The notes under the pieces were generated by a model. That model was not told the DNA's origin. It saw only the letters and a list, made by a program, of their open reading frames with translations, and made no database searches. 64,000 bases of DNA from Tessaracoccus sp. MC1679 (GTDB lineage: Bacteria > Actinomycetota > Actinomycetes > Propionibacteriales > Propionibacteriaceae): positions 248,001 through 312,000 of the forward strand of contig NZ_JACJGB010000004.1 in the NCBI RefSeq assembly GCF_014164775.1, read 5' to 3'. Positions within the stretch are counted from its first letter, which is position 1. Each line of letters opens with the position of its first letter. Shown here in pieces: positions 1 through 64,000 of the stretch. The position numbers and the translations under genes are program-made.

Positions 1-367
1 CGTCGGGGTTGAGCTCAGACGCGCGCTGCACGCAGTCGTTTACATACTCTGCGCGCCTCCTGCGCAGGTGTGCCTGACTGGCGTTCACAGGATGGGGCAC
101 CAGGTCGATCATGTAGAAGCCGTCGTCGCGAAGGCGTTCGAGCCACGGACGCTTTCCTCGCTTTGCTAGGTCGTCTCTGGTGGCCCCGTAAAATGCCTCC
201 ACCACTCCGCGAAAGAGATTGTCGTGGCCGAGCCGCTCAGAGTAGAAGAATCGCCTGTTGCTCGGGTCGCCGCCATCGTCAGGGGCGGACTCGGCGATGA
301 GCAGGAGCCGCACATGGCTCGGTTTCCATGCTTCACGAAGCTGCGAGTACCACGGGTTCTCGGTCAC
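1..367 (-). CDS. Partial uncharacterised protein, possibly uracil-DNA-glycosylase-like fold
   Basis: An open frame runs on the minus strand from a GTG at 367 to the window edge, so the C-terminus is missing. The translation begins TENPWYSQLREAWKPSHVRL and continues with LLLIAESAP, then an FFYSERLGHDNLF stretch and GFYMIDLVPHPVN. It reads like a real globular protein: biased third positions, no stop for 122 codons, and a GGGGGT ribosome-site-like stretch upstream of the GTG. The pattern of a hydrophobic strand ending in AES-P, followed by FFY and later a Y-x-I-D-L-V-P strand, recalls uncharacterised proteins with a UDG-like fold, but this is recalled similarity only. It is cut off from the rest of the island by the IS3 element to its right. 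Confidence 0.55.
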   Translation of the reverse strand, partial: MTENPWYSQLREAWKPSHVRLLLIAESAPDDGGDPSNRRFFYSERLGHDNLFRGVVEAFYGATRDDLAKRGKRPWLERLRDDGFYMIDLVPHPVNASQAHLRRRRAEYVNDCVQRASELNPD

Positions 368-500
368 AGACTCACGCTACCCCCGGGTCAGGCCGTCGGG
401 GAGGTCTTCACTCGCACCGGCTCATGCCGCGACCTGGGTACTTTGCCGCCGTCATCCTGGAGCCCTCGAGGGGCCCTCATGAACCCGTTCAGACAGGGGG
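368..500. other. Short spacer between the partial gene and the IS
   Basis: No convincing coding frame. The left end of the IS element begins at 501. Confidence 0.4.
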
Positions 501-526
501 TGAAGCGTCCGAGATTCATGCCGCTG
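501..526 (+). repeat. IS3 terminal inverted repeat, distal to orfB
   Basis: Reads TGAAGCGTCC then GAGATTCATGCCGCT. It matches the reverse complement of 1835-1861 except for a few substitutions and one single-base gap. Confidence 0.75.
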
Positions 527-527
527 C

Positions 528-1496
528 TTATCTGGGCTGGCCCTCGGTGAGGGGGGCCGTGTAGTGGGCGTGCTCGAACTCTACCGGGGTGGTGTAGCCG
601 AGGCGGGAGTGGAGGCGACGGTGGTTGTACCAGTCGACCCAGCCAGCGGTCGCGTACTCGACGTCGGTGACCGTCTTGTAGGGGCCGGGATGGAAGATCG
701 TGGTACGGATGCACTCGGCCTTGTAGAGACCGTTGATGGATTCCATCAAGGCGTTGTCGTAGGCGTCCCCGACGCTGCCGATCGAGGGCTGGATCTGCTC
801 CAGAGCCAGGCGTTCGGTGTAGCGCAGCGAGGTGTACTGCGACCCGGCATCCGAGTGCGCCCGCAACGATCCGGGCTGGATCGGGCGGCCATCTCGGTCT
901 CGCTGCCACACGGCCATCCGCAGCGGGCTGAGGACCAGGTCGGTGTGCATGCTGCCAGCGGCGTGCCAGGCGACGATGCGTTGCGAGAACACATCGACGA
1001 TGAACGCGACGTAGCAGAACCCCGCCCACGTCCGGACGTAGGTGAAGTCCATCACCCACGTGTGATCCGGCCGCGGGGCGGTGAAGTCCCGGTCCAGCAG
1101 GTCACCTGCCCGGTTTGCGCCCTTGCCGGGGATAGTGGTGCGGATCCCCTTGTCGCGCCGCACCCCGGAGAGCCCGAGAGCGGTCATGGCCCGGTCCACG
1201 CTGCCGGCCGAGGCGTCACCGAAGGCAGGCTGGCGACGCACCAGGGCGGTCATCTTCCGACGCCCGTAGAGGCCCTCTGGGGTCATCTGACGCTGCGCCT
1301 GCCTGGTGGTGGTCCACGCCAGGTCACGGACCTTGTCGGCCACGTGCGCATCGCTGAGGGTGCGGGCAGCCACACCACCTCGTTTCCAGGAGCGGTAGGT
1401 CCTCGCGGCGATCTGACAGCCCTGCTCACGCAGGACACGGCAGATCGACTCGACCGCGAACCCCTCGGACTTCATCTGGTCGATGAAACCGGCCAT
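528..1496 (-). CDS. IS3-family transposase OrfB (DDE integrase core)
   Basis: About 322 aa. Catalyses strand transfer of the element in the cytoplasm, working as an OrfAB product or with OrfA. The integrase core carries the three catalytic acidic residues: D in WVMDFTYV, D in AHSDAGSQYTS, and E in DNALMESINGLYK, followed by the WVDWYNHRRLHSRLGY stretch that is a hallmark of IS3 transposases. An N-terminal HTH_21-like region precedes the core. The ATG at 1496-1494 overlaps the orfA stop by one base (TGATG). A TTG one codon earlier would give a TTGA overlap. I see no A6G-type slippery run, so coupling by reinitiation is as likely as programmed frameshifting. Length is normal for the family. Confidence 0.9.
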   Translation of the reverse strand: MAGFIDQMKSEGFAVESICRVLREQGCQIAARTYRSWKRGGVAARTLSDAHVADKVRDLAWTTTRQAQRQMTPEGLYGRRKMTALVRRQPAFGDASAGSVDRAMTALGLSGVRRDKGIRTTIPGKGANRAGDLLDRDFTAPRPDHTWVMDFTYVRTWAGFCYVAFIVDVFSQRIVAWHAAGSMHTDLVLSPLRMAVWQRDRDGRPIQPGSLRAHSDAGSQYTSLRYTERLALEQIQPSIGSVGDAYDNALMESINGLYKAECIRTTIFHPGPYKTVTDVEYATAGWVDWYNHRRLHSRLGYTTPVEFEHAHYTAPLTEGQPR

Positions 1497-1807
1497 CAAC
1501 GGTTGCGGGGGTCGAGTTCCCCCGCGAAGAAAGTCGTTGCCGCTCGCAGGATCGCGACGTCTTCTCGGAGGCGTCGGTTCTCGGCCTTCAACCGCTTCAC
1601 CTCGGCCTGCTCCTCGGTGGTGATCCCGTCGCGTTCGCCGGTATCGACCTGGGCCTGGATCACCCAGCGACGCACGGATTCCTTCCCAACCCCCAGCTGC
1701 TTCGCCACGGCCGCTGCCGCGGCCGTCAGCGACGGATACTCGGACACGTGCTCGGTCACCAGACGCACAGCTCGTGCTTTCAGCTCCGGATCGATCATCT
1801 TGGGCAT
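1496..1807 (-). CDS. IS3-family transposase OrfA (HTH_Tnp_1)
   Basis: 103 aa from the ATG at 1807, chosen because AAGGAG lies ten bases upstream. An earlier ATG at 1816 sits too close to it. The protein starts MPKMIDPELKARAV, carries a helix-turn-helix (AAAVAKQLGVGKESVRRWV), and ends in a leucine-zipper-like helix (EVKRLKAENRRLREDVAILR). This is the standard layout of IS3 OrfA, which binds the inverted repeats and multimerises. The stop overlaps the orfB start. Confidence 0.88.
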   Translation of the reverse strand: MPKMIDPELKARAVRLVTEHVSEYPSLTAAAAAVAKQLGVGKESVRRWVIQAQVDTGERDGITTEEQAEVKRLKAENRRLREDVAILRAATTFFAGELDPRNR

Positions 1808-1832
1808 GGTGCTCATTCTCCTTGACTCAAAC

Positions 1833-1861
1833 AGGAGCGGCATCAAACCTGGGGCGCTTCA
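1833..1861 (-). repeat. IS3 terminal inverted repeat, upstream of orfA
   Basis: On the minus strand it begins TGAAGCGCCCCAGG and ends ATGCCGCTCCT, mirroring the end at 501-526. The orfA ribosome site lies just inside it. Confidence 0.75.
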
Positions 1862-1872
1862 ACACCAACACG

Positions 1873-1960
1873 GGGAGATCAGCTGACCGCAGACAGGGAG
1901 ATGAGCTGTCCGCCTACAAGGAGATCCCATGACCGCCCACAGGGACTTCCCCGTGTCCCT
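1873..1960 (+). repeat. Three 23-bp imperfect tandem repeats plus a degenerate fourth
   Basis: Units at 1873-1895, 1896-1918 and 1919-1941 align without gaps. They share GGGAGAT at the start (AGGAGAT in the third), a TG-CCGC core and a terminal ACA. A partial unit follows (GGGACTTCCCCGTG). Arrays of repeats with a similar consensus occur at the ends of some actinobacterial IS21-family elements, where transposase binds, so this may be an IS end left after deletion. An iteron or operator role is possible but no replication gene is adjacent. Confidence 0.75.
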
Positions 1961-2315
1961 TGACACGAGCTCACCCCTCCCCAGAACGGAACCAGCCCGG
2001 TGACTCGAGCACGTTATGTTCTCCTTGCGCCCGCCAGAACTACTGCCCCGTCACCGACCTGCCACACGGGTTCACTGCCGGCGGCATCATCGAAGGCCTG
2101 GTCTTCAAGTAGGACCAGGGGCAACCGGGTCAGCGGTCGCAGCCTCATCCCCGACGGCCGGTCCCGCCTGATCACCCAAGCCGTCAACCGGACCGTCTTG
2201 ACGCATAGGACTCTCGGCCCACTCCTGCGTGCGGGTTTCGTCACCTTCGCCGCCAAACGGAGCGCTACCTCAGATATCGTTGGGCCAGCAGTGCCGCTGC
2301 GGAAACGGGGGGAGA
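1961..2315. other. Non-coding or remnant DNA upstream of the polyamine cassette
   Basis: No complete gene. The plus strand around 2037-2103 encodes a short peptide ending in GGIIEGLVFK and a TAG, which could be the tail of a degraded gene. The last bases hold a strong ribosome site (GGGGGGAG) for the gene at 2316. Confidence 0.4.
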
Positions 2316-2849
2316 ATGTCGAAGGGTCGCCAAGGTGAGGGTTCCGACAAGAACGTTGGAGCACCCGCGTCTAAGGGAGACGTCACTCCCGCAATCCCGG
2401 GTCAACCGAAACAAATAGCCAGAAGAAGTGCGCCGCGACGAAGCCTCAAATTTGGGAAACGGATCTTCGACCTAAATCTCTCAGATAGGATCGAGGGAGT
2501 ATGGGATGAGAACATCCCCATGGTGCAGCAGACGGTTATTGAAGGGACGGGGATCTCAGCAGAGACCCTGCGGTCCATTGACGAAATTAAAACGCGCTGC
2601 GAAGAGATATGCAGAACCTTCCAACTGAGCGTTCTCGACTCAGTATTCTACGACTTCGATCCCGGTCTCTCCGTCGTCTTGGTGCTCAGTGAAAGCCACA
2701 TGGCCATTCACACATGGCCAGATAAGGGATACCTCAACTTGGACATCATTACATGTACCAAACGAGGGGTTGACCCAGTGCGCCTAGCGGATCTCTTTGC
2801 AGAGATATTTGAGCCGTCGAGTCTCCGTTGTCACAGAATCACTTTCTGA
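2316..2849 (+). CDS. S-adenosylmethionine decarboxylase-like proenzyme (SpeD/SpeH family)
   Basis: 177 aa. AdoMet decarboxylase makes decarboxylated AdoMet, the aminopropyl donor for polyamine synthesis. The diagnostic block is SESHMAIHTWPD at residues 125-136. Family members self-cleave between Glu and Ser in this motif, so cleavage would fall between E126 and S127 and leave a pyruvoyl group. The downstream YLNLDIITC supplies the conserved Cys (C147). The first 45 residues are a basic extension not usual in SpeH. The start at 2316 follows GGGGGGAG. One 60-base line within the gene (2461-2520) is 29/60 GC, far below the relaxase or BREX genes, which suggests separate transfer. The next gene starts one base after the stop, and its product would use the donor. 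Confidence 0.8.
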   Translation: MSKGRQGEGSDKNVGAPASKGDVTPAIPGQPKQIARRSAPRRSLKFGKRIFDLNLSDRIEGVWDENIPMVQQTVIEGTGISAETLRSIDEIKTRCEEICRTFQLSVLDSVFYDFDPGLSVVLVLSESHMAIHTWPDKGYLNLDIITCTKRGVDPVRLADLFAEIFEPSSLRCHRITF

Positions 2850-2850
2850 G

Positions 2851-3519
2851 ATGAGTAGCGAGTCTCTCGACATCAGTCAGATGTGTGCTGAGCGTCCTGC
2901 GCCTGACGCTCGACTGGAGCAGTTTCTCATGACGACCCAGGCGGTTGAACATCAGGCAGCGTATCTCAGCAGGACTTTGAGCAGCGACCTAGTCATCCTG
3001 GGTGACGATGATCACATATCTATCCCGGTAGCGCTGATTGATCCGCGACGTAAGGTCTTGGTTATAGACACGGATCACCGAGTTCTCGCGTCACTTGCTC
3101 AATGGATCAACAGGCTAGAGATAGGTAATGTCGAATTGATCCATGCTGACCTAAGGAACTATGCGCGCCCCCCCGGTGCGTTTGAGGCCTTCTACGCGAA
3201 CCCACCCTGGTCATCGAAGAATGGTGGCCATGGACTCCGATACTGGCTGTCGCGAGCATTGGATCTCTGCACACCTTCTTGTGCCGGCGTGCTCGCCCTT
3301 CCCGGTAACGATCTCGGCTGGATCAATAGCAACTGGCTCAGCATGCAGGAGTACTCTGCTCAGAACGGTCTCCGATGGGTGGAGATCGACGCGGTCCGCT
3401 GCCAGTACGAACACACGAACCAAGCAGGTCTCTACTCCCAAAATGTTCATATGCAGAGAACAGACCCTCAGCGGCGGTTGAGTGAGCAAGCGCGCCAAGG
3501 CGAAGGGATCTATCGATGA
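2851..3519 (+). CDS. Short BpsA/DUF43-like aminopropyltransferase
   Basis: 222 aa, from the ATG one base after the preceding stop. It has a Rossmann methyltransferase-type fold with VILGDDDHISIPVAL (residues 48-62), VIDTDHRVLASL (71-82) and YANPPWSSKNGG (115-126). GDDD, IDxD and NPP at these spacings match branched-chain polyamine synthase (BpsA, DUF43), which transfers aminopropyl groups from decarboxylated AdoMet to spermidine. It is much shorter than typical BpsA (about 350 aa) and lacks the N-terminal winged-helix part. The acceptor could therefore be a polyamine or another amine. Its adjacency to an AdoMet decarboxylase strongly supports aminopropyl transfer over methylation. The stop overlaps the next start (ATGA). 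Confidence 0.72.
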   Translation: MSSESLDISQMCAERPAPDARLEQFLMTTQAVEHQAAYLSRTLSSDLVILGDDDHISIPVALIDPRRKVLVIDTDHRVLASLAQWINRLEIGNVELIHADLRNYARPPGAFEAFYANPPWSSKNGGHGLRYWLSRALDLCTPSCAGVLALPGNDLGWINSNWLSMQEYSAQNGLRWVEIDAVRCQYEHTNQAGLYSQNVHMQRTDPQRRLSEQARQGEGIYR

Positions 3520-4040
3520 AGACGATCCACGTCGTGATGGGCCTTGTCGTGAGCCTGCTGCTAGCCGTGGTGGCTGTCTACTTGGCTTCGGCCGATACGC
3601 CCAGCACGGCACTGCTTGAGAGGCTCTACTACCTGACGCAGATTTCACTTCCCATCATTGCGGTAATTGGCGGCACTTTGGCGCTACTTGAGCTCCAAAA
3701 CTCTAGGCGCATGCGAGAGTATGCGCAGTTCGAAGCGACGGCGACGCGAATCGTCACCATTTCACGTTTGTTGCTTGAGAACCAAGCGAGCCATCGCGAA
3801 CTCCAAGTTGGCACAGTCAAGAGCGAAGCCGGCCAGTTGTTGGCCGAAGGCATACTTGACCTCATCGATACTGAACTCCTACGGTCCAAAGAGTTCATGG
3901 GGCGAAAAGGTTTACCTCAGCTATCTGACTACTTCGCTGATCTGTTCACTGAACTTCCCGGATTGCGCAGCGCGCTCGATCGGCGACATCGATGGTATTC
4001 TGATGAACTTCGCCTTTTAGCTGATCGCGACGCGGAATGA
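3516..4040 (+). CDS. Two-TM membrane protein of unknown function
   Basis: 174 aa. Residues about 6-25 (VVMGLVVSLLLAVVAVYLAS) and about 41-62 (TQISLPIIAVIGGTLALLEL) form two membrane helices. The remaining 110 residues are a charged helical cytosolic domain. It starts with an ATGA overlap on the aminopropyltransferase gene and ends with an ATGA overlap on the acyltransferase gene, so the products are probably made in step. Small two-TM proteins with a helical tail occur in many conflict systems as membrane effectors, but nothing here proves that role. No enzymatic motif is seen. Confidence 0.7.
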   Translation: MKTIHVVMGLVVSLLLAVVAVYLASADTPSTALLERLYYLTQISLPIIAVIGGTLALLELQNSRRMREYAQFEATATRIVTISRLLLENQASHRELQVGTVKSEAGQLLAEGILDLIDTELLRSKEFMGRKGLPQLSDYFADLFTELPGLRSALDRRHRWYSDELRLLADRDAE

Positions 4041-4996
4041 GTGCAAGGGGCAGTATCTGGGAAGGATGTGTTTCCCAAGCGAATGCTTATTACGCCATCC
4101 AGGCTCCATGGCTTCCCGATGTCAGGAGACAAACGGGCGACGTTTCTGGTGAACGCTTCCTAAGTACGGATGGAAAGCTTGGGGCCGTCTTGTATAGCCA
4201 ACGGCTAGACGTTGATGGAGACCTTGGGGCTACCTGGGGTCCGGCCGTGACTTGGAAGGCCATTCCAATAAGCGCAGGCCCGCCAACGCATGAAGCCATT
4301 GCTGAACTGGTTCAGCGACTCGAGATGCTCCGAACCGAAGACCCCAAATCTAGTGATTGTGAACCTGCTCTGGGATGTAACCTATCCATCTCCTGGCCCG
4401 CGTTCATGAACGTGACGGATTCGATGCGCAAGATGCAATTCAGCCCGATGACAACGCTTGCCTCGTTTGCCACCTCGCCGCTGACTGTGGCGGCGGACGC
4501 GAACTACCAGGCTCGCTGTGACATCAGTGTGATGACGAATGCGGAAGTCGACTTCGTAGTCGATTCTTGGCTTGAGCTCATCCTTGAGGAAGCCGCCTAC
4601 GGAGCCGTATGGCCACGTAGTTCAACGCGTGGTTTGATCGCTCAGCGTGTTGTGAAGTGGTTGGACGATTCTGCCGTTTTCGTGCCGGTTGCCCGCCTTG
4701 GTGGGATCCCTGTGGGCTTCTCTGCCGCGCACACACTAGCGCCAGATGACCAGCTCTATCGAAGGGTGGCGGTAGGTTCGGCCTGGTATGCGGATGCAGC
4801 GTTTGTACTGCAGAGCCACCGCAAGAGCGGCATTGGGCATGATCTTGCCATGTCAGTGCGGCAGAAGGTCGTGAATTCGGGGCGTTCTGACCTTCTGCTC
4901 CATTACTCCGAGGGAAGCCCGATCTCCGGCCCCTTCTGGCGGTCACTGGGTGCGAGGCCCCGTTGGATAAGCTGGTGGCGAGATGCTACATGGTGA
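4037..4996 (+). CDS. GNAT-family N-acyltransferase-like protein with unknown N-terminal half
   Basis: 319 aa. The C-terminal part has the GNAT pattern: a beta strand (WYADAAFVLQ), the acetyl-CoA pyrophosphate loop SHRKSGIGHDLAMSVRQ (Q/R-x-x-G-x-G type), then a strand (DLLLHYSEGS) and FWRSLGARPRWISWW. The N-terminal about 150 residues show no motif I recognise. GNAT enzymes acetylate amines, including polyamines (SpeG/PaiA), which makes sense behind a polyamine synthase. The protein could instead modify a protein or tRNA. Last of four overlapping genes. GC is low as in its partners. Confidence 0.68.
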   Translation: MSARGSIWEGCVSQANAYYAIQAPWLPDVRRQTGDVSGERFLSTDGKLGAVLYSQRLDVDGDLGATWGPAVTWKAIPISAGPPTHEAIAELVQRLEMLRTEDPKSSDCEPALGCNLSISWPAFMNVTDSMRKMQFSPMTTLASFATSPLTVAADANYQARCDISVMTNAEVDFVVDSWLELILEEAAYGAVWPRSSTRGLIAQRVVKWLDDSAVFVPVARLGGIPVGFSAAHTLAPDDQLYRRVAVGSAWYADAAFVLQSHRKSGIGHDLAMSVRQKVVNSGRSDLLLHYSEGSPISGPFWRSLGARPRWISWWRDATW

Positions 4997-5363
4997 TGAT
5001 CAGTCGCCCCTCCTTCGCCGTCAAATCCGGGTAAGGTCAGGCTCTGGGTCTCAGCGCTCCGGAGGATCGCGGCGGCGAACTCGCCGGCGGTTCGCACAAA
5101 CCGCTGATCGCGTGATACCCAAATGTATGTTTGAGGATTCACCGGTGGGCTCTTTCTCAGCGTCGGTGACTGCGGTCGATCCCATGCGGCGGTATCCTTC
5201 TGTACAGATGACTCGCCCGATTTGGCGGCTCGGATATCCTCCATCTCAATCGTCAAGCATTCAAAGCGGTGAACTCGTGTGACAGACTCCCGGTTCGTGC
5301 AAGTGACTGTAACGCCCGCAAGCGAACCCTATCGATCTGGTTGGGCAGGAAGCTCGCTCAACG
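4997..5363. other. Gap between the acyltransferase and phosphoribosyltransferase genes
   Basis: No convincing gene. A short plus-strand frame opens with GTG at 5279 and stops near the next gene. It could be a leader or an unrelated remnant. Confidence 0.35.
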
Positions 5364-5966
5364 GTGCAGGGCGTTGAAGTGTGGAACAGGGGGGATGAAT
5401 TGGCGGAGTGCCTGTTATCGGGCTATCCGGAACGCGACCACAACCTGTGGGGCATAACGGAAGACCCGGAATTGTTCAATGCAGTAATTGACGGGCTCGT
5501 GGATGGTTTTGACGAATGCAACATCACTCATATTGTCGGACCCGAGGCGCGAGGTTTCATTTTTGGTCCGATGGTGGCGTGCCGTCTCGGTCTGCCTTTT
5601 ATTCCTGCCCGGAGGGCTGGAAAATATCTCCCCGGAAGAACGGTTGGCGCGTTGACCGCGCCGGACTGGGAAGGCAAACAAGTTCGGTATGAGATGTCCG
5701 CCGACTCCATTCCGGCTGGAGCGGTGATCGGCATCGTCGACGATTGGCTGACCACGGGGAACCATGTGCGGGCTATCGCCAATATCGTTCGTTCATTCGG
5801 CGCAGACGTCTGTGGACTTAGTTGCATTGTCACGGACGGTGTTGATGGCCTAGCAAGTGAGGGTATTCGCGCTTCGTATCTCTTGTGTTGGAACGAGGCA
5901 ACCTCTGAGTTCAGCCCTTTGGATGAGCAAAGGTCTCGATCTAGATCGGTTGGGCCGCAGTGCTGA
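5364..5966 (+). CDS. Adenine phosphoribosyltransferase-like protein
   Basis: 200 aa, from a GTG. APRT converts adenine plus PRPP to AMP. The APRT-type base-binding stretch GPEARGFIFG is at residues 59-68, FIPARRAGKYLPG follows, and the PRPP loop is IGIVDDWLTTGNH (122-134), although the usual second acidic-hydroxyl pattern D-D-x-x-x-T-G is slightly altered by Trp. Length is close to APRT (170-190). It lies 367 bp after the AdoMet decarboxylase/aminopropyltransferase cassette with similarly low GC. Aminopropyl transfer releases methylthioadenosine, whose breakdown yields adenine, so salvage by this enzyme would be a logical link. No MTA nucleosidase or phosphorylase is visible nearby. Confidence 0.72.
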   Translation: MQGVEVWNRGDELAECLLSGYPERDHNLWGITEDPELFNAVIDGLVDGFDECNITHIVGPEARGFIFGPMVACRLGLPFIPARRAGKYLPGRTVGALTAPDWEGKQVRYEMSADSIPAGAVIGIVDDWLTTGNHVRAIANIVRSFGADVCGLSCIVTDGVDGLASEGIRASYLLCWNEATSEFSPLDEQRSRSRSVGPQC

Positions 5967-6661
5967 GTTATTCGCCGACGTGGGAATCACTGACGCTCGA
6001 TGGGGAAGAGGAATGACCAGATTGTCGACCGGACTCAGGCGTCATCGCTTGGATGTCGGTTTCTTCGTCCTGAGCTGGCTCTACCGGAAAGTTGGTGAGG
6101 GTTCGAGACCTCTCAAGAGCCGGGGTGAGCGGTGCGCACCAACCGGCAGGGGTGGGACTGTCTGCGGTGGTGTTGGTTGGTGAGTTCGAGCCGGGTGACG
6201 ATCTTGATCTGCAGTTGCCTGCCGAGGGGCCAGCTATGGCGGTCGGGACGCTGTCCTGGAGGGACGCGAAGCATGAGTCCGGAACGGAGGCGTTGTCCGC
6301 GCTCGTTCCGGCTTTCCCCACGGATCCGACCAGCGGGTGACGGCGCAGCGAGACCGGCACTTCCGTGACGTGAGTTGGGGTCGGGCACAATGCAGTCCGA
6401 ACGTCGCCCCCTCACCTCTGCGCGGGCGGTGACCGCGCCGTCGAAGGCCTGCACCGCCAGGCGGGACTTCCTTCGGGGATCGATGGAGGGACTCGTGATC
6501 CGGCGCGACCAGACACCGTTTCCCTCGTGGAGTGATGGACTCGCGATCCGATCACGACCTGCGCAATACTTGCGCCATGGCGTCCATTCCCGCAGGTGCT
6601 CTAATCCTGACACTCGCGGAAGCCCTCAGCTACTTCCCCCAATGGACTCCCCGGGACCGTA
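5967..6661. other. Apparent non-coding or degraded DNA
   Basis: Several overlapping short frames on both strands, none with a ribosome site, a family motif or consistent codon use. Probably decayed mobile-element DNA. No structure identified. Confidence 0.4.
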
Positions 6662-7060
6662 TTGAGGCCCGCGCATGGGGTTCAGAAGACGGGTGTGACC
6701 GAGTTCTATGTCCCACCCTCTGGGGGCTACGTTGGATGCCACGCTGGACCGAACCGAAGCGCCTATCGCGACATGCCAGTCAATGGATTGGTGATGCACG
6801 TCGGTCTCCTACATGCTTGGCCCAACGATGCAGATACCAGCCGCGACCAGCGGATCAGGCTATCCCACTCCCGTGACTCGGGCGGCGGGACCACGAAGCG
6901 CCTACGGCGCGCCGATGCTGGGGAAACGAAGGTCTGTCGACAGTGCAACCTCATAGTTCCAAGCCAGGCCGATGAGTGTGACAACTGCGGCCACGACTTC
7001 GCCGCTGCCCGCGAGGGCCTCCAAGGGAAGGTGGCGAATGGCCCAGTCGCGGTGCAGTGA
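6662..7060 (+). CDS. Possible small zinc-ribbon protein
   Basis: 132 aa if started at the TTG. The C-terminus holds two CxxC knuckles, CRQCNLIVPSQADECDNCGHDF, a classic zinc-ribbon arrangement (C-x2-C-x11-C-x2-C). The N-terminal half is not recognised and the true start is uncertain. A GTG or ATG further in is possible. Surrounding DNA is degraded, so this may be the tail of a larger broken gene rather than a functional one. Confidence 0.35.
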   Translation: MRPAHGVQKTGVTEFYVPPSGGYVGCHAGPNRSAYRDMPVNGLVMHVGLLHAWPNDADTSRDQRIRLSHSRDSGGGTTKRLRRADAGETKVCRQCNLIVPSQADECDNCGHDFAAAREGLQGKVANGPVAVQ

Positions 7061-7319
7061 GCAAAGCTGATTCGCTCCTTGCCCGCTGCAGACGTGCAGG
7101 TGCGTCGTAACAACCCACACGCACTGAGCTGCTGCCATAACAGCGCCTACGCACCGGGGCGGCTTGAAGCTTCTCGGCGGCCATCCAGCAGCCTGATCGT
7201 GCCTGGGTTGGCGCGAACGCACGAACTGCCCAAGGACCCCGATTGCGACACTGGGCGTCCTTGGGCAACGCGCCGTCGTGGTGGCTATGGGCAACGCACA
7301 TGAAGCGCCCCAACTGAGG

Positions 7320-10300
7320 TCAGAGACTGCGTGATCCTTCACGGCCCACACGTCTCCTCACTTGCAGGTGTGCCATTTCGGGATACCTCGACGTTTCCTG
7401 AGCGATCTGCGTGCTGTGGTTTCGGAGCACGTTCTGCAGCGCAGCTGCTACCTTCTCGGGGTCTCGACCTGTCAGTGTCTGGGCCAGTGTTGTGAGGTTG
7501 GTGCCGGTGGCCTGGAGCCGGGTCAGATTCGCCTGCGAGCCTGGCCATGTATCGGCTGTGCAGAGTGCGGGGTTGACGGCTTCGGCCCAGGGGCGCCAGT
7601 CGACCTCGACCGCAGTCCCGGGCCGGTGCAGGGCGAGGGTCGCTGTCATCACGGCGGCTGGGACCCTGGCGAGGCGTCGGGCCAGCAGGTTGGTGTTGGC
7701 GCCGGCGTCGTGGAGCTCGTCGAGCCTGGCAGCGATCGATGGCCACTCCGCCGCGCCGACGAGTCCGGTGGTGTCGGCCCACCGCTGCCAGCGTTCCGCG
7801 GCGGGCTGCTCGAGGCGGCGTCGCATTGCCCGCGTCTGCTCCCGGGCCTTGTCCGCGGCTGCGGTGGGTGTGGTGGTCCAGGCGTTGACCCGCGCCACCC
7901 AGAGGCGGGTCTGCTCCTCAGGTACCAGGTGCTGCGAGTCGCCCCAGGTGGTGGCGGGGCGGGCGGCGATGATCTCGGCGATCTGGCGGCCGGCCTCGAT
8001 GGGGTTGAGGAAGGTGGCGCGGTCCCGGAGCATCAGCTGCGCCTGGGGGGTGGTGGCAGTGGTGAGGGCGTCGTGGAGGGCGTCGGGTCCGTGCTGTTCG
8101 AAGAGCTGTGCCGGGTCGCTGCCGGGGGGCAGGAGCAGGCGGTGGGGGTCGTGGCGGTGCTGGGCAAGGAGCCAGAAGGCGTTCTCGGCTGCGACGTGGC
8201 CGGCATTGTCGGAGTCGGTTGCACTCACCGGCGTGACCCCGCCGCGCAGCAGTAGTGCCTGTTCGGGGGTGAGGGCGGTGCCGAGTGGTGCGACGCCGAT
8301 GAAGGCGCCTCGGCCGGCGAGGGTGACCGCGATCGCATCCATTGGCCCTTCCACGATCACTGGCACAGCATCGTGGGTGAGGAGGTGGTGGCCGTAGAGC
8401 ACGTCGCGCTTGGCGAACAGTGGACTGGCGGGGCTGTTGAGGTACTTCGGGCCCTGCTCGTCGCCGGCGTCGGGGTGCCGACGGCCGACGAACCCGACGA
8501 TGACGCCGTCGTGGTGGATGGGCATGATGGCTCGGTCGCGGAACCGGTCGATCACGTTGCCCTGCCGGGTGGTGGTGGCCACTCCTGCGGCCAGCAGCTC
8601 GGCGGTGGTGAACCCCTGCTTCCGGAGGTCAGTGACGAGGTGGGTCCAGCCGGCGGGTGCGTGCCCGATCTCGAACCGTGAGTCGCCGGCGAGATCCTGC
8701 GCGAACCGCTGGGAGAAGTAGTGGTGGCTCCAGCTGCCGGGCAACTGAGTCTCGAAGAACCCGGCCGCGGCTTCGGTGACCTGGGCGAGCCGCTGCGGGG
8801 TGTGTGGCGTGTCGGCCCAGCGGTCGGCTGCTGCGAATCCCTGCCGCAGCTCGAGGTCGGTGAAGTCCGGCTGGGTGCGCTCCCGCAGCCGGGCGGCTTC
8901 GGGGAGCTCGGCGGTGCGGGTGGACCAGTCGATGTCCTCGATCCCGTCGGGGGGTAGCTCGTCGGGATGCGGCGGCTCCACTTCGTCCTGGGGTGGGGTG
9001 GTGGTGAGGTGGTGGGCGCGCCACAGCAGCGCCTGACACGCATCATCGAACCCGGACACATCCGCCACGGGAGCGATCAGGTCCTCGATCCGGACCCCCT
9101 GATCGACACCGTGGCTGATGGCGGCAGCGAGGTGGGGCCACCAGGGGCTAGCTTCCAGATCGGCCGCGGCCTGATAGCCGAGACGCTCGACGAGCGACCC
9201 CTCCCAAGCAGGCAGTGCGGGCGCGTCCGCGGTAGCAATGTGTCGGCTGAGGCGCCACCACAGGGCGGCGGCCGGCTGCTCCGCGGGCAGCGGTCCGTCG
9301 GCGACGGCTGCGGCGAGGTGCTCGGTGATCGGCACGCCTGCGTTGTGGAGTGAGGCGAGGCGGTGAGCGAGCACCGGGGCGTAGGGGTCGCGGGGGAGGT
9401 CGTGGCGGATGTCGCGTAGTAGATCGGTCCATATGACCACGGGATGGGCGGGGCGGAGCCGGTCGATGAGGTGTCGTTGCCAGCGGTGCGCGGCGGCCCC
9501 GAGTTGAGCGGGGCCGGTGGGGCGGCGGTCGGCGGGTTCGACCTGCCACGCGGCCCGCCACACCTCGACATCGGCCACGCTGGACGAGGTCAACGTCTGC
9601 CCAGGCAACGCCCATACCGGCCGCCCGATGGCACCGGCCGCGTCGCGGACTTCGACGGCGAACGCACGGACCTGGGCTGCCCGGGCGGTGAGGTACGGGC
9701 CCCACTGATCGTGGTTGGCGAGAGTTCCCGGGATGCCAGTGAGCCAGGGGAGTGGCCCTCCTGTGTCGGGGTGGGGGAGTCGCCAGGTCAGCACTGCCGC
9801 CGGATCCTGTGCGGTCGACAGCTCGCGCGCATCCACGGCGTCACGCAGCAGTTGAAGCGGTGAAGGGGACGTCTTGCTGGTGGCCGACAGCAGGAGGAGG
9901 TGGGCGCGCAAGGTTGGCCACGCCGCGCAGGAGCTCAACTGATCGACCACCTCGTCGGCATGCCGATCCAGCTCGCGTGCGGCGCCGGCGTGGAGGTGTT
10001 CGACCGCGACGCTGAGCGCGTCGGTGTAGCGGGCCACGGCAAGTCCGAGACGGGTGTGCGGGTCGACGGCAGTGCGGGTTTCGGTGGTGACGGAGCGGGA
10101 GGATCCGTCGCGGGCAAGGATCGTCTCGAGGATGTCACCCGTGGTGACCGGCCGCAGGGTGGTGGGGTGGATGGGGGAGTTCTCCCCGCCGTCGTCGACC
10201 ACCTGAACGTAGGCGTGGTTCGACAGTCGGCCGCGGCTCATCGCTACATAGAGCTGCTGCCTGCTCTCCGTCCCGGTGAGGACGGCGTGGGTGGTGTCGA

Positions 10301-13010
10301 CGGTGACACCTTGGGCGCCGTGGACGGTCACGGCGTACCCCAGCTCGACGCTTTCGGTGACGTAGGGAGGGGGCAGTTCAATCCGGGATCCGGAGAGACG
10401 GTGAACGGCTTGGATTGCTCCGGTGGGGGTGACGGCGGCGACGGTCCAGCGGTCGCCGTTCTTGACCCAGTCGGTGGCGCTGATCGAGAGTCGACGGTCG
10501 TTGAGTCGCGTGACGATCACATCTCCCACGGAGGCGAGGTTCCCATCCGACAGCACGGCGACGGGACCCTGGACGAGGCCGCCGGTGGCGGTGAGGCGGT
10601 GGTCGCGGGCCCACCGGTTGAGTTGGGCGACCTGGTCGCGGGTGCCAGCCAGCATCACCGTGTCGAGCCCTGCCGCGCGGTGGGTCTGCCAGCCGTTGAG
10701 GGCGTCGCGGAGGACGGTTTCGTCCGAGCCGGCATGGATGCGCTGCTGGTCGAGGTAGAAGCCGAGTGCCTCGGGTCGGCCGTCTCGTAGCGCGAGGGAG
10801 GCGGCTGCTTCGGCGGGGTCGTTGAAGCGCATCACGTCAGTGAGATGGACGGCGCCGTGGGTGTGGGCGATGTCCCGTAGCACCCCGCCGGCACCGACTG
10901 CGGCGAGTTGCTGATCGTCCCCAATCAACCGCACCGAAGCGCCACGCGCCATCGCAAACCCGATCACCGCCGCCAGCGTGGGGGTGTCAGCCATGCCCGC
11001 CTCATCGACGATCAGCAGGGTGTCTGGTCCGATCAGATCCTGCGCGTCGCCTGGTAGGTGGTGGAGGTCCCAGGCGACCTTCGCCAAGGTCGACGCCTGC
11101 CCCACATGGTCTCCCAACACTCTGGCTGCGACGGCGGAGGGGGCGAGCCCGACAACGTCGCCTCCGCTGTCCTTCCAGGCGCGCGCGAGCGTGGCCAGGG
11201 CGGTGGTTTTCCCGGAGCCGGCGGCGGCGAGGGCGAGCTGGACCCGGCGTCCGCTGGTGGCCATCTGACGCACCAACGCGACCTGCCCCGCGGTCAGAGT
11301 CATACCGTTGGCAGTGGAAGAGAGCAGTGCCAGGGACACGTCCGCTTCGCTCGCTGTCCGGCCACCCAGGAGTGTCGCGGCGTCAAGGATCTGCTGTTCG
11401 GCGCCGATCACGGCGGTGGAGGTGAACCGTCGGCTCCCGACGGTGGTGTACACCGATTCTCCGTCCGTGCGGCGCAGGACCTGCGGGTCGCTGATCGGAT
11501 CGACCAACCCCCCCAACGCGACACAGCGATCTGTCGCCGCAGCCAGCAGCTGGGCTGTGAGCTGCGTGGACTGGTCGGGGTTGGTGGCGCGTTCCCTGGC
11601 CCTCCGGGAGGCCTCGGCCTGCAGGTGCCACACCGTCCACGACGCCCGCGACAGACCCATCCGGGTCACCATCTCGCCGGCCACCTGCTCGACCCACTCC
11701 GCCGTCGGCGCCGGCCCCACCACGCGGGGTGCGGCGTGCACGTCGGCGAGCATCTGGGTCACCCCATCCGGGCCGAGGACCGCCGCAGCTTGTGCCGCCC
11801 AGGTGGTGCGCTGCTCGGTCAGGGTGCGGGGTTCGTGCTTGGCCTGGCGGGTCTCCAACGTCGCCCGCTGCGCCAGGGCGATCGCCTCAGCAGGTGTCGG
11901 CGGACGGTAATGGTCGTGTTGGAAGTCGACGGCGAGCTCGGCCTGACGGGCCACGATCGCCGCCCGACGGCTCGACCACGCCTCACGCAACTGAGCCGGC
12001 ACGCCGACGATCTCCCGCACCGGTCGCTTCGCCGGATCACGCGCAGCATCGGCCGCGAAACGCACACCCAGCCGCTCCACCAGATGGGCCTCCAACTGCG
12101 TGTTATACACCTCCGAGACGCTCACCATCCCCGCGAACAAAGGCCGCCCGTCGATCGCCAACCACGCCCCATCCAGCGTCTGGACCTTGTTCGCGATCGC
12201 CACATGGGTGTGAAGATTCGGATCACCCGCACGCGAATCCCGATGCGTGAACGCGGCCGCCACGAGGCCGGTCACCTCAACCTGCCGCACCCCACCGGCA
12301 CCGCGTCGCGAGTACAACACCCGCTGCTCCAAGTAGGCCAGAGCGTCGGCGACGGCGGCGTTGTGAGCCTCCTCGATCTGCCCGGCCATCGCCGGTGGCG
12401 CGACGGCCCACAGCGCCGAGACTGACTTCACCGGCGTGAACGTCACATCGAACCCCGCACACGCCGTCGTCGCATTCCGCGTCAGCCGCGCCACCTCCGA
12501 CGACAACTCCAGACTGCTCGGAGACCTCCCCATTCGCTGTTGAAAGCGTGCGGTGGCGAGCTCGTTTCGGATCTCTGCGCGGACGTCGACAGGCACCGTG
12601 GCATCGCTGCCGAGACCGTTCGCAGCAGCCCATTGGCTGCACCGGATCGCGACCTCCTGTTGAAACTCGGTGACCGCCTCATGCACCTTGAATTGCAACC
12701 CCAACCGCGCCGCGTGACGGACCTCCTCCACGGTGGCCCCCTTCGGCAGGGCGGCGAGTCGGGCCTCCATGTCGGGATGATTCCCCGCCCCGAACAAGGC
12801 ACGCATCTGCACCTCCGACACCGGACTCCCCAGCTCCATCTCCAGCGCGGCGAGACCTGTCCCGACCCACCTGCCCGGGACCTCGCCCTTCTCGGTGTAG
12901 TAGCTGGTCAGCGAGGCGTGGCCCTTCTCCGTGGAGTCTTGCGCAGCGACCTGCCGGGTCAGGTAGTCATAGCCCGACCCGGCCGTCAGCTTGTGGAGAG
13001 ACGCCGTCAT
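7320..13010 (-). CDS. MobF relaxase / RecD-like helicase / TOPRIM primase fusion (TraA-like)
   Basis: 1896 aa, ATG at 13010. It would nick oriT, stay bound to the 5' end, unwind the transferred strand and perhaps prime its complement. The relaxase domain (1 to about 340) has N-terminal tyrosines in SGYDYLTRQ (Y14, Y16), FDVTFTPVKSVSALWA (187-202), and the metal-binding three-histidine motif THRDSRAGDPNLHTHVAI (H256, H267, H269). The helicase has Walker A AAAGSGKTT (595-603), Walker B LLIVDEAGM (665-673), and a UvrD_C_2 signature (VTVHGAQGV and YVAMSRGR). The C-terminal third carries a DnaG-type core (GPKYLNSPASPLFAKRDVLYG near 1523) and TOPRIM motifs EGPMDA (about 1551) and DSDNAG (about 1597). 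The three-domain fusion is typical of actinobacterial conjugative elements. No type IV secretion or TraB genes are in the window. Confidence 0.92.
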   Translation of the reverse strand: MTASLHKLTAGSGYDYLTRQVAAQDSTEKGHASLTSYYTEKGEVPGRWVGTGLAALEMELGSPVSEVQMRALFGAGNHPDMEARLAALPKGATVEEVRHAARLGLQFKVHEAVTEFQQEVAIRCSQWAAANGLGSDATVPVDVRAEIRNELATARFQQRMGRSPSSLELSSEVARLTRNATTACAGFDVTFTPVKSVSALWAVAPPAMAGQIEEAHNAAVADALAYLEQRVLYSRRGAGGVRQVEVTGLVAAAFTHRDSRAGDPNLHTHVAIANKVQTLDGAWLAIDGRPLFAGMVSVSEVYNTQLEAHLVERLGVRFAADAARDPAKRPVREIVGVPAQLREAWSSRRAAIVARQAELAVDFQHDHYRPPTPAEAIALAQRATLETRQAKHEPRTLTEQRTTWAAQAAAVLGPDGVTQMLADVHAAPRVVGPAPTAEWVEQVAGEMVTRMGLSRASWTVWHLQAEASRRARERATNPDQSTQLTAQLLAAATDRCVALGGLVDPISDPQVLRRTDGESVYTTVGSRRFTSTAVIGAEQQILDAATLLGGRTASEADVSLALLSSTANGMTLTAGQVALVRQMATSGRRVQLALAAAGSGKTTALATLARAWKDSGGDVVGLAPSAVAARVLGDHVGQASTLAKVAWDLHHLPGDAQDLIGPDTLLIVDEAGMADTPTLAAVIGFAMARGASVRLIGDDQQLAAVGAGGVLRDIAHTHGAVHLTDVMRFNDPAEAAASLALRDGRPEALGFYLDQQRIHAGSDETVLRDALNGWQTHRAAGLDTVMLAGTRDQVAQLNRWARDHRLTATGGLVQGPVAVLSDGNLASVGDVIVTRLNDRRLSISATDWVKNGDRWTVAAVTPTGAIQAVHRLSGSRIELPPPYVTESVELGYAVTVHGAQGVTVDTTHAVLTGTESRQQLYVAMSRGRLSNHAYVQVVDDGGENSPIHPTTLRPVTTGDILETILARDGSSRSVTTETRTAVDPHTRLGLAVARYTDALSVAVEHLHAGAARELDRHADEVVDQLSSCAAWPTLRAHLLLLSATSKTSPSPLQLLRDAVDARELSTAQDPAAVLTWRLPHPDTGGPLPWLTGIPGTLANHDQWGPYLTARAAQVRAFAVEVRDAAGAIGRPVWALPGQTLTSSSVADVEVWRAAWQVEPADRRPTGPAQLGAAAHRWQRHLIDRLRPAHPVVIWTDLLRDIRHDLPRDPYAPVLAHRLASLHNAGVPITEHLAAAVADGPLPAEQPAAALWWRLSRHIATADAPALPAWEGSLVERLGYQAAADLEASPWWPHLAAAISHGVDQGVRIEDLIAPVADVSGFDDACQALLWRAHHLTTTPPQDEVEPPHPDELPPDGIEDIDWSTRTAELPEAARLRERTQPDFTDLELRQGFAAADRWADTPHTPQRLAQVTEAAAGFFETQLPGSWSHHYFSQRFAQDLAGDSRFEIGHAPAGWTHLVTDLRKQGFTTAELLAAGVATTTRQGNVIDRFRDRAIMPIHHDGVIVGFVGRRHPDAGDEQGPKYLNSPASPLFAKRDVLYGHHLLTHDAVPVIVEGPMDAIAVTLAGRGAFIGVAPLGTALTPEQALLLRGGVTPVSATDSDNAGHVAAENAFWLLAQHRHDPHRLLLPPGSDPAQLFEQHGPDALHDALTTATTPQAQLMLRDRATFLNPIEAGRQIAEIIAARPATTWGDSQHLVPEEQTRLWVARVNAWTTTPTAAADKAREQTRAMRRRLEQPAAERWQRWADTTGLVGAAEWPSIAARLDELHDAGANTNLLARRLARVPAAVMTATLALHRPGTAVEVDWRPWAEAVNPALCTADTWPGSQANLTRLQATGTNLTTLAQTLTGRDPEKVAAALQNVLRNHSTQIAQETSRYPEMAHLQVRRRVGREGSRSL

Positions 13011-13469
13011 ACCCCCTAATAACCCGCACTCGCCCCCGCCACAGCGGACCGATCGTGCAAGGGGTGTATCGGATTCGGATGCGGAGGGGGTACCCGGCGG
13101 TCCGAGGCGTCGGGCTGGACTCGCATCGGAGTCAAATCAGGAGTCCAGGGGAGGGGCTCGGCAGGGGGATCGCTCAAAAGGGGGGATCGCAGTCGGAGCA
13201 GATCACCGAGCCACGGGCGTCTGAGAAGACGCCGCAGTCGGCGAGGGCCCGACCCGGCTCTGGATGGCCCAGCTGCGGCGTGACTCTAGCCTCGGTCTGG
13301 CCCGGAGCCGGCCAGCAAAGAGCGGAGTTCCGACGACGCTGCAGCCGCTGCCGGCTCATGGACTCCCGGAAATCAGTTGGCTTCACGCTGGGGACCCCGG
13401 GTAAGGGGGTTCTTGTGAGTAGGAAGAGCGGGAGGCGTCGCCTGGCCCGCGTTGAGAGAGTAGGTAGTG
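13011..13469. other. Intergenic region upstream of the relaxase, candidate oriT
   Basis: About 460 bp between the divergent relaxase and small HTH genes with no convincing gene. It contains a hairpin with arms GACTC (13118-13122) and GAGTC (13129-13133), and G-rich tracts (GCGGAGGGGGTACCC around 13081). Relaxase genes of the MobF class usually lie next to their origin of transfer, so this is the best place to look for a nic site. No known nic sequence was recognised. Confidence 0.3.
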
Positions 13470-13787
13470 ATGACTCAGACTGATCGTCAGGCCGCCCGGC
13501 GTCGGGTTATGGAGCGAATCGTCAAGCGCCGTGAGGAGCTCGCAGAACGCGAGGTACGCATCCGCGCGCAGGTGCTCGCAGTGTCGGCGGCCGTCCTTGA
13601 TAGGGAGCGCGCGTTTGCGGACGCCGAGCGCCGTATCAGTGAGGCTGTTCACCAGCTCACCGTTAACGACATGGTGCCTGTGCGAGAAGCCGCAGCCTTG
13701 TGCGGACTCGAAGTCCGCGAGGTCAAGAGGCTTCGGCGAACACGGCCCGACGCATCACCGCCGGTGATGTCGGATGGGCCGGCTTGA
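13470..13787 (+). CDS. Small coiled-coil plus HTH protein
   Basis: 105 aa from the ATG at 13470 (GTG at 13467 is possible). GAGAGAGTAGG upstream serves as ribosome site. Residues 1-60 are a highly charged helix (RRRVMERIVKRREELAEREVRIRAQ), and residues 68-92 (MVPVREAAALCGLEVREVKRLRR) look like a MerR/BldC-type helix-turn-helix. Such small proteins often accompany relaxase genes in actinobacterial integrative elements and may be accessory transfer or regulatory proteins. It is divergent from the relaxase across the candidate oriT. Confidence 0.6.
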   Translation: MTQTDRQAARRRVMERIVKRREELAEREVRIRAQVLAVSAAVLDRERAFADAERRISEAVHQLTVNDMVPVREAAALCGLEVREVKRLRRTRPDASPPVMSDGPA

Positions 13788-14094
13788 TTGCCCTCTCAGT
13801 GCTCTCCGAAGAGTTCGACCACCGCTCCGCACCCGGCTGAGAGAGCCTGTCCGGTGCTGGCAGGCAACGACGTCGGCGCCCGCCGTTTCGGCGGAGAACT
13901 TCGGACACGACGACCGCTTGCCAACTGCGCAGCCGCACGCCATAGCAAGGTGTCCGTCTGGGCTTATCCCTGCAGACGGTGCACTGATGGCGGTGTACCG
14001 GCAGCCCTTGAGTTGTGGATGGGGACGCAATGTCAGGAGCCCGGTCGACAAACCGTCCGGAATGGCAGGTACGGTAGGGCGCCTGTCGACGACG
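13788..14094. other. Non-coding gap before the Druantia-like pair
   Basis: The frame of the following gene is open back to 13774, but codon use before about 14062 is unlike the gene and no ribosome site is visible. I see no other feature. Confidence 0.4.
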
Positions 14095-17000
14095 GTGTCG
14101 GAATGGTCCATCTACGACCTCGAGGACGATTGGGCCGCAGCCTTGCGGTCAGTCTCTCTGGTGGCTGAGAAGCTTGCGGATCCAGAGGAGGCGCTGAGAG
14201 CCCTGAGCGCGATGGGCACCCTGTACTGGAAGAATTCTGCCTCGGCCCGAGTGCGATGGATCAGGACATTTCCGGCGATCCAGATCATGGGAACAGTTCG
14301 CATCGCCGTGGACCACTATGAGCACGGCACCTTCTGGCCGAAGCTCACTGAGGCGATGCAGATCCGGCCGGGGCAGTTGTTCAGCCAGGAATGGGGAAGC
14401 GCGTTTCTCGACAACCTGGAGGCTTTGGGCATGCCTCAATTCGACGACATCGACGACCCCGGGTTGCGGTTCGTCGGGCCCATTCTGATGCATGCCGGAA
14501 TGCCCACGTACTGCCTCGGGGACTACTTCAGACTGGTCACGGAGCAGCGCGCACGCGACGGCAGCCTCACCCCTGAGGGTTTCGTTGCCTGGGCGTCTGC
14601 GAGGTCTGCAGAGGGCAGGCTCTACAACACGGACAAGCCAGTGGAGCGGTTTCTCCGGTACGGCGGCGACTATGCAGTGGACGTGACCGATCGCGTCTTC
14701 GAACTGCTTGACGTCGTCGCGGCCGGTGGGAGCGGGGAAGGGGTTCCTCTGCCGCAGCGCTACCGACAAGCTGTCATCGACCTGCGTCGGCGCGGAGAGT
14801 TGGATCGCAGGATCCCCACACGGGGTCGAGTCGCAGATCAGGAGCAGCGGGCTCAGCTTGTCCTGGACCCCTACGGGCGTGGTCCTCTTCTGTGGCTCCC
14901 GGCGGTCGCCGAGGGCCAGGCAGACTGGACGGTCACCGTGGGTTTAAACGCACAACGCGTGCGGAGCAGTGCCGTATGGCCTGGCGAGCCGGCACCACCC
15001 ACCGAGGTGCCGATCCCTTCACCGGTTCGATCTGTGTCGGCGTCGCTGCGGACTCGGCCGGACCTAGCCATGAGCGTGGCAGTCGTCGATGACAAGGATC
15101 CACTGCTGGCGTTCTCGGAGGACGGAAGATTCCTGCTACCAGGGCTGCCGCTCCCCGGTGCACCGGTGTGGCTGCTGTACCCCGGGAATCCCGATGCGCT
15201 CCACGTGACTGGTCACGCGGAGTTGATGTCTGAAGGCGCTGTCCCGCCGGGGTGGGTGGGATGGACTATGCGCTTGCTCGATCTCAAGCATGCCGACGCG
15301 ATTCGAGTGGAGGGTACTGAGCGAGCACGTACAGTCCGCAGGGTAACGGCTGCTCGCATCGTCACGGGGGAGCCAATCCGCGGACTTACCTGCGGCGACG
15401 CCCCCGTGTTCGGTGACGTTCCCCGTGTGGAGCTGCCCGACGGTGGCGATGGGGCTGCCGCCTGGTCTTTATCGATCACTTCTGCGGATGGATCGGTGGC
15501 TATCGAGAACCGCCCGCTCCAATCAGGCGCACCGGAGGAGGTCTGGGCAGGGGTTCACCGTCCCCTGATCGGGAAGTATCGTGTCCGCGTTCGCGGCCCA
15601 TGGGGACGAGGCGTTGTGAGGGATCTCAACCTGGCCGAGGGCCTCACTTCGGACTCGGACCCCAAGTGGCGCCGTATCAATCGCGCGGGCCTTGTACCCG
15701 CATCGGTGCGTCTCAAGCTTCCCGAAGGGATGGAAGCAGATACGGCCTCGATCACGCTGGCAGAGGATGAAGAACAACAACCGATCGAACTTCGAGTGGG
15801 TGCCGCTCGGCTCCGGGTGACCGTCCGACCGCCGCACATGACCATGTCCTACCAGTCGGCCACCATGTCAACGGCACCATCGATCCGCCCACTTCAGCTG
15901 TACTCGGAAGATGTCCGAGAGTCCGAGGGATTCCTGGCTGTGGACTTGGGCGAGTCGGGCCAGCCCTGTCTGCACGCCCTCGTGAGAAGGCACTGCGTCC
16001 AGGAGCTGGAGCCGACGGGTGGTACGCGTGGGGGCGTCTACCGGTTCAACCTCGGGCAGCTCTCAGACACTCTCGCTTCACACGCCCGGATCGAGATCGC
16101 CCTCGACGAAGGCGCTGAGATGATCGTTGCCCAGGTCAACCCAAGGAGGCTCTGCTCAGACATCGTGCTGGAGGACGGAGCACTCCAGCTGGTCGATGGC
16201 GTCGACGTAGATGGACTCACCGCGCTGGTGTACCCCCAACGTGCTCCTTGGAGGGGCGCAACCCTTCTCGAGGTGAAGGATGACCAAGCACCTCTGCCTT
16301 CTGGGCTGCGAGACGCCGGCCCGCTGTTGGTGGTTCTGCGAATCGTCGATCCCTGGGCACCCGTGCCCATCCCTGCGTGGCCCGACTCGTTCGGCTGCCG
16401 CCTTGTTGACGCTCCGGGTTTCCTGTCCACGGACGATGCGGCTGAGTCGCAGCTCTCTCGATGTCTCTCCGGCGAAGGACAGTTCCCTGAGCACACCGCG
16501 CAACTGTCGTGGGTATGGGCGATCGTGACTCGCTGGAACGCGTTGGGGTTGCCGGCGGACGTCGCGCCCGCCGTGGCCCGCTCCTGCCAGACCGTGTTGC
16601 GCGAGGACCCAGCGGCATCCCTCATGGCGCTGGAGGAGAGTGAGGTCGAAGTCCATCGCCTACCTCAGGTGCTCATCAGGTCTGGCCTGGTCTGGGAGGC
16701 CTCGGACCTGGCCTCCCGCGCACGACTGCCTTGGGGCAGTGCGTCCGGACTCCCTGCAGTACTCCTGGGAAGCAGCCGACTTGTCGAGCAGGCTGGAAGT
16801 CACTCGGAGGATCTCACCCGGGCCGAGGCCCTCTTCGGCGACGCCGTCCACAGCCTGCTCTCGGGTGTGGATCCGAGTCCTCGCGCGGGAAGATTCGACG
16901 CCGGGGCTGAGGTGTACCAGAGGCTCGACTCCCTGGAACGATCTGACTTCCGCAGGCAGGCCGCCCTCGTGCCCAAGGGCTCGCTGGACAGGGACACACG

Positions 17001-17382
17001 GGTGCGTGCAGCGCTCGATCTCCTCGATCAGTTGGGCCGGATGAACCCGAAGGTCGAGGCGCAAGCGGCCCACGTCCTCACGGCGATCGAGGCGCACCTG
17101 CGTAGGCGGGGGGACCAGGCGGGCCTGCAGGCCATCGTTGATCGACGTCCCCCCGCCAAGCAGACGGGGTGGAGGGCCCTGCCGGCACTGTCGATCGCCC
17201 TCGCGTGGGTGGCTCGTCGGGGTGCCCGTGGTGATGGCGAGTGCGTCACCCTCATTCAGAAGTTGCAGGGGCTCTGGATCGAGTTCGCGCGGTTTGCCCC
17301 GGATTTGGTCACCATCGACCTCATCATCGCCGAACTGCTGCAGGCGGCCAGCCACGCTCGCCAGACCAAGGAGGGGTCATGA
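14095..17382 (+). CDS. Large protein of unknown function paired with a DUF1998 helicase (DruH-like by position)
   Basis: About 1095 aa from the GTG at 14095 (reads SEWSIYDLEDDWAAAL). An ATG at 14062 would add 11 residues. The N-terminal 300 residues are helical and the middle is beta-rich with repeated LPDGGDG- and RVRVRGPWGRGV-like strands. The C-terminal 350 residues are helical again. No Walker, nuclease or methyltransferase motif is seen. Its stop overlaps the helicase start (ATGA), so the two proteins are made together. In Druantia type III, a large protein without clear motifs (DruH) precedes the helicase DruE, and this pair has the same order and sizes. Assignment rests on that arrangement, not on sequence motifs. 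Confidence 0.65.
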   Translation: MSEWSIYDLEDDWAAALRSVSLVAEKLADPEEALRALSAMGTLYWKNSASARVRWIRTFPAIQIMGTVRIAVDHYEHGTFWPKLTEAMQIRPGQLFSQEWGSAFLDNLEALGMPQFDDIDDPGLRFVGPILMHAGMPTYCLGDYFRLVTEQRARDGSLTPEGFVAWASARSAEGRLYNTDKPVERFLRYGGDYAVDVTDRVFELLDVVAAGGSGEGVPLPQRYRQAVIDLRRRGELDRRIPTRGRVADQEQRAQLVLDPYGRGPLLWLPAVAEGQADWTVTVGLNAQRVRSSAVWPGEPAPPTEVPIPSPVRSVSASLRTRPDLAMSVAVVDDKDPLLAFSEDGRFLLPGLPLPGAPVWLLYPGNPDALHVTGHAELMSEGAVPPGWVGWTMRLLDLKHADAIRVEGTERARTVRRVTAARIVTGEPIRGLTCGDAPVFGDVPRVELPDGGDGAAAWSLSITSADGSVAIENRPLQSGAPEEVWAGVHRPLIGKYRVRVRGPWGRGVVRDLNLAEGLTSDSDPKWRRINRAGLVPASVRLKLPEGMEADTASITLAEDEEQQPIELRVGAARLRVTVRPPHMTMSYQSATMSTAPSIRPLQLYSEDVRESEGFLAVDLGESGQPCLHALVRRHCVQELEPTGGTRGGVYRFNLGQLSDTLASHARIEIALDEGAEMIVAQVNPRRLCSDIVLEDGALQLVDGVDVDGLTALVYPQRAPWRGATLLEVKDDQAPLPSGLRDAGPLLVVLRIVDPWAPVPIPAWPDSFGCRLVDAPGFLSTDDAAESQLSRCLSGEGQFPEHTAQLSWVWAIVTRWNALGLPADVAPAVARSCQTVLREDPAASLMALEESEVEVHRLPQVLIRSGLVWEASDLASRARLPWGSASGLPAVLLGSSRLVEQAGSHSEDLTRAEALFGDAVHSLLSGVDPSPRAGRFDAGAEVYQRLDSLERSDFRRQAALVPKGSLDRDTRVRAALDLLDQLGRMNPKVEAQAAHVLTAIEAHLRRRGDQAGLQAIVDRRPPAKQTGWRALPALSIALAWVARRGARGDGECVTLIQKLQGLWIEFARFAPDLVTIDLIIAELLQAASHARQTKEGS

Positions 17383-20300
17383 CAGACCGTCTGAATCCCG
17401 TCGAGTCTTCGGCCGGGATCACCAGCTCGTACCGCCGCTACCTGAAGTCCCTCCTCGCGGCGCGAGACCCCGAGATCTCATCCGCTCTGCTTCGAGCGAT
17501 TGACGATTCTCCGCTGCTGGACAAGGGCCCATTCCTTGAAGCCACGCCGCCGTACGCGTCTGGGGAGACGCTCAACGAACTGATCGATGAGGGAGTCCTG
17601 TCCAGCCACTTTCGAGGTTTGGGCAGCGACGCGCTTCCGCTGGACCGCCCGCTTTACCGCCATCAAGAGACATCGATTCGCAAGGCCGGCCAGGGCCGCA
17701 ATGTCGTTGTCGCTACGGGCACCGGCTCAGGAAAGACCGAGTCCTTCCTGCTGCCGATCTTCGACAGTCTCATCCGCGAGCTGGAGAACGGCTCGCTACG
17801 AGATGGTGTGCGAGCGCTCCTCCTCTATCCGATGAATGCACTGGCCAACGACCAGATGAAGCGGCTGCGCGCCCTCCTCTCAGGCTTTCCGCAGATCACG
17901 TTCGGGCGCTATACGGGCGACACGGAGACCGACCCGAAGAAGGCGCTGGACCGCTTCCAGGAGCTGAACCCGGGTGAGCCACTCCTCCCCAACGAACTTC
18001 TGAGCCGAGAGGCGATGCGTGCGACGCCCCCGCACCTGCTCCTGACGAACTACGCAATGCTGGAGTACTTGCTGCTGAGGCCGCAGGACATGGGACTGTT
18101 CCCGGGGGATGCGCAATCTGCCTGGCGCTTCCTCGTCATTGACGAGGCGCATGTCTACGACGGGACGCAGGGCGCCGAGATCGCGATGCTCGTGCGAAGG
18201 CTCCGCGACCGAGTTGCCCCCGATCGGTCGATCCAGTGCATCGCGACGTCCGCGACGGTCGGTGCGGATGCGGACCGCCTCAAGGTCGCCGAATTCGCCA
18301 CCAGGCTCTTCGGCTCCCCCTTCGAGTGGGAGCCGAGTGATCCGTCAAGACAGGACATCATCACAAGCGAGCGCGTCCCCGCTCCGCCGGGACCCTACTG
18401 GGGACCACTTTCGTCCGAGGACTGGCTGCGGCTGATGGATGCTGACAACGTCGAGAAGGAGGTCGTCGAGGTTGCTCGCGAGGCTGGTTTCGAGGCCGGC
18501 GACGGTCGAACTGCCCTCTCACATGAGTCAGGCCTGGCCAAGCTCAGGAGCCTCCTGGCGGACGCGCCGCAGACCTTCGCCAGCCTGCCGAGCAGGGTCT
18601 TCGCCGATGATCCTCACCGAGAGGCGGGGCTCGTGGCCATGGTTGCGGTGGCGAGCAGCCTGCGAGGAGCTGACGGATCTCCGGCCCTATCCGCTCGCTA
18701 CCATCTCTTCCTCCGTGCCACCGAGGGCGCCTTCAGCTGCCTGTCGCCAAGTGGTCCGCACGTGCACCTCGCCCGCCACGCGGAGTGCCGCGAATGTGAA
18801 TCGCCGGTATTTGAACTGGGCGCCTGCAAGCGCTGTGGCGCTGTGCATCTACTAGGGGTCGTCGAGGCTGTCGACGGTCGGCAGGTACTGAAGCATCGGA
18901 AGGCGGATGCCTCAACGTCCTGGCTCGTTCTGGACGACGGGGCGGACGTGGTCGATGAGGATGAGGAGGCTGTTGCCGACGACGGGGGCGGGGTGAACGG
19001 AGACGAAGCCAGGCTCTGCACGCGGTGCGGCACCCTGAGCGCGGTCAACTCGCGCAGCTGCTCCGACCCAGATTGCGCTGCCACTTCCCTGCGTCGTGTG
19101 CGCAGACTCCAGCAGAGGGGTCAAGAGCTGCTGGGATGCCTCGTCTGTGGCGCGCGGGGAGCAGGTACGGTGCGCGCGTTCGAGACAGGCGCGGACGCAG
19201 CGGGCGCTGTCATCGCCACGTCCCTCTATCAGAGCATTCCGGCAAGCGACGACCCAAGGGATGTGGGTCGTCCGGGCGAGGGTCGGAAGCTGCTCATGTT
19301 CAGTGACAGCCGCCAGGCCGCCGCGTACTTCGCGCCGTACCTTGAGGACTCCTATCGCCGCCTCCAGCGCCGGCGCCTGATCCACCAAGGGCTGGAGGCG
19401 GCCGGCGCTGGCGACGAGCCGGTGAACATCGCGGACACGCGTTTCAACGTGCGGCGCAGCGCTGAGCAGGTTCAGTACTTCACTCCGGGCATGTCGGCCG
19501 CTGAGCAGGAACGAACCATTGCTCCCTGGGTGATGGCCGAGGTAGCCAGCGTGGACGATCGCCAGTCGCTTGAGGGTGTTGGCCTACTTCGCATCAGTCT
19601 GAGGCGTGATCCTCGGTGGCAGCCACCCACGCCTCTCGTGTCATTGGGGATGAGCGCAGATCAGGCGTGGGACTTCGTCGCTGAGTTGGTCCGGACTCTG
19701 CGGTCGCAGGGCGCGGTCACAATGCCACAGGACGTTCCCCCGAATGATGAGATCTTCGCGCCGCGCCTGGGACCGATCTTCGCGCGGTTGAGTGGTCCGG
19801 AACCTAAGCGGAAGGTCCTGTCGTGGCTGCCTGGGCGCGGCAGCAACCGACGGATCGACTACACATCCAGGGTGCTCGCTGCCATCGGGAGCGCCGAGGA
19901 TCCGCGCCGCGTCCTCGAAGGTGTCTGGCGCTTCCTCTCGAATGGAGAGGTGGACTGGCTCGAAGCCAGCACTCCCAGGGGCCTTGGCACGGTGAGCCAG
20001 GTGAATCATCAGATGTTGCGCTTCGAGCTGGTGCGCGATCAGTCACCTGTGTTTGTTTGCGCGATTTGTCAGAGACTCGCACCGGTCTCCGTGGCCGGTG
20101 TCTGCCCTGCCATGGGATGCCCAGGGACGCTTCGGCCATTCGTCCCGCCGACGGCCGAGTCGGACAACGACCACTATCGAACGGTCTACCGCTCGATGCA
20201 CCCCATCCCCCTGTCTGCTAGCGAGCACACTGCGCAGTGGCGAAACACCGAAGCCGCGCGGATTCAGCAGGAATTCATCCGTGGAAGCATCAACGCGCTC

Positions 20301-22043
20301 TCATGCTCAACCACGTTCGAACTCGGGGTGGACGTCGGCGAACTCCAGGCTGTCATGCTGCGCAACATGCCCCCGACCACGGCCAACTACATTCAGCGCG
20401 CGGGACGTGCCGGACGTCGGGTCGGTGCAGCAGCGCTCGTGGTCACCTACGCTCAGCGACGCTCCCACGACCTCACACAGTTCGCCTCGCCCGAAGCCAT
20501 GATGACTGGCCGCACCCGCGCACCGTACGTGCCCTTGGAGAACCTTCGGATCGATCGACGGCACGCTCACTCGGTCGCGCTGGCCTCATTCTTCCGCTGG
20601 TACTTCGAGAACTACCGGACGATCGCGCGAACGGCCGGTGAGTTCTTCGTGGACGACGGGAGCGCTGAGGCTCCGGTGCGGTCGGTCCCGTCATTCCTGA
20701 CGCCGGTGCCGCCGGAGTTGACCGAGTCGCTGCGGCGGGTGCTGCCAGAGAGTGTGCATGGATACATGGGCGTCGACTCTGGTTCTTGGACGACGGCCCT
20801 GTTTGAACTGCTTGACGAGGTGCGCGTATTGCTCGAAGCCGACGTGACAATCCTGAGGTCGGTCCAAGACGAGGCAGTGGCGGCTCGGAAGTTCAACGTA
20901 GCCGATCGTTTCGAAAAGGTCCTGAAGACCATCCTCGGCCGCGACCTACTGGGCTATCTTGCCAATCACAACGTCATCCCCAAGTACGGCTTCCCCGTGG
21001 ACTCCGTCGAGCTGCGCACAGACTTCAGCAGTGCCCAGTATTCTGTCGGCGCGAAGCTGGACCTCTCCCGAGACCTCTCACAAGCCATCCACGAGTACGC
21101 TCCTGACGCATCCTTGGTCGCCGGCGGAATGCAGTGGACGTCAAGGGGGGTCTATCGCCTTCCGGGGAAGGAACTCGTTGAACACAGCTACCTCGTCTGC
21201 CGACGGTGCGGAAAGTATCGCGAGTCAATGGGTGAACTGGATCCGCACTGCCCCACGTGCGGGGAGGTCGCCACCTCCGCGGCGCGACGAGTCATCATTC
21301 CTGAATTCGGCTTCGTCGCGGCTCCAGACCCAATCCGCCCAGGGGCACGCCCACCGAAGGGTGCCTGGGGTGGGGCCACCCACGTCGTCAAGCTGTCCGA
21401 GTTCACGAAGTCACGGCAGCTGCACCTCCCAGGGGGACTGATCGAGGCATCTGTCGGCCCGCGAGGGCGCCTGATCTCGATCGCCGACGGGCCATCTGGG
21501 CGCGGCTACCACCTCTGTCAATGGTGCGGATGGGGTGCAGCCGTGGCCACCACCCCAAAGCGGCCGGTCAAGCACGCCCATCTCTTGAGAGCGGGCCACG
21601 ACTGCACCGGACCGCTTGAATGGGTCGATCTCGCGCACCCCTACGAGACGGATCTCCTCTGGCTCGATGTCCGCCCGAATGTGCCGGTCTTGGACGAGGG
21701 AGCCTGGAAGTCCGTCCTGTACTCCCTCCTGGAGGCAGCCTCGGAGACGCTTCAAATCGCGCGCGACGACATCGGCGGCACCTTGTCACCGACTGGAGCG
21801 ATGACCAAGTCACTGGTGCTGTTCGACACCGTGCCAGGCGGCGGCGGCAACGTGCTGCGGATAGAGGAAAGCCTCGAAAGGGTGCTCCGAGGCGCCCTCA
21901 TCCGAGTACTGAACTGCGAGTGTGGCCCGGAGACCTCCTGCTATGGCTGCCTGCGCGGTTACCGCAACCAACGTGACCACGAAATACTGTCCCGTGGGGC
22001 AGCTGCTGATTTGCTCGTGTCGCTCGGCGTGGGGGCCGACTGA
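17379..22043 (+). CDS. DEAD/DEAH helicase with DUF1998 domain, DruE-like
   Basis: 1554 aa. The ATG at 17379 follows AAGGAGGGG and overlaps the upstream stop. Superfamily 2 helicase: RHQETSI (Q-motif region), Walker A ATGTGSGKT (112-120), VIDEAHVYDG (DEAH, about 254) and, in the second lobe, CSTTFELGVDVGELQAV then NYIQRAGRAGRR. Between and after the lobes lie several zinc knuckles (CRECESPVFELGACKRCG, CTRCG, CLVCG, CAICQ, CRRCGKY, CPTCG). The C-terminus has the DUF1998 cysteine cluster CECGPETSCYGCLRGYRNQ followed by H and a terminal helix. Single-chain SF2 helicases with DUF1998 at this size occur in Druantia (DruE). DISARM splits the functions between DrmA and DrmB, and MrfA-type repair helicases are about half as long. 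Likely an anti-phage nucleic acid translocase. Confidence 0.85.
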   Translation: MTDRLNPVESSAGITSSYRRYLKSLLAARDPEISSALLRAIDDSPLLDKGPFLEATPPYASGETLNELIDEGVLSSHFRGLGSDALPLDRPLYRHQETSIRKAGQGRNVVVATGTGSGKTESFLLPIFDSLIRELENGSLRDGVRALLLYPMNALANDQMKRLRALLSGFPQITFGRYTGDTETDPKKALDRFQELNPGEPLLPNELLSREAMRATPPHLLLTNYAMLEYLLLRPQDMGLFPGDAQSAWRFLVIDEAHVYDGTQGAEIAMLVRRLRDRVAPDRSIQCIATSATVGADADRLKVAEFATRLFGSPFEWEPSDPSRQDIITSERVPAPPGPYWGPLSSEDWLRLMDADNVEKEVVEVAREAGFEAGDGRTALSHESGLAKLRSLLADAPQTFASLPSRVFADDPHREAGLVAMVAVASSLRGADGSPALSARYHLFLRATEGAFSCLSPSGPHVHLARHAECRECESPVFELGACKRCGAVHLLGVVEAVDGRQVLKHRKADASTSWLVLDDGADVVDEDEEAVADDGGGVNGDEARLCTRCGTLSAVNSRSCSDPDCAATSLRRVRRLQQRGQELLGCLVCGARGAGTVRAFETGADAAGAVIATSLYQSIPASDDPRDVGRPGEGRKLLMFSDSRQAAAYFAPYLEDSYRRLQRRRLIHQGLEAAGAGDEPVNIADTRFNVRRSAEQVQYFTPGMSAAEQERTIAPWVMAEVASVDDRQSLEGVGLLRISLRRDPRWQPPTPLVSLGMSADQAWDFVAELVRTLRSQGAVTMPQDVPPNDEIFAPRLGPIFARLSGPEPKRKVLSWLPGRGSNRRIDYTSRVLAAIGSAEDPRRVLEGVWRFLSNGEVDWLEASTPRGLGTVSQVNHQMLRFELVRDQSPVFVCAICQRLAPVSVAGVCPAMGCPGTLRPFVPPTAESDNDHYRTVYRSMHPIPLSASEHTAQWRNTEAARIQQEFIRGSINALSCSTTFELGVDVGELQAVMLRNMPPTTANYIQRAGRAGRRVGAAALVVTYAQRRSHDLTQFASPEAMMTGRTRAPYVPLENLRIDRRHAHSVALASFFRWYFENYRTIARTAGEFFVDDGSAEAPVRSVPSFLTPVPPELTESLRRVLPESVHGYMGVDSGSWTTALFELLDEVRVLLEADVTILRSVQDEAVAARKFNVADRFEKVLKTILGRDLLGYLANHNVIPKYGFPVDSVELRTDFSSAQYSVGAKLDLSRDLSQAIHEYAPDASLVAGGMQWTSRGVYRLPGKELVEHSYLVCRRCGKYRESMGELDPHCPTCGEVATSAARRVIIPEFGFVAAPDPIRPGARPPKGAWGGATHVVKLSEFTKSRQLHLPGGLIEASVGPRGRLISIADGPSGRGYHLCQWCGWGAAVATTPKRPVKHAHLLRAGHDCTGPLEWVDLAHPYETDLLWLDVRPNVPVLDEGAWKSVLYSLLEAASETLQIARDDIGGTLSPTGAMTKSLVLFDTVPGGGGNVLRIEESLERVLRGALIRVLNCECGPETSCYGCLRGYRNQRDHEILSRGAAADLLVSLGVGAD

Positions 22044-22076
22044 TGTATGCGTGGCAAGGCGATACAAGGGGAATCT

Positions 22077-23078
22077 ATGGTACTTCCGCTGATACCGGTT
22101 GTTCTGATCGCGGCCGGGGCGATCTCGGGCGGGACAGGTGCGGTTGCCGGGGGACTCGGCCTCCTGAAGGCGAAGCGGGCGCGAGCCCAGATCGCTGATG
22201 CACAGGCCCGGAGCGAGTTGGATCATCACCGCACTCAAGTTCGTGCGGAGGAGATCAATGAGCAGCTCAAGAACTATGGTGCCGACCAGCAACGAGCTCT
22301 GGAGTGTGTACTGCTGCGGATGGCGGAGTTCATCCGCCGCAATCGTCGACAGGTCGCCGAGTCTGAGAGGACTCTTGTCGACGGCCTTGACATCGCGATC
22401 GGCAACCTGGCAGGTGTGCCTGGCCTCGCCCGCGAGGCGGGGTCAATAATCGCGGCCCTCGTGGGGGCCGGCGGAACCGGAATGGGAGCCGCGCAGGGGA
22501 CTGCTGCCGCTGTCACGGCTTTCGCCACCGCGGGCACAGGCACGCCCATCGCGGCCCTCTCGGGCGCTGCGGCACAGAGTGCGACCCTTGCAGTCCTGGG
22601 TGGAGGGACACTGGCGTCTGGCGGCGGCGGAATGGCGCTCGGTGCACTCACCCTCAACTTCGTCATGGTGGGACCTGCGGTGTTGGTAGGTGGCATGGCT
22701 ATCAACGCGGGCGGGGAGAGGCAACTGACCCACGCAGCCCGCTTCGCAGCCAAGACCGAGCAGCATTGTGCCGAACTCGCTGCTACCAGGGAAGTTTTCG
22801 GCGGGATCGAGCAGAGGATCGCTGAGCTCCGAGAGTTGCTCGCTGAGTTGGCTGAGAGAGGCGAAGCGGCCTTGGAGCGCCTTGAGTTCACTGAACAGAA
22901 GGAGGGAGGGTTCGATCCCGCGGTCGACGCTTCCGAGTTCCAAGGGGCCATGGCCCTGGCCGTCGCCGTTCGTGACATGGTCGTCACTCCGGTCCTGAAC
23001 CCTGAGGGTCAGCTGAACGGGGAGGCTGTTCGCCTCCACGTCAAGTACAGAAAGTTGGTGGAGGATGGCGGGAAGTAA
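22077..23078 (+). CDS. Glycine/alanine-rich membrane-associated coiled-coil protein
   Basis: 333 aa from the ATG at 22077, preferred over 22047 because AAGGGGAA lies just upstream. It has an N-terminal hydrophobic segment (VLPLIPVVLIAAGAIS then G-rich), a charged coiled coil (about 35-110), a long Gly/Ala-rich hydrophobic centre (about 135-225: GAGGTGMGAAQGTAAA, ALTLNFVMVGPAVLVGGMA), and a second coiled coil (EQRIAELRELLAELAERG). This resembles pore-forming or membrane-inserting helical proteins in layout, though no family is recognised. It starts 33 bp after the DruE-like gene and overlaps the next gene by 14 bp, so it probably belongs to the same operon. Confidence 0.65.
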   Translation: MVLPLIPVVLIAAGAISGGTGAVAGGLGLLKAKRARAQIADAQARSELDHHRTQVRAEEINEQLKNYGADQQRALECVLLRMAEFIRRNRRQVAESERTLVDGLDIAIGNLAGVPGLAREAGSIIAALVGAGGTGMGAAQGTAAAVTAFATAGTGTPIAALSGAAAQSATLAVLGGGTLASGGGGMALGALTLNFVMVGPAVLVGGMAINAGGERQLTHAARFAAKTEQHCAELAATREVFGGIEQRIAELRELLAELAERGEAALERLEFTEQKEGGFDPAVDASEFQGAMALAVAVRDMVVTPVLNPEGQLNGEAVRLHVKYRKLVEDGGK

Positions 23079-23505
23079 GCCGCTCGTGGGCAAGATCGTC
23101 GAGTCATCGGTCAAGAAGGCAGCGAACACGGTGAGCGTCGGTGACCCGTTCGCGGCGCTGAAGACCATGGTCGAGTCGACGACGGATTACCTGAAGCTCA
23201 GAGAACTCGAGCAGACCAAGCGCAGTGACATCAACGCTCGGCGGGATGCCGAGATCGAGAAGATTCGTGCCGCTTCGGAGCTGGTGAAGGACTATCTGGA
23301 TCGTGCGTTCGCCGAGCGACGTCACCACACGGACGAACTCTTCGCGCGCTATGACGACGCCATTGAGCGGGGCGATGGTGCCGCCGCGACGGCGGCCCTC
23401 AAGGGGGTCGTCGAGATCGCTCAAGCGTCCCCCCTGGGCAACTTGGCTGATCTAAGTCAGGTGCGTCAAGCGCTCTTCGACACGGAGTATGTGCACGAAC
23501 TGTGA
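23065..23505 (+). CDS. Small helical protein, last gene of the helicase cluster
   Basis: 146 aa, GGTGGAGG ribosome site, start inside the end of the previous gene. Predominantly charged alpha-helix (LRELEQTKRSDINARRDAEIEKIRAASELVKDYLDRAFAE), with no cysteine pairs or catalytic motif. It probably binds the membrane-associated partner encoded just upstream, which has complementary coiled coils. It is convergent with brxHI, 61 bp away. The space between contains two copies of the palindrome CAGCCGGCTG (23546-23555 and 23568-23577), possibly a weak bidirectional stop. Confidence 0.6.
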   Translation: MAGSKPLVGKIVESSVKKAANTVSVGDPFAALKTMVESTTDYLKLRELEQTKRSDINARRDAEIEKIRAASELVKDYLDRAFAERRHHTDELFARYDDAIERGDGAAATAALKGVVEIAQASPLGNLADLSQVRQALFDTEYVHEL

Positions 23506-23566
23506 GCGGGCGCTGAGGGGGCAGGTCGCTCGGCCAGGGCATGCGCAGCCGGCTGCCCCAACGCGG

Positions 23567-25705
23567 TCAGCCGGCTGTGGTGTGTACCTCGGCGACGTGC
23601 AAGCTCGCCGCGCTGGCTGCATGAGGGTGGTCCGCTACGCGGCTCGCCAGGGTCCGAACCGCAAGGCCGTCGGGCAGCATGTCGGAGAACTTCAACTCCT
23701 GCACCGCGCGCTTCGTGATCTCGGGCTGAATCCGGGCGAGGTCGTCGCCGAAGCGTCGCCGCGCCTCACCCAGCGCTTCCCGGAGTTCGGCCGCTCCGGC
23801 GTCGGGGCGGAGCACCACGTGGTCGTTGGTGAACGTAGCGATCGGATCTCCGAGAGTTGGCGCCACCTCGTCGAGCGCCGCTCGCAGCACCGCGTTGGCT
23901 CGACCTCCGGCCCACGTCCACCACCTTGTAGCGCCCTCTTCGTGGAGTAGAACCGTTCCTTCTGCGTCCACCCGATTGGCCCACTCAGACCTCAGCCCGT
24001 CCAGGCGGCCGCGAGCCCGGGCGCTCAGCTGGACCCCCGCCGGATCGGCGCCCAGCAACACCCGACGCATAGCGTCCACCAGCTCGAACCGCAGCGGCGC
24101 CGATGACCCCAACCACCGGGCAAGACCCGCCCCCTCGGAGGGCTCGACGAACGCCCGCCGTCTGGTCCAGTCCACGGCCGTCACGGTCCACGACCGCCCT
24201 GCGAGCGCGAGCGGTCGCGGGCCTTGCACCTTCGTCAGCAGCACCATCGGGTCCACGGTTCCGATCTCGGTTCGGCCGTGCAGGACGGTGACCTGCGGGT
24301 CGGAGGTGAAGACGCTCATCACCTCCATGAAGTGCCGCCGACCGTACCGCCGCTCCGCCTCCGGTCCGACCATCATCATGTCGCCGTCGCTGTCGAGGAG
24401 GCCGCGGTCCAGGAGTGTGTCGACGATCCGCTCGGACGCCTCGTCCGGCACCAGGGTCAGGCCGCCCAGCCAGTCCTTCCAAACCCGTCGCCCCACGGCG
24501 CGCTCCTGCAGCGCGATGGCCAGCACCTGCTGTGCCGCGATGTGCGCGGGCGAGGGCGGGGGAGTGACGGGCTCGACGTACCCCTCTGACCACAGCAGCA
24601 GCAGCGCCGCGCCTCGGAGCAGTTCGGCGTCGTCGGCGGCGAGCACGGTCATGTTGCGTGTGCTGCCCGGCCGGCGGCCGGTGCGCCCCAGGCGTTGCAG
24701 GAACGACGCCACCGTCGTCGGCGCCCCCACCTGCAGCACCCGGTCCAGGTCCCCGACGTCGATCCCCAGCTCCAGCGTGGACGTGGCGACGATCACGCAG
24801 TCGCGCGCCTCGGCGAACGCGGTCTCGGAGCGCCGTCGCTCCTCCACCGAGAGACTCGAGTGCGACACGTAGGTGTCCACCTCACGCTCCCGCAGTCGCA
24901 CCCCCAGCTGCTCCACGGAGCGGCGAGAGTCGGCGAACACCAGCCGCTTCTCGCCCCTGTGCAGCGCGGAGATCACCGTTGCCGCATTGTCCAGCGACCC
25001 GACGAAGTCAAGCGACACCTCCGGCGCCGCAGCCGGACCGACCGGAGGCGCCACGACCCGCCCGGCACTCCCCGCCGCTCGGTTCGAGCCCTGCAGCCAG
25101 GCGAGGAGCTCGTCGGGGTTACCGACGGTGGCCGACAGTCCTACCCGCTGAAGCCGTCGCCCGGTCATCACGCCGAGCCGCTCCAGCACCGCCAGCAGGT
25201 GCCAGCCGCGGTCGTCGCCGGCGAACGCGTGCACCTCGTCGACGACGATGGCGCGCACGTCGCCGAGCAGGACGCGGGGGTCGAGGGTCGCGGAGACGAG
25301 CATTGCCTCGAGCGATTCGGGCGTGGTCAGCAGGATGTCCGGCCGCTCCACCGCGATCCGGCGGCGCACCCCCTGGGGGGTGTCGCCGTGCCGGACAGCC
25401 GCCGCGCGCCCCAGCCAGGCCGCATAGGTGTCGACCCTTCGTTCCAGGTTGTTGAGCAGCGCACGCAACGGGCACACGTAGAGCACCGACGTGCCGCTCC
25501 ACGACCCCTCGGCCATCCTGGTCAGCATCGGGAATAGGGCCGCCTCCGTCTTGCCGCCGGCCGTCGGTGCCAGCAGCAGGGCGTCATGGCCGGCGAGCAC
25601 AGGGCCCACGGCCTGCTCCTGCAGCGGGCGCAGCTCGCGCCAGCCGAGGGTGTTGACGATGTGGTGCTGCACCACGGGGTGCAGGGCGTCGAAGCCGGCC
25701 ATCAC
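23567..25705 (-). CDS. brxHI: Lhr-like DEAD/DEAH helicase BrxHI of BREX type 2
   Basis: 712 aa from the GTG at 25705, which overlaps the brxD stop by four bases (GTGA). An ATG one codon later is also possible. SF2 helicase motifs: LLLAPTAGGKTEAALFP (Walker A), IVVDEVHAFAGDDRG (motif II, DEVH), STLELGIDVGDLDRVLQVG, and QRLGRTGRRPG (motif VI). The C-terminal 250 residues are the Lhr-type extension. Lhr-like helicases of this length are the BrxHI component of type 2 (Pgl) BREX loci. Last gene of the nine-gene operon. Confidence 0.85.
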   Translation of the reverse strand: MMAGFDALHPVVQHHIVNTLGWRELRPLQEQAVGPVLAGHDALLLAPTAGGKTEAALFPMLTRMAEGSWSGTSVLYVCPLRALLNNLERRVDTYAAWLGRAAAVRHGDTPQGVRRRIAVERPDILLTTPESLEAMLVSATLDPRVLLGDVRAIVVDEVHAFAGDDRGWHLLAVLERLGVMTGRRLQRVGLSATVGNPDELLAWLQGSNRAAGSAGRVVAPPVGPAAAPEVSLDFVGSLDNAATVISALHRGEKRLVFADSRRSVEQLGVRLREREVDTYVSHSSLSVEERRRSETAFAEARDCVIVATSTLELGIDVGDLDRVLQVGAPTTVASFLQRLGRTGRRPGSTRNMTVLAADDAELLRGAALLLLWSEGYVEPVTPPPSPAHIAAQQVLAIALQERAVGRRVWKDWLGGLTLVPDEASERIVDTLLDRGLLDSDGDMMMVGPEAERRYGRRHFMEVMSVFTSDPQVTVLHGRTEIGTVDPMVLLTKVQGPRPLALAGRSWTVTAVDWTRRRAFVEPSEGAGLARWLGSSAPLRFELVDAMRRVLLGADPAGVQLSARARGRLDGLRSEWANRVDAEGTVLLHEEGATRWWTWAGGRANAVLRAALDEVAPTLGDPIATFTNDHVVLRPDAGAAELREALGEARRRFGDDLARIQPEITKRAVQELKFSDMLPDGLAVRTLASRVADHPHAASAASLHVAEVHTTAG

Positions 25706-27042
25706 CCGGAGGAGGTGTCGAGCTCGATGTCGTCCAGGGACGCCGCGCCGCGGGCGGCGTTGCGCTCCACGGCCGTCAGCTCGCCGTCGCCGACGGTGAG
25801 CGCGTAGTGGGCGCGGGGATCGAAGTCGGGGAACTGGTCCACGCGATCCAGCACGTCTCCCACCAGCTTCTTGAGAAACACCCGCGGCGCGACACCGATG
25901 CGCCCGCCCAGCGACCCCGCGACAGCATCAGCCAGCGCACCGATGTACCCATCGTCGACGACGGCTCGGACCCGCCCACCTGAGGCGGCGCCGTCGGCGT
26001 AGAGGTCGCGGACCTTGCCGCCCAGCTCGACGAGGCTGTCGCGGGTGAACCCGGGCAGCCGCACCTGCACCGCGCGGGGGTTGTCGAAACGCGTGTCGGT
26101 GGTGAAGTCGGCGTGGAGGCGTTGCGCCAGCGGTGGGAGGCGGCTCAGGCCGGACGGGCCCTCGAAGAACGCCGGCGTGCCGGTAATGAGCAGGTAAAGG
26201 CCGGGGTAGCGGCCGGAGTCCACCTCGTCGATGAGCTGGCGCAGCGCGTTGAGGGCCTTGTCGCGGACGTCTCCACGGACGCGTTGCAGAGTCTCCACCT
26301 CGTCGAGCACCACCAGAAGCCCCGGGTGGCCGGCGTCCTTCAGCACAGTGAGCAGCCCCTGGAGGAACGCCATAGCACCGAAGTGGTCGAGGTCACCCTT
26401 GATGCCGGCGGCCCGCTTGGCGGAGGCCGCCACGTGCGGCTGCCCGCCGATCCAGGCGGCCAGCCCATCGGCGGTGGCGGCATCGCCCGTCAGCGACGCC
26501 CCCCGGTAGGCCCGCAAGGCCTGCGCGAAGGCCGGGGTCTTACTCGACACCGCAGCCAGCCGCCCCTCCATCAGCCGGTCGACGGCGGCCGACAGCTCTA
26601 CATCGGAGGCGGACGCCAGCGATGGATCGGCGTCCACCGCGTCAGATTCCAGCGTGAACAGCCAGCCATCCAGCACCGAGCGGAACGCGCTCGGCGGCAC
26701 GGTAGCCGTCCGCAGAGATTCGGTGATCCGTCGGTAGACCGTCTCCAAGCGGTGGAGGGGCGTCTCGGTCTCACTGATCTGCACCTCGGCCGTGGCCCAG
26801 CCGAGCCTCAGCGCCCGCTCGGCCAGGTGCCGGGTGAAGAACGTCTTGCCGGAGCCGTACTCGCCGCGGACGGCCTTAAATGTCGCGGAGCCGCCGGACA
26901 CGGCCGCGAGCTCCGCGTCGAGGGCGGACCCGAACCGGTCGAGCCCGACGGCGAGGAGGTCCAGCCCGTTCGCGGGCACGGTCCCGCGGCGGAGGGCATC
27001 GATCACCTCACGCCGACGTCGCGGCGAGACGGCGGTGCTCAT
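25702..27042 (-). CDS. brxD: BREX ATP-binding protein BrxD
   Basis: 446 aa. AAA/STAND-like P-loop ATPase: VRGEYGSGKTFFTRHLAERA (Walker A, about 60-80) and LLVVLDEVETLQRVRGDVRD (Walker B), followed by a sensor-like TGTPAFFEG. This matches the BrxD ATPase of type 2 BREX in length, position and motifs. Its ATG overlaps the stop of the SecB-like gene (ATGA) and its stop overlaps the brxHI start. Base composition is as GC-rich as pglY and pglZ (47/60 in bases 26881-26940), unlike the three genes before it. Confidence 0.85.
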   Translation of the reverse strand: MSTAVSPRRRREVIDALRRGTVPANGLDLLAVGLDRFGSALDAELAAVSGGSATFKAVRGEYGSGKTFFTRHLAERALRLGWATAEVQISETETPLHRLETVYRRITESLRTATVPPSAFRSVLDGWLFTLESDAVDADPSLASASDVELSAAVDRLMEGRLAAVSSKTPAFAQALRAYRGASLTGDAATADGLAAWIGGQPHVAASAKRAAGIKGDLDHFGAMAFLQGLLTVLKDAGHPGLLVVLDEVETLQRVRGDVRDKALNALRQLIDEVDSGRYPGLYLLITGTPAFFEGPSGLSRLPPLAQRLHADFTTDTRFDNPRAVQVRLPGFTRDSLVELGGKVRDLYADGAASGGRVRAVVDDGYIGALADAVAGSLGGRIGVAPRVFLKKLVGDVLDRVDQFPDFDPRAHYALTVGDGELTAVERNAARGAASLDDIELDTSSG

Positions 27043-27488
27043 TGGCCCGAGTCGTCCGCTTCGGACGCGGCCATGGTGAACTCCCCCTGACGGAGGACGT
27101 CGAGGGTGAAGGTCCCCATCCGCATCTTGCCGGCGAGCCCTTGCAGGGCTCCGCGGAGATACGGGTACGCGGCCATGATGGCGACCTTCTCGATGAAGTC
27201 GGTTCGCGTGTCCTCTGGGACCTCATCGTCGATGTCGCGCTCGTAGATGACAGCAACCGCCGCGACGAGATTCGCTGATGGAGTCTCAAATCGAGCGCGG
27301 AACCAGATCTCTATCCGAGCACCCCAGTGCACGGGGTTGATGTCGATGGTGAGTTCTCCGTCCGTGCTCGTTTCGTCGAGCGCCGAGAGGCCATTCCCCT
27401 GAGCTGGATCGAGCTTGAGCTCAGCAACCTCTTGGATGGTGCGTACATCGACGAGGCGGACAGCGCCTAGGAGTTCAACGACGTCCAT
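27039..27488 (-). CDS. SecB-like chaperone of a toxin-antitoxin-chaperone module
   Basis: 149 aa from the ATG at 27488, nine bases after the antitoxin stop. The frame is open further upstream, but that part overlaps the antitoxin gene. SecB-type beta strands are visible (ARIEIWFRARFETPSANLVAAVAVIYERDID), followed by the characteristic AYPYLRGALQGLAGKMRMGTFTLDVL, which aligns with the FPYxRexIxxl...pxLxlxp signature of SecB. In Mycobacterium tuberculosis TAC, the SecB-like Rv1957 stabilises the HigA1 antitoxin, and the gene order here (toxin, antitoxin, SecB) is the same. GC is lower than the BREX genes on both sides (37/60 in bases 27181-27240). The stop overlaps brxD by four bases. Confidence 0.72.
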   Translation of the reverse strand: MDVVELLGAVRLVDVRTIQEVAELKLDPAQGNGLSALDETSTDGELTIDINPVHWGARIEIWFRARFETPSANLVAAVAVIYERDIDDEVPEDTRTDFIEKVAIMAAYPYLRGALQGLAGKMRMGTFTLDVLRQGEFTMAASEADDSGQ

Positions 27489-27496
27489 GCGTAGCC

Positions 27497-27955
27497 TCAG
27501 GCAGCCGGTGTGAACTGGTGGTCGCGGTGCCCCACCTCCGCGGAGCGAAAGGTGCCGAGGCGGACTCCCGGGGACCGCGTCACCCCCACGGGCCTCTGGC
27601 GGGTCGGCGATGCCGCCACCTTCACGGTGATGGATGCGGGTACCCACTCGTCTCGGCGGTGGTCCAGCAGCTGCCCTGAATCGAGCTCCACCCTGTGGGA
27701 GATGAGCGCCCCGACGGCGTGGGCGTACCGACGAATCCGCGAGAGCGTGGGGTTGCTGTCGTGAGCTTCGAAGTCCGCAACGGTCGGCTGCTTCACGCCC
27801 AAGATCTTGGCGACGTCGGCCTGGCTGAGCCCGCGATCCTTCCGGACGCGAACCAGCGCGTCCAGAAGCTCTTGGTCGTTCTCCACCAGCAGGTCGGCGC
27901 GGAGGGCTTCGGGCGACGTGGGGTCGAGGCCGAGTAGCTCGTCTAGCGTGCTCAT
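27497..27955 (-). CDS. Xre/HigA-type antitoxin with C-terminal extension
   Basis: 152 aa. The HTH_3 domain spans about 33-86 (LSQADVAKILGVKQPTVADFEA is the core). About 60 further residues form a tail rich in Arg, Pro and Val, ending DHQFTPAA. In chaperone-dependent antitoxins the C-terminal tail (ChAD) makes the protein unstable until SecB binds it. The tail here has that position and size. The start codon overlaps a perfect 16-bp palindrome (27954-27969), suggesting autorepression. The C-terminal 20 codons come just before the SecB-like gene. Confidence 0.75.
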   Translation of the reverse strand: MSTLDELLGLDPTSPEALRADLLVENDQELLDALVRVRKDRGLSQADVAKILGVKQPTVADFEAHDSNPTLSRIRRYAHAVGALISHRVELDSGQLLDHRRDEWVPASITVKVAASPTRQRPVGVTRSPGVRLGTFRSAEVGHRDHQFTPAA

Positions 27956-27969
27956 AGACTTGAGTCTAT
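27954..27969 (-). promoter_or_regulatory. Palindromic operator at the antitoxin start
   Basis: ATAGACT-TG-AGTCTAT on the plus strand: perfect 7-bp arms around a 2-bp centre, covering the antitoxin ATG (27955-27953). A TTGACA hexamer lies just upstream on the minus strand (27981-27976), and a TATAGA -10-like hexamer is inside the palindrome itself, which would give a nearly leaderless transcript. The Xre protein encoded here is the obvious candidate to bind it. Such a site would let the antitoxin and SecB (and brxD/brxHI) be transcribed independently of the pglW promoter. Confidence 0.6.
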
Positions 27970-27991
27970 AACTGGTGTCAAGCTGAAGTGC

Positions 27992-28480
27992 CTAGAAGAG
28001 CGGTTTGCTGAAGCCCAACCCCCACCGATGAGTTTGGCAGCGCCGAATGCGCGTCCCGGCGGTATCGATGGCCGCGTTTTGGTGCTGCTTCGTGGCGCGG
28101 TCATCCCCCTGCACGATCTGCTTCTCGTGCACTTTGGCCAGGATCGTTGAATCGGGCTCCAATGGAGGCTCATGAAAGTAGCCGCGCAGATGACTCCCAT
28201 CCCAGGACCACCGCAGTTCCCAGAGCAGCGGGTCCCGTGACACCGGCTTCCACTCGTCGCCGCGCAGAGTCCCGGCGCTCGCCCGCCTCAGGATTGCCTT
28301 GAACTCCGCGTAGCGCATCTGGATCTCGGATGAGGTCAGTGCGTCGGCGTCGCTTGCCTTCATCAGGCGCACGATCTCTGGGGTCACCAGGTCCGTCCCG
28401 TCAGACTCGCAGAGGGGATGCCAGACTCGCGCCTTTCCGGACGCGGCATCCGGCTTCGAGTCCGGCTGGGGCCCTGTCAC
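27992..28480 (-). CDS. RelE/HigB-like toxin of the TAC module
   Basis: 162 aa from a GTG that overlaps the pglZ stop by four bases (GTGA). The centre and C-terminal half read LLWELRWSWDGSHLRGYF, then ILAKVHEKQIVQGDDRATKQ and AAIDTAGTRIR. This is the HigB/Gp49 pattern (xxxELR...xxRxxY, hydrophobic strand, LxxFxKK-like, then an A-x-x-R helix). HigB-type toxins are ribosome-dependent mRNA interferases. The protein is longer than typical HigB (about 100 aa), with about 75 extra N-terminal residues. Position directly before an Xre antitoxin and a SecB-like gene supports the assignment. Sequence divergence means the family call is moderate. Confidence 0.62.
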   Translation of the reverse strand: MTGPQPDSKPDAASGKARVWHPLCESDGTDLVTPEIVRLMKASDADALTSSEIQMRYAEFKAILRRASAGTLRGDEWKPVSRDPLLWELRWSWDGSHLRGYFHEPPLEPDSTILAKVHEKQIVQGDDRATKQHQNAAIDTAGTRIRRCQTHRWGLGFSKPLF

Positions 28481-31149
28481 GCGCGCACTCCGTACTGCTC
28501 GGCCAGGAGGGCGACGTCGAGGGTGACCGCCTGGGTGGTCGGGTCGGTGGCCACCACCGGGTAGCCCTCCACGTTCAGCAGTTTCCCCACTTGGCTCATC
28601 ACCATGGGCACCCGGTTCGGCGGCACGCTCATCAGGGCGGCCGCGCGGGTGGCGCTCAGGCGGTGGTCCGGGGCCGCGGTCAGCGCCTCGACCAGCGTCG
28701 ACACCGCGTCATCGGATACCGCGAGACGGCCCACGAGCTTCTTCTGGGCCTTGTACGTCGACGACGACACGAGTGCGCGCCCCGCACCCCCGGGCGACGG
28801 GGGCTCGGGCACCGCCGAGAACAGGTCGGGCTGGGGCACGTCCGCCGGCACCGGCTCCACCACCGCCGCGACGACCTCGGCCCGCACGGGCGCGGTGACC
28901 TCCCACCACTCGGGCTCGGCCACGGGGGCGGCGGTCAGAGAGTGGGTCAGGGTCGACGGCGCCAGCAGCGCCACCGGGACAACCACCTCCGCGGGCGCGG
29001 CACCCCCGTGGTAGCCGGCCTTCAGCGGCCCGTACCGAAGCCGCTCATTCACGGCCAGAACCGCCCGGTGATCCGGAGTCAGCACCCGCGGCCCCGACAC
29101 CTGCACCTCGTCCGCCTCCGCCGGCGAACCGGCTGCCCGGTACCGACCACCGATCCCGACGCCGCGCTGGGTGCCGCGCCGGCGTTCGACGACGTGGCCG
29201 TGGTCGCTGGTCAGCACCACCAGCCGCCCCGCGGCGCGGGCCGCGCGCAGCAGCGGTCCCAGGTGTTTGACCGTTTCGGCGGTCCAGTCGGTGCCGCCGG
29301 GGTCGGTGCGGTCGAGGGCGTCGTCGATGGTGTTGAGCACGCAGCCCACCAGCCGGAACCGCTCCACCTCGCCGATGGCCAGGCGCACGTCGTCCGCCAG
29401 TGCGAAGCCTTGGCGGCCGGTGTCGAGGCCCTTCTTGTGGAAAAGCGGCGCCTCACCCAGCCCGAACGACGACGCGTGCTGGGCGAACGTGCGGCGCTCG
29501 GCGTCCTGCTGCCCGCTCGTCAACCGCCCGGCCAGCAGCGACGCCCGACTGAACTCGGTGACGCTCGGCAGGACGGTCAGCGCGGGTTGCCGCGCCGTCG
29601 AGCCGGGCACCAGGCACTCCACCATCCCGAACTCCAGCTCGGAGGTGGCGTGCGCGATGATCTCGGTGGCCACGCCGGCGCTCATGCCGTCGAGCACCAG
29701 CAGCAGCGTGGGGTACTGCCTGGCCAGCGGCACCACCACGCTCGGCAGCACCTGTTCCAGGCCGAGCACCCCGGTGAGCTGCTCCTCGCAGCCGTCCCGC
29801 GCCAGCGAGGCGGCGAATTGCAGATCGTGCGCGTCTCGCCGCTCCTGCACCGCCGCCAGCACCGATTCCAGCGCCGCCGCCAGCACCGGCTCGTCCACGC
29901 CGGTCTCGGCGTCGTTGACCGCCGAGTCCACCCATGCGTCCACGCGCAGATGCCGCCCGGCCAGCCCAGCGAGCCCCTCCGGAGCCAGCTCCGACGAAGC
30001 CGCCTCCAGCCATCGCGCCAACCGCACCGCCGCCCGGGTGGGCGGCACGCGGACGTCGTCGTCGACCAGTTCGTGCTCGGTCACCCGCGCCCACGCGTTC
30101 CCCAGTTCGGCCGAGTCAGCCCCCGCGCCGCGGTCCAGCACCGCGGCCAAGGCCCGCAGCCGGCGGGTCAGCCCGGAGCGCAGCAGCCGCGACCCCTCCG
30201 CCAGGTGCTGGGCCTGCGCCTCGGCCATGAGGTCGTCGGCGTGGGCGAGCAGCCGCCGGGCGGACTCCGTTGATGCCCGGCCGCCCAGCAGCCCGGACAG
30301 CACGATCCGCGACAATCGCCCTGCCGCCGCCAGCGCGCCCCGGGGCACGTCGCCCCAGCGGTGCTGCAGCCGGGCGAGCGCCAGCTCGGCGTCGTGCCGC
30401 GCGTCGGCGGCCAGCAGGCAGTCCACCGCGACACCCAACGGCACCAGATCCGTCACCGTCCCGCTCCGCAGCAGCGACGCCACCACGGGCTTCGCCTCGC
30501 CGGACGAGTCGGCCACCCACTCCAGCAGGGCATCGACGGTGGCCTCCCCGGCGCGCGGACGCAGCCGGGCGATCTGCGACGGCAGCCCCGGGTCGGTGGA
30601 CCAGTGCAGGACCGCGATCAGATCCACCGGCCCCGGCGGCAACCCCAGCTCGGCGCGGGCGGCGGAGGCCAGCGCGTGGTCGCGGGTGAGAACACCGGCG
30701 GGGGCGGGCGGCCAGCCGTCGACGGGGGCCAGCTCCAGCAGCCCGGAGGCCACTTCGCGGGCGTTGGGCAGTTGGAGGAGGCGGGCGTCGACGCTGTGCG
30801 CGGCGAACGCCTGCTGCACGGCCTGCCAGGGGTCGGGGTGGCGGAGGCGCTGCCAGAGGAAGTGGGCGAGCAGGCCGGCGCCGAGGTCGGCGTCGCTGCG
30901 GTCGGTGACCACCACCAGCCAGCCGTCGGGGTCGGCGGCCCGAATGGCCTCGCGGATGGCCAGCGCGGAGCCCGCGGGCACGATCCGCACCTGCTGCGCG
31001 CCGTGCTGGAAGCTCGCCTCGCGGGTGGCCTCGGGCCGTGCCCGCACGCCGATCACGCCCTTGGAGTAGTTCTTCTGGCGGGCGTAGTCGACGAAGGCGC
31101 GGGCGATCGCCGGGGTGACCGGCGCGCTCGCCGCGACCTCGACGCTCAC
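28477..31149 (-). CDS. pglZ: BREX alkaline-phosphatase-superfamily protein PglZ
   Basis: About 890 aa. A GTG at 31149 gives a GTGA overlap with pglY and is preferred over the GTG at 31161. PglZ is a core BREX protein of the alkaline phosphatase superfamily. Metal-binding elements are visible: LLLVLDGMSAG (about 480) and VVLTSDHGHVVERR (about 643), the latter the canonical D-H-G-H metal ligand block. A long helical N-terminal half precedes the phosphatase core. The C-terminal region has a helical SATRAAALMSVPPNRV segment and a small domain. PglZ links the methyltransferase PglX and the ATPase PglY in the defence complex. The stop is shared with the start of the toxin gene. Confidence 0.9.
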   Translation of the reverse strand: MSVEVAASAPVTPAIARAFVDYARQKNYSKGVIGVRARPEATREASFQHGAQQVRIVPAGSALAIREAIRAADPDGWLVVVTDRSDADLGAGLLAHFLWQRLRHPDPWQAVQQAFAAHSVDARLLQLPNAREVASGLLELAPVDGWPPAPAGVLTRDHALASAARAELGLPPGPVDLIAVLHWSTDPGLPSQIARLRPRAGEATVDALLEWVADSSGEAKPVVASLLRSGTVTDLVPLGVAVDCLLAADARHDAELALARLQHRWGDVPRGALAAAGRLSRIVLSGLLGGRASTESARRLLAHADDLMAEAQAQHLAEGSRLLRSGLTRRLRALAAVLDRGAGADSAELGNAWARVTEHELVDDDVRVPPTRAAVRLARWLEAASSELAPEGLAGLAGRHLRVDAWVDSAVNDAETGVDEPVLAAALESVLAAVQERRDAHDLQFAASLARDGCEEQLTGVLGLEQVLPSVVVPLARQYPTLLLVLDGMSAGVATEIIAHATSELEFGMVECLVPGSTARQPALTVLPSVTEFSRASLLAGRLTSGQQDAERRTFAQHASSFGLGEAPLFHKKGLDTGRQGFALADDVRLAIGEVERFRLVGCVLNTIDDALDRTDPGGTDWTAETVKHLGPLLRAARAAGRLVVLTSDHGHVVERRRGTQRGVGIGGRYRAAGSPAEADEVQVSGPRVLTPDHRAVLAVNERLRYGPLKAGYHGGAAPAEVVVPVALLAPSTLTHSLTAAPVAEPEWWEVTAPVRAEVVAAVVEPVPADVPQPDLFSAVPEPPSPGGAGRALVSSSTYKAQKKLVGRLAVSDDAVSTLVEALTAAPDHRLSATRAAALMSVPPNRVPMVMSQVGKLLNVEGYPVVATDPTTQAVTLDVALLAEQYGVRA

Positions 31150-34100
31150 TCGAGCCGCCACTCGACGACGACGTCCGCCTCGGGGTGCTCAGCGGCGAAC
31201 TTCTGTAGCTCCTCGGAGACCTCACGCAGCCCCCGCGACCCGCGGATCCGCGCCCGCCCCGCGGCGGGCCTCCGAGGTGCCGGCTCCGGGCTGGGCTCGG
31301 GCGCCGGGACGGGAGTGGGGGCCGGGGCGGGGACGGGAGAGCCATCCGCCAGCCACCGGAACAGGTCGCTCTCGGCCTTCTGCAGCGCCGGCGCCAGCGG
31401 GGTGACGAACTCGTCCGCGCGAAGCGCCCCGTGCAGCCGGCCGAGGATCGCGGCTGCGTCGTCGGCCCGCGGGCCTTCGCCGTAGGAACCCGCGTTGAGC
31501 GGCTCGAACCGCGACCACTCGTACGCCCCCACCCTCCCCGCCACTGCAGAAGCGGAGGACAGCGACCGCCCCATCGTCGTCGGCTCCGCGACCTCCGCGG
31601 CGGCGAGCCGGCGAATCAGCGGCAGCCCGCCCAGGCCGCGCAGCGCGTCGCACAGCTCCGCCGCCGCCCGCGCCGTGGCCAACCGGTGGGCCGGGCGGCC
31701 CCCGTCGATCCGCAGCTTGCCCGCGGCGCCCTCCAGGGCGGTGACCAGGCGCGCGGCGGGGTCGGAGAGTTCCAGGGCCTTTGCCCGCACCGCGTCGGCG
31801 AGGTTGGCCACTGCCACCGGCGTGGCGTGGGCGGTGGCGGGCACCCCGAACACTGCCCCCGCCAGGCGGGTGGCGTCTGCCCACTCCTGTTCGGTGGGCA
31901 TCGGCTGGACGCGCAGCTCCATCTCGTCGCGCACCGCACCCGGCTTGGGCGCGGGGATCGCGGCTCCGTGGTGGAACCAGGCCCGACGGCGCAGCGCCGC
32001 CCAGGCGAGGATCACCAGGTCCGCCACCTCCCGCGTCAGGCCCACCTGCGGCTCCATCGCGGAGATCCAGCCGCGCACCTCGCCCACCTGGACGGGCCCG
32101 TTGTTGTCCGCGTCGCGGGCGCCGAGGCGCCGCTCGAACTCCGGCCCCCAGGCGGAGAAGTACTCGTCCCCCATGAGGAAGTGGGTCTCGGCGGCCTTCC
32201 CGACGCCCAGCGGGTTGGCGATCCTCCGCGCCGCCGCCGCGTCGGAGCTCAGCGGCACCCGGTTCTCCCGGTCGGCCAGAGCCTGCTCGATGTAGCCGTA
32301 GGTGGCGGCCAGTTCCCGGACGCGGATCTCCTCGTCGCCGGGCTCGAAGCGCGGGTGCGCCGGGTACGTGGCGGAGAAGGCCTCGCGCACCAGGTGCTCA
32401 AACGCCTGCTTGAGCGTGCCCCCGGCGGGCGGGCGCGGGGTGAAGCTGGGCGTCAGCGACGCGAGCACCTCCGGGTGCGACGCGTCGCCGACGACGTCGC
32501 TCGCGCCGAGCGGCGACTCCAGGTCGTAGGCCACCTGGATGGCCCGGCGCAGGGCGTGGGCCAGCGAATCACGCTGCGACTGCAGGATGGTCTTGGCCTG
32601 GATGCGGCCCATCTCGGAGAGGTGGTCGGCGTGCTGGGCGTACCGGTCGCCGGCGCCGTCGAGGAGGTAGTTGAGCTTCACCAGGCGGCTGACGTCTCGC
32701 ATCCGCTCCTGGCTGAAGAACCGCGGCAGCCACACGATCGTGCGCTCGTCCCAGTTGCGGGCGCGCATCGAATCGATCCGGGCCAGGTCCTCGGAGGCGG
32801 AGTGGCCGGGCTCGTCGAAGGGGTGATCGATGACGAACCGCCACGTGTCGGGGCGGGCGCGGAAGTGGTCGTCGCTCAGCCAGCCGGCGTCACGGACGTT
32901 GCCGAACACCAGGTCCACCGTGCGGGGGGTGCCGCGCCAGACCACCCGGTGCGCGTGGGCGCCCAGCAGGTCCTGCTGCCCGAGCGAGCCCAGCCCGAAG
33001 CCCTCGGCCACCAGCTTCTTGATCAGGTCCCGACGGCGCCCGTCGTTGTCCTCGCCGCGCGCCCGGTCCACCACCGACTCGTAGTCCACGTCCGAGAGCC
33101 CCACCGTGATGAGCGGGTTGCGGCCCTCCGTCTCCACCCGGATCTCAGGGGCCCGCCCCGCCCACAGCCGCACCTTGGACAGCACGACGGCGGCCTCACC
33201 GTTGGGCAGGGGGGAGCGGATGGAGCCGTGATTGAGCGACGCCAACCGCCCCGCCGTCAGCCCTTTCAACGCGGGCACGTTGGGCGCCACGGCGCTGAGC
33301 AGCAGCGTCTTCGCCAGCCGTAGATCCCCGACGGCGCCCGCAGGCAGCGGCGCGGAATCGGCCAAGTCCGCCGGGGTCAGCGAGTACTGCTCCAGGATCA
33401 TCGGCAGCAGCCGCTCCTGATACAGCGTGCTCGCGGCCCGGAACAGGGCGGCCGAGGCCTCGTCGAGAGGCTGATCGCCCGCCGCCCCGGTGACCAGGTG
33501 GTCGAAAGCGTCGCCCACGGGGATGACGTCGTCGATGGTGAGCGCGTCGCGGCGGTCCACCAACAGCTGCTGCATCACCTTCAGCGCCGTGCGTTCCCGC
33601 TGCATGACCCCGGCCAGGGACCGCAGCGTTGAGACCAGGGCGGGGGAGAACGGGTAGGTGAGCCGGAACTGCCGGGCGTCGGCGCCGCGGTGCCGGTCGC
33701 TGGTGTTGACGCCGTCGAGCAGCACGTCCCAGGACTCGGCCTGACGGTCCAGCGTGGCGAAGGCGCGGTCGATCTCGCGCGCCGCCTCGTCGCTGCGGGG
33801 CGTGAGCAGGCGCTTGTTGGCCACGAAGGGAAGGTTGTCGTCGCCCAGCCGGATCTCCGGGAAGCGGCCCTCCTGGAACCGGAACGCCTGATCCAGCGCC
33901 TGCTGCTCCGCACCGCTGGCGCCCGAATCGGCCAGCCACCGCCGCAGGTCCATCTGGCGGGCGATGAACGACACCAACGGGATGCGGCGCCCGCCCTGCC
34001 CGCCTTCCACCAGCTTGCTGATCTTCTGCGCCTCGGCGCCGAAGAACGCGTGGTCGCGGATCCGGAACGCCAGCCACAACACCAGCTCATCGAGGAACAG

Positions 34101-34889
34101 CACCACGGCGTCGTACCCCAGCGATTGGGCGTGCGCGGAGATGGCGGTGAGGCCCTCGTCGAGCCCGATGTGGGAGGCGTGCCGGCTGTAGGAGGCGAAG
34201 TAGCGCTCCTGCAGGGCGCTCACCAACTCCGCCCGACGGCGGTCCTGCGCGGACGCCGCGCGAGCCGCATCATAGCTGTCCGCGTCCCAGGTGGCGGCAC
34301 CGCCGAGTACCCCGCTCCAGACGTCCGCCGTCTCGGTGCCCTCGTTGAGGCCACCGAAGAACCCCTCGTCGCCGATCCGGGCCCGCAGCGAGTCCGCGTC
34401 CTCCAGCAGCTTGGCGGTCTGGTGCAGCAGCGGCGGGGTGGAGCCGGGGTGCAGCTCGTCGATCTGGCGGAGGTAGCCGTCGAACAGCGCCTGCTCCAAC
34501 GACTGCGCCCCCAGCAGGTGGAACGTCAGCGGCAGCACCTTCCGCCCCTGGAGCTGCGGGTCGTGCCGGGCGACGGGGCCCGCCAACTCCGGGATGGCCC
34601 GCGCCTTCGGGTGCTGCCGAAGCAGCGCGTAGAGCACGGCCATGAAGTGACTCTTGCCCGAGCCGAACGAACCGGTCAGGAACGCGCCCTTGCTGGTGTT
34701 GGCGGAGATCGCGTCGCTGACCACGCCCAGCGCCCTGTCGAACGCGGTGGCGAGCTCCTCGGTGACCACGTAATCGTCCAGGGTTCGGGCGAGGTGAGCC
34801 TCGTCGACGCTCTCGGTGAGCCGCAACACGTAATCGGCAGTGCTGGTGGTCTCCGGAATGGTGAAGATGTCCCGCAACAGGGCGCTCAT
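31146..34889 (-). CDS. pglY: BREX ATPase PglY (BrxC-like)
   Basis: 1247 aa, ATG at 34889 overlapping the pglX stop (ATGA). P-loop ATPase with FLTGSFGSGKSHFMAVLYALL (Walker A, about residues 72-80) and YDAVVLFLDELVLWLAF (Walker B). The rest is long and helical, ending in an acidic Pro-rich linker (PVPAPAPTPVPAPEPSPEPA) and a short C-terminal domain. PglY is the type 2 counterpart of BrxC, a large AAA+ ATPase required for phage exclusion. Length and order (X, Y, Z) fit exactly. Confidence 0.9.
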   Translation of the reverse strand: MSALLRDIFTIPETTSTADYVLRLTESVDEAHLARTLDDYVVTEELATAFDRALGVVSDAISANTSKGAFLTGSFGSGKSHFMAVLYALLRQHPKARAIPELAGPVARHDPQLQGRKVLPLTFHLLGAQSLEQALFDGYLRQIDELHPGSTPPLLHQTAKLLEDADSLRARIGDEGFFGGLNEGTETADVWSGVLGGAATWDADSYDAARAASAQDRRRAELVSALQERYFASYSRHASHIGLDEGLTAISAHAQSLGYDAVVLFLDELVLWLAFRIRDHAFFGAEAQKISKLVEGGQGGRRIPLVSFIARQMDLRRWLADSGASGAEQQALDQAFRFQEGRFPEIRLGDDNLPFVANKRLLTPRSDEAAREIDRAFATLDRQAESWDVLLDGVNTSDRHRGADARQFRLTYPFSPALVSTLRSLAGVMQRERTALKVMQQLLVDRRDALTIDDVIPVGDAFDHLVTGAAGDQPLDEASAALFRAASTLYQERLLPMILEQYSLTPADLADSAPLPAGAVGDLRLAKTLLLSAVAPNVPALKGLTAGRLASLNHGSIRSPLPNGEAAVVLSKVRLWAGRAPEIRVETEGRNPLITVGLSDVDYESVVDRARGEDNDGRRRDLIKKLVAEGFGLGSLGQQDLLGAHAHRVVWRGTPRTVDLVFGNVRDAGWLSDDHFRARPDTWRFVIDHPFDEPGHSASEDLARIDSMRARNWDERTIVWLPRFFSQERMRDVSRLVKLNYLLDGAGDRYAQHADHLSEMGRIQAKTILQSQRDSLAHALRRAIQVAYDLESPLGASDVVGDASHPEVLASLTPSFTPRPPAGGTLKQAFEHLVREAFSATYPAHPRFEPGDEEIRVRELAATYGYIEQALADRENRVPLSSDAAAARRIANPLGVGKAAETHFLMGDEYFSAWGPEFERRLGARDADNNGPVQVGEVRGWISAMEPQVGLTREVADLVILAWAALRRRAWFHHGAAIPAPKPGAVRDEMELRVQPMPTEQEWADATRLAGAVFGVPATAHATPVAVANLADAVRAKALELSDPAARLVTALEGAAGKLRIDGGRPAHRLATARAAAELCDALRGLGGLPLIRRLAAAEVAEPTTMGRSLSSASAVAGRVGAYEWSRFEPLNAGSYGEGPRADDAAAILGRLHGALRADEFVTPLAPALQKAESDLFRWLADGSPVPAPAPTPVPAPEPSPEPAPRRPAAGRARIRGSRGLREVSEELQKFAAEHPEADVVVEWRLE

Positions 34890-37800
34890 CGCGCTCCCTC
34901 CCTCTCATTACCGCTGGTTGCGCGGCGTCCGCGCGTGGCCGCCGCCGGCCGCCACGCAGCCAGGTCATCGACGGTGAGGCCGAGCGACGCCAGATGGTCG
35001 CGCAGCTGCTCACCCGAGAACTGCGCCGGGCTCACCCCGAACGTGGGATCGATCGCCGAGTGCCACTGCTCCACCCACGGCTGCACCTCCGCCAGCCCCG
35101 CGACCAACGGCACCAGCGCGGCGTCGTCGACGCCCTCAGCCGTGCGCTCGGCGAGGATGGTGGCCAACGCCAGCGACTGCTGCGCGTGGTCCCACCCCGC
35201 CCAACCCAGCAGCGGCGTGGGATCGGTCTCACGCCCGGCGCCGGGGTAGAGGATGAAGCGCTCCTTCGGCACGTCCAGCTTGCCGCGGTCGGACCAGTAG
35301 GCGGTCTTGCGGAAGTCGGCCGTGGAGTACTTCGGCGGCACCGGGATCGCCCCCACACTCTCACCCGCATCCTCGCGACGCTGCAGCTCCCACGTCCGCT
35401 GCCACTCCGCGAACTTCCGCAGCCCCGAATCCTTCAACCGGTACGCCGCCAGGTACGGCACCGCCTCACTCTCGACGAGCGACGTCAGCGCCGCGACCAG
35501 GTCCGCATCGCGCCGCCCCTGCCACAGGTCGACGACCGAGACGAACTCCGCATCCCGACCCAGCGCGTCGGCGAGTTGCCCCACCGACTGCGGACGCACC
35601 TGCCCCTGCGACGTGAACCATAACGACCGCTCCTCCAACCGGTCCAGCAGCCAGCCGCGCAGTGCCCGGTCCGCCTGCTTGGCGAACGGCTCGGTAGCCC
35701 ACCGCCGCTTGTACTCGGGGGTCTCCAACAGCCGGATGGCGTCAACCTGCTCGATCGCATCGATCCGCCGCTGCACCAGGTCGCGGTAGGCGGCCGGCCA
35801 GTGGCCGGGGATCTCGGTGATGGGGGTGGAGCCGTGCCGGGAGAACCACGTGGTCTCATCCTCGCCCGCCGCAATCCTCCGGGCCAGCACGATCTCGAAC
35901 GCCCGCTCCCCGAGCCTCACCTCCGGCGGCTCCCCGGCGTACACGATCGCCTCGTCCAGCAGCCCGTACGAGGCATACACCTCCCAGTCCAGCTCCTCCT
36001 GGTGCGCGATCATCCGCCCGCGAAGCGAGGACTGCGCCGCCCCCGCTTCGCCCAGCAGGTCGGCGGTGGGTGAGTTCGACGCGATCAGCGCCTCTACCTG
36101 GTTCCTGGACAGCTCCTGCGCCAGGTCGTCCAGCACCCGGCCACGGTCGAGTGGCAGCGTCTTGGGGAGTGGGAAGTCCTGAACGTTCGCCCCGTTGAAC
36201 TGGTAGCGGTCGGACCAGGGCTGTTGCGACACGCGCGCACCATCCTGGCCAACTGGGTCGCCACCCTTGGGATAGCACTTCTGCTTGAGCCAGAAGCACG
36301 CCGTCGAAGAGTTCAGGACACCCAGAAGTTCGAGGTGGTCGCCTTCAGTGGCGCCGGCCGGCAGCTTGATCACGGGAGCGGTTCTCCCAATGGCAACGCG
36401 GTTGCGCTCGAGGACAAAATGGTTGTGCGTGGCGACTTCGGCGAACGTGATGGTCCAGGCGTGAGAGCCGTTGTCTCTAGGCAGCTGGTGCCACTCGTAG
36501 AAGGGCCGCCCGTCGGTGAAGTACGTTCCTTTGGAGAACGTGGCACGGTTACCCAGTTCAGTCCGCGTACTCCAAAGGCGTTTGGCCCACGCCGGGAACC
36601 TGTCCATGGGCAACAATTCGTTCTGTTCGCTGTATGGAAACCACGCTTGGGTAGTTGCCGCAACTCGAAAGTCCCGCACGGCCTCGCCGAGCACCAATGG
36701 AGCTGTCGCCGCTGATTCCAGGCGCAACTGTCCCTTCACGTGGCCCGGCAACATCATCGAGTCATCACTGCCCATTACGCCGAAGATGCCAATTCGAAGA
36801 GCGAACGCGCCTAGGCGTCCGCGCGGATTGCTCTCCAGACGCTCGAGTAGTGATAGAGCACCACCTCCAGACAGGCTCCAGGGATGTCGATCCAACGAGC
36901 GTCTTTCAAGGTCGGCCACGTTGGTCCACCGGTCAGCGTAACCGGGCTGGTCGAGGCCTCTCACAATCGAGCGCCACACCAAGCCGTCGTCAGGCTTGCC
37001 GGGACGGCCCGGTTCTCCTTCGACCCCCAGGACCGCTCTCACCGAGGATAGGACGGGTGAGTCGTTACGGCCGACCAAAAGGACCGTCGGCGTGCCGTGG
37101 CCAGGAATGTATGCCCCCGATGTGTCGATGACCAGTCTGAGATCGAGAGCGGCAAGGAGGTCCTCGACCATCGGTGTGCCGAACTCACGCTTCATGAACG
37201 CGTTCGACGTGATCTGGCCCACCCATCCAGCCTGAGCAGCGCCGTCGCCTCGCTTGGCGAGCGCGAACAGCAGCTCCATGAAGGGGGCGGTGAGCTGGTA
37301 CTTGCCCTTCAAGTGGGTGAAGCGCTCACGGTAGCCGGCGTTGAGTGCCTTGTCCTTGACTGTGATGTAGGGCGGGTTCGCGACGACCGCGTCGTACTGA
37401 CCGCTCCGAAGCGTCTCGATCAGAGCCTCCTTGTGCTCCGTAGAGTAAGCGAACTCGCCCTGGGCCTGGAAGAGACCCTCCTTGACGCGGCTGAACCACA
37501 GCGAGTCTCCGGCCAGCACATTGATGGTGAACCCCGGCGCGGTTTCCAGCGACGTGTGGCCCACCGCCTGCAGCGCGGCCACCGTCAACCGGAACACCGC
37601 GATCGCGGCGGCGAACGGGTTGATGTCCACCCCCCACACCCCGTCGAGCGCCTTCTGCACCCGTTCCCGGGCACCCAGCGCGGGCCCCTCCTTCTCCCAC
37701 CGGGCCAGGAGGCGGCGGAACGCGCCGAGGAGGAAGTGGCCTGACCCACATGCGGGGTCGATCAGCTTGAATCCGTCGAGCGGGCGGTCGTTCAGGGCGG

Positions 37801-38446
37801 GTTCGAGGGTGCGGTCGAGGATGAACTCCTCCACGAACTCGGGCGTCTGCAGCAGGGCGTAGGTCTTCTTCGCGTGCTCGGAGAGGTCCTGGTAGAGGTC
37901 GCCGAGGAAGCGGGTGCTGAGCTCCGGGTCGGTGAAGCTGTGGACCAGGGCGCCATCGTCGCCGCGCCGTCGCCAGAACTCCAGCAGCCGGGTGACGGCC
38001 TGGCCGGAGGGGGAGGCGGTGTGCAGCATTGCCTGATCGTCGACGAGGCCGGCGGTGGCGGGTGTGGCGGCGAGGTGCGCGATTGCCTGCTCCACCCATT
38101 CGCGGTCCGTGTGTTCGGGGTGGGCGCGGAAGTAGGCGAGCTGCGCGTCGAGCGCCTCCTGCCGTCGCTCGGCGGGCCCGGAGATCCAGACGGGGCTCAG
38201 CAGGGCGTTGTCCTCGCAGAAGCGGACGAATACCGTGGTCAGCACCCAGGAGACGGCGGCTTGAGTGATCCGGTCGTCGGCCCAGGCGGTGTAGGTGGCG
38301 GCGGTGCGGTCCCCGGAGGTGGCGGCGGCGTGCTCGCTGCGCCACTCGCCGTCGTATTCGGGCAGGGTGATCCGCTGCCGAAGGTCGTCCTCCAGGAGAA
38401 GCACCTGCTTCTTGAGGTCGGCGACGAGGGCGGCGGGGCTGATCAC
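34886..38446 (-). CDS. pglX: BREX adenine-specific DNA methyltransferase PglX
   Basis: About 1186 aa, using the GTG at 38446 (VISPAALVADLKKQV), which overlaps the pglW stop as GTGA. PglX methylates adenine in an asymmetric motif and marks self DNA. SAM-binding motif I is DPACGSGHFLLGAF (about 230) and the amino-methyltransferase motif IV is ANPPYITVK (about 354). The C-terminal half contains the target-recognition region. Sampled composition falls there: bases 36421-36480 are 37/60 GC against 46/60 in bases 37681-37740 of the methyltransferase core. That suggests a recombined specificity domain. No frameshift or phase-variable tract was seen. Confidence 0.9.
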   Translation of the reverse strand: MISPAALVADLKKQVLLLEDDLRQRITLPEYDGEWRSEHAAATSGDRTAATYTAWADDRITQAAVSWVLTTVFVRFCEDNALLSPVWISGPAERRQEALDAQLAYFRAHPEHTDREWVEQAIAHLAATPATAGLVDDQAMLHTASPSGQAVTRLLEFWRRRGDDGALVHSFTDPELSTRFLGDLYQDLSEHAKKTYALLQTPEFVEEFILDRTLEPALNDRPLDGFKLIDPACGSGHFLLGAFRRLLARWEKEGPALGARERVQKALDGVWGVDINPFAAAIAVFRLTVAALQAVGHTSLETAPGFTINVLAGDSLWFSRVKEGLFQAQGEFAYSTEHKEALIETLRSGQYDAVVANPPYITVKDKALNAGYRERFTHLKGKYQLTAPFMELLFALAKRGDGAAQAGWVGQITSNAFMKREFGTPMVEDLLAALDLRLVIDTSGAYIPGHGTPTVLLVGRNDSPVLSSVRAVLGVEGEPGRPGKPDDGLVWRSIVRGLDQPGYADRWTNVADLERRSLDRHPWSLSGGGALSLLERLESNPRGRLGAFALRIGIFGVMGSDDSMMLPGHVKGQLRLESAATAPLVLGEAVRDFRVAATTQAWFPYSEQNELLPMDRFPAWAKRLWSTRTELGNRATFSKGTYFTDGRPFYEWHQLPRDNGSHAWTITFAEVATHNHFVLERNRVAIGRTAPVIKLPAGATEGDHLELLGVLNSSTACFWLKQKCYPKGGDPVGQDGARVSQQPWSDRYQFNGANVQDFPLPKTLPLDRGRVLDDLAQELSRNQVEALIASNSPTADLLGEAGAAQSSLRGRMIAHQEELDWEVYASYGLLDEAIVYAGEPPEVRLGERAFEIVLARRIAAGEDETTWFSRHGSTPITEIPGHWPAAYRDLVQRRIDAIEQVDAIRLLETPEYKRRWATEPFAKQADRALRGWLLDRLEERSLWFTSQGQVRPQSVGQLADALGRDAEFVSVVDLWQGRRDADLVAALTSLVESEAVPYLAAYRLKDSGLRKFAEWQRTWELQRREDAGESVGAIPVPPKYSTADFRKTAYWSDRGKLDVPKERFILYPGAGRETDPTPLLGWAGWDHAQQSLALATILAERTAEGVDDAALVPLVAGLAEVQPWVEQWHSAIDPTFGVSPAQFSGEQLRDHLASLGLTVDDLAAWRPAAATRGRRATSGNEREGAR

Positions 38447-41400
38447 GCGGGGTGTCCTTCCGGGACGGGAGTGGCGAGGTGCGTGCTGATCCAATCGCGC
38501 GGCACCGACACATATTGGTTGGGGGCGGTGAGCGGCAGCGAGTGGCCGTCCACCATGGGGCCCAGGTTGCCGTGCAGCTGGGGGACCACGAGCCAGACGG
38601 CGGTGGGCCGCGGGGTGGAGAGGTCCATCCAGCCGGCGAGCAGGCCGAGGGCGTCGTAGCGGGCCAGGAGGGAGGCGTCGAGCAGCGCGACGGGGCGGCC
38701 GCCGGCGGAGGTGAGGGTCTCGTCGATCGCTGCAGCGACGGCGGGCAGGGAGCGCTCGACGAGGGCGCGGAGGCCGGTGTGGGCGCGGGTGCCGGGCTGG
38801 TCGGCGTCGGCGCCGAGCACCACGGCCCAGCTGAGCCCGGCGTGGGCGGCGGTGGCGTGGAGGGCGTCCATGAGGGTGTGGGTGAGGTCCAGCGCGACGG
38901 CGTCGAAGTGGGTGGTGAGCACGCCGGCGAGCCGGTCCTGGAGGGCGGCCTCCACGCCGAGGGCGATGAACGAGCGGCCCTTGCGGCTGTCGAGGAGGCG
39001 CTGGCCGACGGCGCCCGGCCCGGTGGCCACCGGGGTGGTGCCGAGGGTGGTGGCCAGGCGCGAGTCGAGGCCGGTGGTGTCCTTGCCCGCGGCGACGGGG
39101 GCGCGGTAGCCGCGGGCGGCGTCGTCGTGGCGGAGGCCGCGGCCGGCTGCGTCGACGATGGCGTCCAGCGCGGGGCGTTGCGGCATGGGCGGCAGCTGGG
39201 GGAAGCGGGCCTGGACGCGTTCGCGCAGCTCGCTAGGCTGATACAGCTGGCCGGGGACGACGGCGGGCAGCGCGTAACGCAGCGCGGCCTCGGCCGAGAG
39301 GCTGCGGTGGTGGAGCTCGCCGACGGCGGAGGCCCCAGCGTGCTGGGAGACCAGTGCGGCGAGGTGGGCCAGGCGGTGGCCCTCGCGGAGGTCGTCGTAG
39401 GGGGCGGCGGCGCGGGCGGGGGTGGCCTGGTCCAGCACGGCGCCGAGCTGCTCGGCGGCGCGGGCGGCCGGGACGAGGGCGGCGGTTCCCCCGGTCTCGT
39501 CGACGAGTGAATCGGCTCGGCGGGCGAGGGCCTCGGCCACGTCGAGGAGGTCGTGGCGGACAGCCACCAGCAGCGGCCTGCCCTCGCGACGGCGCAGCAA
39601 CCAGCCGGTGTCCTCTACGGTGTCGGGTCCCTCGGCGCGCTCGCGGGCGGCCTCCCGGTCCATCGTGCAGCGCAGCAGGCCCTGGGCGAGGCGGAGGTGG
39701 GTGGCCTCGTCGGGGGAGGGGCCGGCCACCATCAGCGACATGAGGTGGCGGGCGAGCTCGTCGAAGGTGGCCACGCCGCCGAGCTCGCCGAGCCGCTGGT
39801 CCACGGCGCCGGTGAGCTGGGTGAGGAGGGTGAGCGCGGCAGAGTCTGAGGCCCAACGCTCCTGGATGGTTCCCAACAGCTGGCTGACGCGGGCCCGCGT
39901 GACCGGCGGGGTGAGCGCGGCGGCGAGCTCTGCCTGGGTGGCGTTGGGATCCGAGGTGCCGAGCACTCCGAGGAGGAGAGCGGCCAGCTCGACGGCGCGG
40001 TCCTGTTTGCCCTGGCGGGCGGCGCCCAGGAGCAGGTCGGCGCAATCGTGCGGGGCGGGGAGGGGGGTGGCGCCGTCGACGACGCGCCAGCTGCGGTCCT
40101 TGCGGTGGAACCGTGCCCGCCAGGTCTTCGCGCGACCCCTGATCTCCTCCCGGGTGGCGACGGCGACGCCGGGGAGGCGGGCGAGGCGGACGAGGTCCAC
40201 CTGGGCGAGGTCACCGACGGTGGCCACCTTCAGCTGCTCCAGTCCGGAGACGGCGCGCGGGGTGAGGCCCGACTGTGCCAGCGGCGTGTCTTCGTCCGCC
40301 TTCTCGGCCAGCTCGTCGGCGTTGGCGGGCGCGACGGAGCTGGCCGGGAAGCAGGCGCGCCAGTCCAGGAGCATCTGGGCGGCGGTGTCGTGGCGGTCCG
40401 CGGCGCTCCGGGCCAGGGCTCGGGTGAAGAAGTCGGTGAGGTGGGCGGCGGCCGAGGGGTCGAACTCGGCGGCGACGACGGTGGCGTCGTCTTGGATGGA
40501 GGCGGGATCCGAGAGGCCGTCGCCGTAGACGGGCGGGTGGCCGGTGGCCATCTCGAACAGCACGACGGCGGCGGCGTAGCGCTCGGCGGCCGAATCGTAC
40601 TGGCGGCGGGTGCTGAGGAACGGGTCCAGGTAGGGGCGGGTGCCGGCCTGGATGTCCGAGGCGGCGGCCTTGGTGAGGGAGAAGTCGAACAGGACCAGGT
40701 GCATGGCCCGGTCGTCCTTGGCGCCGCGCTTGCCCTGGAGGCCGAGGTTGGCGGGCTTGATGTCGCGGTGGGTGACCCCCGCGTCGTCGAGGGCGACGAC
40801 GGTCTCCAAGAGGTCGATGCCCCAGCGTTCGAGGTAGTCCAGGGAGAGGCGCTCCCGGTTGCCGAGGCGGGTGGCCAGGGTCTCGCGGCCGGCGCTGGCC
40901 AGGAGGAGGGCGCTGCGGCCGCCGACGTCGATGGGGCCCTCGAAGAGGCGCGCCACCCTCGGGGTGGTGAGGTGGCGCAGGGCCTCCGCCTCGTCGTCGA
41001 GACGGCGGGCGGCGGCGTCGTCGACGGCCACCTTGAGGACGCGCTCGGGGTGGTCCTCGGAGGCGAGGTCAATGACGAGGAGCCCCACCGCCGTGGAGCC
41101 GGCGCCGAGGCGGCTCTTCAGCTCGAAGCGGCCGCCCAGGAGGGCGCCGGGGCCGGCGTCGAGGGGGTCGGTGACCTCCTCCGGCGGGGGTGTCGCGGCT
41201 TGGTCGAGGGCGGCCAGGAACGCGCCGACGTCCGGCAGCCGCTCCGAGACCTGCGGGCGGGTGGCCTGGAGGATGGCCTCGCGCAGCGCCGGCGGCACCT
41301 CGGGCAGCTCGACGGAGACGTCGAGGCCCTGCTGCTCGCGGAGGCGCGCGGTGAGGTCCGCGCGGGTGCGGGCGGGGAGTTGACCGCCGGTGACGAGGTA

Positions 41401-42684
41401 GAACGCCAGGGCGCCGAGGGAGAAGACGTCCAGGCGGAGCCGGTCCGGGGTGCCCACCTGGACGCCCTCCGGGGCTGTGAACGCGTCGCGCGCCCAGCGC
41501 TCGGCGGTGGGCACCTCGCCGGCCAGGACGTCGGCCAGCTGGGTGACGCCGCGGGTGGCCTCGGTGGAGGTGGCCTCGTCGATACGGCCCACGCCCTGCC
41601 AGTCGCCCACCTTGACGTGGAGGCGGCCGTCGCGGGCGGCGCGCACCAGGACGGCGCGCGGGTTGAGGCCGCGGTGCACCACGTGGCGGCCGTGGGCGTA
41701 CTGGAGCGCCTCCGCGACGAGGCGGACCAGGGCGAGTTGGTCGTCGAAGCCGAGCGGCTTGGGGAGGCCGGCGAGCCAGAGGTCGAGGCGCTGCCAGGAG
41801 GGGTCGTACGGGTAGACGAGGCCGGGGCCGAGCTCCGAATCGACGAAGTCCTCGGGGCGCAGGACGGCGTCGTGGGAGAGGTGCTGCATCACGCGCACCT
41901 CGTGCTCGGCGATGCGGCGCACCCGGCGGTGGGCCTCGTCGGGGGAGCCCTCCGCGACGGTGCGGAAGCGGATGCGACGGCGGGTCCCCAGCAGCTTGTG
42001 GGTGCCGAGCCAGTCCTGCCAGCCGGGGCCGTCCTCGAGCGGTTGGCCGTCGAGGACGAAACTGCCCGCCTCGCGCTTGTGGGGGCGCAGCCCGATCATC
42101 TTGATGATCTCGGCGATGACCGGCTCGTTGATGGTGGTTCCGGGGTGTGGGGTGCCGGTGAACAGGTCTGTGATGGGAGCGAGGCCTGAGCGGGGCGCGT
42201 CGTCGGGGAGGCCGTAGAGGTCGCGGCGGTCCTGCTCCGGTAGCTCGACGGTGAGGTTGGGGTGGTGGAGGAAGACGGCCTCGTGGATGAAGGGGATGAC
42301 GTCTCGGGCCGGCGGCGGGGGTGTCTGGAAGCGGCGGCCGCGCTTCCAGTCGTCGTAGGTGCGCATCAGCTTGGAGCGGAGGCGCTTGGCCTTGCGGTTG
42401 GCGAGGCGGAGGGGGGAGTCCTCCGGCGCGTGGCCGTCGCGGAGCCAGGTCTGGTCGTCGCCGCGGAGGCGGCCGGAGTAGTACTTGAGCTCGACAAGGT
42501 GGAGGCCGTCCGGGGCGAGGAGCAGGAGATCCACCTCGGACCAGGTGCCGCGGTCGTCGCGGAACTCGAAGTTGGTCCAGGCGCGGAAGGGGGGTCGCGG
42601 GGGGAGGAGGTCGCGGACGACGCGGAGGCCCTCGGCTTCGTGGGCGAACTGAGATGGGGTGACCTCAACCCACCGGTCGTTCAC
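38443..42684 (-). CDS. pglW: BREX type 2 serine/threonine kinase PglW with NERD domain
   Basis: 1413 aa from the GTG at 42684 (AAGGGGGG ribosome site). An N-terminal NERD-type nuclease-like domain is visible (WSEVDLLLLAPDGLHLVELK, about 46-66). Two kinase-like regions follow. The first (about 250-510) has a degenerate catalytic loop, HRGLNPRAVLV near 335 with GDW in place of DFG, and is probably a pseudokinase. The second (about 520-800) has THRDIKPANLGLQG near 638 and FDFS in place of DFG, so it keeps the catalytic Asp of HRD. A helix-hairpin-helix-like segment (VDLVRLARLPGVAVATREEI) and a long helical C-terminus follow. PglW defines the type 2 BREX locus. First gene of the operon. Confidence 0.9.
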   Translation of the reverse strand: MNDRWVEVTPSQFAHEAEGLRVVRDLLPPRPPFRAWTNFEFRDDRGTWSEVDLLLLAPDGLHLVELKYYSGRLRGDDQTWLRDGHAPEDSPLRLANRKAKRLRSKLMRTYDDWKRGRRFQTPPPPARDVIPFIHEAVFLHHPNLTVELPEQDRRDLYGLPDDAPRSGLAPITDLFTGTPHPGTTINEPVIAEIIKMIGLRPHKREAGSFVLDGQPLEDGPGWQDWLGTHKLLGTRRRIRFRTVAEGSPDEAHRRVRRIAEHEVRVMQHLSHDAVLRPEDFVDSELGPGLVYPYDPSWQRLDLWLAGLPKPLGFDDQLALVRLVAEALQYAHGRHVVHRGLNPRAVLVRAARDGRLHVKVGDWQGVGRIDEATSTEATRGVTQLADVLAGEVPTAERWARDAFTAPEGVQVGTPDRLRLDVFSLGALAFYLVTGGQLPARTRADLTARLREQQGLDVSVELPEVPPALREAILQATRPQVSERLPDVGAFLAALDQAATPPPEEVTDPLDAGPGALLGGRFELKSRLGAGSTAVGLLVIDLASEDHPERVLKVAVDDAAARRLDDEAEALRHLTTPRVARLFEGPIDVGGRSALLLASAGRETLATRLGNRERLSLDYLERWGIDLLETVVALDDAGVTHRDIKPANLGLQGKRGAKDDRAMHLVLFDFSLTKAAASDIQAGTRPYLDPFLSTRRQYDSAAERYAAAVVLFEMATGHPPVYGDGLSDPASIQDDATVVAAEFDPSAAAHLTDFFTRALARSAADRHDTAAQMLLDWRACFPASSVAPANADELAEKADEDTPLAQSGLTPRAVSGLEQLKVATVGDLAQVDLVRLARLPGVAVATREEIRGRAKTWRARFHRKDRSWRVVDGATPLPAPHDCADLLLGAARQGKQDRAVELAALLLGVLGTSDPNATQAELAAALTPPVTRARVSQLLGTIQERWASDSAALTLLTQLTGAVDQRLGELGGVATFDELARHLMSLMVAGPSPDEATHLRLAQGLLRCTMDREAARERAEGPDTVEDTGWLLRRREGRPLLVAVRHDLLDVAEALARRADSLVDETGGTAALVPAARAAEQLGAVLDQATPARAAAPYDDLREGHRLAHLAALVSQHAGASAVGELHHRSLSAEAALRYALPAVVPGQLYQPSELRERVQARFPQLPPMPQRPALDAIVDAAGRGLRHDDAARGYRAPVAAGKDTTGLDSRLATTLGTTPVATGPGAVGQRLLDSRKGRSFIALGVEAALQDRLAGVLTTHFDAVALDLTHTLMDALHATAAHAGLSWAVVLGADADQPGTRAHTGLRALVERSLPAVAAAIDETLTSAGGRPVALLDASLLARYDALGLLAGWMDLSTPRPTAVWLVVPQLHGNLGPMVDGHSLPLTAPNQYVSVPRDWISTHLATPVPEGHPA

Positions 42685-42720
42685 GCGCAGTCCCCCCTTG
42701 GCTTGGTGTGTGTCCGGTTC

Positions 42721-42726
42721 ACTCTA
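42721..42726 (-). promoter_or_regulatory. Possible -10 element for the BREX operon
   Basis: TAGAGT on the minus strand, 37 bases before the pglW GTG. This would place the start of transcription near 42714 with a leader of about 30 bases holding AAGGGGGG. No clear -35 is visible. Confidence 0.3.
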
Positions 42727-42783
42727 GCCAGTTAGGGGGTCGAGGGTCGCGGGGTTGGGAGGGTCGCGGGGTGGGGTGGGGGA

Positions 42784-42810
42784 ACAAAATCGGCCCTCGT
42801 GCGAGGGCCG
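42784..42810 (-). terminator. Intrinsic terminator between the lipoprotein gene and pglW
   Basis: CGGCCCTCG and CGAGGGCCG (42791-42799 and 42802-42810) form a perfect nine-base-pair stem with a tiny loop. On the minus strand it is followed by ATTTTGTT. It would stop transcripts from the upstream lipoprotein gene and isolate the BREX operon. Confidence 0.75.
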
Positions 42811-42952
42811 TTGGGGCCAGAAGCGTGAGCCGCTGGCGGGGTGGGAAGACGTATGTCTGCTGCCTGAACCCGTCAATCACGGATCACGCGAGGTTCGGGC
42901 ACGCATGCGAAGGGCCCACTTGTGTGATCGGCGTGTGGGTGCTGGGGAGAAC

Positions 42953-43462
42953 TCAGCCCGCACAGAGTTCATTCAGGGCTGTCTGCGAGGCCTGCCACGC
43001 CGTTGTGGCAGTTGTGAACTCACCCATCACGCTCATGTCGCCATCCACGTAGATCTTGTGCATGGCGTCCCTCAGGGTGGTGAGGTCCTGCTGGACTGCG
43101 GTAGCAGCCTCTTTGACCTCGAGGTTCGTCACCGTTCTCGCGACCGAACCGTAGAGGTCGACGAGCGTGGTCCATGCGTCCACCGCACTCTGAGGGTCAT
43201 CCGTGGAGACTGCGGCGATCTCAGCCATCGCGGCGCTGGCATCTGTGATCGGTCCGGCCATGCTGAGGCATGCGTTTGCGATGGACTGCTCCGCGGCCGC
43301 GTCGTTTGCTGGGTTCGTGGAAGCGGCAGCAGCGGCCGAGCTGGTAGTTGCAGCAGGAACTGGTGTCGTCTGGGGGATCGTGGCGGCCGTGCTCCCCGAA
43401 CATGCTGTGAGGCTCAGTGATGTGAGAGCCACCATCGTGAGGGTGAGAGTTTGGCGAATCAT
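42953..43462 (-). CDS. Secreted lipoprotein of unknown function
   Basis: 169 aa from the ATG at 43462, preceded by GAAGGGAC. A signal peptide MIRQTLTLTMVALTSLSLTA ends at a lipobox (LTAC), so Cys21 would be lipidated and the protein anchored outside. A Ser/Thr/Ala-rich linker (about 22-58) follows, then a helical domain. The domain has two cysteines (NACLS and NELCAG), which could form a disulfide. No family recognised. Transcribed away from the TM2 gene. Confidence 0.75.
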   Translation of the reverse strand: MIRQTLTLTMVALTSLSLTACSGSTAATIPQTTPVPAATTSSAAAAASTNPANDAAAEQSIANACLSMAGPITDASAAMAEIAAVSTDDPQSAVDAWTTLVDLYGSVARTVTNLEVKEAATAVQQDLTTLRDAMHKIYVDGDMSVMGEFTTATTAWQASQTALNELCAG

Positions 43463-43676
43463 GTGCAAGTCCCTTCGAGAGGAATCACGCTGCCGCGATT
43501 GTCGGGAGTCTATCGGTGGCCTCGGTTCACGAGGACCCGGTCGAGCACCTGCAGACGCTGGCCAAGAGGTATCGTCAACATGAAGCGTCATCCCTCCGTC
43601 AGTAGCGCAGTTGACGGCTGGAGTTCCTGCGGAACAATGGCGTCAGAGTAGCCGACCGAATCAGCTGAGGGGTACC

Positions 43677-44774
43677 ATGCCGGCCAACGCTCCACCGCCA
43701 CCATTCCCTGGCGCATCTCCGCCTCCGCCGCCACCACCGTTCTCCGGCGGAGCTCCGCCTCCCCCTCCTTCATATCATCCTCCGCCGCCACGGGTTGCAT
43801 GGCCTTCGCCTCTTCCGGCCCAGCAAGCGTCTCCTCCACCCAGTCACCTTGCCCAGATGCGGGCTCCAGCAGGGCCCTCGGACCACGCGATCCCCGAAAG
43901 CGAGAGGAGTTACCTAGTTGCGCTGTTGCTCTCGTGCTTGTTCGGAATGTTTGGAGCGGATCGGTTCTATCTCGGCAAGACCCGCTCGGCGATGTGGAAG
44001 CTGCTCACATTGGGCGGGTTCGGGTATTGGTGGATCATTGACCTAGTGATCACCCTGTTCGGGGGCCAACGCGATAATGAGGGCCTTCGATTAGAGGGAT
44101 ATGACCGGCACAAGAAGACTGTATGGAAGGTGCTAGGTGCCGTTTTGGCCGGTGCGTTGGCGCTCAATTTCGTGGCGCTGGTGGGCCTTGCGTCATACGA
44201 CGGCAATGGCTTGACAGCGGTGGGTTGGAGCATCGTGGGGGGTGGGGCACTGGCCACTGCCATCGTGGTGGGGCGCCAGTTTCTAAATGGCCGGCGGCGA
44301 CGCAACCTGGAAGCTGCAGCACTCGAGGATGCCCCAGTTCCTCCTGCGATCCAGGCGCACTTGGACAAGCTGAGCTCGCTGCGGCAAGAGTATGTACCGC
44401 ACGCAGCAGCCGGCGACGAAACTGCAGCCGTGGTGGTCAGCCGGCTGGAGTCGCTTATCAACAACGCCGGAGAGCTATTCAGGCGTCTGCAGGGGAAAGC
44501 CAACAAGTCACAGCGCGGCATTGCGCAGACCGAATACGAGGACAAGCTCGGGAGGATCGCAGCTGCCGTCGATCGCGACTATCTGCTGGACATCCTCGCC
44601 AACCCTCGGCTGTGGGAGGACTCGGACAAGCGCATCAAGGGGGTGCAGGCAGCCTTGGCGGCTGTGGACGACCAGGTGCTGGAGAACGTCAGGCAGGTCA
44701 ACGCGCTCAAGGGCCTCGTGTTCGAGGTCTCCGTTGATGGACTCCTTGATCCGTTCAGGACGGAGGGGCGATAG
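43677..44774 (+). CDS. TM2-domain membrane protein with proline-rich N-terminus
   Basis: 365 aa from the ATG at 43677 with GAGGGG upstream. The first about 80 residues are proline-rich (PPPPFPGASPPPPPPPFSGG and so on). A TM2 domain follows: ALLLSCLFGMFGADRFYLGK and LLTLGGFGYWWIIDLVITLFGG, with the conserved acidic residue and G-x-H/DRFYLG motif. Two more hydrophobic segments come next (about 150-200). The cytosolic C-terminal part is helical. TM2 proteins are common in actinobacteria and function is unknown. Reading frame and motif are clear. Confidence 0.78.
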   Translation: MPANAPPPPFPGASPPPPPPPFSGGAPPPPPSYHPPPPRVAWPSPLPAQQASPPPSHLAQMRAPAGPSDHAIPESERSYLVALLLSCLFGMFGADRFYLGKTRSAMWKLLTLGGFGYWWIIDLVITLFGGQRDNEGLRLEGYDRHKKTVWKVLGAVLAGALALNFVALVGLASYDGNGLTAVGWSIVGGGALATAIVVGRQFLNGRRRRNLEAAALEDAPVPPAIQAHLDKLSSLRQEYVPHAAAGDETAAVVVSRLESLINNAGELFRRLQGKANKSQRGIAQTEYEDKLGRIAAAVDRDYLLDILANPRLWEDSDKRIKGVQAALAAVDDQVLENVRQVNALKGLVFEVSVDGLLDPFRTEGR

Positions 44775-45086
44775 GCCTCAGGCCCACTGTTGGCCATCCC
44801 GCCCCCTGAGTCGGCTCGATTCGGTGTCCGCGGTACACCGCAGTCAACGTCCTCCGCGCTCCACTCCCGCTACACCGCCCAAGAGACCTGCCCCCTGCCT
44901 CTTCCAGCTCCACGAAGGGCCGCAGAGACACCTCGGCCACTCCAGTGAAGCGCCCCTTCGATTCGACGGGCGCTGGCATTCACAGCGAACCGGCTCGGTC
45001 ACTTGCTGTTCTCTTCGAAGATCCTGGCAAGCACCCCGCGGCGCCATGGCCCGGTCCATCCGCGCCACGGGTCCTGGGCGGGCCGG
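44775..45086. other. Non-coding gap
   Basis: No gene seen. It ends in the likely promoter of the next gene. Confidence 0.4.
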
Positions 45087-45099
45087 TAGTCTCGGCCCA
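45087..45099 (+). promoter_or_regulatory. Likely leaderless promoter
   Basis: TAGTCT at 45087-45092 ends seven bases before the ATG at 45099, so transcription would begin at or next to the start codon. No ribosome site precedes the ATG, consistent with a leaderless mRNA. Confidence 0.45.
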
Positions 45100-46019
45100 T
45101 GGCCACGCAAGCTCCGCGAAACTGGTACCCAGATCCCACCCGACGCCATGACCTCCGGTACTGGGATGGCCATCAGTGGACCTCTCACGTGGTAACTCAG
45201 AACGTGCAGTCAGTAGATCCGCTCCATCATCCGATGTCGTCCATGAACGTCTCATCGGCCAGAAACCCTGCCATCGCCCCATCAACCGTGTTTCAAGCCG
45301 AGATAGGCCACGGAAGCCGAAACAGGAAGGTCGCTCGCCAATCTCGAAAGGTGGGGGCAAAGGGCACGGGCCGGCAAGGCAGCGGAACGATACTGACAGA
45401 GAGCGTGCTGGTGATCAATCAAGTGCCAAAGCGCTACGAACAGCGTGCTGAGTACGCGATCTTTGATCGCGAAGGGCGACAGCTCGGAATTATTCGCGAG
45501 ACAGGCTACAACTTCCTGCTTCCTATGGTGACATTCCAGACTACAGAGAGCCGAAAGCGAACACTTGAGGTGGTGGACAATGCGGGGAGCGTGATCTACC
45601 TTCTGGATCGTCCTGCGAAGATGGCCAGGCCCAAAGTGATGCTCGCTGGACCGAATGGTGAACAGATCGGGCGCTTCTCTAGGAACAGCATCTTCAGCAG
45701 GAGAATCGACTTCGAAGTTGGCGAAGAATTAATCGGGCGTCTAGCTTTTAGAGATGGCTACACCTTCAAGGCCGATATCGAGAATGCTGCCGGTGAGAGG
45801 ATCGCTTCGATCAAGCGAACTTGGGCAGGTGGGGCCGCGGAGAAGAGGACCAGGGCGGACAACTATGTGGTCGAGATCCTGCAGTCCGGATCGGATTTTG
45901 TGATGCTCAGTTTTGTAGTCACGGCAGCGGTGGTAGTTGACATCTTGTTTCAGCAAGCTGACCCGGACAAAGACCACGCAAAGCGAGAGCGACGAACCCG
46001 GAGAGTGTACGGTCCGTAA
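45099..46019 (+). CDS. DUF2510 plus scramblase-like (tubby/LOR) protein
   Basis: 306 aa. Residues about 7-32 (RNWYPDPTRRHDLRYWDGHQWTSHV, here cut in two: NWYPDP and RYWDGHQWT) form a DUF2510 domain with its W-Y-P-D-P and Y-W-D-G-x-x-W-T blocks. The region about 98-250 resembles a phospholipid scramblase / LURP-one-like beta barrel (YAIFDREGRQLGIIRET, EVVDNAGSVIYLLDRP and IENAAGERIASIKRTW strands). A hydrophobic segment is at about 265-282. DUF2510 fused to scramblase-like domains is frequent in actinobacteria. Role unknown, possibly membrane-related. Lower GC than the BREX genes. Confidence 0.72.
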   Translation: MATQAPRNWYPDPTRRHDLRYWDGHQWTSHVVTQNVQSVDPLHHPMSSMNVSSARNPAIAPSTVFQAEIGHGSRNRKVARQSRKVGAKGTGRQGSGTILTESVLVINQVPKRYEQRAEYAIFDREGRQLGIIRETGYNFLLPMVTFQTTESRKRTLEVVDNAGSVIYLLDRPAKMARPKVMLAGPNGEQIGRFSRNSIFSRRIDFEVGEELIGRLAFRDGYTFKADIENAAGERIASIKRTWAGGAAEKRTRADNYVVEILQSGSDFVMLSFVVTAAVVVDILFQQADPDKDHAKRERRTRRVYGP

Positions 46020-46205
46020 GTCTGTCGTCACGGACGGCCTTGTGCGGCACGGGGATAGCAGTCCAATTCGAGAGCGTTCGCGACGGCGTCGTCGAGGTGG
46101 CTCGCTTGACCACGTGAATGGTCCTGAGGCAGTTGGCAGGATCCAATCGTGTACGACCCGGATGATCCCAGCCTCAACCTGGACCCGCGGGCTCTTGGGC
46201 TCTGG

Positions 46206-47120
46206 CTAGGTGGAGGATGGGCCAGCGGTAGTCGACCTCTCTACGAATTCGCGCAGTGACGCGATCGACATGAAGACGCGGAACCCCAATGCGGCGAGGC
46301 CGTCCTCGTCGAAGCCGTCCTCGTCCAGTTCCAGGACCACCCCTTCGCCCAGTCCTTCTTGGAGCCCGTGTGGCCATATAGCCTCCGCGATGGACAGCAC
46401 CCTTCCTGTGTCCGGGTGCACGATCTCAAGGTCCCGCTCCGGCTCCGCATAGCCCTGCACGAGCAGCCATTGGACGAGAGCGTCGATGTCCTGGGTGCGG
46501 CTATCAGCGGTGTCGTCGTCGCCGACGACCACGGGGTACTGGCTCTCCACCGGTTCGGGACCGACCAGAGAAGGATCGAGTTGGCCCGAGCGCAGCCTCT
46601 TGAGAAGGGAGTTTGCAGCAGCTGAGAGTAGGTCGCGGCGGGCTGCGAGGAATGGCGACTCGATCTCGGGCATGTAAGCGGCCGGGTCGGCGTCACTCAC
46701 CTGCAGATTGGTGTCCTGTGTGATGAGGCAGAAGTTGGCGATGGCATTGACCTGACCGCGCGGGTAGCCAGCCGCGTAGAGCTTGGCCTTGGGGAAGATG
46801 TGATGTACCTGCGGTCCGTTGAGTCTTCCCAGCAGTGCGCTCGAAATAGGCACACCGCTGCCGAAGTCACGTGCCTTCAAGACACGGGTCCGCATGAAGA
46901 GCGTTGGGTAGAACCGAGAACCCATGCTGGTTCCGGCGAAGTCCTCAGGGCGCACAGTCAGGTCGCCGCGCGCGAGTTCCAGTAGGCGGATCAACCCGTC
47001 GACACCACCCTCCTCCACGGCTTCCAGATCCTGTGTGAGATACGTCTCCGTCGAGGCCAGCCCCACATGAAAGATCGAGGCTAGGGGCTTCGCGAAGCAG
47101 AGAGGCCTCAGTTGGGCGAC
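46206..47120 (-). pseudogene. 5'-truncated DUF262/HNH nuclease-type gene (GmrSD-like C-terminus)
   Basis: The remaining about 300 residues include the HNH-type core QVHHIFPKAKLYAAGY, then NFCLITQDTNLQVSD, as in the C-terminal nuclease of DUF262/GmrSD-like type IV restriction proteins. The N-terminal ParB/DUF262 part, with its DGQQR motif, is absent. The frame runs upstream into the adjacent HEPN gene, where codon use is wrong. Loss of the first domain makes it likely non-functional. The upstream boundary is approximate. Confidence 0.65.
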
Positions 47121-47154
47121 GCGCCGCCCTCTGATTCGGACCCCTCCGTGCTGG

Positions 47155-48156
47155 CTAGGGAGCTTCGTTGTTGACCTCGGGCTCGGCCAGGACCCACTCC
47201 CCGCCATCAGTCTCGCTCTCGCCTGTTCGGCGGAACAGGCCGTGAGCGCCAAGGAAGTCCATCATGACCTGTACGGCGTCACCCGCGTCCCAATTGCTTG
47301 GTGCAGCACCGCGGTGAGCAGCGTCATTGCGCAAGTGGCTCAGCCAGCGCAGGCGGTCAATGGGAATAATGAACTGCAGCCCGGATTGCTCGGCGATCGC
47401 AATGTAGTCGCCGAGCGCGGTGCGCTCGGTAATGCGCTTTCGCTGCGCCTCAGGGAGTTGATCATCCAGACCCCGGACGTGCCGACCGAGTGCGATCTCG
47501 ACGGCCGTGGCGGCGTCGATGATCGCGCGGCGGTTGGCGTTACGTCGGTGCGCGGCTCGAGCATCGCGGCTCAAGACCTCCTCGAGGGGCGGCTCTCTGC
47601 CCTCGCGGACGAGCCCGAGGACGCGAGCTAGTTCTAGCGCGCGCAGTGGACGGACGTGAGGAGTAGTGACGGTGAGGCCCAAGGCGCCGTCCTCGGGTGG
47701 CTCGATGAAGGTGAGCCCAGCGCCGATTACCTCTGCATCGTAGACACGGTGATGCGGGTCTAGGTCCTGGCCGGTCACGATCTCAATCCAGGTGCGTACG
47801 TCGTCGAACCAGTTGTTAATGCATTCGGCGAGCTGATGTTCGGGCGTGAACCAGGAGATGTGGTCAAAGGTCGGGCCCGCGACGTGAGTCACGCCCACGC
47901 GATGCAACGCACTAGCAGGCCTGAGCGAGTCGGGGATGAAGGCGCCATACTCCCGCACCCAAACGACCTCTTCATCCGCCAGGTCCGGACGTGACGCGAG
48001 CCCAAGCACGTCAGGGGGCAACCCAACGGGTGGATGCTCCTTGGGGAGAACGACGTCGAACCGCAGCCCGCCGTGGCCGGTAGGAAAGGTCTCTCCGAGC
48101 GCTTCGCACATCACCCAGACGTGCATTGGCAGCTCGAAGACCGCCCTCACCTCCAT
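47155..48156 (-). CDS. HEPN-motif protein, possible ribonuclease
   Basis: 333 aa from the ATG at 48156 (GGGGGGC upstream). A GTG four codons earlier is possible. Near the C-terminus (about 279-284) LRNDAAH fits the HEPN R-N-x3-H catalytic motif. It is preceded by NRRAIIDAATAVEIALGRH, the usual N-terminal helix of the HEPN bundle. The N-terminal 190 residues are a separate domain (SWFTPEHQLAECINNWFDDV). Apea-like HEPN proteins with this layout are defence-associated RNases or toxins. It sits divergent from the S-subunit-like gene, with a truncated HNH gene after it. Confidence 0.65.
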   Translation of the reverse strand: MEVRAVFELPMHVWVMCEALGETFPTGHGGLRFDVVLPKEHPPVGLPPDVLGLASRPDLADEEVVWVREYGAFIPDSLRPASALHRVGVTHVAGPTFDHISWFTPEHQLAECINNWFDDVRTWIEIVTGQDLDPHHRVYDAEVIGAGLTFIEPPEDGALGLTVTTPHVRPLRALELARVLGLVREGREPPLEEVLSRDARAAHRRNANRRAIIDAATAVEIALGRHVRGLDDQLPEAQRKRITERTALGDYIAIAEQSGLQFIIPIDRLRWLSHLRNDAAHRGAAPSNWDAGDAVQVMMDFLGAHGLFRRTGESETDGGEWVLAEPEVNNEAP

Positions 48157-48895
48157 GTCGCCCCCCACAGCTCGCCTTCTGTAGGAATCCTGGCACGCGA
48201 GCCTGTCTCATGAGAAGGCTGAAGATCCAACGGCCGCGCACCGCATCTGAAGGGTGTTCAGCGCGCTCACAAGTGACTGACTGGCGGAGATGGCTTCCTT
48301 ACCGGGCTTTGCCGCCTGGCTAGCCTTCAGTACACCGATGAGCAGCCGGCTTTGCCAGCCGAGAAGTGGGCGAGCGGGCTCGCCAGCGCCAGCATCAGCC
48401 GAGTCAGCCCGCGTTCCGCACAAACACACCACGCGGACGCAAGTTCGACACGCACGTTGGATACGCGCTGCGCTCAGGTCGCCTCCGGGCGCGTCCCGCG
48501 ACAGGCCGCCGCCGGTGGCGCGACGCGCGAGCGCTCAGAAGGAATCGCACGGACGCTTTGGAGGTCGTCGTAGGAGCCCTCTCGGCATCACACCCGACGG
48601 GATCAGCCGCACGATCTCGAGCTGGGTGCCGACATGCGTCGCAGCTCCACGTCGTAGGGCAGGAACAGCGAGACCACAGGACGGCGCTGACGTTGAGGAC
48701 GTTCCCGAACGCCACCCACTACCTACCCTGCTCGATCGCCGCAACAGTGTGTCGGGAACATCTGTCCCGGTCGATCATCTCGACAACTTGTCTGGTGTGA
48801 GACACGGCCCGTCTCCCTTGGCACCAGACCTGACCCCCGCACCGTCACTCCGACAGTCGCACATGGGCCGACACGCCAAGGGCCAGAATGTAGGC
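48157..48895. other. Divergent intergenic region
   Basis: About 740 bp between the HEPN and S-subunit-like genes. Several overlapping short frames exist but none with a ribosome site or a known motif. The upstream part of the plus-strand frame (48290-48890) is Arg/Pro-rich and looks like translated non-coding DNA. Promoters for both genes should lie here. Confidence 0.4.
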
Positions 48896-51112
48896 ATGGT
48901 GAACCAAGTGCGGAACGAGCAGCCCATTGGCGAGAGGCATCCGCTAGTGCCGACTAACTTCCTGATGCGCGTCGCTCGCCAAGCGATGGGGACAGAGTTC
49001 CAGGTCATCGCTGAGCAGGGTGCGGAGGACTGGGCCTTCCCTGGACAAAGGCTCGCGTCGTCCGGCGCGGAGTTCGTGGATGCTGTTGAGCGTCAGTTGG
49101 CACAGGGCGCCGTGCTCGCCGTTCCCACCTGGGTCCAGGATCGGGGGCCACTAAGTCCGATGCCGGGCCAAGAGCTTGTTGAGCGCGTTCGATTGTCTGA
49201 GCATCCCTTTGGGATACTGGTTCCGCTGCTGTCTATCGTCGGCGAGAGGAGATCCGACAGGCTGCGTGAGGCATTGCTCCGGCACACCCGATCGCTGTTC
49301 ATCCTTGAGGCAAACAAGGTGCTTGAGGGCGTGGACCCGCGATTCACCGTGGTGCTCATCGTAGTGCACACTGAGCGGGTTGGAGATCGGCCGCTGAACC
49401 GCTTCGTTCGGGTGCCGCACGATCCAGACGCTGACGTCGTCCTCGAGGAAATTGAGCGGCTACGTCGCATGCGCGGAGGGAGCAAGGCCTCTGGGTTCGT
49501 GCACTTGGGTGAGATCGACCCTTACTCGCCGCTGACCTATCGGCATTATGACCCCGTACTGCGTGCACGAGAGGCGGAGCTTCAGACATGGGGCGACGGT
49601 GTGGCACTCGGAGAACGCTTTGAGTTGCTTATCCCCGAGAGCCGGATTCGACCCCGGAATGCGCACCAAGGGATCGGACATGGTCGATTCGTCACGGGTC
49701 GCTCGATCTCGCGGAGCGGCCGACTTGAGATCGCACCGAGTAGCGAGCCACCGAGGACTCCGCCGCTGTCGCTCATGGCCGGGGACCTGGTCATGCAAGC
49801 ACTGTTCATGCCCACGAATCCTGGCGGGCTGCGCGTGGCCGAGATTCGGGAAGAGGACCTGCCCGTGTCTGCACTTCAGCACGTCTTGGTGTTGCGACCG
49901 AAGCAGCAGATGTCGGAGCCGGAGAGTTTCCTGCTGTTGCACTACCTCAGGTCCGGTCTGGCGAAGGAACTCGTAGCCGCGGGGGGCGCGAAGTCCACTC
50001 TGACGCCATCGGTCCTCGACAGGTTGTACACGCCCGTGGCTGACGAGGCACTCCTGAACGCGGTGGGCTCAATCGTCGAGGTCGAACGAATGCTCAGGCA
50101 GTGGGGTGAAGACGCTGCCAAGAGGCTCGACTCCATCTTCTTGCTTGAGTCACCCAAAGCGGCGCGCGAAGCACTCATCGAGCGAGGCCGTGACAGCCGC
50201 CTAAGAGTGGACGCAGCGAGACGGGTCGATGACTTTGACCATCGGGTCCGAACCCTGTATCCATACCCGGTGGCCTATCGCTGGCGGTCGCTCGAGTCCA
50301 TCGCGAGCAAGGGTGAGCCCGCTGAGACGCTCCGCGAGATACGCCATGGTTTCGAACACATACTGGCCTTCTGCGGCTGCTTGGCACTTGCTGTTGCACG
50401 AGAGGAAGGAATCGACCTTCCGGAGTCGCGCCTCTTTGGTGTCGCGGACGATTACATGACGTTCCTCACAACTTGGACAACGATTCTCGAGCAAGTCAGA
50501 AAGAAGGTGAGGGGCGGCATTACCAATAGCCAACTCCTGATTCGCCTCGGAACGTTCCAGGGCGACGCAGATGTCGCTGCAGCCGTGGCTCGTCTGGCCG
50601 CCTACCGCAGACAGGAGGCGCACACCGTGGCGACGGCAGATGAGGAGGCCCTCGCCGAGCAGCTACTGAGCGACGTCCGGACACTCGTGCAGGGCCTCAA
50701 CTTCCTGTCCGATTACGAACTGGTCGAGATCGTCGACTCGCACTGGGATCGGATCGCACGGCGCAACACCGTCAAGTACCGCGCCTTTGTGGGCGACCAT
50801 GCCATCGTCCCGATTCGAACGATCACGGTCGGTCACGCGGATGTCGAGAAAGACAGCCTATACATCCGTGAGAAGGACTCGAAGGAGTTCCTTGCGCTGC
50901 TTCGGCCCTACCTTATTGGCCGACGGTGTGGAGACTGCAAGAACTGGGGAACGTTCTATCTCCATGCGATCCAGGGAGAACGGGCAATGATGAAGAGCGT
51001 GGAGCTGGGTCATCCGAACGAAGTAGAAGATCTCGCCTCGGCGCTGCGAGCCGTGGCAGCTGCGCCGGCTGGACCTGCTGGTGCTTCGAGCGACCAGGTT
51101 ACGAGGAGCTGA
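48896..51112 (+). CDS. Type I restriction S-subunit-like protein with long C-terminal extension
   Basis: About 738 aa from the ATG at 48896 (starts MVNQVRNEQPIGERHP). An ATG at 48863 is an alternative. Neither has a strong ribosome site. Residues about 290-400 resemble one target-recognition half of a type I HsdS: LMAGDLVMQALFMP, LPVSALQHVLVLRPKQQ, FLLLHYLRSGLAKELVAAGG and LTPSVLDRLYTPV, then a coiled-coil helix (VGSIVEVERMLRQW). No HsdM or HsdR lies near it. The last 300 residues are helical (EIRHGFEHILAFCGCLALA), with a CGDC pair. Proteins with a lone TRD fused to other domains are known in defence islands, and the function is unclear. Confidence 0.62.
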   Translation: MVNQVRNEQPIGERHPLVPTNFLMRVARQAMGTEFQVIAEQGAEDWAFPGQRLASSGAEFVDAVERQLAQGAVLAVPTWVQDRGPLSPMPGQELVERVRLSEHPFGILVPLLSIVGERRSDRLREALLRHTRSLFILEANKVLEGVDPRFTVVLIVVHTERVGDRPLNRFVRVPHDPDADVVLEEIERLRRMRGGSKASGFVHLGEIDPYSPLTYRHYDPVLRAREAELQTWGDGVALGERFELLIPESRIRPRNAHQGIGHGRFVTGRSISRSGRLEIAPSSEPPRTPPLSLMAGDLVMQALFMPTNPGGLRVAEIREEDLPVSALQHVLVLRPKQQMSEPESFLLLHYLRSGLAKELVAAGGAKSTLTPSVLDRLYTPVADEALLNAVGSIVEVERMLRQWGEDAAKRLDSIFLLESPKAAREALIERGRDSRLRVDAARRVDDFDHRVRTLYPYPVAYRWRSLESIASKGEPAETLREIRHGFEHILAFCGCLALAVAREEGIDLPESRLFGVADDYMTFLTTWTTILEQVRKKVRGGITNSQLLIRLGTFQGDADVAAAVARLAAYRRQEAHTVATADEEALAEQLLSDVRTLVQGLNFLSDYELVEIVDSHWDRIARRNTVKYRAFVGDHAIVPIRTITVGHADVEKDSLYIREKDSKEFLALLRPYLIGRRCGDCKNWGTFYLHAIQGERAMMKSVELGHPNEVEDLASALRAVAAAPAGPAGASSDQVTRS

Positions 51113-51303
51113 CCGGGGAAACTCACGTACCCACTGGCCTGTGGCTCGACTCGGCTCGTTCGTCGAGGTACTCGAGAGCCCGGCAGCGCAGCGCTCCGGA
51201 TAGCCGACTCTCAGTGGGCCGGAACCAGCGCCTTCTTGCGGTACCCAGGTGGTCCCTGGCCTCGCAGCCAGAGCGATACACGTTGTCAAACGGTGATGGG
51301 GGA

Positions 51304-51322
51304 GATTCCCGCCACCTCCACC
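51304..51322 (+). other. Putative attR: ssrA (tmRNA) 3'-end fragment
   Basis: GATTCCCGCCACCTCCACC is the T-arm and acceptor end typical of bacterial tmRNA (…TTCGATTCCCGCCACCTCCACCA). Only this 3' fragment is present; the sequence before it does not form the rest of tmRNA. It is directly followed by a perfect terminator, as at the natural 3' end of ssrA. This is the footprint left when an element integrates into ssrA: the intact gene should lie at the other island end, outside the window. Confidence 0.65.
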
Positions 51323-51326
51323 CCCT

Positions 51327-51356
51327 GGGGCCGTCAGTTCGCTGACGGCCCCTTTT
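51327..51356 (+). terminator. Intrinsic terminator, probably the original ssrA terminator
   Basis: GGGGCCGTCAG and CTGACGGCCCC form a perfect 11-bp stem closed by a TTCG tetraloop, followed by TTTT. It is four bases after the ssrA-like fragment. Confidence 0.85.
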
Positions 51357-51458
51357 CCCTTGTAAGAAGCGTTTACACGAGGGTCCTCTTGCAAGGAGGG
51401 CACAAATGGGCAGACTTAGCCCGTCTCGGGAAACAGCGAACTCGAGCACGCCGGGGGC

Positions 51459-51878
51459 TTAGGCCATGTACTCGATGTTGAGGAAGTTGCCGTCCGGGTC
51501 CTCGAACCACACGGCCTTCCCCTGATCGCCTAACGAGGCGACCCCGTCCTCCCACGTGCCATCCGGCAGGTCGAATGTCAGGAACGTCACCCCCTGTGCG
51601 CGCAGCGCCGCCACTTCGGCGTCGAAGGCCGACGACGGTACCTGGAACGACATGTAGGTCGCCTTGTTCGTCCCCGCGAAGGTCGACGGGTAAACCAGGA
51701 AGGCGCTGGCCCCCGCGGTGTACAGCGCGCCCTCAGGGACGTCGTCCTGGGGTGTCAACTGGAGCACCCCTTCATAGAACGCCCTAGCCTGTTCCAGATC
51801 AGAAACCGCCAGGGTCGGTATCGGCGTGTCTCGAGGAGGACAACCGATGACTGGCGCCGCCCGTCGGGTGCAGCGCAC
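51459..51878 (-). CDS. VOC (glyoxalase/bleomycin-resistance) family protein
   Basis: 139 aa in the longest frame (GTG at 51878). The family part starts at about residue 18 (DTPIPTLAVSDLEQARAFYEGVL), which is the normal N-terminus of VOC proteins. No ATG or GTG lies near it. The core continues with a typical pattern (AFLVYPSTFAGTNKATYMSFQV and the terminal AVWFEDPDGNFLNIEYM). VOC proteins bind metals and act as lyases, dioxygenases or drug-binding proteins. Its 5' end overlaps the divergent MFS gene by 32 bases, so the start is uncertain or the gene has lost its initiation region. Confidence 0.75.
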   Translation of the reverse strand: MRCTRRAAPVIGCPPRDTPIPTLAVSDLEQARAFYEGVLQLTPQDDVPEGALYTAGASAFLVYPSTFAGTNKATYMSFQVPSSAFDAEVAALRAQGVTFLTFDLPDGTWEDGVASLGDQGKAVWFEDPDGNFLNIEYMA

Positions 51879-53067
51879 CTACCTGACCCTGACCCTCCTC
51901 ACCACGCTGTCGGCGTCGTTCATCTGGGGTGTGAACACCCTCCTTCTCCTGGACGCCGGCCTCGACAACACGCAGGCCTTCCTTGCCAATGCCGCATTCA
52001 CCCTCGGGATGGTCATCTTCGAGATCCCCACCGGGCTGTTCGCCGACACCCGCGGGCGCCGTGTCTCGTTCCTGCTTGGCGCTGTCACCCTGCTGGCCTC
52101 GACTGGGGCCTACTTCGTCATGTGGCAGGTGAGGGCGCCGCTGTTGGGGTGGGTGGTGGCTTCGATGCTCATCGGCCTGGGGTTCACCTTCTTCTCGGGC
52201 GCCACCGAGGCTTGGCTCGTTGACGCCCTGGGGGCGGCCGGCATGACCGAAGGGCTGGACGCGGTATTCGGTCGGGCGCAGGCGGTCTCAGGGGTGGGGA
52301 TGCTCGCTGGGTCTGTGCTAGGTGGGGTGCTGGCCCAGGCCACGGACCTCGGGGCTCCTTATTTGGACCGTGCGGCTTTGCTGGGGGTGACGCTCGTGGT
52401 GGCTTGGGTGGCCATGCGCGATGTGGGGTTCACGCCGGACGCGGCTGCACGGCCGCTGGCCGCCGTCCGGGCGGTGCTGGTCGGGTCGGTTGACGGCGGG
52501 CTGCGAAACCCCCCGGTGCGGTGGCTGATGCTGGCCGCCGTGTTCACTTCCGGGACCGGTCTCTACGTCTTCTATGCCCTGCAGCCCTTTCTTCTGGAGC
52601 TCGCCGGCGACCCCGGCGCCTACAGCATCGCGGGGCTCGCCGCCGCCCTCGTCGCCGCCGGCCAGATTGCAGGTGGCCTGCTCGCCGGGCCGGCCCGCCG
52701 GTGGATCCGCTACCCCTGGAACGCCCTCGTGCTGGGCGCGGTCGCGAACGTGGCGCTACTGGTGGGCATCGGCCTCGTCCGGTCTCTGGTACCGGCAATG
52801 GCGCTCGTCGCCGGATGGGCGCTCGTCACGGGCTTGACCGTCCCGATCAGGCAGTCGCTCGTGAACGGCCTGATCCCGTCGGGTCAACGAGCCACCGTGC
52901 TGTCCTTCGACTCGCTCATGGGGTCCGCGGGCGGCGTGGTCGCCCAGCCCGCACTCGGCCGGGTCGCCGACATGGCCGGTTACCCAGCGTCCTACCTTGT
53001 CTCGGCCGCGATCGCCGCAGGAGCGATTCCCTTCACCCTCCTGGCCAGGCGCTCAGCAAGCCGTTGA
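51847..53067 (+). CDS. MFS transporter
   Basis: 406 aa, ATG at 51847 with GAGGAGGA six bases upstream. Twelve hydrophobic segments are visible (for example FIWGVNTLLLLDAGL, FTLGMVIFEIPTG, YLVSAAIAAGAIPFTLL). The first cytosolic loop has the MFS motif A-like stretch GLFADTRGRRVSFLLG (G-x-x-x-D-x-x-G-R-R). Length is normal for a drug or metabolite antiporter. Substrate unknown. Divergent from the VOC gene, a common pairing in resistance loci. Confidence 0.88.
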   Translation: MTGAARRVQRTYLTLTLLTTLSASFIWGVNTLLLLDAGLDNTQAFLANAAFTLGMVIFEIPTGLFADTRGRRVSFLLGAVTLLASTGAYFVMWQVRAPLLGWVVASMLIGLGFTFFSGATEAWLVDALGAAGMTEGLDAVFGRAQAVSGVGMLAGSVLGGVLAQATDLGAPYLDRAALLGVTLVVAWVAMRDVGFTPDAAARPLAAVRAVLVGSVDGGLRNPPVRWLMLAAVFTSGTGLYVFYALQPFLLELAGDPGAYSIAGLAAALVAAGQIAGGLLAGPARRWIRYPWNALVLGAVANVALLVGIGLVRSLVPAMALVAGWALVTGLTVPIRQSLVNGLIPSGQRATVLSFDSLMGSAGGVVAQPALGRVADMAGYPASYLVSAAIAAGAIPFTLLARRSASR

Positions 53068-53348
53068 CTGGTCCGGACTACTGGTGCGAGCCGGCATCTG
53101 TTTCGTGGCGTGCCAATTGAATGATACGAGCGGAGGGATCCTCTCCGCGTCAGGCGACCATCCCATCTCCGCTCAGCCCGCGTGGTGGAACCGTGCACGT
53201 CGACGGCTCGGAATGTTCGACACCACGGGAGCGAGATGTTCGGGCGTCGGAGGGAAGTGCGCCCCTATGCGCGGGGGAAGAACAGCCCTAGGCTTGCTGA
53301 AGCAGCGGCTGTCGTCATCGGCCTGCCGCGCGAAAGAGGAGCACTGTC

Positions 53349-54023
53349 ATGCCACTTCGTTCTCCCCGCTTCGCCGGAGACCCGATCCTCGAAGCGTGTT
53401 ATGCCGGCAACCACCGAATGTTCTTCGGGCAGACCGGCCCGGCTGTGGCCGCCGTCCAGCGGGCGTTGATCGACCTGGGATACCCGATCCCCAGCGGTGC
53501 CACCGGCAACTACTTCCAGGAGACCAGTGACGCCGTCGTGATGTTCAAGCGGGCTCATCTGCTCCAGCCCGACGACCCCGTTGTCGGCAAGGGCACGATG
53601 ACGGCACTGGACAACGACATTGTCGTGTTTGACGCGGCGGTACCTCCGCCCCCGCCGCCCCCGCCGCCGCCTCCGCCCCCACCGCCGCCCCCACCCCCGC
53701 CGCCCCCACCCCCCGTCGTGCGGGACGCGGACGGCAACAGACTCGTCGCGGGAGGCGTCTGGAGCGGCTCGGCCACAGTCTCCCAACTCGGCGGGATGTC
53801 CATGCACTTCCAAGTGCACAACCTGAACCTGCTCGGGGCGTCGGTGAAGATCCACGCGGACAGGACGAACGAGACCAAGAGCGTCCTGCTTCCTCCCCTG
53901 GGTTCGGCCGACATCACGTTCCAGCAGTTCGCTGCCGAACCCATGGGCTGGACGTTCTCGATCTCGACCGACAGCGATGCCTTCACGGTGACGTGGCAAC
54001 TGTTCTCCAGTTTCCCCGAGTGA
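53349..54023 (+). CDS. Peptidoglycan-binding-type protein with polyproline linker
   Basis: 224 aa, with AGGAG eight bases before the ATG. Residues about 28-88 fit a PG_binding_1 domain (TGPAVAAVQRALIDLGYPIP and VVMFKRAHLLQPDDPVVGKGTMTALD). A run of 24 prolines (about 99-122) separates it from a beta-rich C-terminal domain (WSGSATVSQLGGMSMHFQVHN and TVTWQLF). No signal peptide is visible, so export would need another route. It is convergent with the large unknown operon that follows, 108 bp away, and may belong to the same system. Confidence 0.75.
   Translation: MPLRSPRFAGDPILEACYAGNHRMFFGQTGPAVAAVQRALIDLGYPIPSGATGNYFQETSDAVVMFKRAHLLQPDDPVVGKGTMTALDNDIVVFDAAVPPPPPPPPPPPPPPPPPPPPPPPPVVRDADGNRLVAGGVWSGSATVSQLGGMSMHFQVHNLNLLGASVKIHADRTNETKSVLLPPLGSADITFQQFAAEPMGWTFSISTDSDAFTVTWQLFSSFPE
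53643..53714 (+). repeat. Polyproline-coding low-complexity tract (24 codons)
   Basis: Twenty-four consecutive proline codons made of CCG, CCC, CCA and CCT in no exact repeat unit. The tract probably encodes a rigid spacer. Such tracts can expand or contract by slippage. Confidence 0.95.
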
Positions 54024-54131
54024 CGAGGGCAGATATGACGCTGCCTGGTAGTGCGGCGCGTGCGCTTGTGGTCAATCTTCAACCGTTCGGCGCGCGCACG
54101 AACCTCCGCCTGGGGGAACGGGCGTGAACGG

Positions 54132-55688
54132 CTAGCGCGGATCCGTGGGGGCGGCTACGTCGAACCGCAATGTCCGGGCGGGCGGTGAGGTGAGGGGGCG
54201 TCGCTGACGCTGGATCCACAGGTGCGGTTCGCCAACCGCGTCACGGACGAGCACCCAGCGCCGTTCCACCTCCAGACCGTCCAGGGGAATGACCGATTCC
54301 ACCAGTCGCCGCCGATCCCCGGTGAGGACGGCGGCCTTGGCGTCCCCGACCGAAACGGCTGGGAAGCGCGACAGGTCGACGAGCCGACGCTGGACGAGTT
54401 CGCGGGGTTGCCCCGGCTCGGACATCGTGTACGGGATCCAATGGGACTCTGTCCCCACCCCCGGGACGTAGTCGTAGGCCTGGCCCGCGGTCTGGTCGGA
54501 CGGCCGGGGCGGGATGAGCGCGCCGCCGCCCTCCGGGGACGTGGGCGACGTGGCCCGCCCGTCCAGGCGACGCTCCACGGCCCACACGAGGTTCGACTCA
54601 TCGTCCACACCGAACTGGACCCGCTCCACCACCTGCCCCTCAAGGGGACGGTCGACCGTCTGCACGAGGACCAGGTCGCCGGACTCCAGGTTGCGGGTGT
54701 GGAACAACCCCCAAGGCAGGACGCCGCCCGCCAGCCACGAGTCCGGCACCGGGACGGCATCGACCGGCGGGTGGAGTCCGTGGGGCCCCGAATGCACCCC
54801 ATCCGGATTTCGCTCGGCCATGTAGACGTCCCCGAACGAGTCGGTCACGGTGAACCGGACGATGCGCAGAATCCGACCCGTGGGTGTAGGGATGGGGACG
54901 TCGAACCACTCGTCGCGGTGCGAGGCGTAGAGGGCGAGCATGATCTGGGTCGCTGTGTGGACGGCGTCCGGCGCCATGGCCGCGAGGTCCGCCTGGGCGT
55001 CCTCGATCTCCCACACGCCGCGTCGGGGCATCCCTGGGTACTCGAGCCTGGCTGGGACCACCCTCCTGAGGATCCCGTCCGGCTCGGCGGGAGGCAGATC
55101 AGCGGGGACGTCGGCGTCCACGGAGTACCAGTCGAGACGTCCCCCACGGTGACGGCGGAGGTGGAGCCGCACACCGTCCGCGAGGAACGCGTCGTCGCGC
55201 TCGTAGATGAGCTCGTCCTCGACCCAGGCCGGCTGCGGGTCGGGTGGGACCTCGGGCAGGATGCCCGGCGCGACGACCAGACCTCCCTTCAACATCTTCA
55301 ACCCGTCCCAGGCCGGATCCACGAGGTCGTACGGTGGCGGGGGGTCGGCGATGACCCATCGCGGGTCGACCCCCAGCCCGAGGTTGGCCGCGATGACGGC
55401 GCCCAGCCGGAGTCGGCGTCCGATCGTCCACCAGTCGTCGATCTCCGACTCGACGAGGACCTCGGGTGGGACGACCTGCAGCGCCTGCCCCGAGTCGGTG
55501 TGGACGATGGCGCGCGCGGTGGTGACGGCCTCGACCTTCACCGGCGTGCTGGCGTTCTCGCCCTGGAACTCACCCAGCTGCCACTGCCTGGTGAGGAACC
55601 ACACCGGGTCATGGACGGTTCCTCTGGTCGCGTCTGCGATCCCGGGAACCGGCAGCGGCTCCAGACGGTCGGCGAAGAAGGTCGGCAT
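54132..55688 (-). CDS. Uncharacterised protein of a large-protein operon (WQLGEFQGE motif)
   Basis: 518 aa from the ATG at 55688, with CAGGAG upstream. The N-terminal block reads DPVWFLTRQWQLGEFQGEN (about 28-46). This is a conserved signature of an unnamed family that, in my recollection, always occurs with very large partner proteins of the kind encoded directly upstream. The rest is beta-rich with many Trp and Asp residues. No membrane segment, signal peptide or catalytic motif. Last gene of the operon, 13 bases after the 1557-aa gene. Function unknown. Confidence 0.7.
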   Translation of the reverse strand: MPTFFADRLEPLPVPGIADATRGTVHDPVWFLTRQWQLGEFQGENASTPVKVEAVTTARAIVHTDSGQALQVVPPEVLVESEIDDWWTIGRRLRLGAVIAANLGLGVDPRWVIADPPPPYDLVDPAWDGLKMLKGGLVVAPGILPEVPPDPQPAWVEDELIYERDDAFLADGVRLHLRRHRGGRLDWYSVDADVPADLPPAEPDGILRRVVPARLEYPGMPRRGVWEIEDAQADLAAMAPDAVHTATQIMLALYASHRDEWFDVPIPTPTGRILRIVRFTVTDSFGDVYMAERNPDGVHSGPHGLHPPVDAVPVPDSWLAGGVLPWGLFHTRNLESGDLVLVQTVDRPLEGQVVERVQFGVDDESNLVWAVERRLDGRATSPTSPEGGGALIPPRPSDQTAGQAYDYVPGVGTESHWIPYTMSEPGQPRELVQRRLVDLSRFPAVSVGDAKAAVLTGDRRRLVESVIPLDGLEVERRWVLVRDAVGEPHLWIQRQRRPLTSPPARTLRFDVAAPTDPR

Positions 55689-55701
55689 GGCTACTCCTGA
55701 C

Positions 55702-58700
55702 CTAGCGGGCGTTGAGGTGGGCGTCGGGGTCGAGGACGGACACCGGCTCGTCCTGCGGAATCCATGTGGTGCGGAGCAGCCCTCCGACCTCGACGAGGTC
55801 GGGCATTCGGGCGCCGCGGGCGACGACGAGTTCGCGCAGCTCAGCCAGCATGACGGCGACGTCGTCGTCGGTGAGGGGCTCGTCGGCGTTCGGGGGCACG
55901 GCGAGCAGGATCGCCTGCGGTGCCCTGGCCCCCGGGGCATTGAACCCGAAGGCGGCGTGGGTGTCGCGCTGCGGCAGAGGCACAATTTCGGAGTACGAAT
56001 CGACGAGTCCGACGGCGACCCTTGCCCCTGACAGGGCGTCGACCTCCCCGAAGGCGGCGACGAACGGTTCGAGCCGGTACCCGAACGGGGTCCGCGTGGC
56101 GGTGTCCGCCGCGCCGGCGGCGATGTCGGACCGGCGCCACGGGTCGGGGTGGCTCGCCCAGGCGAGCAGCGGATCCACCTGTCGGGAGCGGGCGTCCAGC
56201 TGGTGGGCCTCGACTCGAGCGAGGGCCGATCGGACGGGGGCGAGCATCGTCAACCACTCGTCCTCGAAGGTGGATGCTGCGGGATGGAGAGGGGCGAGTC
56301 CGGTCAGGACGTCCCTGTCCCAGCTGGTGAGGATCGGCAGGTTCCCCTGCGGTGCGACCAGGGACGACAACGCCCTGGCCAGTCCCGCCACCCCCTCGGG
56401 GACACCGGCGCGCCGGAGCTCCCGGGCGTCAAGGGGTGAGGCATGGGCGTCCGCGCTCGGGACATTCCAGGGCGCCGGTGCCGCGGCGAGCCGAGCCTCC
56501 AGGCCGGCCGCCATCGCGACCGCGAGCTCCTCCAGAGCAGTGGCCGCCGGCGGCAGTGGTGCACCGACCATCACACCAGCCCAGGTCGCCGAGTCGGCCG
56601 GTGTGGTGCCCGGGGGAACTCCCCACAGCGCGCCGCGGCGGACCGCCGCCCGCTGCTCGGCCTCGGTGGCGCCGACGGCGTCCCGCAGCTGGGCGACGGT
56701 CCGGACCAGATCGTCGTGGACGGCGCCGTAGCGGCTGACGAGCTCGGCGTAGACGGCAGGGGCGACCGTGCCGGCACCGTCGGCGGCGAGGTCCTGCTCG
56801 CTGGCAGGGGCTCCCAGGAGGGCGCACAGCCGCCCCGACCGTGTCACTTCGGGCGGATCGGTCACGACGGCAGCCGGGGCCCCGGCGGCGATCCTGATGA
56901 GGCGCTCGTGGTCTTCGGGTGGGACCTCTGGAGTGGGCCAGCCCAGCGTGGTGGCGTCGAAGACCCCCACCACAGCGTCGAGACGATCGCGGACCGTCCA
57001 CACTGTGGGGGCCGACGAGGGAACGGGCCGAAGCGTGGCACCGTCTGGGACGTGCCCGGCGAAGTACCGCCCCAGGACCTCGGCCACGAGTTCGGGCTCG
57101 GTGCGCCCGGCCAGGTCGCGCGGGGCGAGCCCGAGGCCGGCCGGAGTCGCCATCCCGTCCAGGACGTCGCCGACCCACACTTCCCACGTCCGGTTGTCAT
57201 CGGCGACGAGGTGGACCTGGAAGTCCTCGTCTCCGTCTCCACCAGCCGCATGACGGCCGATCCCCGCCCCGCGCACACCTGCGGCGGTGGCCGCCAGGAG
57301 CCGCAGTTGGTCCGGCGACAGCACGAGCGTGTCAACGGGCGTCAGCCCCAGCTGCGCCAGGGTCACCGACGTCGCGGCGCCGTCCTCGAACCGCACCGAC
57401 CAGGTCCAGTCCGTCCCGAGCTGGGACGCCAGGAAGCCGGCCACCGACGGCTCGGCGAGTCGGGCGCCGCCCTCGCCGGGAGCGGCGACCCGCAACCGAA
57501 CCACCGAGAGCACGGTGCTCCGCAGCTCCCGCCCCGGGGCGGGGGTGCGTGGGAACTCGGGCACCGCCGCGGCCGCGGATCCTGACGCCCCGCGGAGTGC
57601 GGCCGACGCCTTCGCCGGCCGTCCGGACGCCCCATGCAACGCCCCGTCGAGGAGGGCGATGTCGCCCAGGGCGTCCAGACCGGCTCGGACCTCGGCCAGC
57701 TCGCGAACCTGGACGCCCGACAACACCAGCCCGGGGACGACGTCAGGGTCCGCGAGCAGCTCGGCCAGGGCCAGCAACCCCTGGCACGTCTGACGCGGGT
57801 CGGGCCGTTCGGGGTACATGGGGAAGGTGAGCCGCAGCAGCGCGGCCGTATCGTAGGGCGAAGGTGCCTGCGAGGTCACGATTCGCTCGACCTCCCGCCC
57901 GACGATCTCGTACGGGTGGTGCCCGTCGCGAATGTCGTCCACGTACCCGGTCGCGAACCGGACTGCCGCCCCGGTCAGCGCGAGCCCGGACGGGACCTCG
58001 CCGCGCTCGTTGAGCGCCCCGGTGCGCAGATTCTCGCGGAAGTCGTCGCGGACAAGCGTCGCGACCAGGGTTTGCGCCTGGGATGGGGTGTGGAGGAGCC
58101 CTGAATCGGTGGGTCCGGGCAGCCCGTCGAAGGGGCCGCATACCCAGCCGTAGGCTCCGAGCCGCCGGGGGTTGGCCTCGTCGCTCGAGGCTGTCCGGAG
58201 ACGCTTCCACGCCACGGCGGTGATCCAGGGGTCGACCCGCGTGGAGACCGTGTCGAGGACAGCGCCCAATGCGCGCTCGAGGCGGGACACCACGTCCGGC
58301 GCGGCCGTGGACCGCCGGTACTCGGGATAGGAGATGTCCCCCTGCGGGGACGCGAAGCGCGTCCAGCCGTCCGGTTCCGTCGGCCAACTGCCGGGCTTAC
58401 GCCAGTCGTAGGTGTCGTCGCCCGGGTCGAGCAGCAGGGCCACCTGGAGCGCGGCCAGCACGGGGCCCTCACCGCCGAACCCGGGCCCCAGCGCGTCCAG
58501 CAGGTCGCGCCCGTCAGGGTCGGCGAGCCAGGCGTTTCGAGTGAGGCAGGCCTGCAGCAGCAGCCGGACGATCATGGAGTCGGGAACCACTCCCAGCGGA
58601 CGCTCGCCGGGGGCGTCCCGGCCCGCGTCGATATAGAGCTCGCGCGGGTCGAACAGCTGCCCGAGGGTCAGCGGCGCGTTTCCGTGCGGGGTGACGAGAG

Positions 58701-60375
58701 TCCACCCTCGGGCGAGGGCGACCTCGACCAGTGCGGGAAGCGGGACCCTGGACGCGAGGTCGCGCCATCCCCAGTAGGTCCAGTGTGACGGCCGGACGAG
58801 CTGCAGGCCGACGGAGTTCACACCGAAGGACATCTCGACGAACGGGTCGGCGACCTGATCGGGGAGCCCGAACAGCCCCAATTGGGCGTCGCGGAGGTCC
58901 CACGGCCCACCCATCCCGAGCCACGGTGCCACCAACGACCGCGGGGCGCTGCGCCTGCTCCCGAACTCCCTTGACGAGCCGCCACGCAGCAGCAGGTCGG
59001 CGTAGCGGGCCACATCGGCGCCGTGGGTGCTGCCATCGGCCCGCCCGGTGGCGTGGAGCCTTCGGCGCAGGGTCGCGGCGCAGGCCACGAGCGTTTCCAG
59101 CCCCGCAGCGGCCAGGTCGGCCTCCTCGGCGGCCGTCTTCCAGGTGTCCAGGCGGGTGATCGGGAGCAGGGCGTACGGTTCGTCGCCAACCCGCAGCGTC
59201 GGCAGCGGTCCCTCGGGGTTCACGTTCTCCAGAGCCCACCGGGTGAGAGTCGCGACGGTCGGAGGGGTGAGGTCCCATTCGTCGTGGGCGAACGAGCCCC
59301 AGAGCACCGGCCACAGGGCGTGCAGAAGCAGCGGCGCCAGGCCCGTTTCGGGCGGTATCACGGCCCGGGCCTCGGCGAGGGCGTCCACGTCGTGGGCGTC
59401 GACTAGCTCGCGCAGGCTCTGCGGGACGTCGAGGTCGCCGAGCGATCGCTCCCGGCCGATGGGACGGGCGGGGCCGGCGACCGGACGTCCGGTCAGAAAC
59501 CTCCTCAGCACGTCGTCCAGGCCGGTCGTGGCGCCGGCCACCCGACGCATCAGCACCTGCCAGTGGGCCTCGACGTCGGCCGCTCCGTCCGGGACCGGGG
59601 CGCCCTGCGGGTCGGCGCTGCTCGTCGCGGTGGGGTGGCCGTCCACGCTATGGGTGGCGGACCCGATCACGACCTCGGCCAGGGCCCCCGAGTGGACGTG
59701 GTGCTCGAAGAGGACGTCGGGCGTCTCGTCTCCGATCCCCCACACGGTCACGCCGCCGAGGGTGCCGGGCTCCGATCCGTCCGGAAGGTCGAAGATGCCG
59801 CCGAGGCCCACCTCGCGGGCCCGCTCCCAATTGGCGACCCAATGGTCGAAGAAGGCGTCCGGGGAGGACAGGTCGGGCAGGTCGACGAGGGCGGGGATGG
59901 TCGCGTCGGGGTCTTCGGGCAGGCTCCCGACGCGCTGGAGGGCTTCGGCCCCGTCCGCGCCGTAGGTCCACACCCCGACCTGCAGCCGTGCGGGCAGACC
60001 TCGCACCCGGGACGGGTGGTCGGCGGTGTCGTCGGGAGGAAGGGCGATGAAGCGCCCGTCCGCGACGTGGCAGGGGACGGCCATCGCCAACCAGCACGCT
60101 CTGGCCCCGCCGACCGCCCCCGCGAGCCCGGCGAAGGCCGCCCGATGGGCGTCGGTCCCGAACCAGTCTGGGGTGAGGGGTTCGGTCGACGCGAGGGCGG
60201 TCCGGAAGGCGGCGACGGCCCGCAGTTCCTCGTCGCCAACATGGTCGGTGTGGCCGTCGACCGACACGGGTTGGGGGATCACCCGGAGCCGGAGCCGCCA
60301 CCAGGGGACCTCGTCGGGCGGGAGGAAGGTGGTCTCCAGCTGGAGGGGCAGCAGGACCCCGATCTCGTCGGTCAT
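55702..60375 (-). CDS. Very large uncharacterised protein
   Basis: 1557 aa, ATG at 60375 in an ATGA overlap with the gene before. It begins DEIGVLLPLQLETTFLPPDE, then WWRLRLRVIPQPVSVDGH, a start pattern (LLP-x-R/QLETxF … RxxPDxxxVDxH) shared with big proteins of the same unnamed cluster in other bacteria. The remainder is Ala/Leu-rich with alternating helical and beta segments and contains no Walker, nuclease, peptidase or repeat motif that I can identify. No signal peptide. Likely a structural or scaffold protein. Confidence 0.7.
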   Translation of the reverse strand: MTDEIGVLLPLQLETTFLPPDEVPWWRLRLRVIPQPVSVDGHTDHVGDEELRAVAAFRTALASTEPLTPDWFGTDAHRAAFAGLAGAVGGARACWLAMAVPCHVADGRFIALPPDDTADHPSRVRGLPARLQVGVWTYGADGAEALQRVGSLPEDPDATIPALVDLPDLSSPDAFFDHWVANWERAREVGLGGIFDLPDGSEPGTLGGVTVWGIGDETPDVLFEHHVHSGALAEVVIGSATHSVDGHPTATSSADPQGAPVPDGAADVEAHWQVLMRRVAGATTGLDDVLRRFLTGRPVAGPARPIGRERSLGDLDVPQSLRELVDAHDVDALAEARAVIPPETGLAPLLLHALWPVLWGSFAHDEWDLTPPTVATLTRWALENVNPEGPLPTLRVGDEPYALLPITRLDTWKTAAEEADLAAAGLETLVACAATLRRRLHATGRADGSTHGADVARYADLLLRGGSSREFGSRRSAPRSLVAPWLGMGGPWDLRDAQLGLFGLPDQVADPFVEMSFGVNSVGLQLVRPSHWTYWGWRDLASRVPLPALVEVALARGWTLVTPHGNAPLTLGQLFDPRELYIDAGRDAPGERPLGVVPDSMIVRLLLQACLTRNAWLADPDGRDLLDALGPGFGGEGPVLAALQVALLLDPGDDTYDWRKPGSWPTEPDGWTRFASPQGDISYPEYRRSTAAPDVVSRLERALGAVLDTVSTRVDPWITAVAWKRLRTASSDEANPRRLGAYGWVCGPFDGLPGPTDSGLLHTPSQAQTLVATLVRDDFRENLRTGALNERGEVPSGLALTGAAVRFATGYVDDIRDGHHPYEIVGREVERIVTSQAPSPYDTAALLRLTFPMYPERPDPRQTCQGLLALAELLADPDVVPGLVLSGVQVRELAEVRAGLDALGDIALLDGALHGASGRPAKASAALRGASGSAAAAVPEFPRTPAPGRELRSTVLSVVRLRVAAPGEGGARLAEPSVAGFLASQLGTDWTWSVRFEDGAATSVTLAQLGLTPVDTLVLSPDQLRLLAATAAGVRGAGIGRHAAGGDGDEDFQVHLVADDNRTWEVWVGDVLDGMATPAGLGLAPRDLAGRTEPELVAEVLGRYFAGHVPDGATLRPVPSSAPTVWTVRDRLDAVVGVFDATTLGWPTPEVPPEDHERLIRIAAGAPAAVVTDPPEVTRSGRLCALLGAPASEQDLAADGAGTVAPAVYAELVSRYGAVHDDLVRTVAQLRDAVGATEAEQRAAVRRGALWGVPPGTTPADSATWAGVMVGAPLPPAATALEELAVAMAAGLEARLAAAPAPWNVPSADAHASPLDARELRRAGVPEGVAGLARALSSLVAPQGNLPILTSWDRDVLTGLAPLHPAASTFEDEWLTMLAPVRSALARVEAHQLDARSRQVDPLLAWASHPDPWRRSDIAAGAADTATRTPFGYRLEPFVAAFGEVDALSGARVAVGLVDSYSEIVPLPQRDTHAAFGFNAPGARAPQAILLAVPPNADEPLTDDDVAVMLAELRELVVARGARMPDLVEVGGLLRTTWIPQDEPVSVLDPDAHLNAR

Positions 60376-63143
60376 TGCGGGTCCAATCCCATGGCTTCAA
60401 GGGCCTGGCCGTCGAGGGCCACCCGGGTATGCGGATCGAGGAGAGCCTCGGCCACCTGGGCGGCCGACGCCTGCGCGTGTGACAGGTCGTTGCGGAACCG
60501 CTGCTCGGACGGGGGCTCGTCCAGGACGAGGAAGTACCCGTCGAGGTCCTCGGGCGGAATGTCGAACAGGAAGAACACCTGGTCGGGCCCGATCGTCCCG
60601 GAGAAGACGGGCGGGATGTGGGCCCGGGTCGCCGTCCACTGCTCGAAGGTCGTCCCGGGCGGCTGAACAAGCTGAGGCGGCTCCATCAGGACGAGGTCGT
60701 TGAGCTCGTCGTCACCCAGCCGGTTCTGCAGGTACACCAGCGTGCGCGGGTAGCGGCGGAAGAGCGGGGTCGTGAACAGGAGGACCAGCCGTTCTGGCGG
60801 TCCCGGGGTCGCACCGGTGGGGGTGCGGTGGGTACCTAACGCCGACCCGTCCGGCCAGTCTTCGATGGGTGCCACGTCGGGGATGCGGACGCCGGTGCGC
60901 TCGTCGGTCGGGGCGAAGAACATCCGCAACGGGGTGCCCCACCGGTCCACCTGCAGCCCCCGCCAGCGAACCTCGGACAGGAACTGGCTGTTGAGGCCCA
61001 CGAGGAAGGCATCGATGAAGACCGGGTTCGTCCGCAGGGCGATGATCGTGTGGCGGGGGACCGACGCCGCCCCCGGCAGCAGCCAGTCGGGTTCGTAGCG
61101 TCGCAGCAGTGTCCACGTGGGGAAATCCAGCCCCAGCGGGTAGCGCGGTGGGGCGAGCCGGCCCCGCAGGGAGTCAGGCAGCTGGGCATCAAGGCTCCGC
61201 CGCGCCGGCGGGTCGTCCGAGCGTGGATCCACGGCCCGTGAGACGGCATTGCCAAGGCCTGGCAGGGGGACCGGCACCCGGTCGTGTGGGGCGGGGATCC
61301 GCAGCAGGGCGACGAGGCGGGAGCACTCCGACTCGGGATGGACCTGAGGTTCTCCCGCACAGGTGGGCAGGAGGCAGCACAGGACGGCCGTCTGGACCTG
61401 TCCGTAGATGAGGTCAGTTGCGTGGGGCGTCGTCAGGGTCCGGGCGAGGAGGTCGTCCCACGTCCCGGTGCCGGCGAACTCGGCGGCCCACAGCCACACC
61501 CGCTCCCCGCATTCGCCCGTCAGCTCGCCAAGCCCGGCCGCGGCACGGTCCTGCAGCCGGGGCAGTTCGTCCTGGATGAACTCTCTCTGCCACTCGTCGA
61601 TCCGCCGCGGATCCTCCAGGCCGATGAAGGCCCCGATGCGGTGCAAGTAGCGGCTGCGGCCGGCGAGGGCAGCCCGGCGGAGCTTCGCGAGCGCCGTCCA
61701 CAACTCCACGTACAGCCGCTCACCGTCGGGGACGAGGGCCTCCCACAGCCTCGCGGCCGACGGGTCGGGCCCGGAATCCGGTCCCGAGGCCGCGGCCTGG
61801 AGCAGGTCGGTCGCCGACGCGACGGGGGTCTTGTCCAGACGGGAGGTACGGGTGAGGAGTCGTTGGCCGGCCCCGGTGAGCAGGGCCCGGTCCAAGGTGC
61901 GTTCGGGGGTGGACACGGCGTCGGCCACCGTCTGGACCCCGGTGTCGGTGGGCAGCCGTGTGGTCATCGGAGCGAGGATCTGCAGTCGGGCCACCGGATC
62001 CGACGGCAGGGACCTCGCCCACAGCGAACCCGAGGTGGCCAGACCGGAGGCCGTTCGGGCGATGAGCCCGGCGGCATCGGCGAGTGACCCGGACTGGGCG
62101 ACCGCCGCCTGCATGAGCTCGTCCTGCGCTTCCACTCCCGTCCACTGACCGGTGCCGGCGTGGATCCGGACCCGTGCGTCGGCGCGCAACTGCTCGACCC
62201 ACCCGGCCGCTGTGGTTGGAGAGGGAACCCACGGACGTCCGTAGGCGGGCGGACCCAGGAGGTCCGGGGCGCCTGCGGAGGCCAGGACGGCGTTGGCGAC
62301 ATCCCTGGCGAGGTCGGCCTCCCCGTCCACCGCTGGCTGAACCGCCTGGAGGGACTGCAGGGCTCCGCGTACCTCAAGCGGCCCGATGGGGATGTCGGCG
62401 GCGCGGTAGGTGAGGGACGCCTTGCCGAGGTCAGCGGCGGGGGGGATCCGCAACTGGGCAGCCAAGGTCTCGAAGTCCCCGCCCTCGCCGGTGGCGAACG
62501 TCCACCAGGACAGGGCAGGGAGCGGACGTCCGCCGTTGTCGACGACACCTCCGGCCCACAAAGGCGTGCCACGCGGGGTGAACGTCGGGACGAGCACGGC
62601 GATGTATGTCGTCAGCGGCAGCAGCCGGCGCAACGACAGCAGCCGGGAGAACCGGTCGGGCGCCGGAGTTCCGAGATCGTCGTTGGTCTCGCTGTCGGGG
62701 GATTGGACATGGGCCCACCGCCACGACGTCGTGAGGTCGTAGTCGGCGAGCACCGAGGAGGACAGGGTCACCGTCGTTCCCGAGATTCTCACCTCGTCCG
62801 GGGTGCCGACAACCAGCGCCAGCCACGGGCGCAGGGTGTCGCCCTCGGCCCGGCGGGGCGTGTAGCGCCACGGCAGGTCAGGTGCGTGGAAGTCCACGTG
62901 GGTGCACTTGGTCGTCTCCTCGTCGCGGACCCCCGGCGCGGGTGCCCGGTGCCGGATCGCGCGTTCGGTGAGCCGCGCGACATCGGAAGCGTTCCGGAAC
63001 CCGAAGGCGATGTCCGCGCCGGCCGGTTGGGCCGGAACGGCCGAGTCCGTGAGGGTCACCTGGAGGGTGCGTCCCAACCGTCCGTCCTGTTCGGTGGACT
63101 GATGGACAAGCCTCGGTCGGCGCCAGCTGCTGAACCGGGCCAT
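60372..63143 (-). CDS. Large uncharacterised protein
   Basis: 923 aa from the ATG at 63143 (GGAGGGGG ribosome site; a GTG one codon earlier is possible). The C-terminal third has FIDAFLVGLNSQFLSEVRWR, then LVLLFTTPLFRRYPRTLVYL, PPVFSGTIGPDQVFFLFDI and YFLVLDEPPSEQRF. These four blocks are the conserved ones of the family I recall from this cluster (VGLNxEfxxELlWR, LVLLxRGeLLRRYPxT, PVFxGtLxPDxxFFgFdl, WFFVLxExPxEpRF). The start overlaps the preceding stop and its own stop overlaps the next start. Function unknown. Confidence 0.7.
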   Translation of the reverse strand: MARFSSWRRPRLVHQSTEQDGRLGRTLQVTLTDSAVPAQPAGADIAFGFRNASDVARLTERAIRHRAPAPGVRDEETTKCTHVDFHAPDLPWRYTPRRAEGDTLRPWLALVVGTPDEVRISGTTVTLSSSVLADYDLTTSWRWAHVQSPDSETNDDLGTPAPDRFSRLLSLRRLLPLTTYIAVLVPTFTPRGTPLWAGGVVDNGGRPLPALSWWTFATGEGGDFETLAAQLRIPPAADLGKASLTYRAADIPIGPLEVRGALQSLQAVQPAVDGEADLARDVANAVLASAGAPDLLGPPAYGRPWVPSPTTAAGWVEQLRADARVRIHAGTGQWTGVEAQDELMQAAVAQSGSLADAAGLIARTASGLATSGSLWARSLPSDPVARLQILAPMTTRLPTDTGVQTVADAVSTPERTLDRALLTGAGQRLLTRTSRLDKTPVASATDLLQAAASGPDSGPDPSAARLWEALVPDGERLYVELWTALAKLRRAALAGRSRYLHRIGAFIGLEDPRRIDEWQREFIQDELPRLQDRAAAGLGELTGECGERVWLWAAEFAGTGTWDDLLARTLTTPHATDLIYGQVQTAVLCCLLPTCAGEPQVHPESECSRLVALLRIPAPHDRVPVPLPGLGNAVSRAVDPRSDDPPARRSLDAQLPDSLRGRLAPPRYPLGLDFPTWTLLRRYEPDWLLPGAASVPRHTIIALRTNPVFIDAFLVGLNSQFLSEVRWRGLQVDRWGTPLRMFFAPTDERTGVRIPDVAPIEDWPDGSALGTHRTPTGATPGPPERLVLLFTTPLFRRYPRTLVYLQNRLGDDELNDLVLMEPPQLVQPPGTTFEQWTATRAHIPPVFSGTIGPDQVFFLFDIPPEDLDGYFLVLDEPPSEQRFRNDLSHAQASAAQVAEALLDPHTRVALDGQALEAMGLDPQ

Positions 63144-64000
63144 CACAGCACCCCCTCCAGGGAGACCGACGGGGTGGACGTGGGCACGGCGAACGATCCG
63201 GTCGCCCTTGCCGCGAGGAAGGCGTCCGCAGCGTGCTGGGCGCCGCCGACCGGGGTAGTCCAGCGTTCTGCTGTGAGGACGATGTCGGTGGGCCGGGCCA
63301 TGACGGCGGCCCCACGGTCGCGTTCGAGGATCGATTGCACGAGTCCCGCATGGACGCTCCTGAGTGTGGCCGAGAAGTCGAGGATGACGAAGCGGCGCCG
63401 GGGGAGGCGCAGCAGGTTGAGCCCGGGCGAGCAGGGGGCCGTCGTCGCGGACGTCGCGTGGGCCTGGGCTACCTCGAGGCTGAATCCGGACCGTCCGCGG
63501 GAGAAGGTCGGTGCCGACAGGGCCTCAGCGTCCGACAGGTTCGTGTACGTACCGACCGCGAACTCGTCCTCCTCGACTCCGATGGCCAGCGGGGCGGCGC
63601 CCGGCTCCGCGCAGGCCACGCCCAACGTCCGTCCGGACCCCAGTGGGACCCCTTCCGCCTTGTGGAGGACGCGGTCGAGGGGAATTCGGTGCTGTTCCCA
63701 GATCACCCGACCGACGGGGATGATGGTCGGGGACGCGCCAGCGAACACCACGTCCGGATCGTCGCCGTCCCCCCGCAGGTTCTCGGGGGTGCTGATCTCG
63801 CCGGCGAGGTGTTGGGCGAGGTTCGAGATGGCGGGCAGCGACTCCGGCGGTCGGCTGTCGAGGGTGATGGTGACGTTCTTGCTGATCCGGACGATCACCT
63901 TCACGCTCGCCTCGGCCCGCAGGACGAGCGGTCCCGGGCCGCTGAGCTCTCCGCGGACCCGGATGCTGGCGAATTCCCACCCGGCGAAGGTGGCCGACAT
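63143..64000 (-). CDS. Uncharacterised protein, first visible gene of the large-protein operon
   Basis: 285 aa. The ATG is the last three bases of the window, so a longer N-terminus cannot be excluded. It has beta-strand-rich N-terminal half (VRGELSGPGPLVLRAEASVK, IVRISKNVTITLDSRP), then Ala-rich segments and RRFVILDFSATLRSVHAGLV. No recognised domain. Its stop overlaps the next gene. It probably belongs to the same complex as the three downstream proteins. Confidence 0.6.
   Translation of the reverse strand: MSATFAGWEFASIRVRGELSGPGPLVLRAEASVKVIVRISKNVTITLDSRPPESLPAISNLAQHLAGEISTPENLRGDGDDPDVVFAGASPTIIPVGRVIWEQHRIPLDRVLHKAEGVPLGSGRTLGVACAEPGAAPLAIGVEEDEFAVGTYTNLSDAEALSAPTFSRGRSGFSLEVAQAHATSATTAPCSPGLNLLRLPRRRFVILDFSATLRSVHAGLVQSILERDRGAAVMARPTDIVLTAERWTTPVGGAQHAADAFLAARATGSFAVPTSTPSVSLEGVL

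Follow-up and report, generated by a model that had tools for sequence, protein, structure and literature searches.

Why do genes that resemble those of a toxin, an antitoxin and a SecB chaperone lie inside the BREX type 2 operon of Tessaracoccus sp. MC1679, and what would they do there? The cassette stands in a 64,000-nt stretch of the genome, called the window below, and an earlier note had described it as a SecB-dependent toxin-antitoxin (TAC) cassette between pglZ and brxD, possibly serving as a guard of BREX.

A cassette between pglZ and brxD

The minus strand of the window from 42684 to 23567 carries a complete BREX-2 operon, arranged pglW-pglX-pglY-pglZ-cassette-brxD-brxHI, with the type 2 gene set in one locus. 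NCBIfam models recognise pglW (38443..42684, 1413 aa; NF033442, E 0), the methyltransferase gene pglX (34886..38494, 1202 aa; NF033451, E 0), pglZ (28477..31161, 894 aa; NF033446, E 7e-227) and brxD (25702..27042, 446 aa; NF033438, E 4e-197), and PADLOC models recognise the BrxC-type ATPase gene pglY (31146..34889, 1247 aa; BrxC-PglY, E 0) and the helicase gene brxHI (23567..25705, 712 aa; BrxHI, E 2e-302); with its own NCBIfam model pglY scores 969 bits, under the 1700-bit cut-off. The flanking genes thus bear out the earlier placing of the cassette.

The cassette itself (28480-27039, minus strand) comprises the three reading frames delimited before, for a toxin of 162 aa (28480-27992, GTG start), an antitoxin of 152 aa (27955-27497) and a SecB-like protein of 149 aa (27488-27039). 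Both overlaps reported for it are present: GTGA at 28480-28477 joins the GTG start of the toxin to the TGA stop of pglZ, and ATGA at 27042-27039 joins the TGA stop of the SecB-like gene to the ATG start of brxD; translation of the toxin is likely to be coupled to pglZ. The same three genes occupy the same junction in Tessaracoccus bendigoensis (genome G011, locus L035) at 61/72/59% identity, and the cassette is therefore not a chance cluster of ORFs. Its GC content is lower than that of the BREX genes (64.6% vs. 67.5-75.2%), as had been claimed, but segments of equal size are as low in 5% of cases inside the operon and in 28% across the whole 64 kb, which makes GC a weak sign of acquisition.

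Beside the operon, two ORFs lie on the plus strand at 13774-22043. One, of 1202 aa, has no PADLOC match at 1e-10; the other, of 1600 aa, is a DruE-like helicase (PADLOC DruE, E 1e-170), and together they suggest that the defence island also holds a Druantia-like system. The tmRNA gene of the genome (G000:C12:238709-239076) lies about 9 kb before the start of the window and is a possible attachment site of the island.

Toxin, antitoxin and chaperone

The 149-aa protein (27039..27488) is strongly predicted to have the SecB fold, its monomer model and its profile both matching Rv1957, which is what the earlier note had expected of a structural check. Its gene adjoins those of an HTH antitoxin and a HigB-like toxin, the arrangement of a dedicated SecB-like chaperone with a toxin-antitoxin pair. 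Pfam SecB (PF02556) does not recognise it, which returned 0 families up to E 1, and the same model reaches E 0.12 with its relative in L037 and E 0.0018 with the more canonical one in L005, both below the cut-off. A match of chaperone profile A10 to an RNase P chain at E 0.005 was taken as chance. Two further arrangements were seen among SecB-like genes: in L007 (503-1510, minus strand) an HTH ORF and an ORF resembling HigB by eye precede the gene of a SecB-like protein that is extended at its C-terminus by some 190 residues; in L100, L101, L098 and L102 (oriented locus, about 780-1980) the SecB-like gene is preceded by that of a 214-235-aa protein unlike HigA by eye, possibly another chaperone-paired system.

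The 162-aa protein (27992..28480, minus strand) is supported as a divergent HigB-type toxin by its active-site pattern, a profile comparison and a weak structure model. Each residue of the catalytic E-x-R...R...x-K pattern of the HigB/RelE superfamily, judged by eye against the residues given in PMC9098466, occurs in 11-12 of 12 aligned rows, and profile-profile comparison with HigB/RelE (Pfam Gp49, PF05973) gives 89%. A direct Pfam search with the toxin returned 0 families, Gp49 included. The structural check came out mixed, since HigB1 ranks third in Foldseek at E 0.10, but nothing matches at E 0.001 and the model has a pLDDT of 57.6. Profile searches of the PDB gave no match with an alignment of 5 rows, and with one of 14 rows a single, unrelated match at E 0.33; the toxin profile fails to recognise the canonical HigB of L005 (hmmsearch, E 5), and no match is listed for the L007 ORF that resembles HigB by eye. 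Taken together, the earlier identification of a TAC-type cassette holds, firmly for the chaperone and by the three lines named above for the toxin. Compared with the M. tuberculosis TAC (HigB1-HigA1-SecB-TA, Rv1955-Rv1957), the chaperone shares about 17% identity, the cassette is sited inside BREX-2, and toxin and chaperone alike escape Pfam, NCBIfam, PADLOC and PHROGs; this TAC belongs to a divergent subfamily that these four libraries overlook.

The antitoxin (27497..27955, minus strand) is an Xre/HTH_3 protein (Pfam HTH_3, E 1.7e-9) whose HTH matches cover residues 34-88, so that a tail of about 60 residues follows, in agreement with the earlier description. The tryptophan of this tail is found in 5/5 aligned antitoxin tails (Trp104 in the window) and the final alanine in 4/5; the window antitoxin ends in -Ala-Ala, further relatives end in -FALAA, -FALGA, -ERAA, -PLAA and -LIAA, and the antitoxins of L038, L096, L097 and L099 have a C-terminus other than alanine. 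In HigA1 of M. tuberculosis, according to the parts of the papers available to us, the tail residue W108 has a central part in binding the chaperone (PMC6377645), and the ClpX degron consists of the final two residues, Val-Ala (PMC8165232). The genome to which the window belongs has a tmRNA tag ending in FVLAA, which likewise closes with -AA. With these features, residues 93-152 (27500..27679, minus strand) would fit a putative ChAD with a degron.

Between toxin and antitoxin, and extending over the AT of the antitoxin ATG, lies an inverted repeat with perfect 7-bp arms, ATAGACT-CA-AGTCTAT (27954..27969, minus strand), a possible operator or leaderless promoter; arms of 7 bp were reached in 26 of 5000 shuffles of this stretch of the window. 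The left box, ATA(G/A)A(C/G)T, recurs in the same register in 9/16 antitoxin genes examined (the window, L035, L036, L003, L038, L091, L093, L094 and L095), where L036 and L003 are near-identical and the start codon of L037 was placed 3 bases too early for the comparison. L035, L036 and L003 have imperfect right arms, and L093 has a perfect 24-bp palindrome. In the Pseudarthrobacter TAC (L037:9515-9552) an inverted repeat with perfect 18-bp arms surrounds the antitoxin start. A TANNNT box that ends 7 nt ahead of the antitoxin ATG would, we assume, suit a leaderless actinobacterial promoter; if it is real, antitoxin, chaperone and perhaps brxD-brxHI have their own promoter, and antitoxin and chaperone may thus also be expressed apart from the toxin. 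An upstream TTGACA was rejected as a -35 box, lying 7 nt from the -10-like TAGACT. It is conceivable, and in our view improbable, that the TAC is wired into BREX regulation through an antitoxin-repressed promoter upstream of secB-brxD-brxHI, in which case titration of the chaperone by a phage protein, with loss of the antitoxin, would both fire the toxin and raise brxD-brxHI expression, and the second half of the BREX-2 operon would have the chaperone as its phage sensor.

The junction as a slot, and relatives of the cassette

Gene junctions were measured in 23 BREX-2 loci, 15 in the family of the window and 8 outside it. The 15 come from 18 pglZ rows over the cut-off, of which G528 C12 (equal in score to C11) and the contig-end pieces G574 and G548 were left out; pieces below the cut-off, in G543 (with ATPase cargo), G019 and G475 C208, were not counted, G327 was left out as a contig end, G000 had already been counted, and unmeasurable junctions were excluded. 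Within the family, pglZ-brxD is occupied in 10/15 loci (699-6830 nt) and empty in the other 5, where stop and start overlap by 4-7 nt; outside it, 1/8 is occupied. The neighbouring junctions are tight, pglY-pglZ never exceeding 38 nt (n=22) and brxD-brxHI never 17 nt (n=20), and so are pglW-pglX (n=11) and pglX-pglY (n=11, the value of G475b being an artefact) in the family. Outside the family, 5 loci have a large pglX-pglY junction and 1 a large pglW-pglX junction, perhaps because their gene order differs or because further slots exist there.

The cargo is varied. Besides the TAC, loci of the family hold PDC-M07A/B (L068), a DrmD-like helicase with a TmtA-like sacsin protein (L069), SoFic of the Fic type (L071), a FitA-like protein with a PIN protein (VapBC; L077) and a 393-aa AAA_16 ATPase (L072:4881-6062); the locus outside (L078) holds NYN/HEC-09 on the opposite strand. 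ORFs of the ATPase type fill five slots (L072-L076), those of L073-L076 being 82-86% identical to that of L072 and all five 80-99% identical to each other. PADLOC defence models match 3/5 of the other cargo types in the family (3/8 of the other occupied loci), with none for VapBC or for the ATPase as scanned in L072, and we regard the latter as a candidate for an unknown defence gene.

At the empty site of G528 the sequence is GAGCAGTACGGAGTGCGGGCGTGAC, with the GTG of brxD over the pglZ stop, and the window at the same place has GAGCAGTACGGAGTGCGCGCGTGAC, with the GTG of the toxin there instead, so that the toxin took the start position that brxD has in the empty allele. The PglZ tree puts the window together with G020 and G028, both bearing other cargo (support 100/100), and apart from the TAC locus of T. 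bendigoensis; in the BrxD tree it again joins G020 and G028 (91/90). Cargo labels need 9 changes on each tree (minimum 7), a value as low in 6 and 3 of 200 shuffles, so that they cluster more than most shuffled labels do; cargo is thus exchanged between loci, though not without restriction. Common descent of the TAC in the two BREX loci was not upheld as a conclusion, since the TAC label needs 2 changes on both trees, which would fit two gains as well as one gain with more losses (it has two rows, for which the shuffle test is uninformative). Occupied and empty sites together with the trees, rather than GC, indicate that the TAC was probably exchanged as a unit, and in the window's family the BREX-2 pglZ/brxD junction seems, on the sequences compared, to be a slot for exchangeable payloads.

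From a class-wide sample, 30 of the brxD loci over the cut-off were read; 4 of them repeat earlier genomes, which leaves 26, in which pglZ lies within 100 nt of brxD in 19, at 373 nt in 1 and nowhere within 1.5 kb in 6. The survey of BREX-2 loci proposed in the earlier note thus gave the same insertion in T. bendigoensis but a TAC in 0/26 of these further loci in the stretch examined, and only two BREX loci with this TAC were found. In L166, L170 and L178, which have no pglZ within 1.5 kb, and likewise in L167, an antisense ORF lies upstream of brxD, presumably DUF262/GmrSD-like in the first three and reverse-transcriptase-like in the last.

Relatives of the TAC occur elsewhere. The chaperone matched at E 0.001 in 6/60 nearest-kin genomes, the own one included; apart from T. 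bendigoensis, G004 and G002 (L036, Pseudopropionibacterium massiliense) have the cassette with no BREX gene in the surrounding 19.5 and 20.4 kb, and neither genome gave a BREX-2 pglZ match. G032 has a Gp49-HTH-SecB-like TAC, and the matches in G046 and in L006, with no SecB-like ORF among those listed for L006, look like chance. A scan of species genomes gave 4 loci, that of T. bendigoensis in BREX and those of P. massiliense, a Pseudarthrobacter and an Agreia outside it; in an order-wide sample, 17/391 genomes match, and 7/12 loci read (L091, L093-L097, L099) have the order toxin-antitoxin-SecB. In G516 such a TAC and a BREX-2 locus, whose slot is empty, are about 2.4 Mb apart. No plasmid matched the chaperone at E 0.001, and a scan of viral contigs gave 35 pattern matches and 0 confirmed, but 12 records of Gordonia phages match. 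In the immunity regions of the temperate phages Suerte and Azula (L105:1985-3384, L106:1993-3390) a 176-aa gene, an HTH gene and a SecB-like gene stand in a row beside the repressor, the 176-aa proteins reaching E 2e-5 and 3e-4 with the toxin profile (search set to 1000 sequences); the antitoxin ends in -AA like that of the window, the chaperone is 30-35% identical, the toxin- and SecB-like genes are annotated as hypothetical, and no BREX gene lies in the stretch examined. Across 26 loci of TAC relatives, two of them phages, BREX genes were found at E 0.001 in 0, mostly within 1.5 kb each side. The module therefore needs no BREX partner.

A probable second layer of defence and its alternatives

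We consider it probable that the divergent HigB-HigA-SecB TAC is an exchangeable payload in the BREX-2 pglZ/brxD cargo slot and acts as an abortive second layer. The SecB-like chaperone would bind the antitoxin tail and hide its C-terminal ClpX-type degron, and the antitoxin, so kept folded, would hold the HigB-like toxin. During infection an abundant unfolded phage protein would take the chaperone, the antitoxin would be degraded, presumably by ClpXP, and the freed toxin would cleave mRNA on ribosomes, so that phage production stops when BREX has failed; contact with BREX proteins would not be needed. The three-part logic is common to HigBAC of E. coli strain C496 and to CmdTAC, anti-phage systems triggered, in the portions of the papers available, by a lambda tail protein (PMC11980606) and the T4 capsid (PMC11618068), and it is by analogy with these two that we infer a phage trigger here, in line with the suggestion of the earlier note that phage consumes the chaperone; CmdT is an ADP-ribosyltransferase, unlike the HigB-like toxin of the window.

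The guard proposed in the earlier note would have the TAC watch a BREX component or activity, so that a phage inhibitor of BREX, such as a DNA mimic, would set the toxin free, a role that PARIS has for restriction systems. The position and the double 4-nt overlap, which tie TAC dose to pglZ and brxD, speak for it, as does the frequency of back-up effectors inside BREX operons, among them PARIS, GmrSD, HEPN, PIN and Schlafen, to which the TAC is alike in placing (PMC12839542, as far as available). We nevertheless hold the guard to be quite unlikely, and as stated it does not stand, since the same place in related BREX-2 operons holds unrelated cargo or nothing, and TAC relatives live without a BREX gene nearby, in G002 and G004 even without a BREX-2 pglZ match in the genome. 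Toxin-antitoxin modules stabilise DNA, and the TAC might accordingly be a selfish addiction module whose post-segregational killing only stabilises the locus, with no part in defence against phages, the slot accepting VapBC and Fic-type cargo too. Such a role seems doubtful to us, given how much of the remaining family cargo matches PADLOC defence models and that HigBAC and CmdTAC, which belong to the TAC type, have a demonstrated anti-phage role (PMC11980606, PMC11618068). That the cassette is a regulator sensing export or proteostasis stress and lies in the operon by chance would accord with the proposal for M. tuberculosis that preproteins or aggregates hijack the chaperone (PMC8165232, seen in part), but it leaves unexplained the residence in a slot with defence genes and in phage immunity regions, and we think it very unlikely.

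Among the matches listed from the open literature, which leaves most subscription papers and bioRxiv aside, no title or abstract opening describes a TAC within BREX; the available part of the CmdTAC paper does not mention BREX (PMC11618068), and the main text of PMC12839542, which reports BREX-2 in 1309 taxa, contains, as available, neither SecB, chaperone, HigB nor "between PglZ" and describes no pglZ/brxD slot. On the reading that we favour, the exchangeable payload, two known defence principles are joined in one operon. In one bacterial family, known and unnamed genes alternate at a stop/start overlap in a BREX-2 payload slot; reading the genes between pglZ and brxD would be a simple route to new defence genes, and the slot allows a test of whether the back-up effectors of BREX act independently or in a coupled way.
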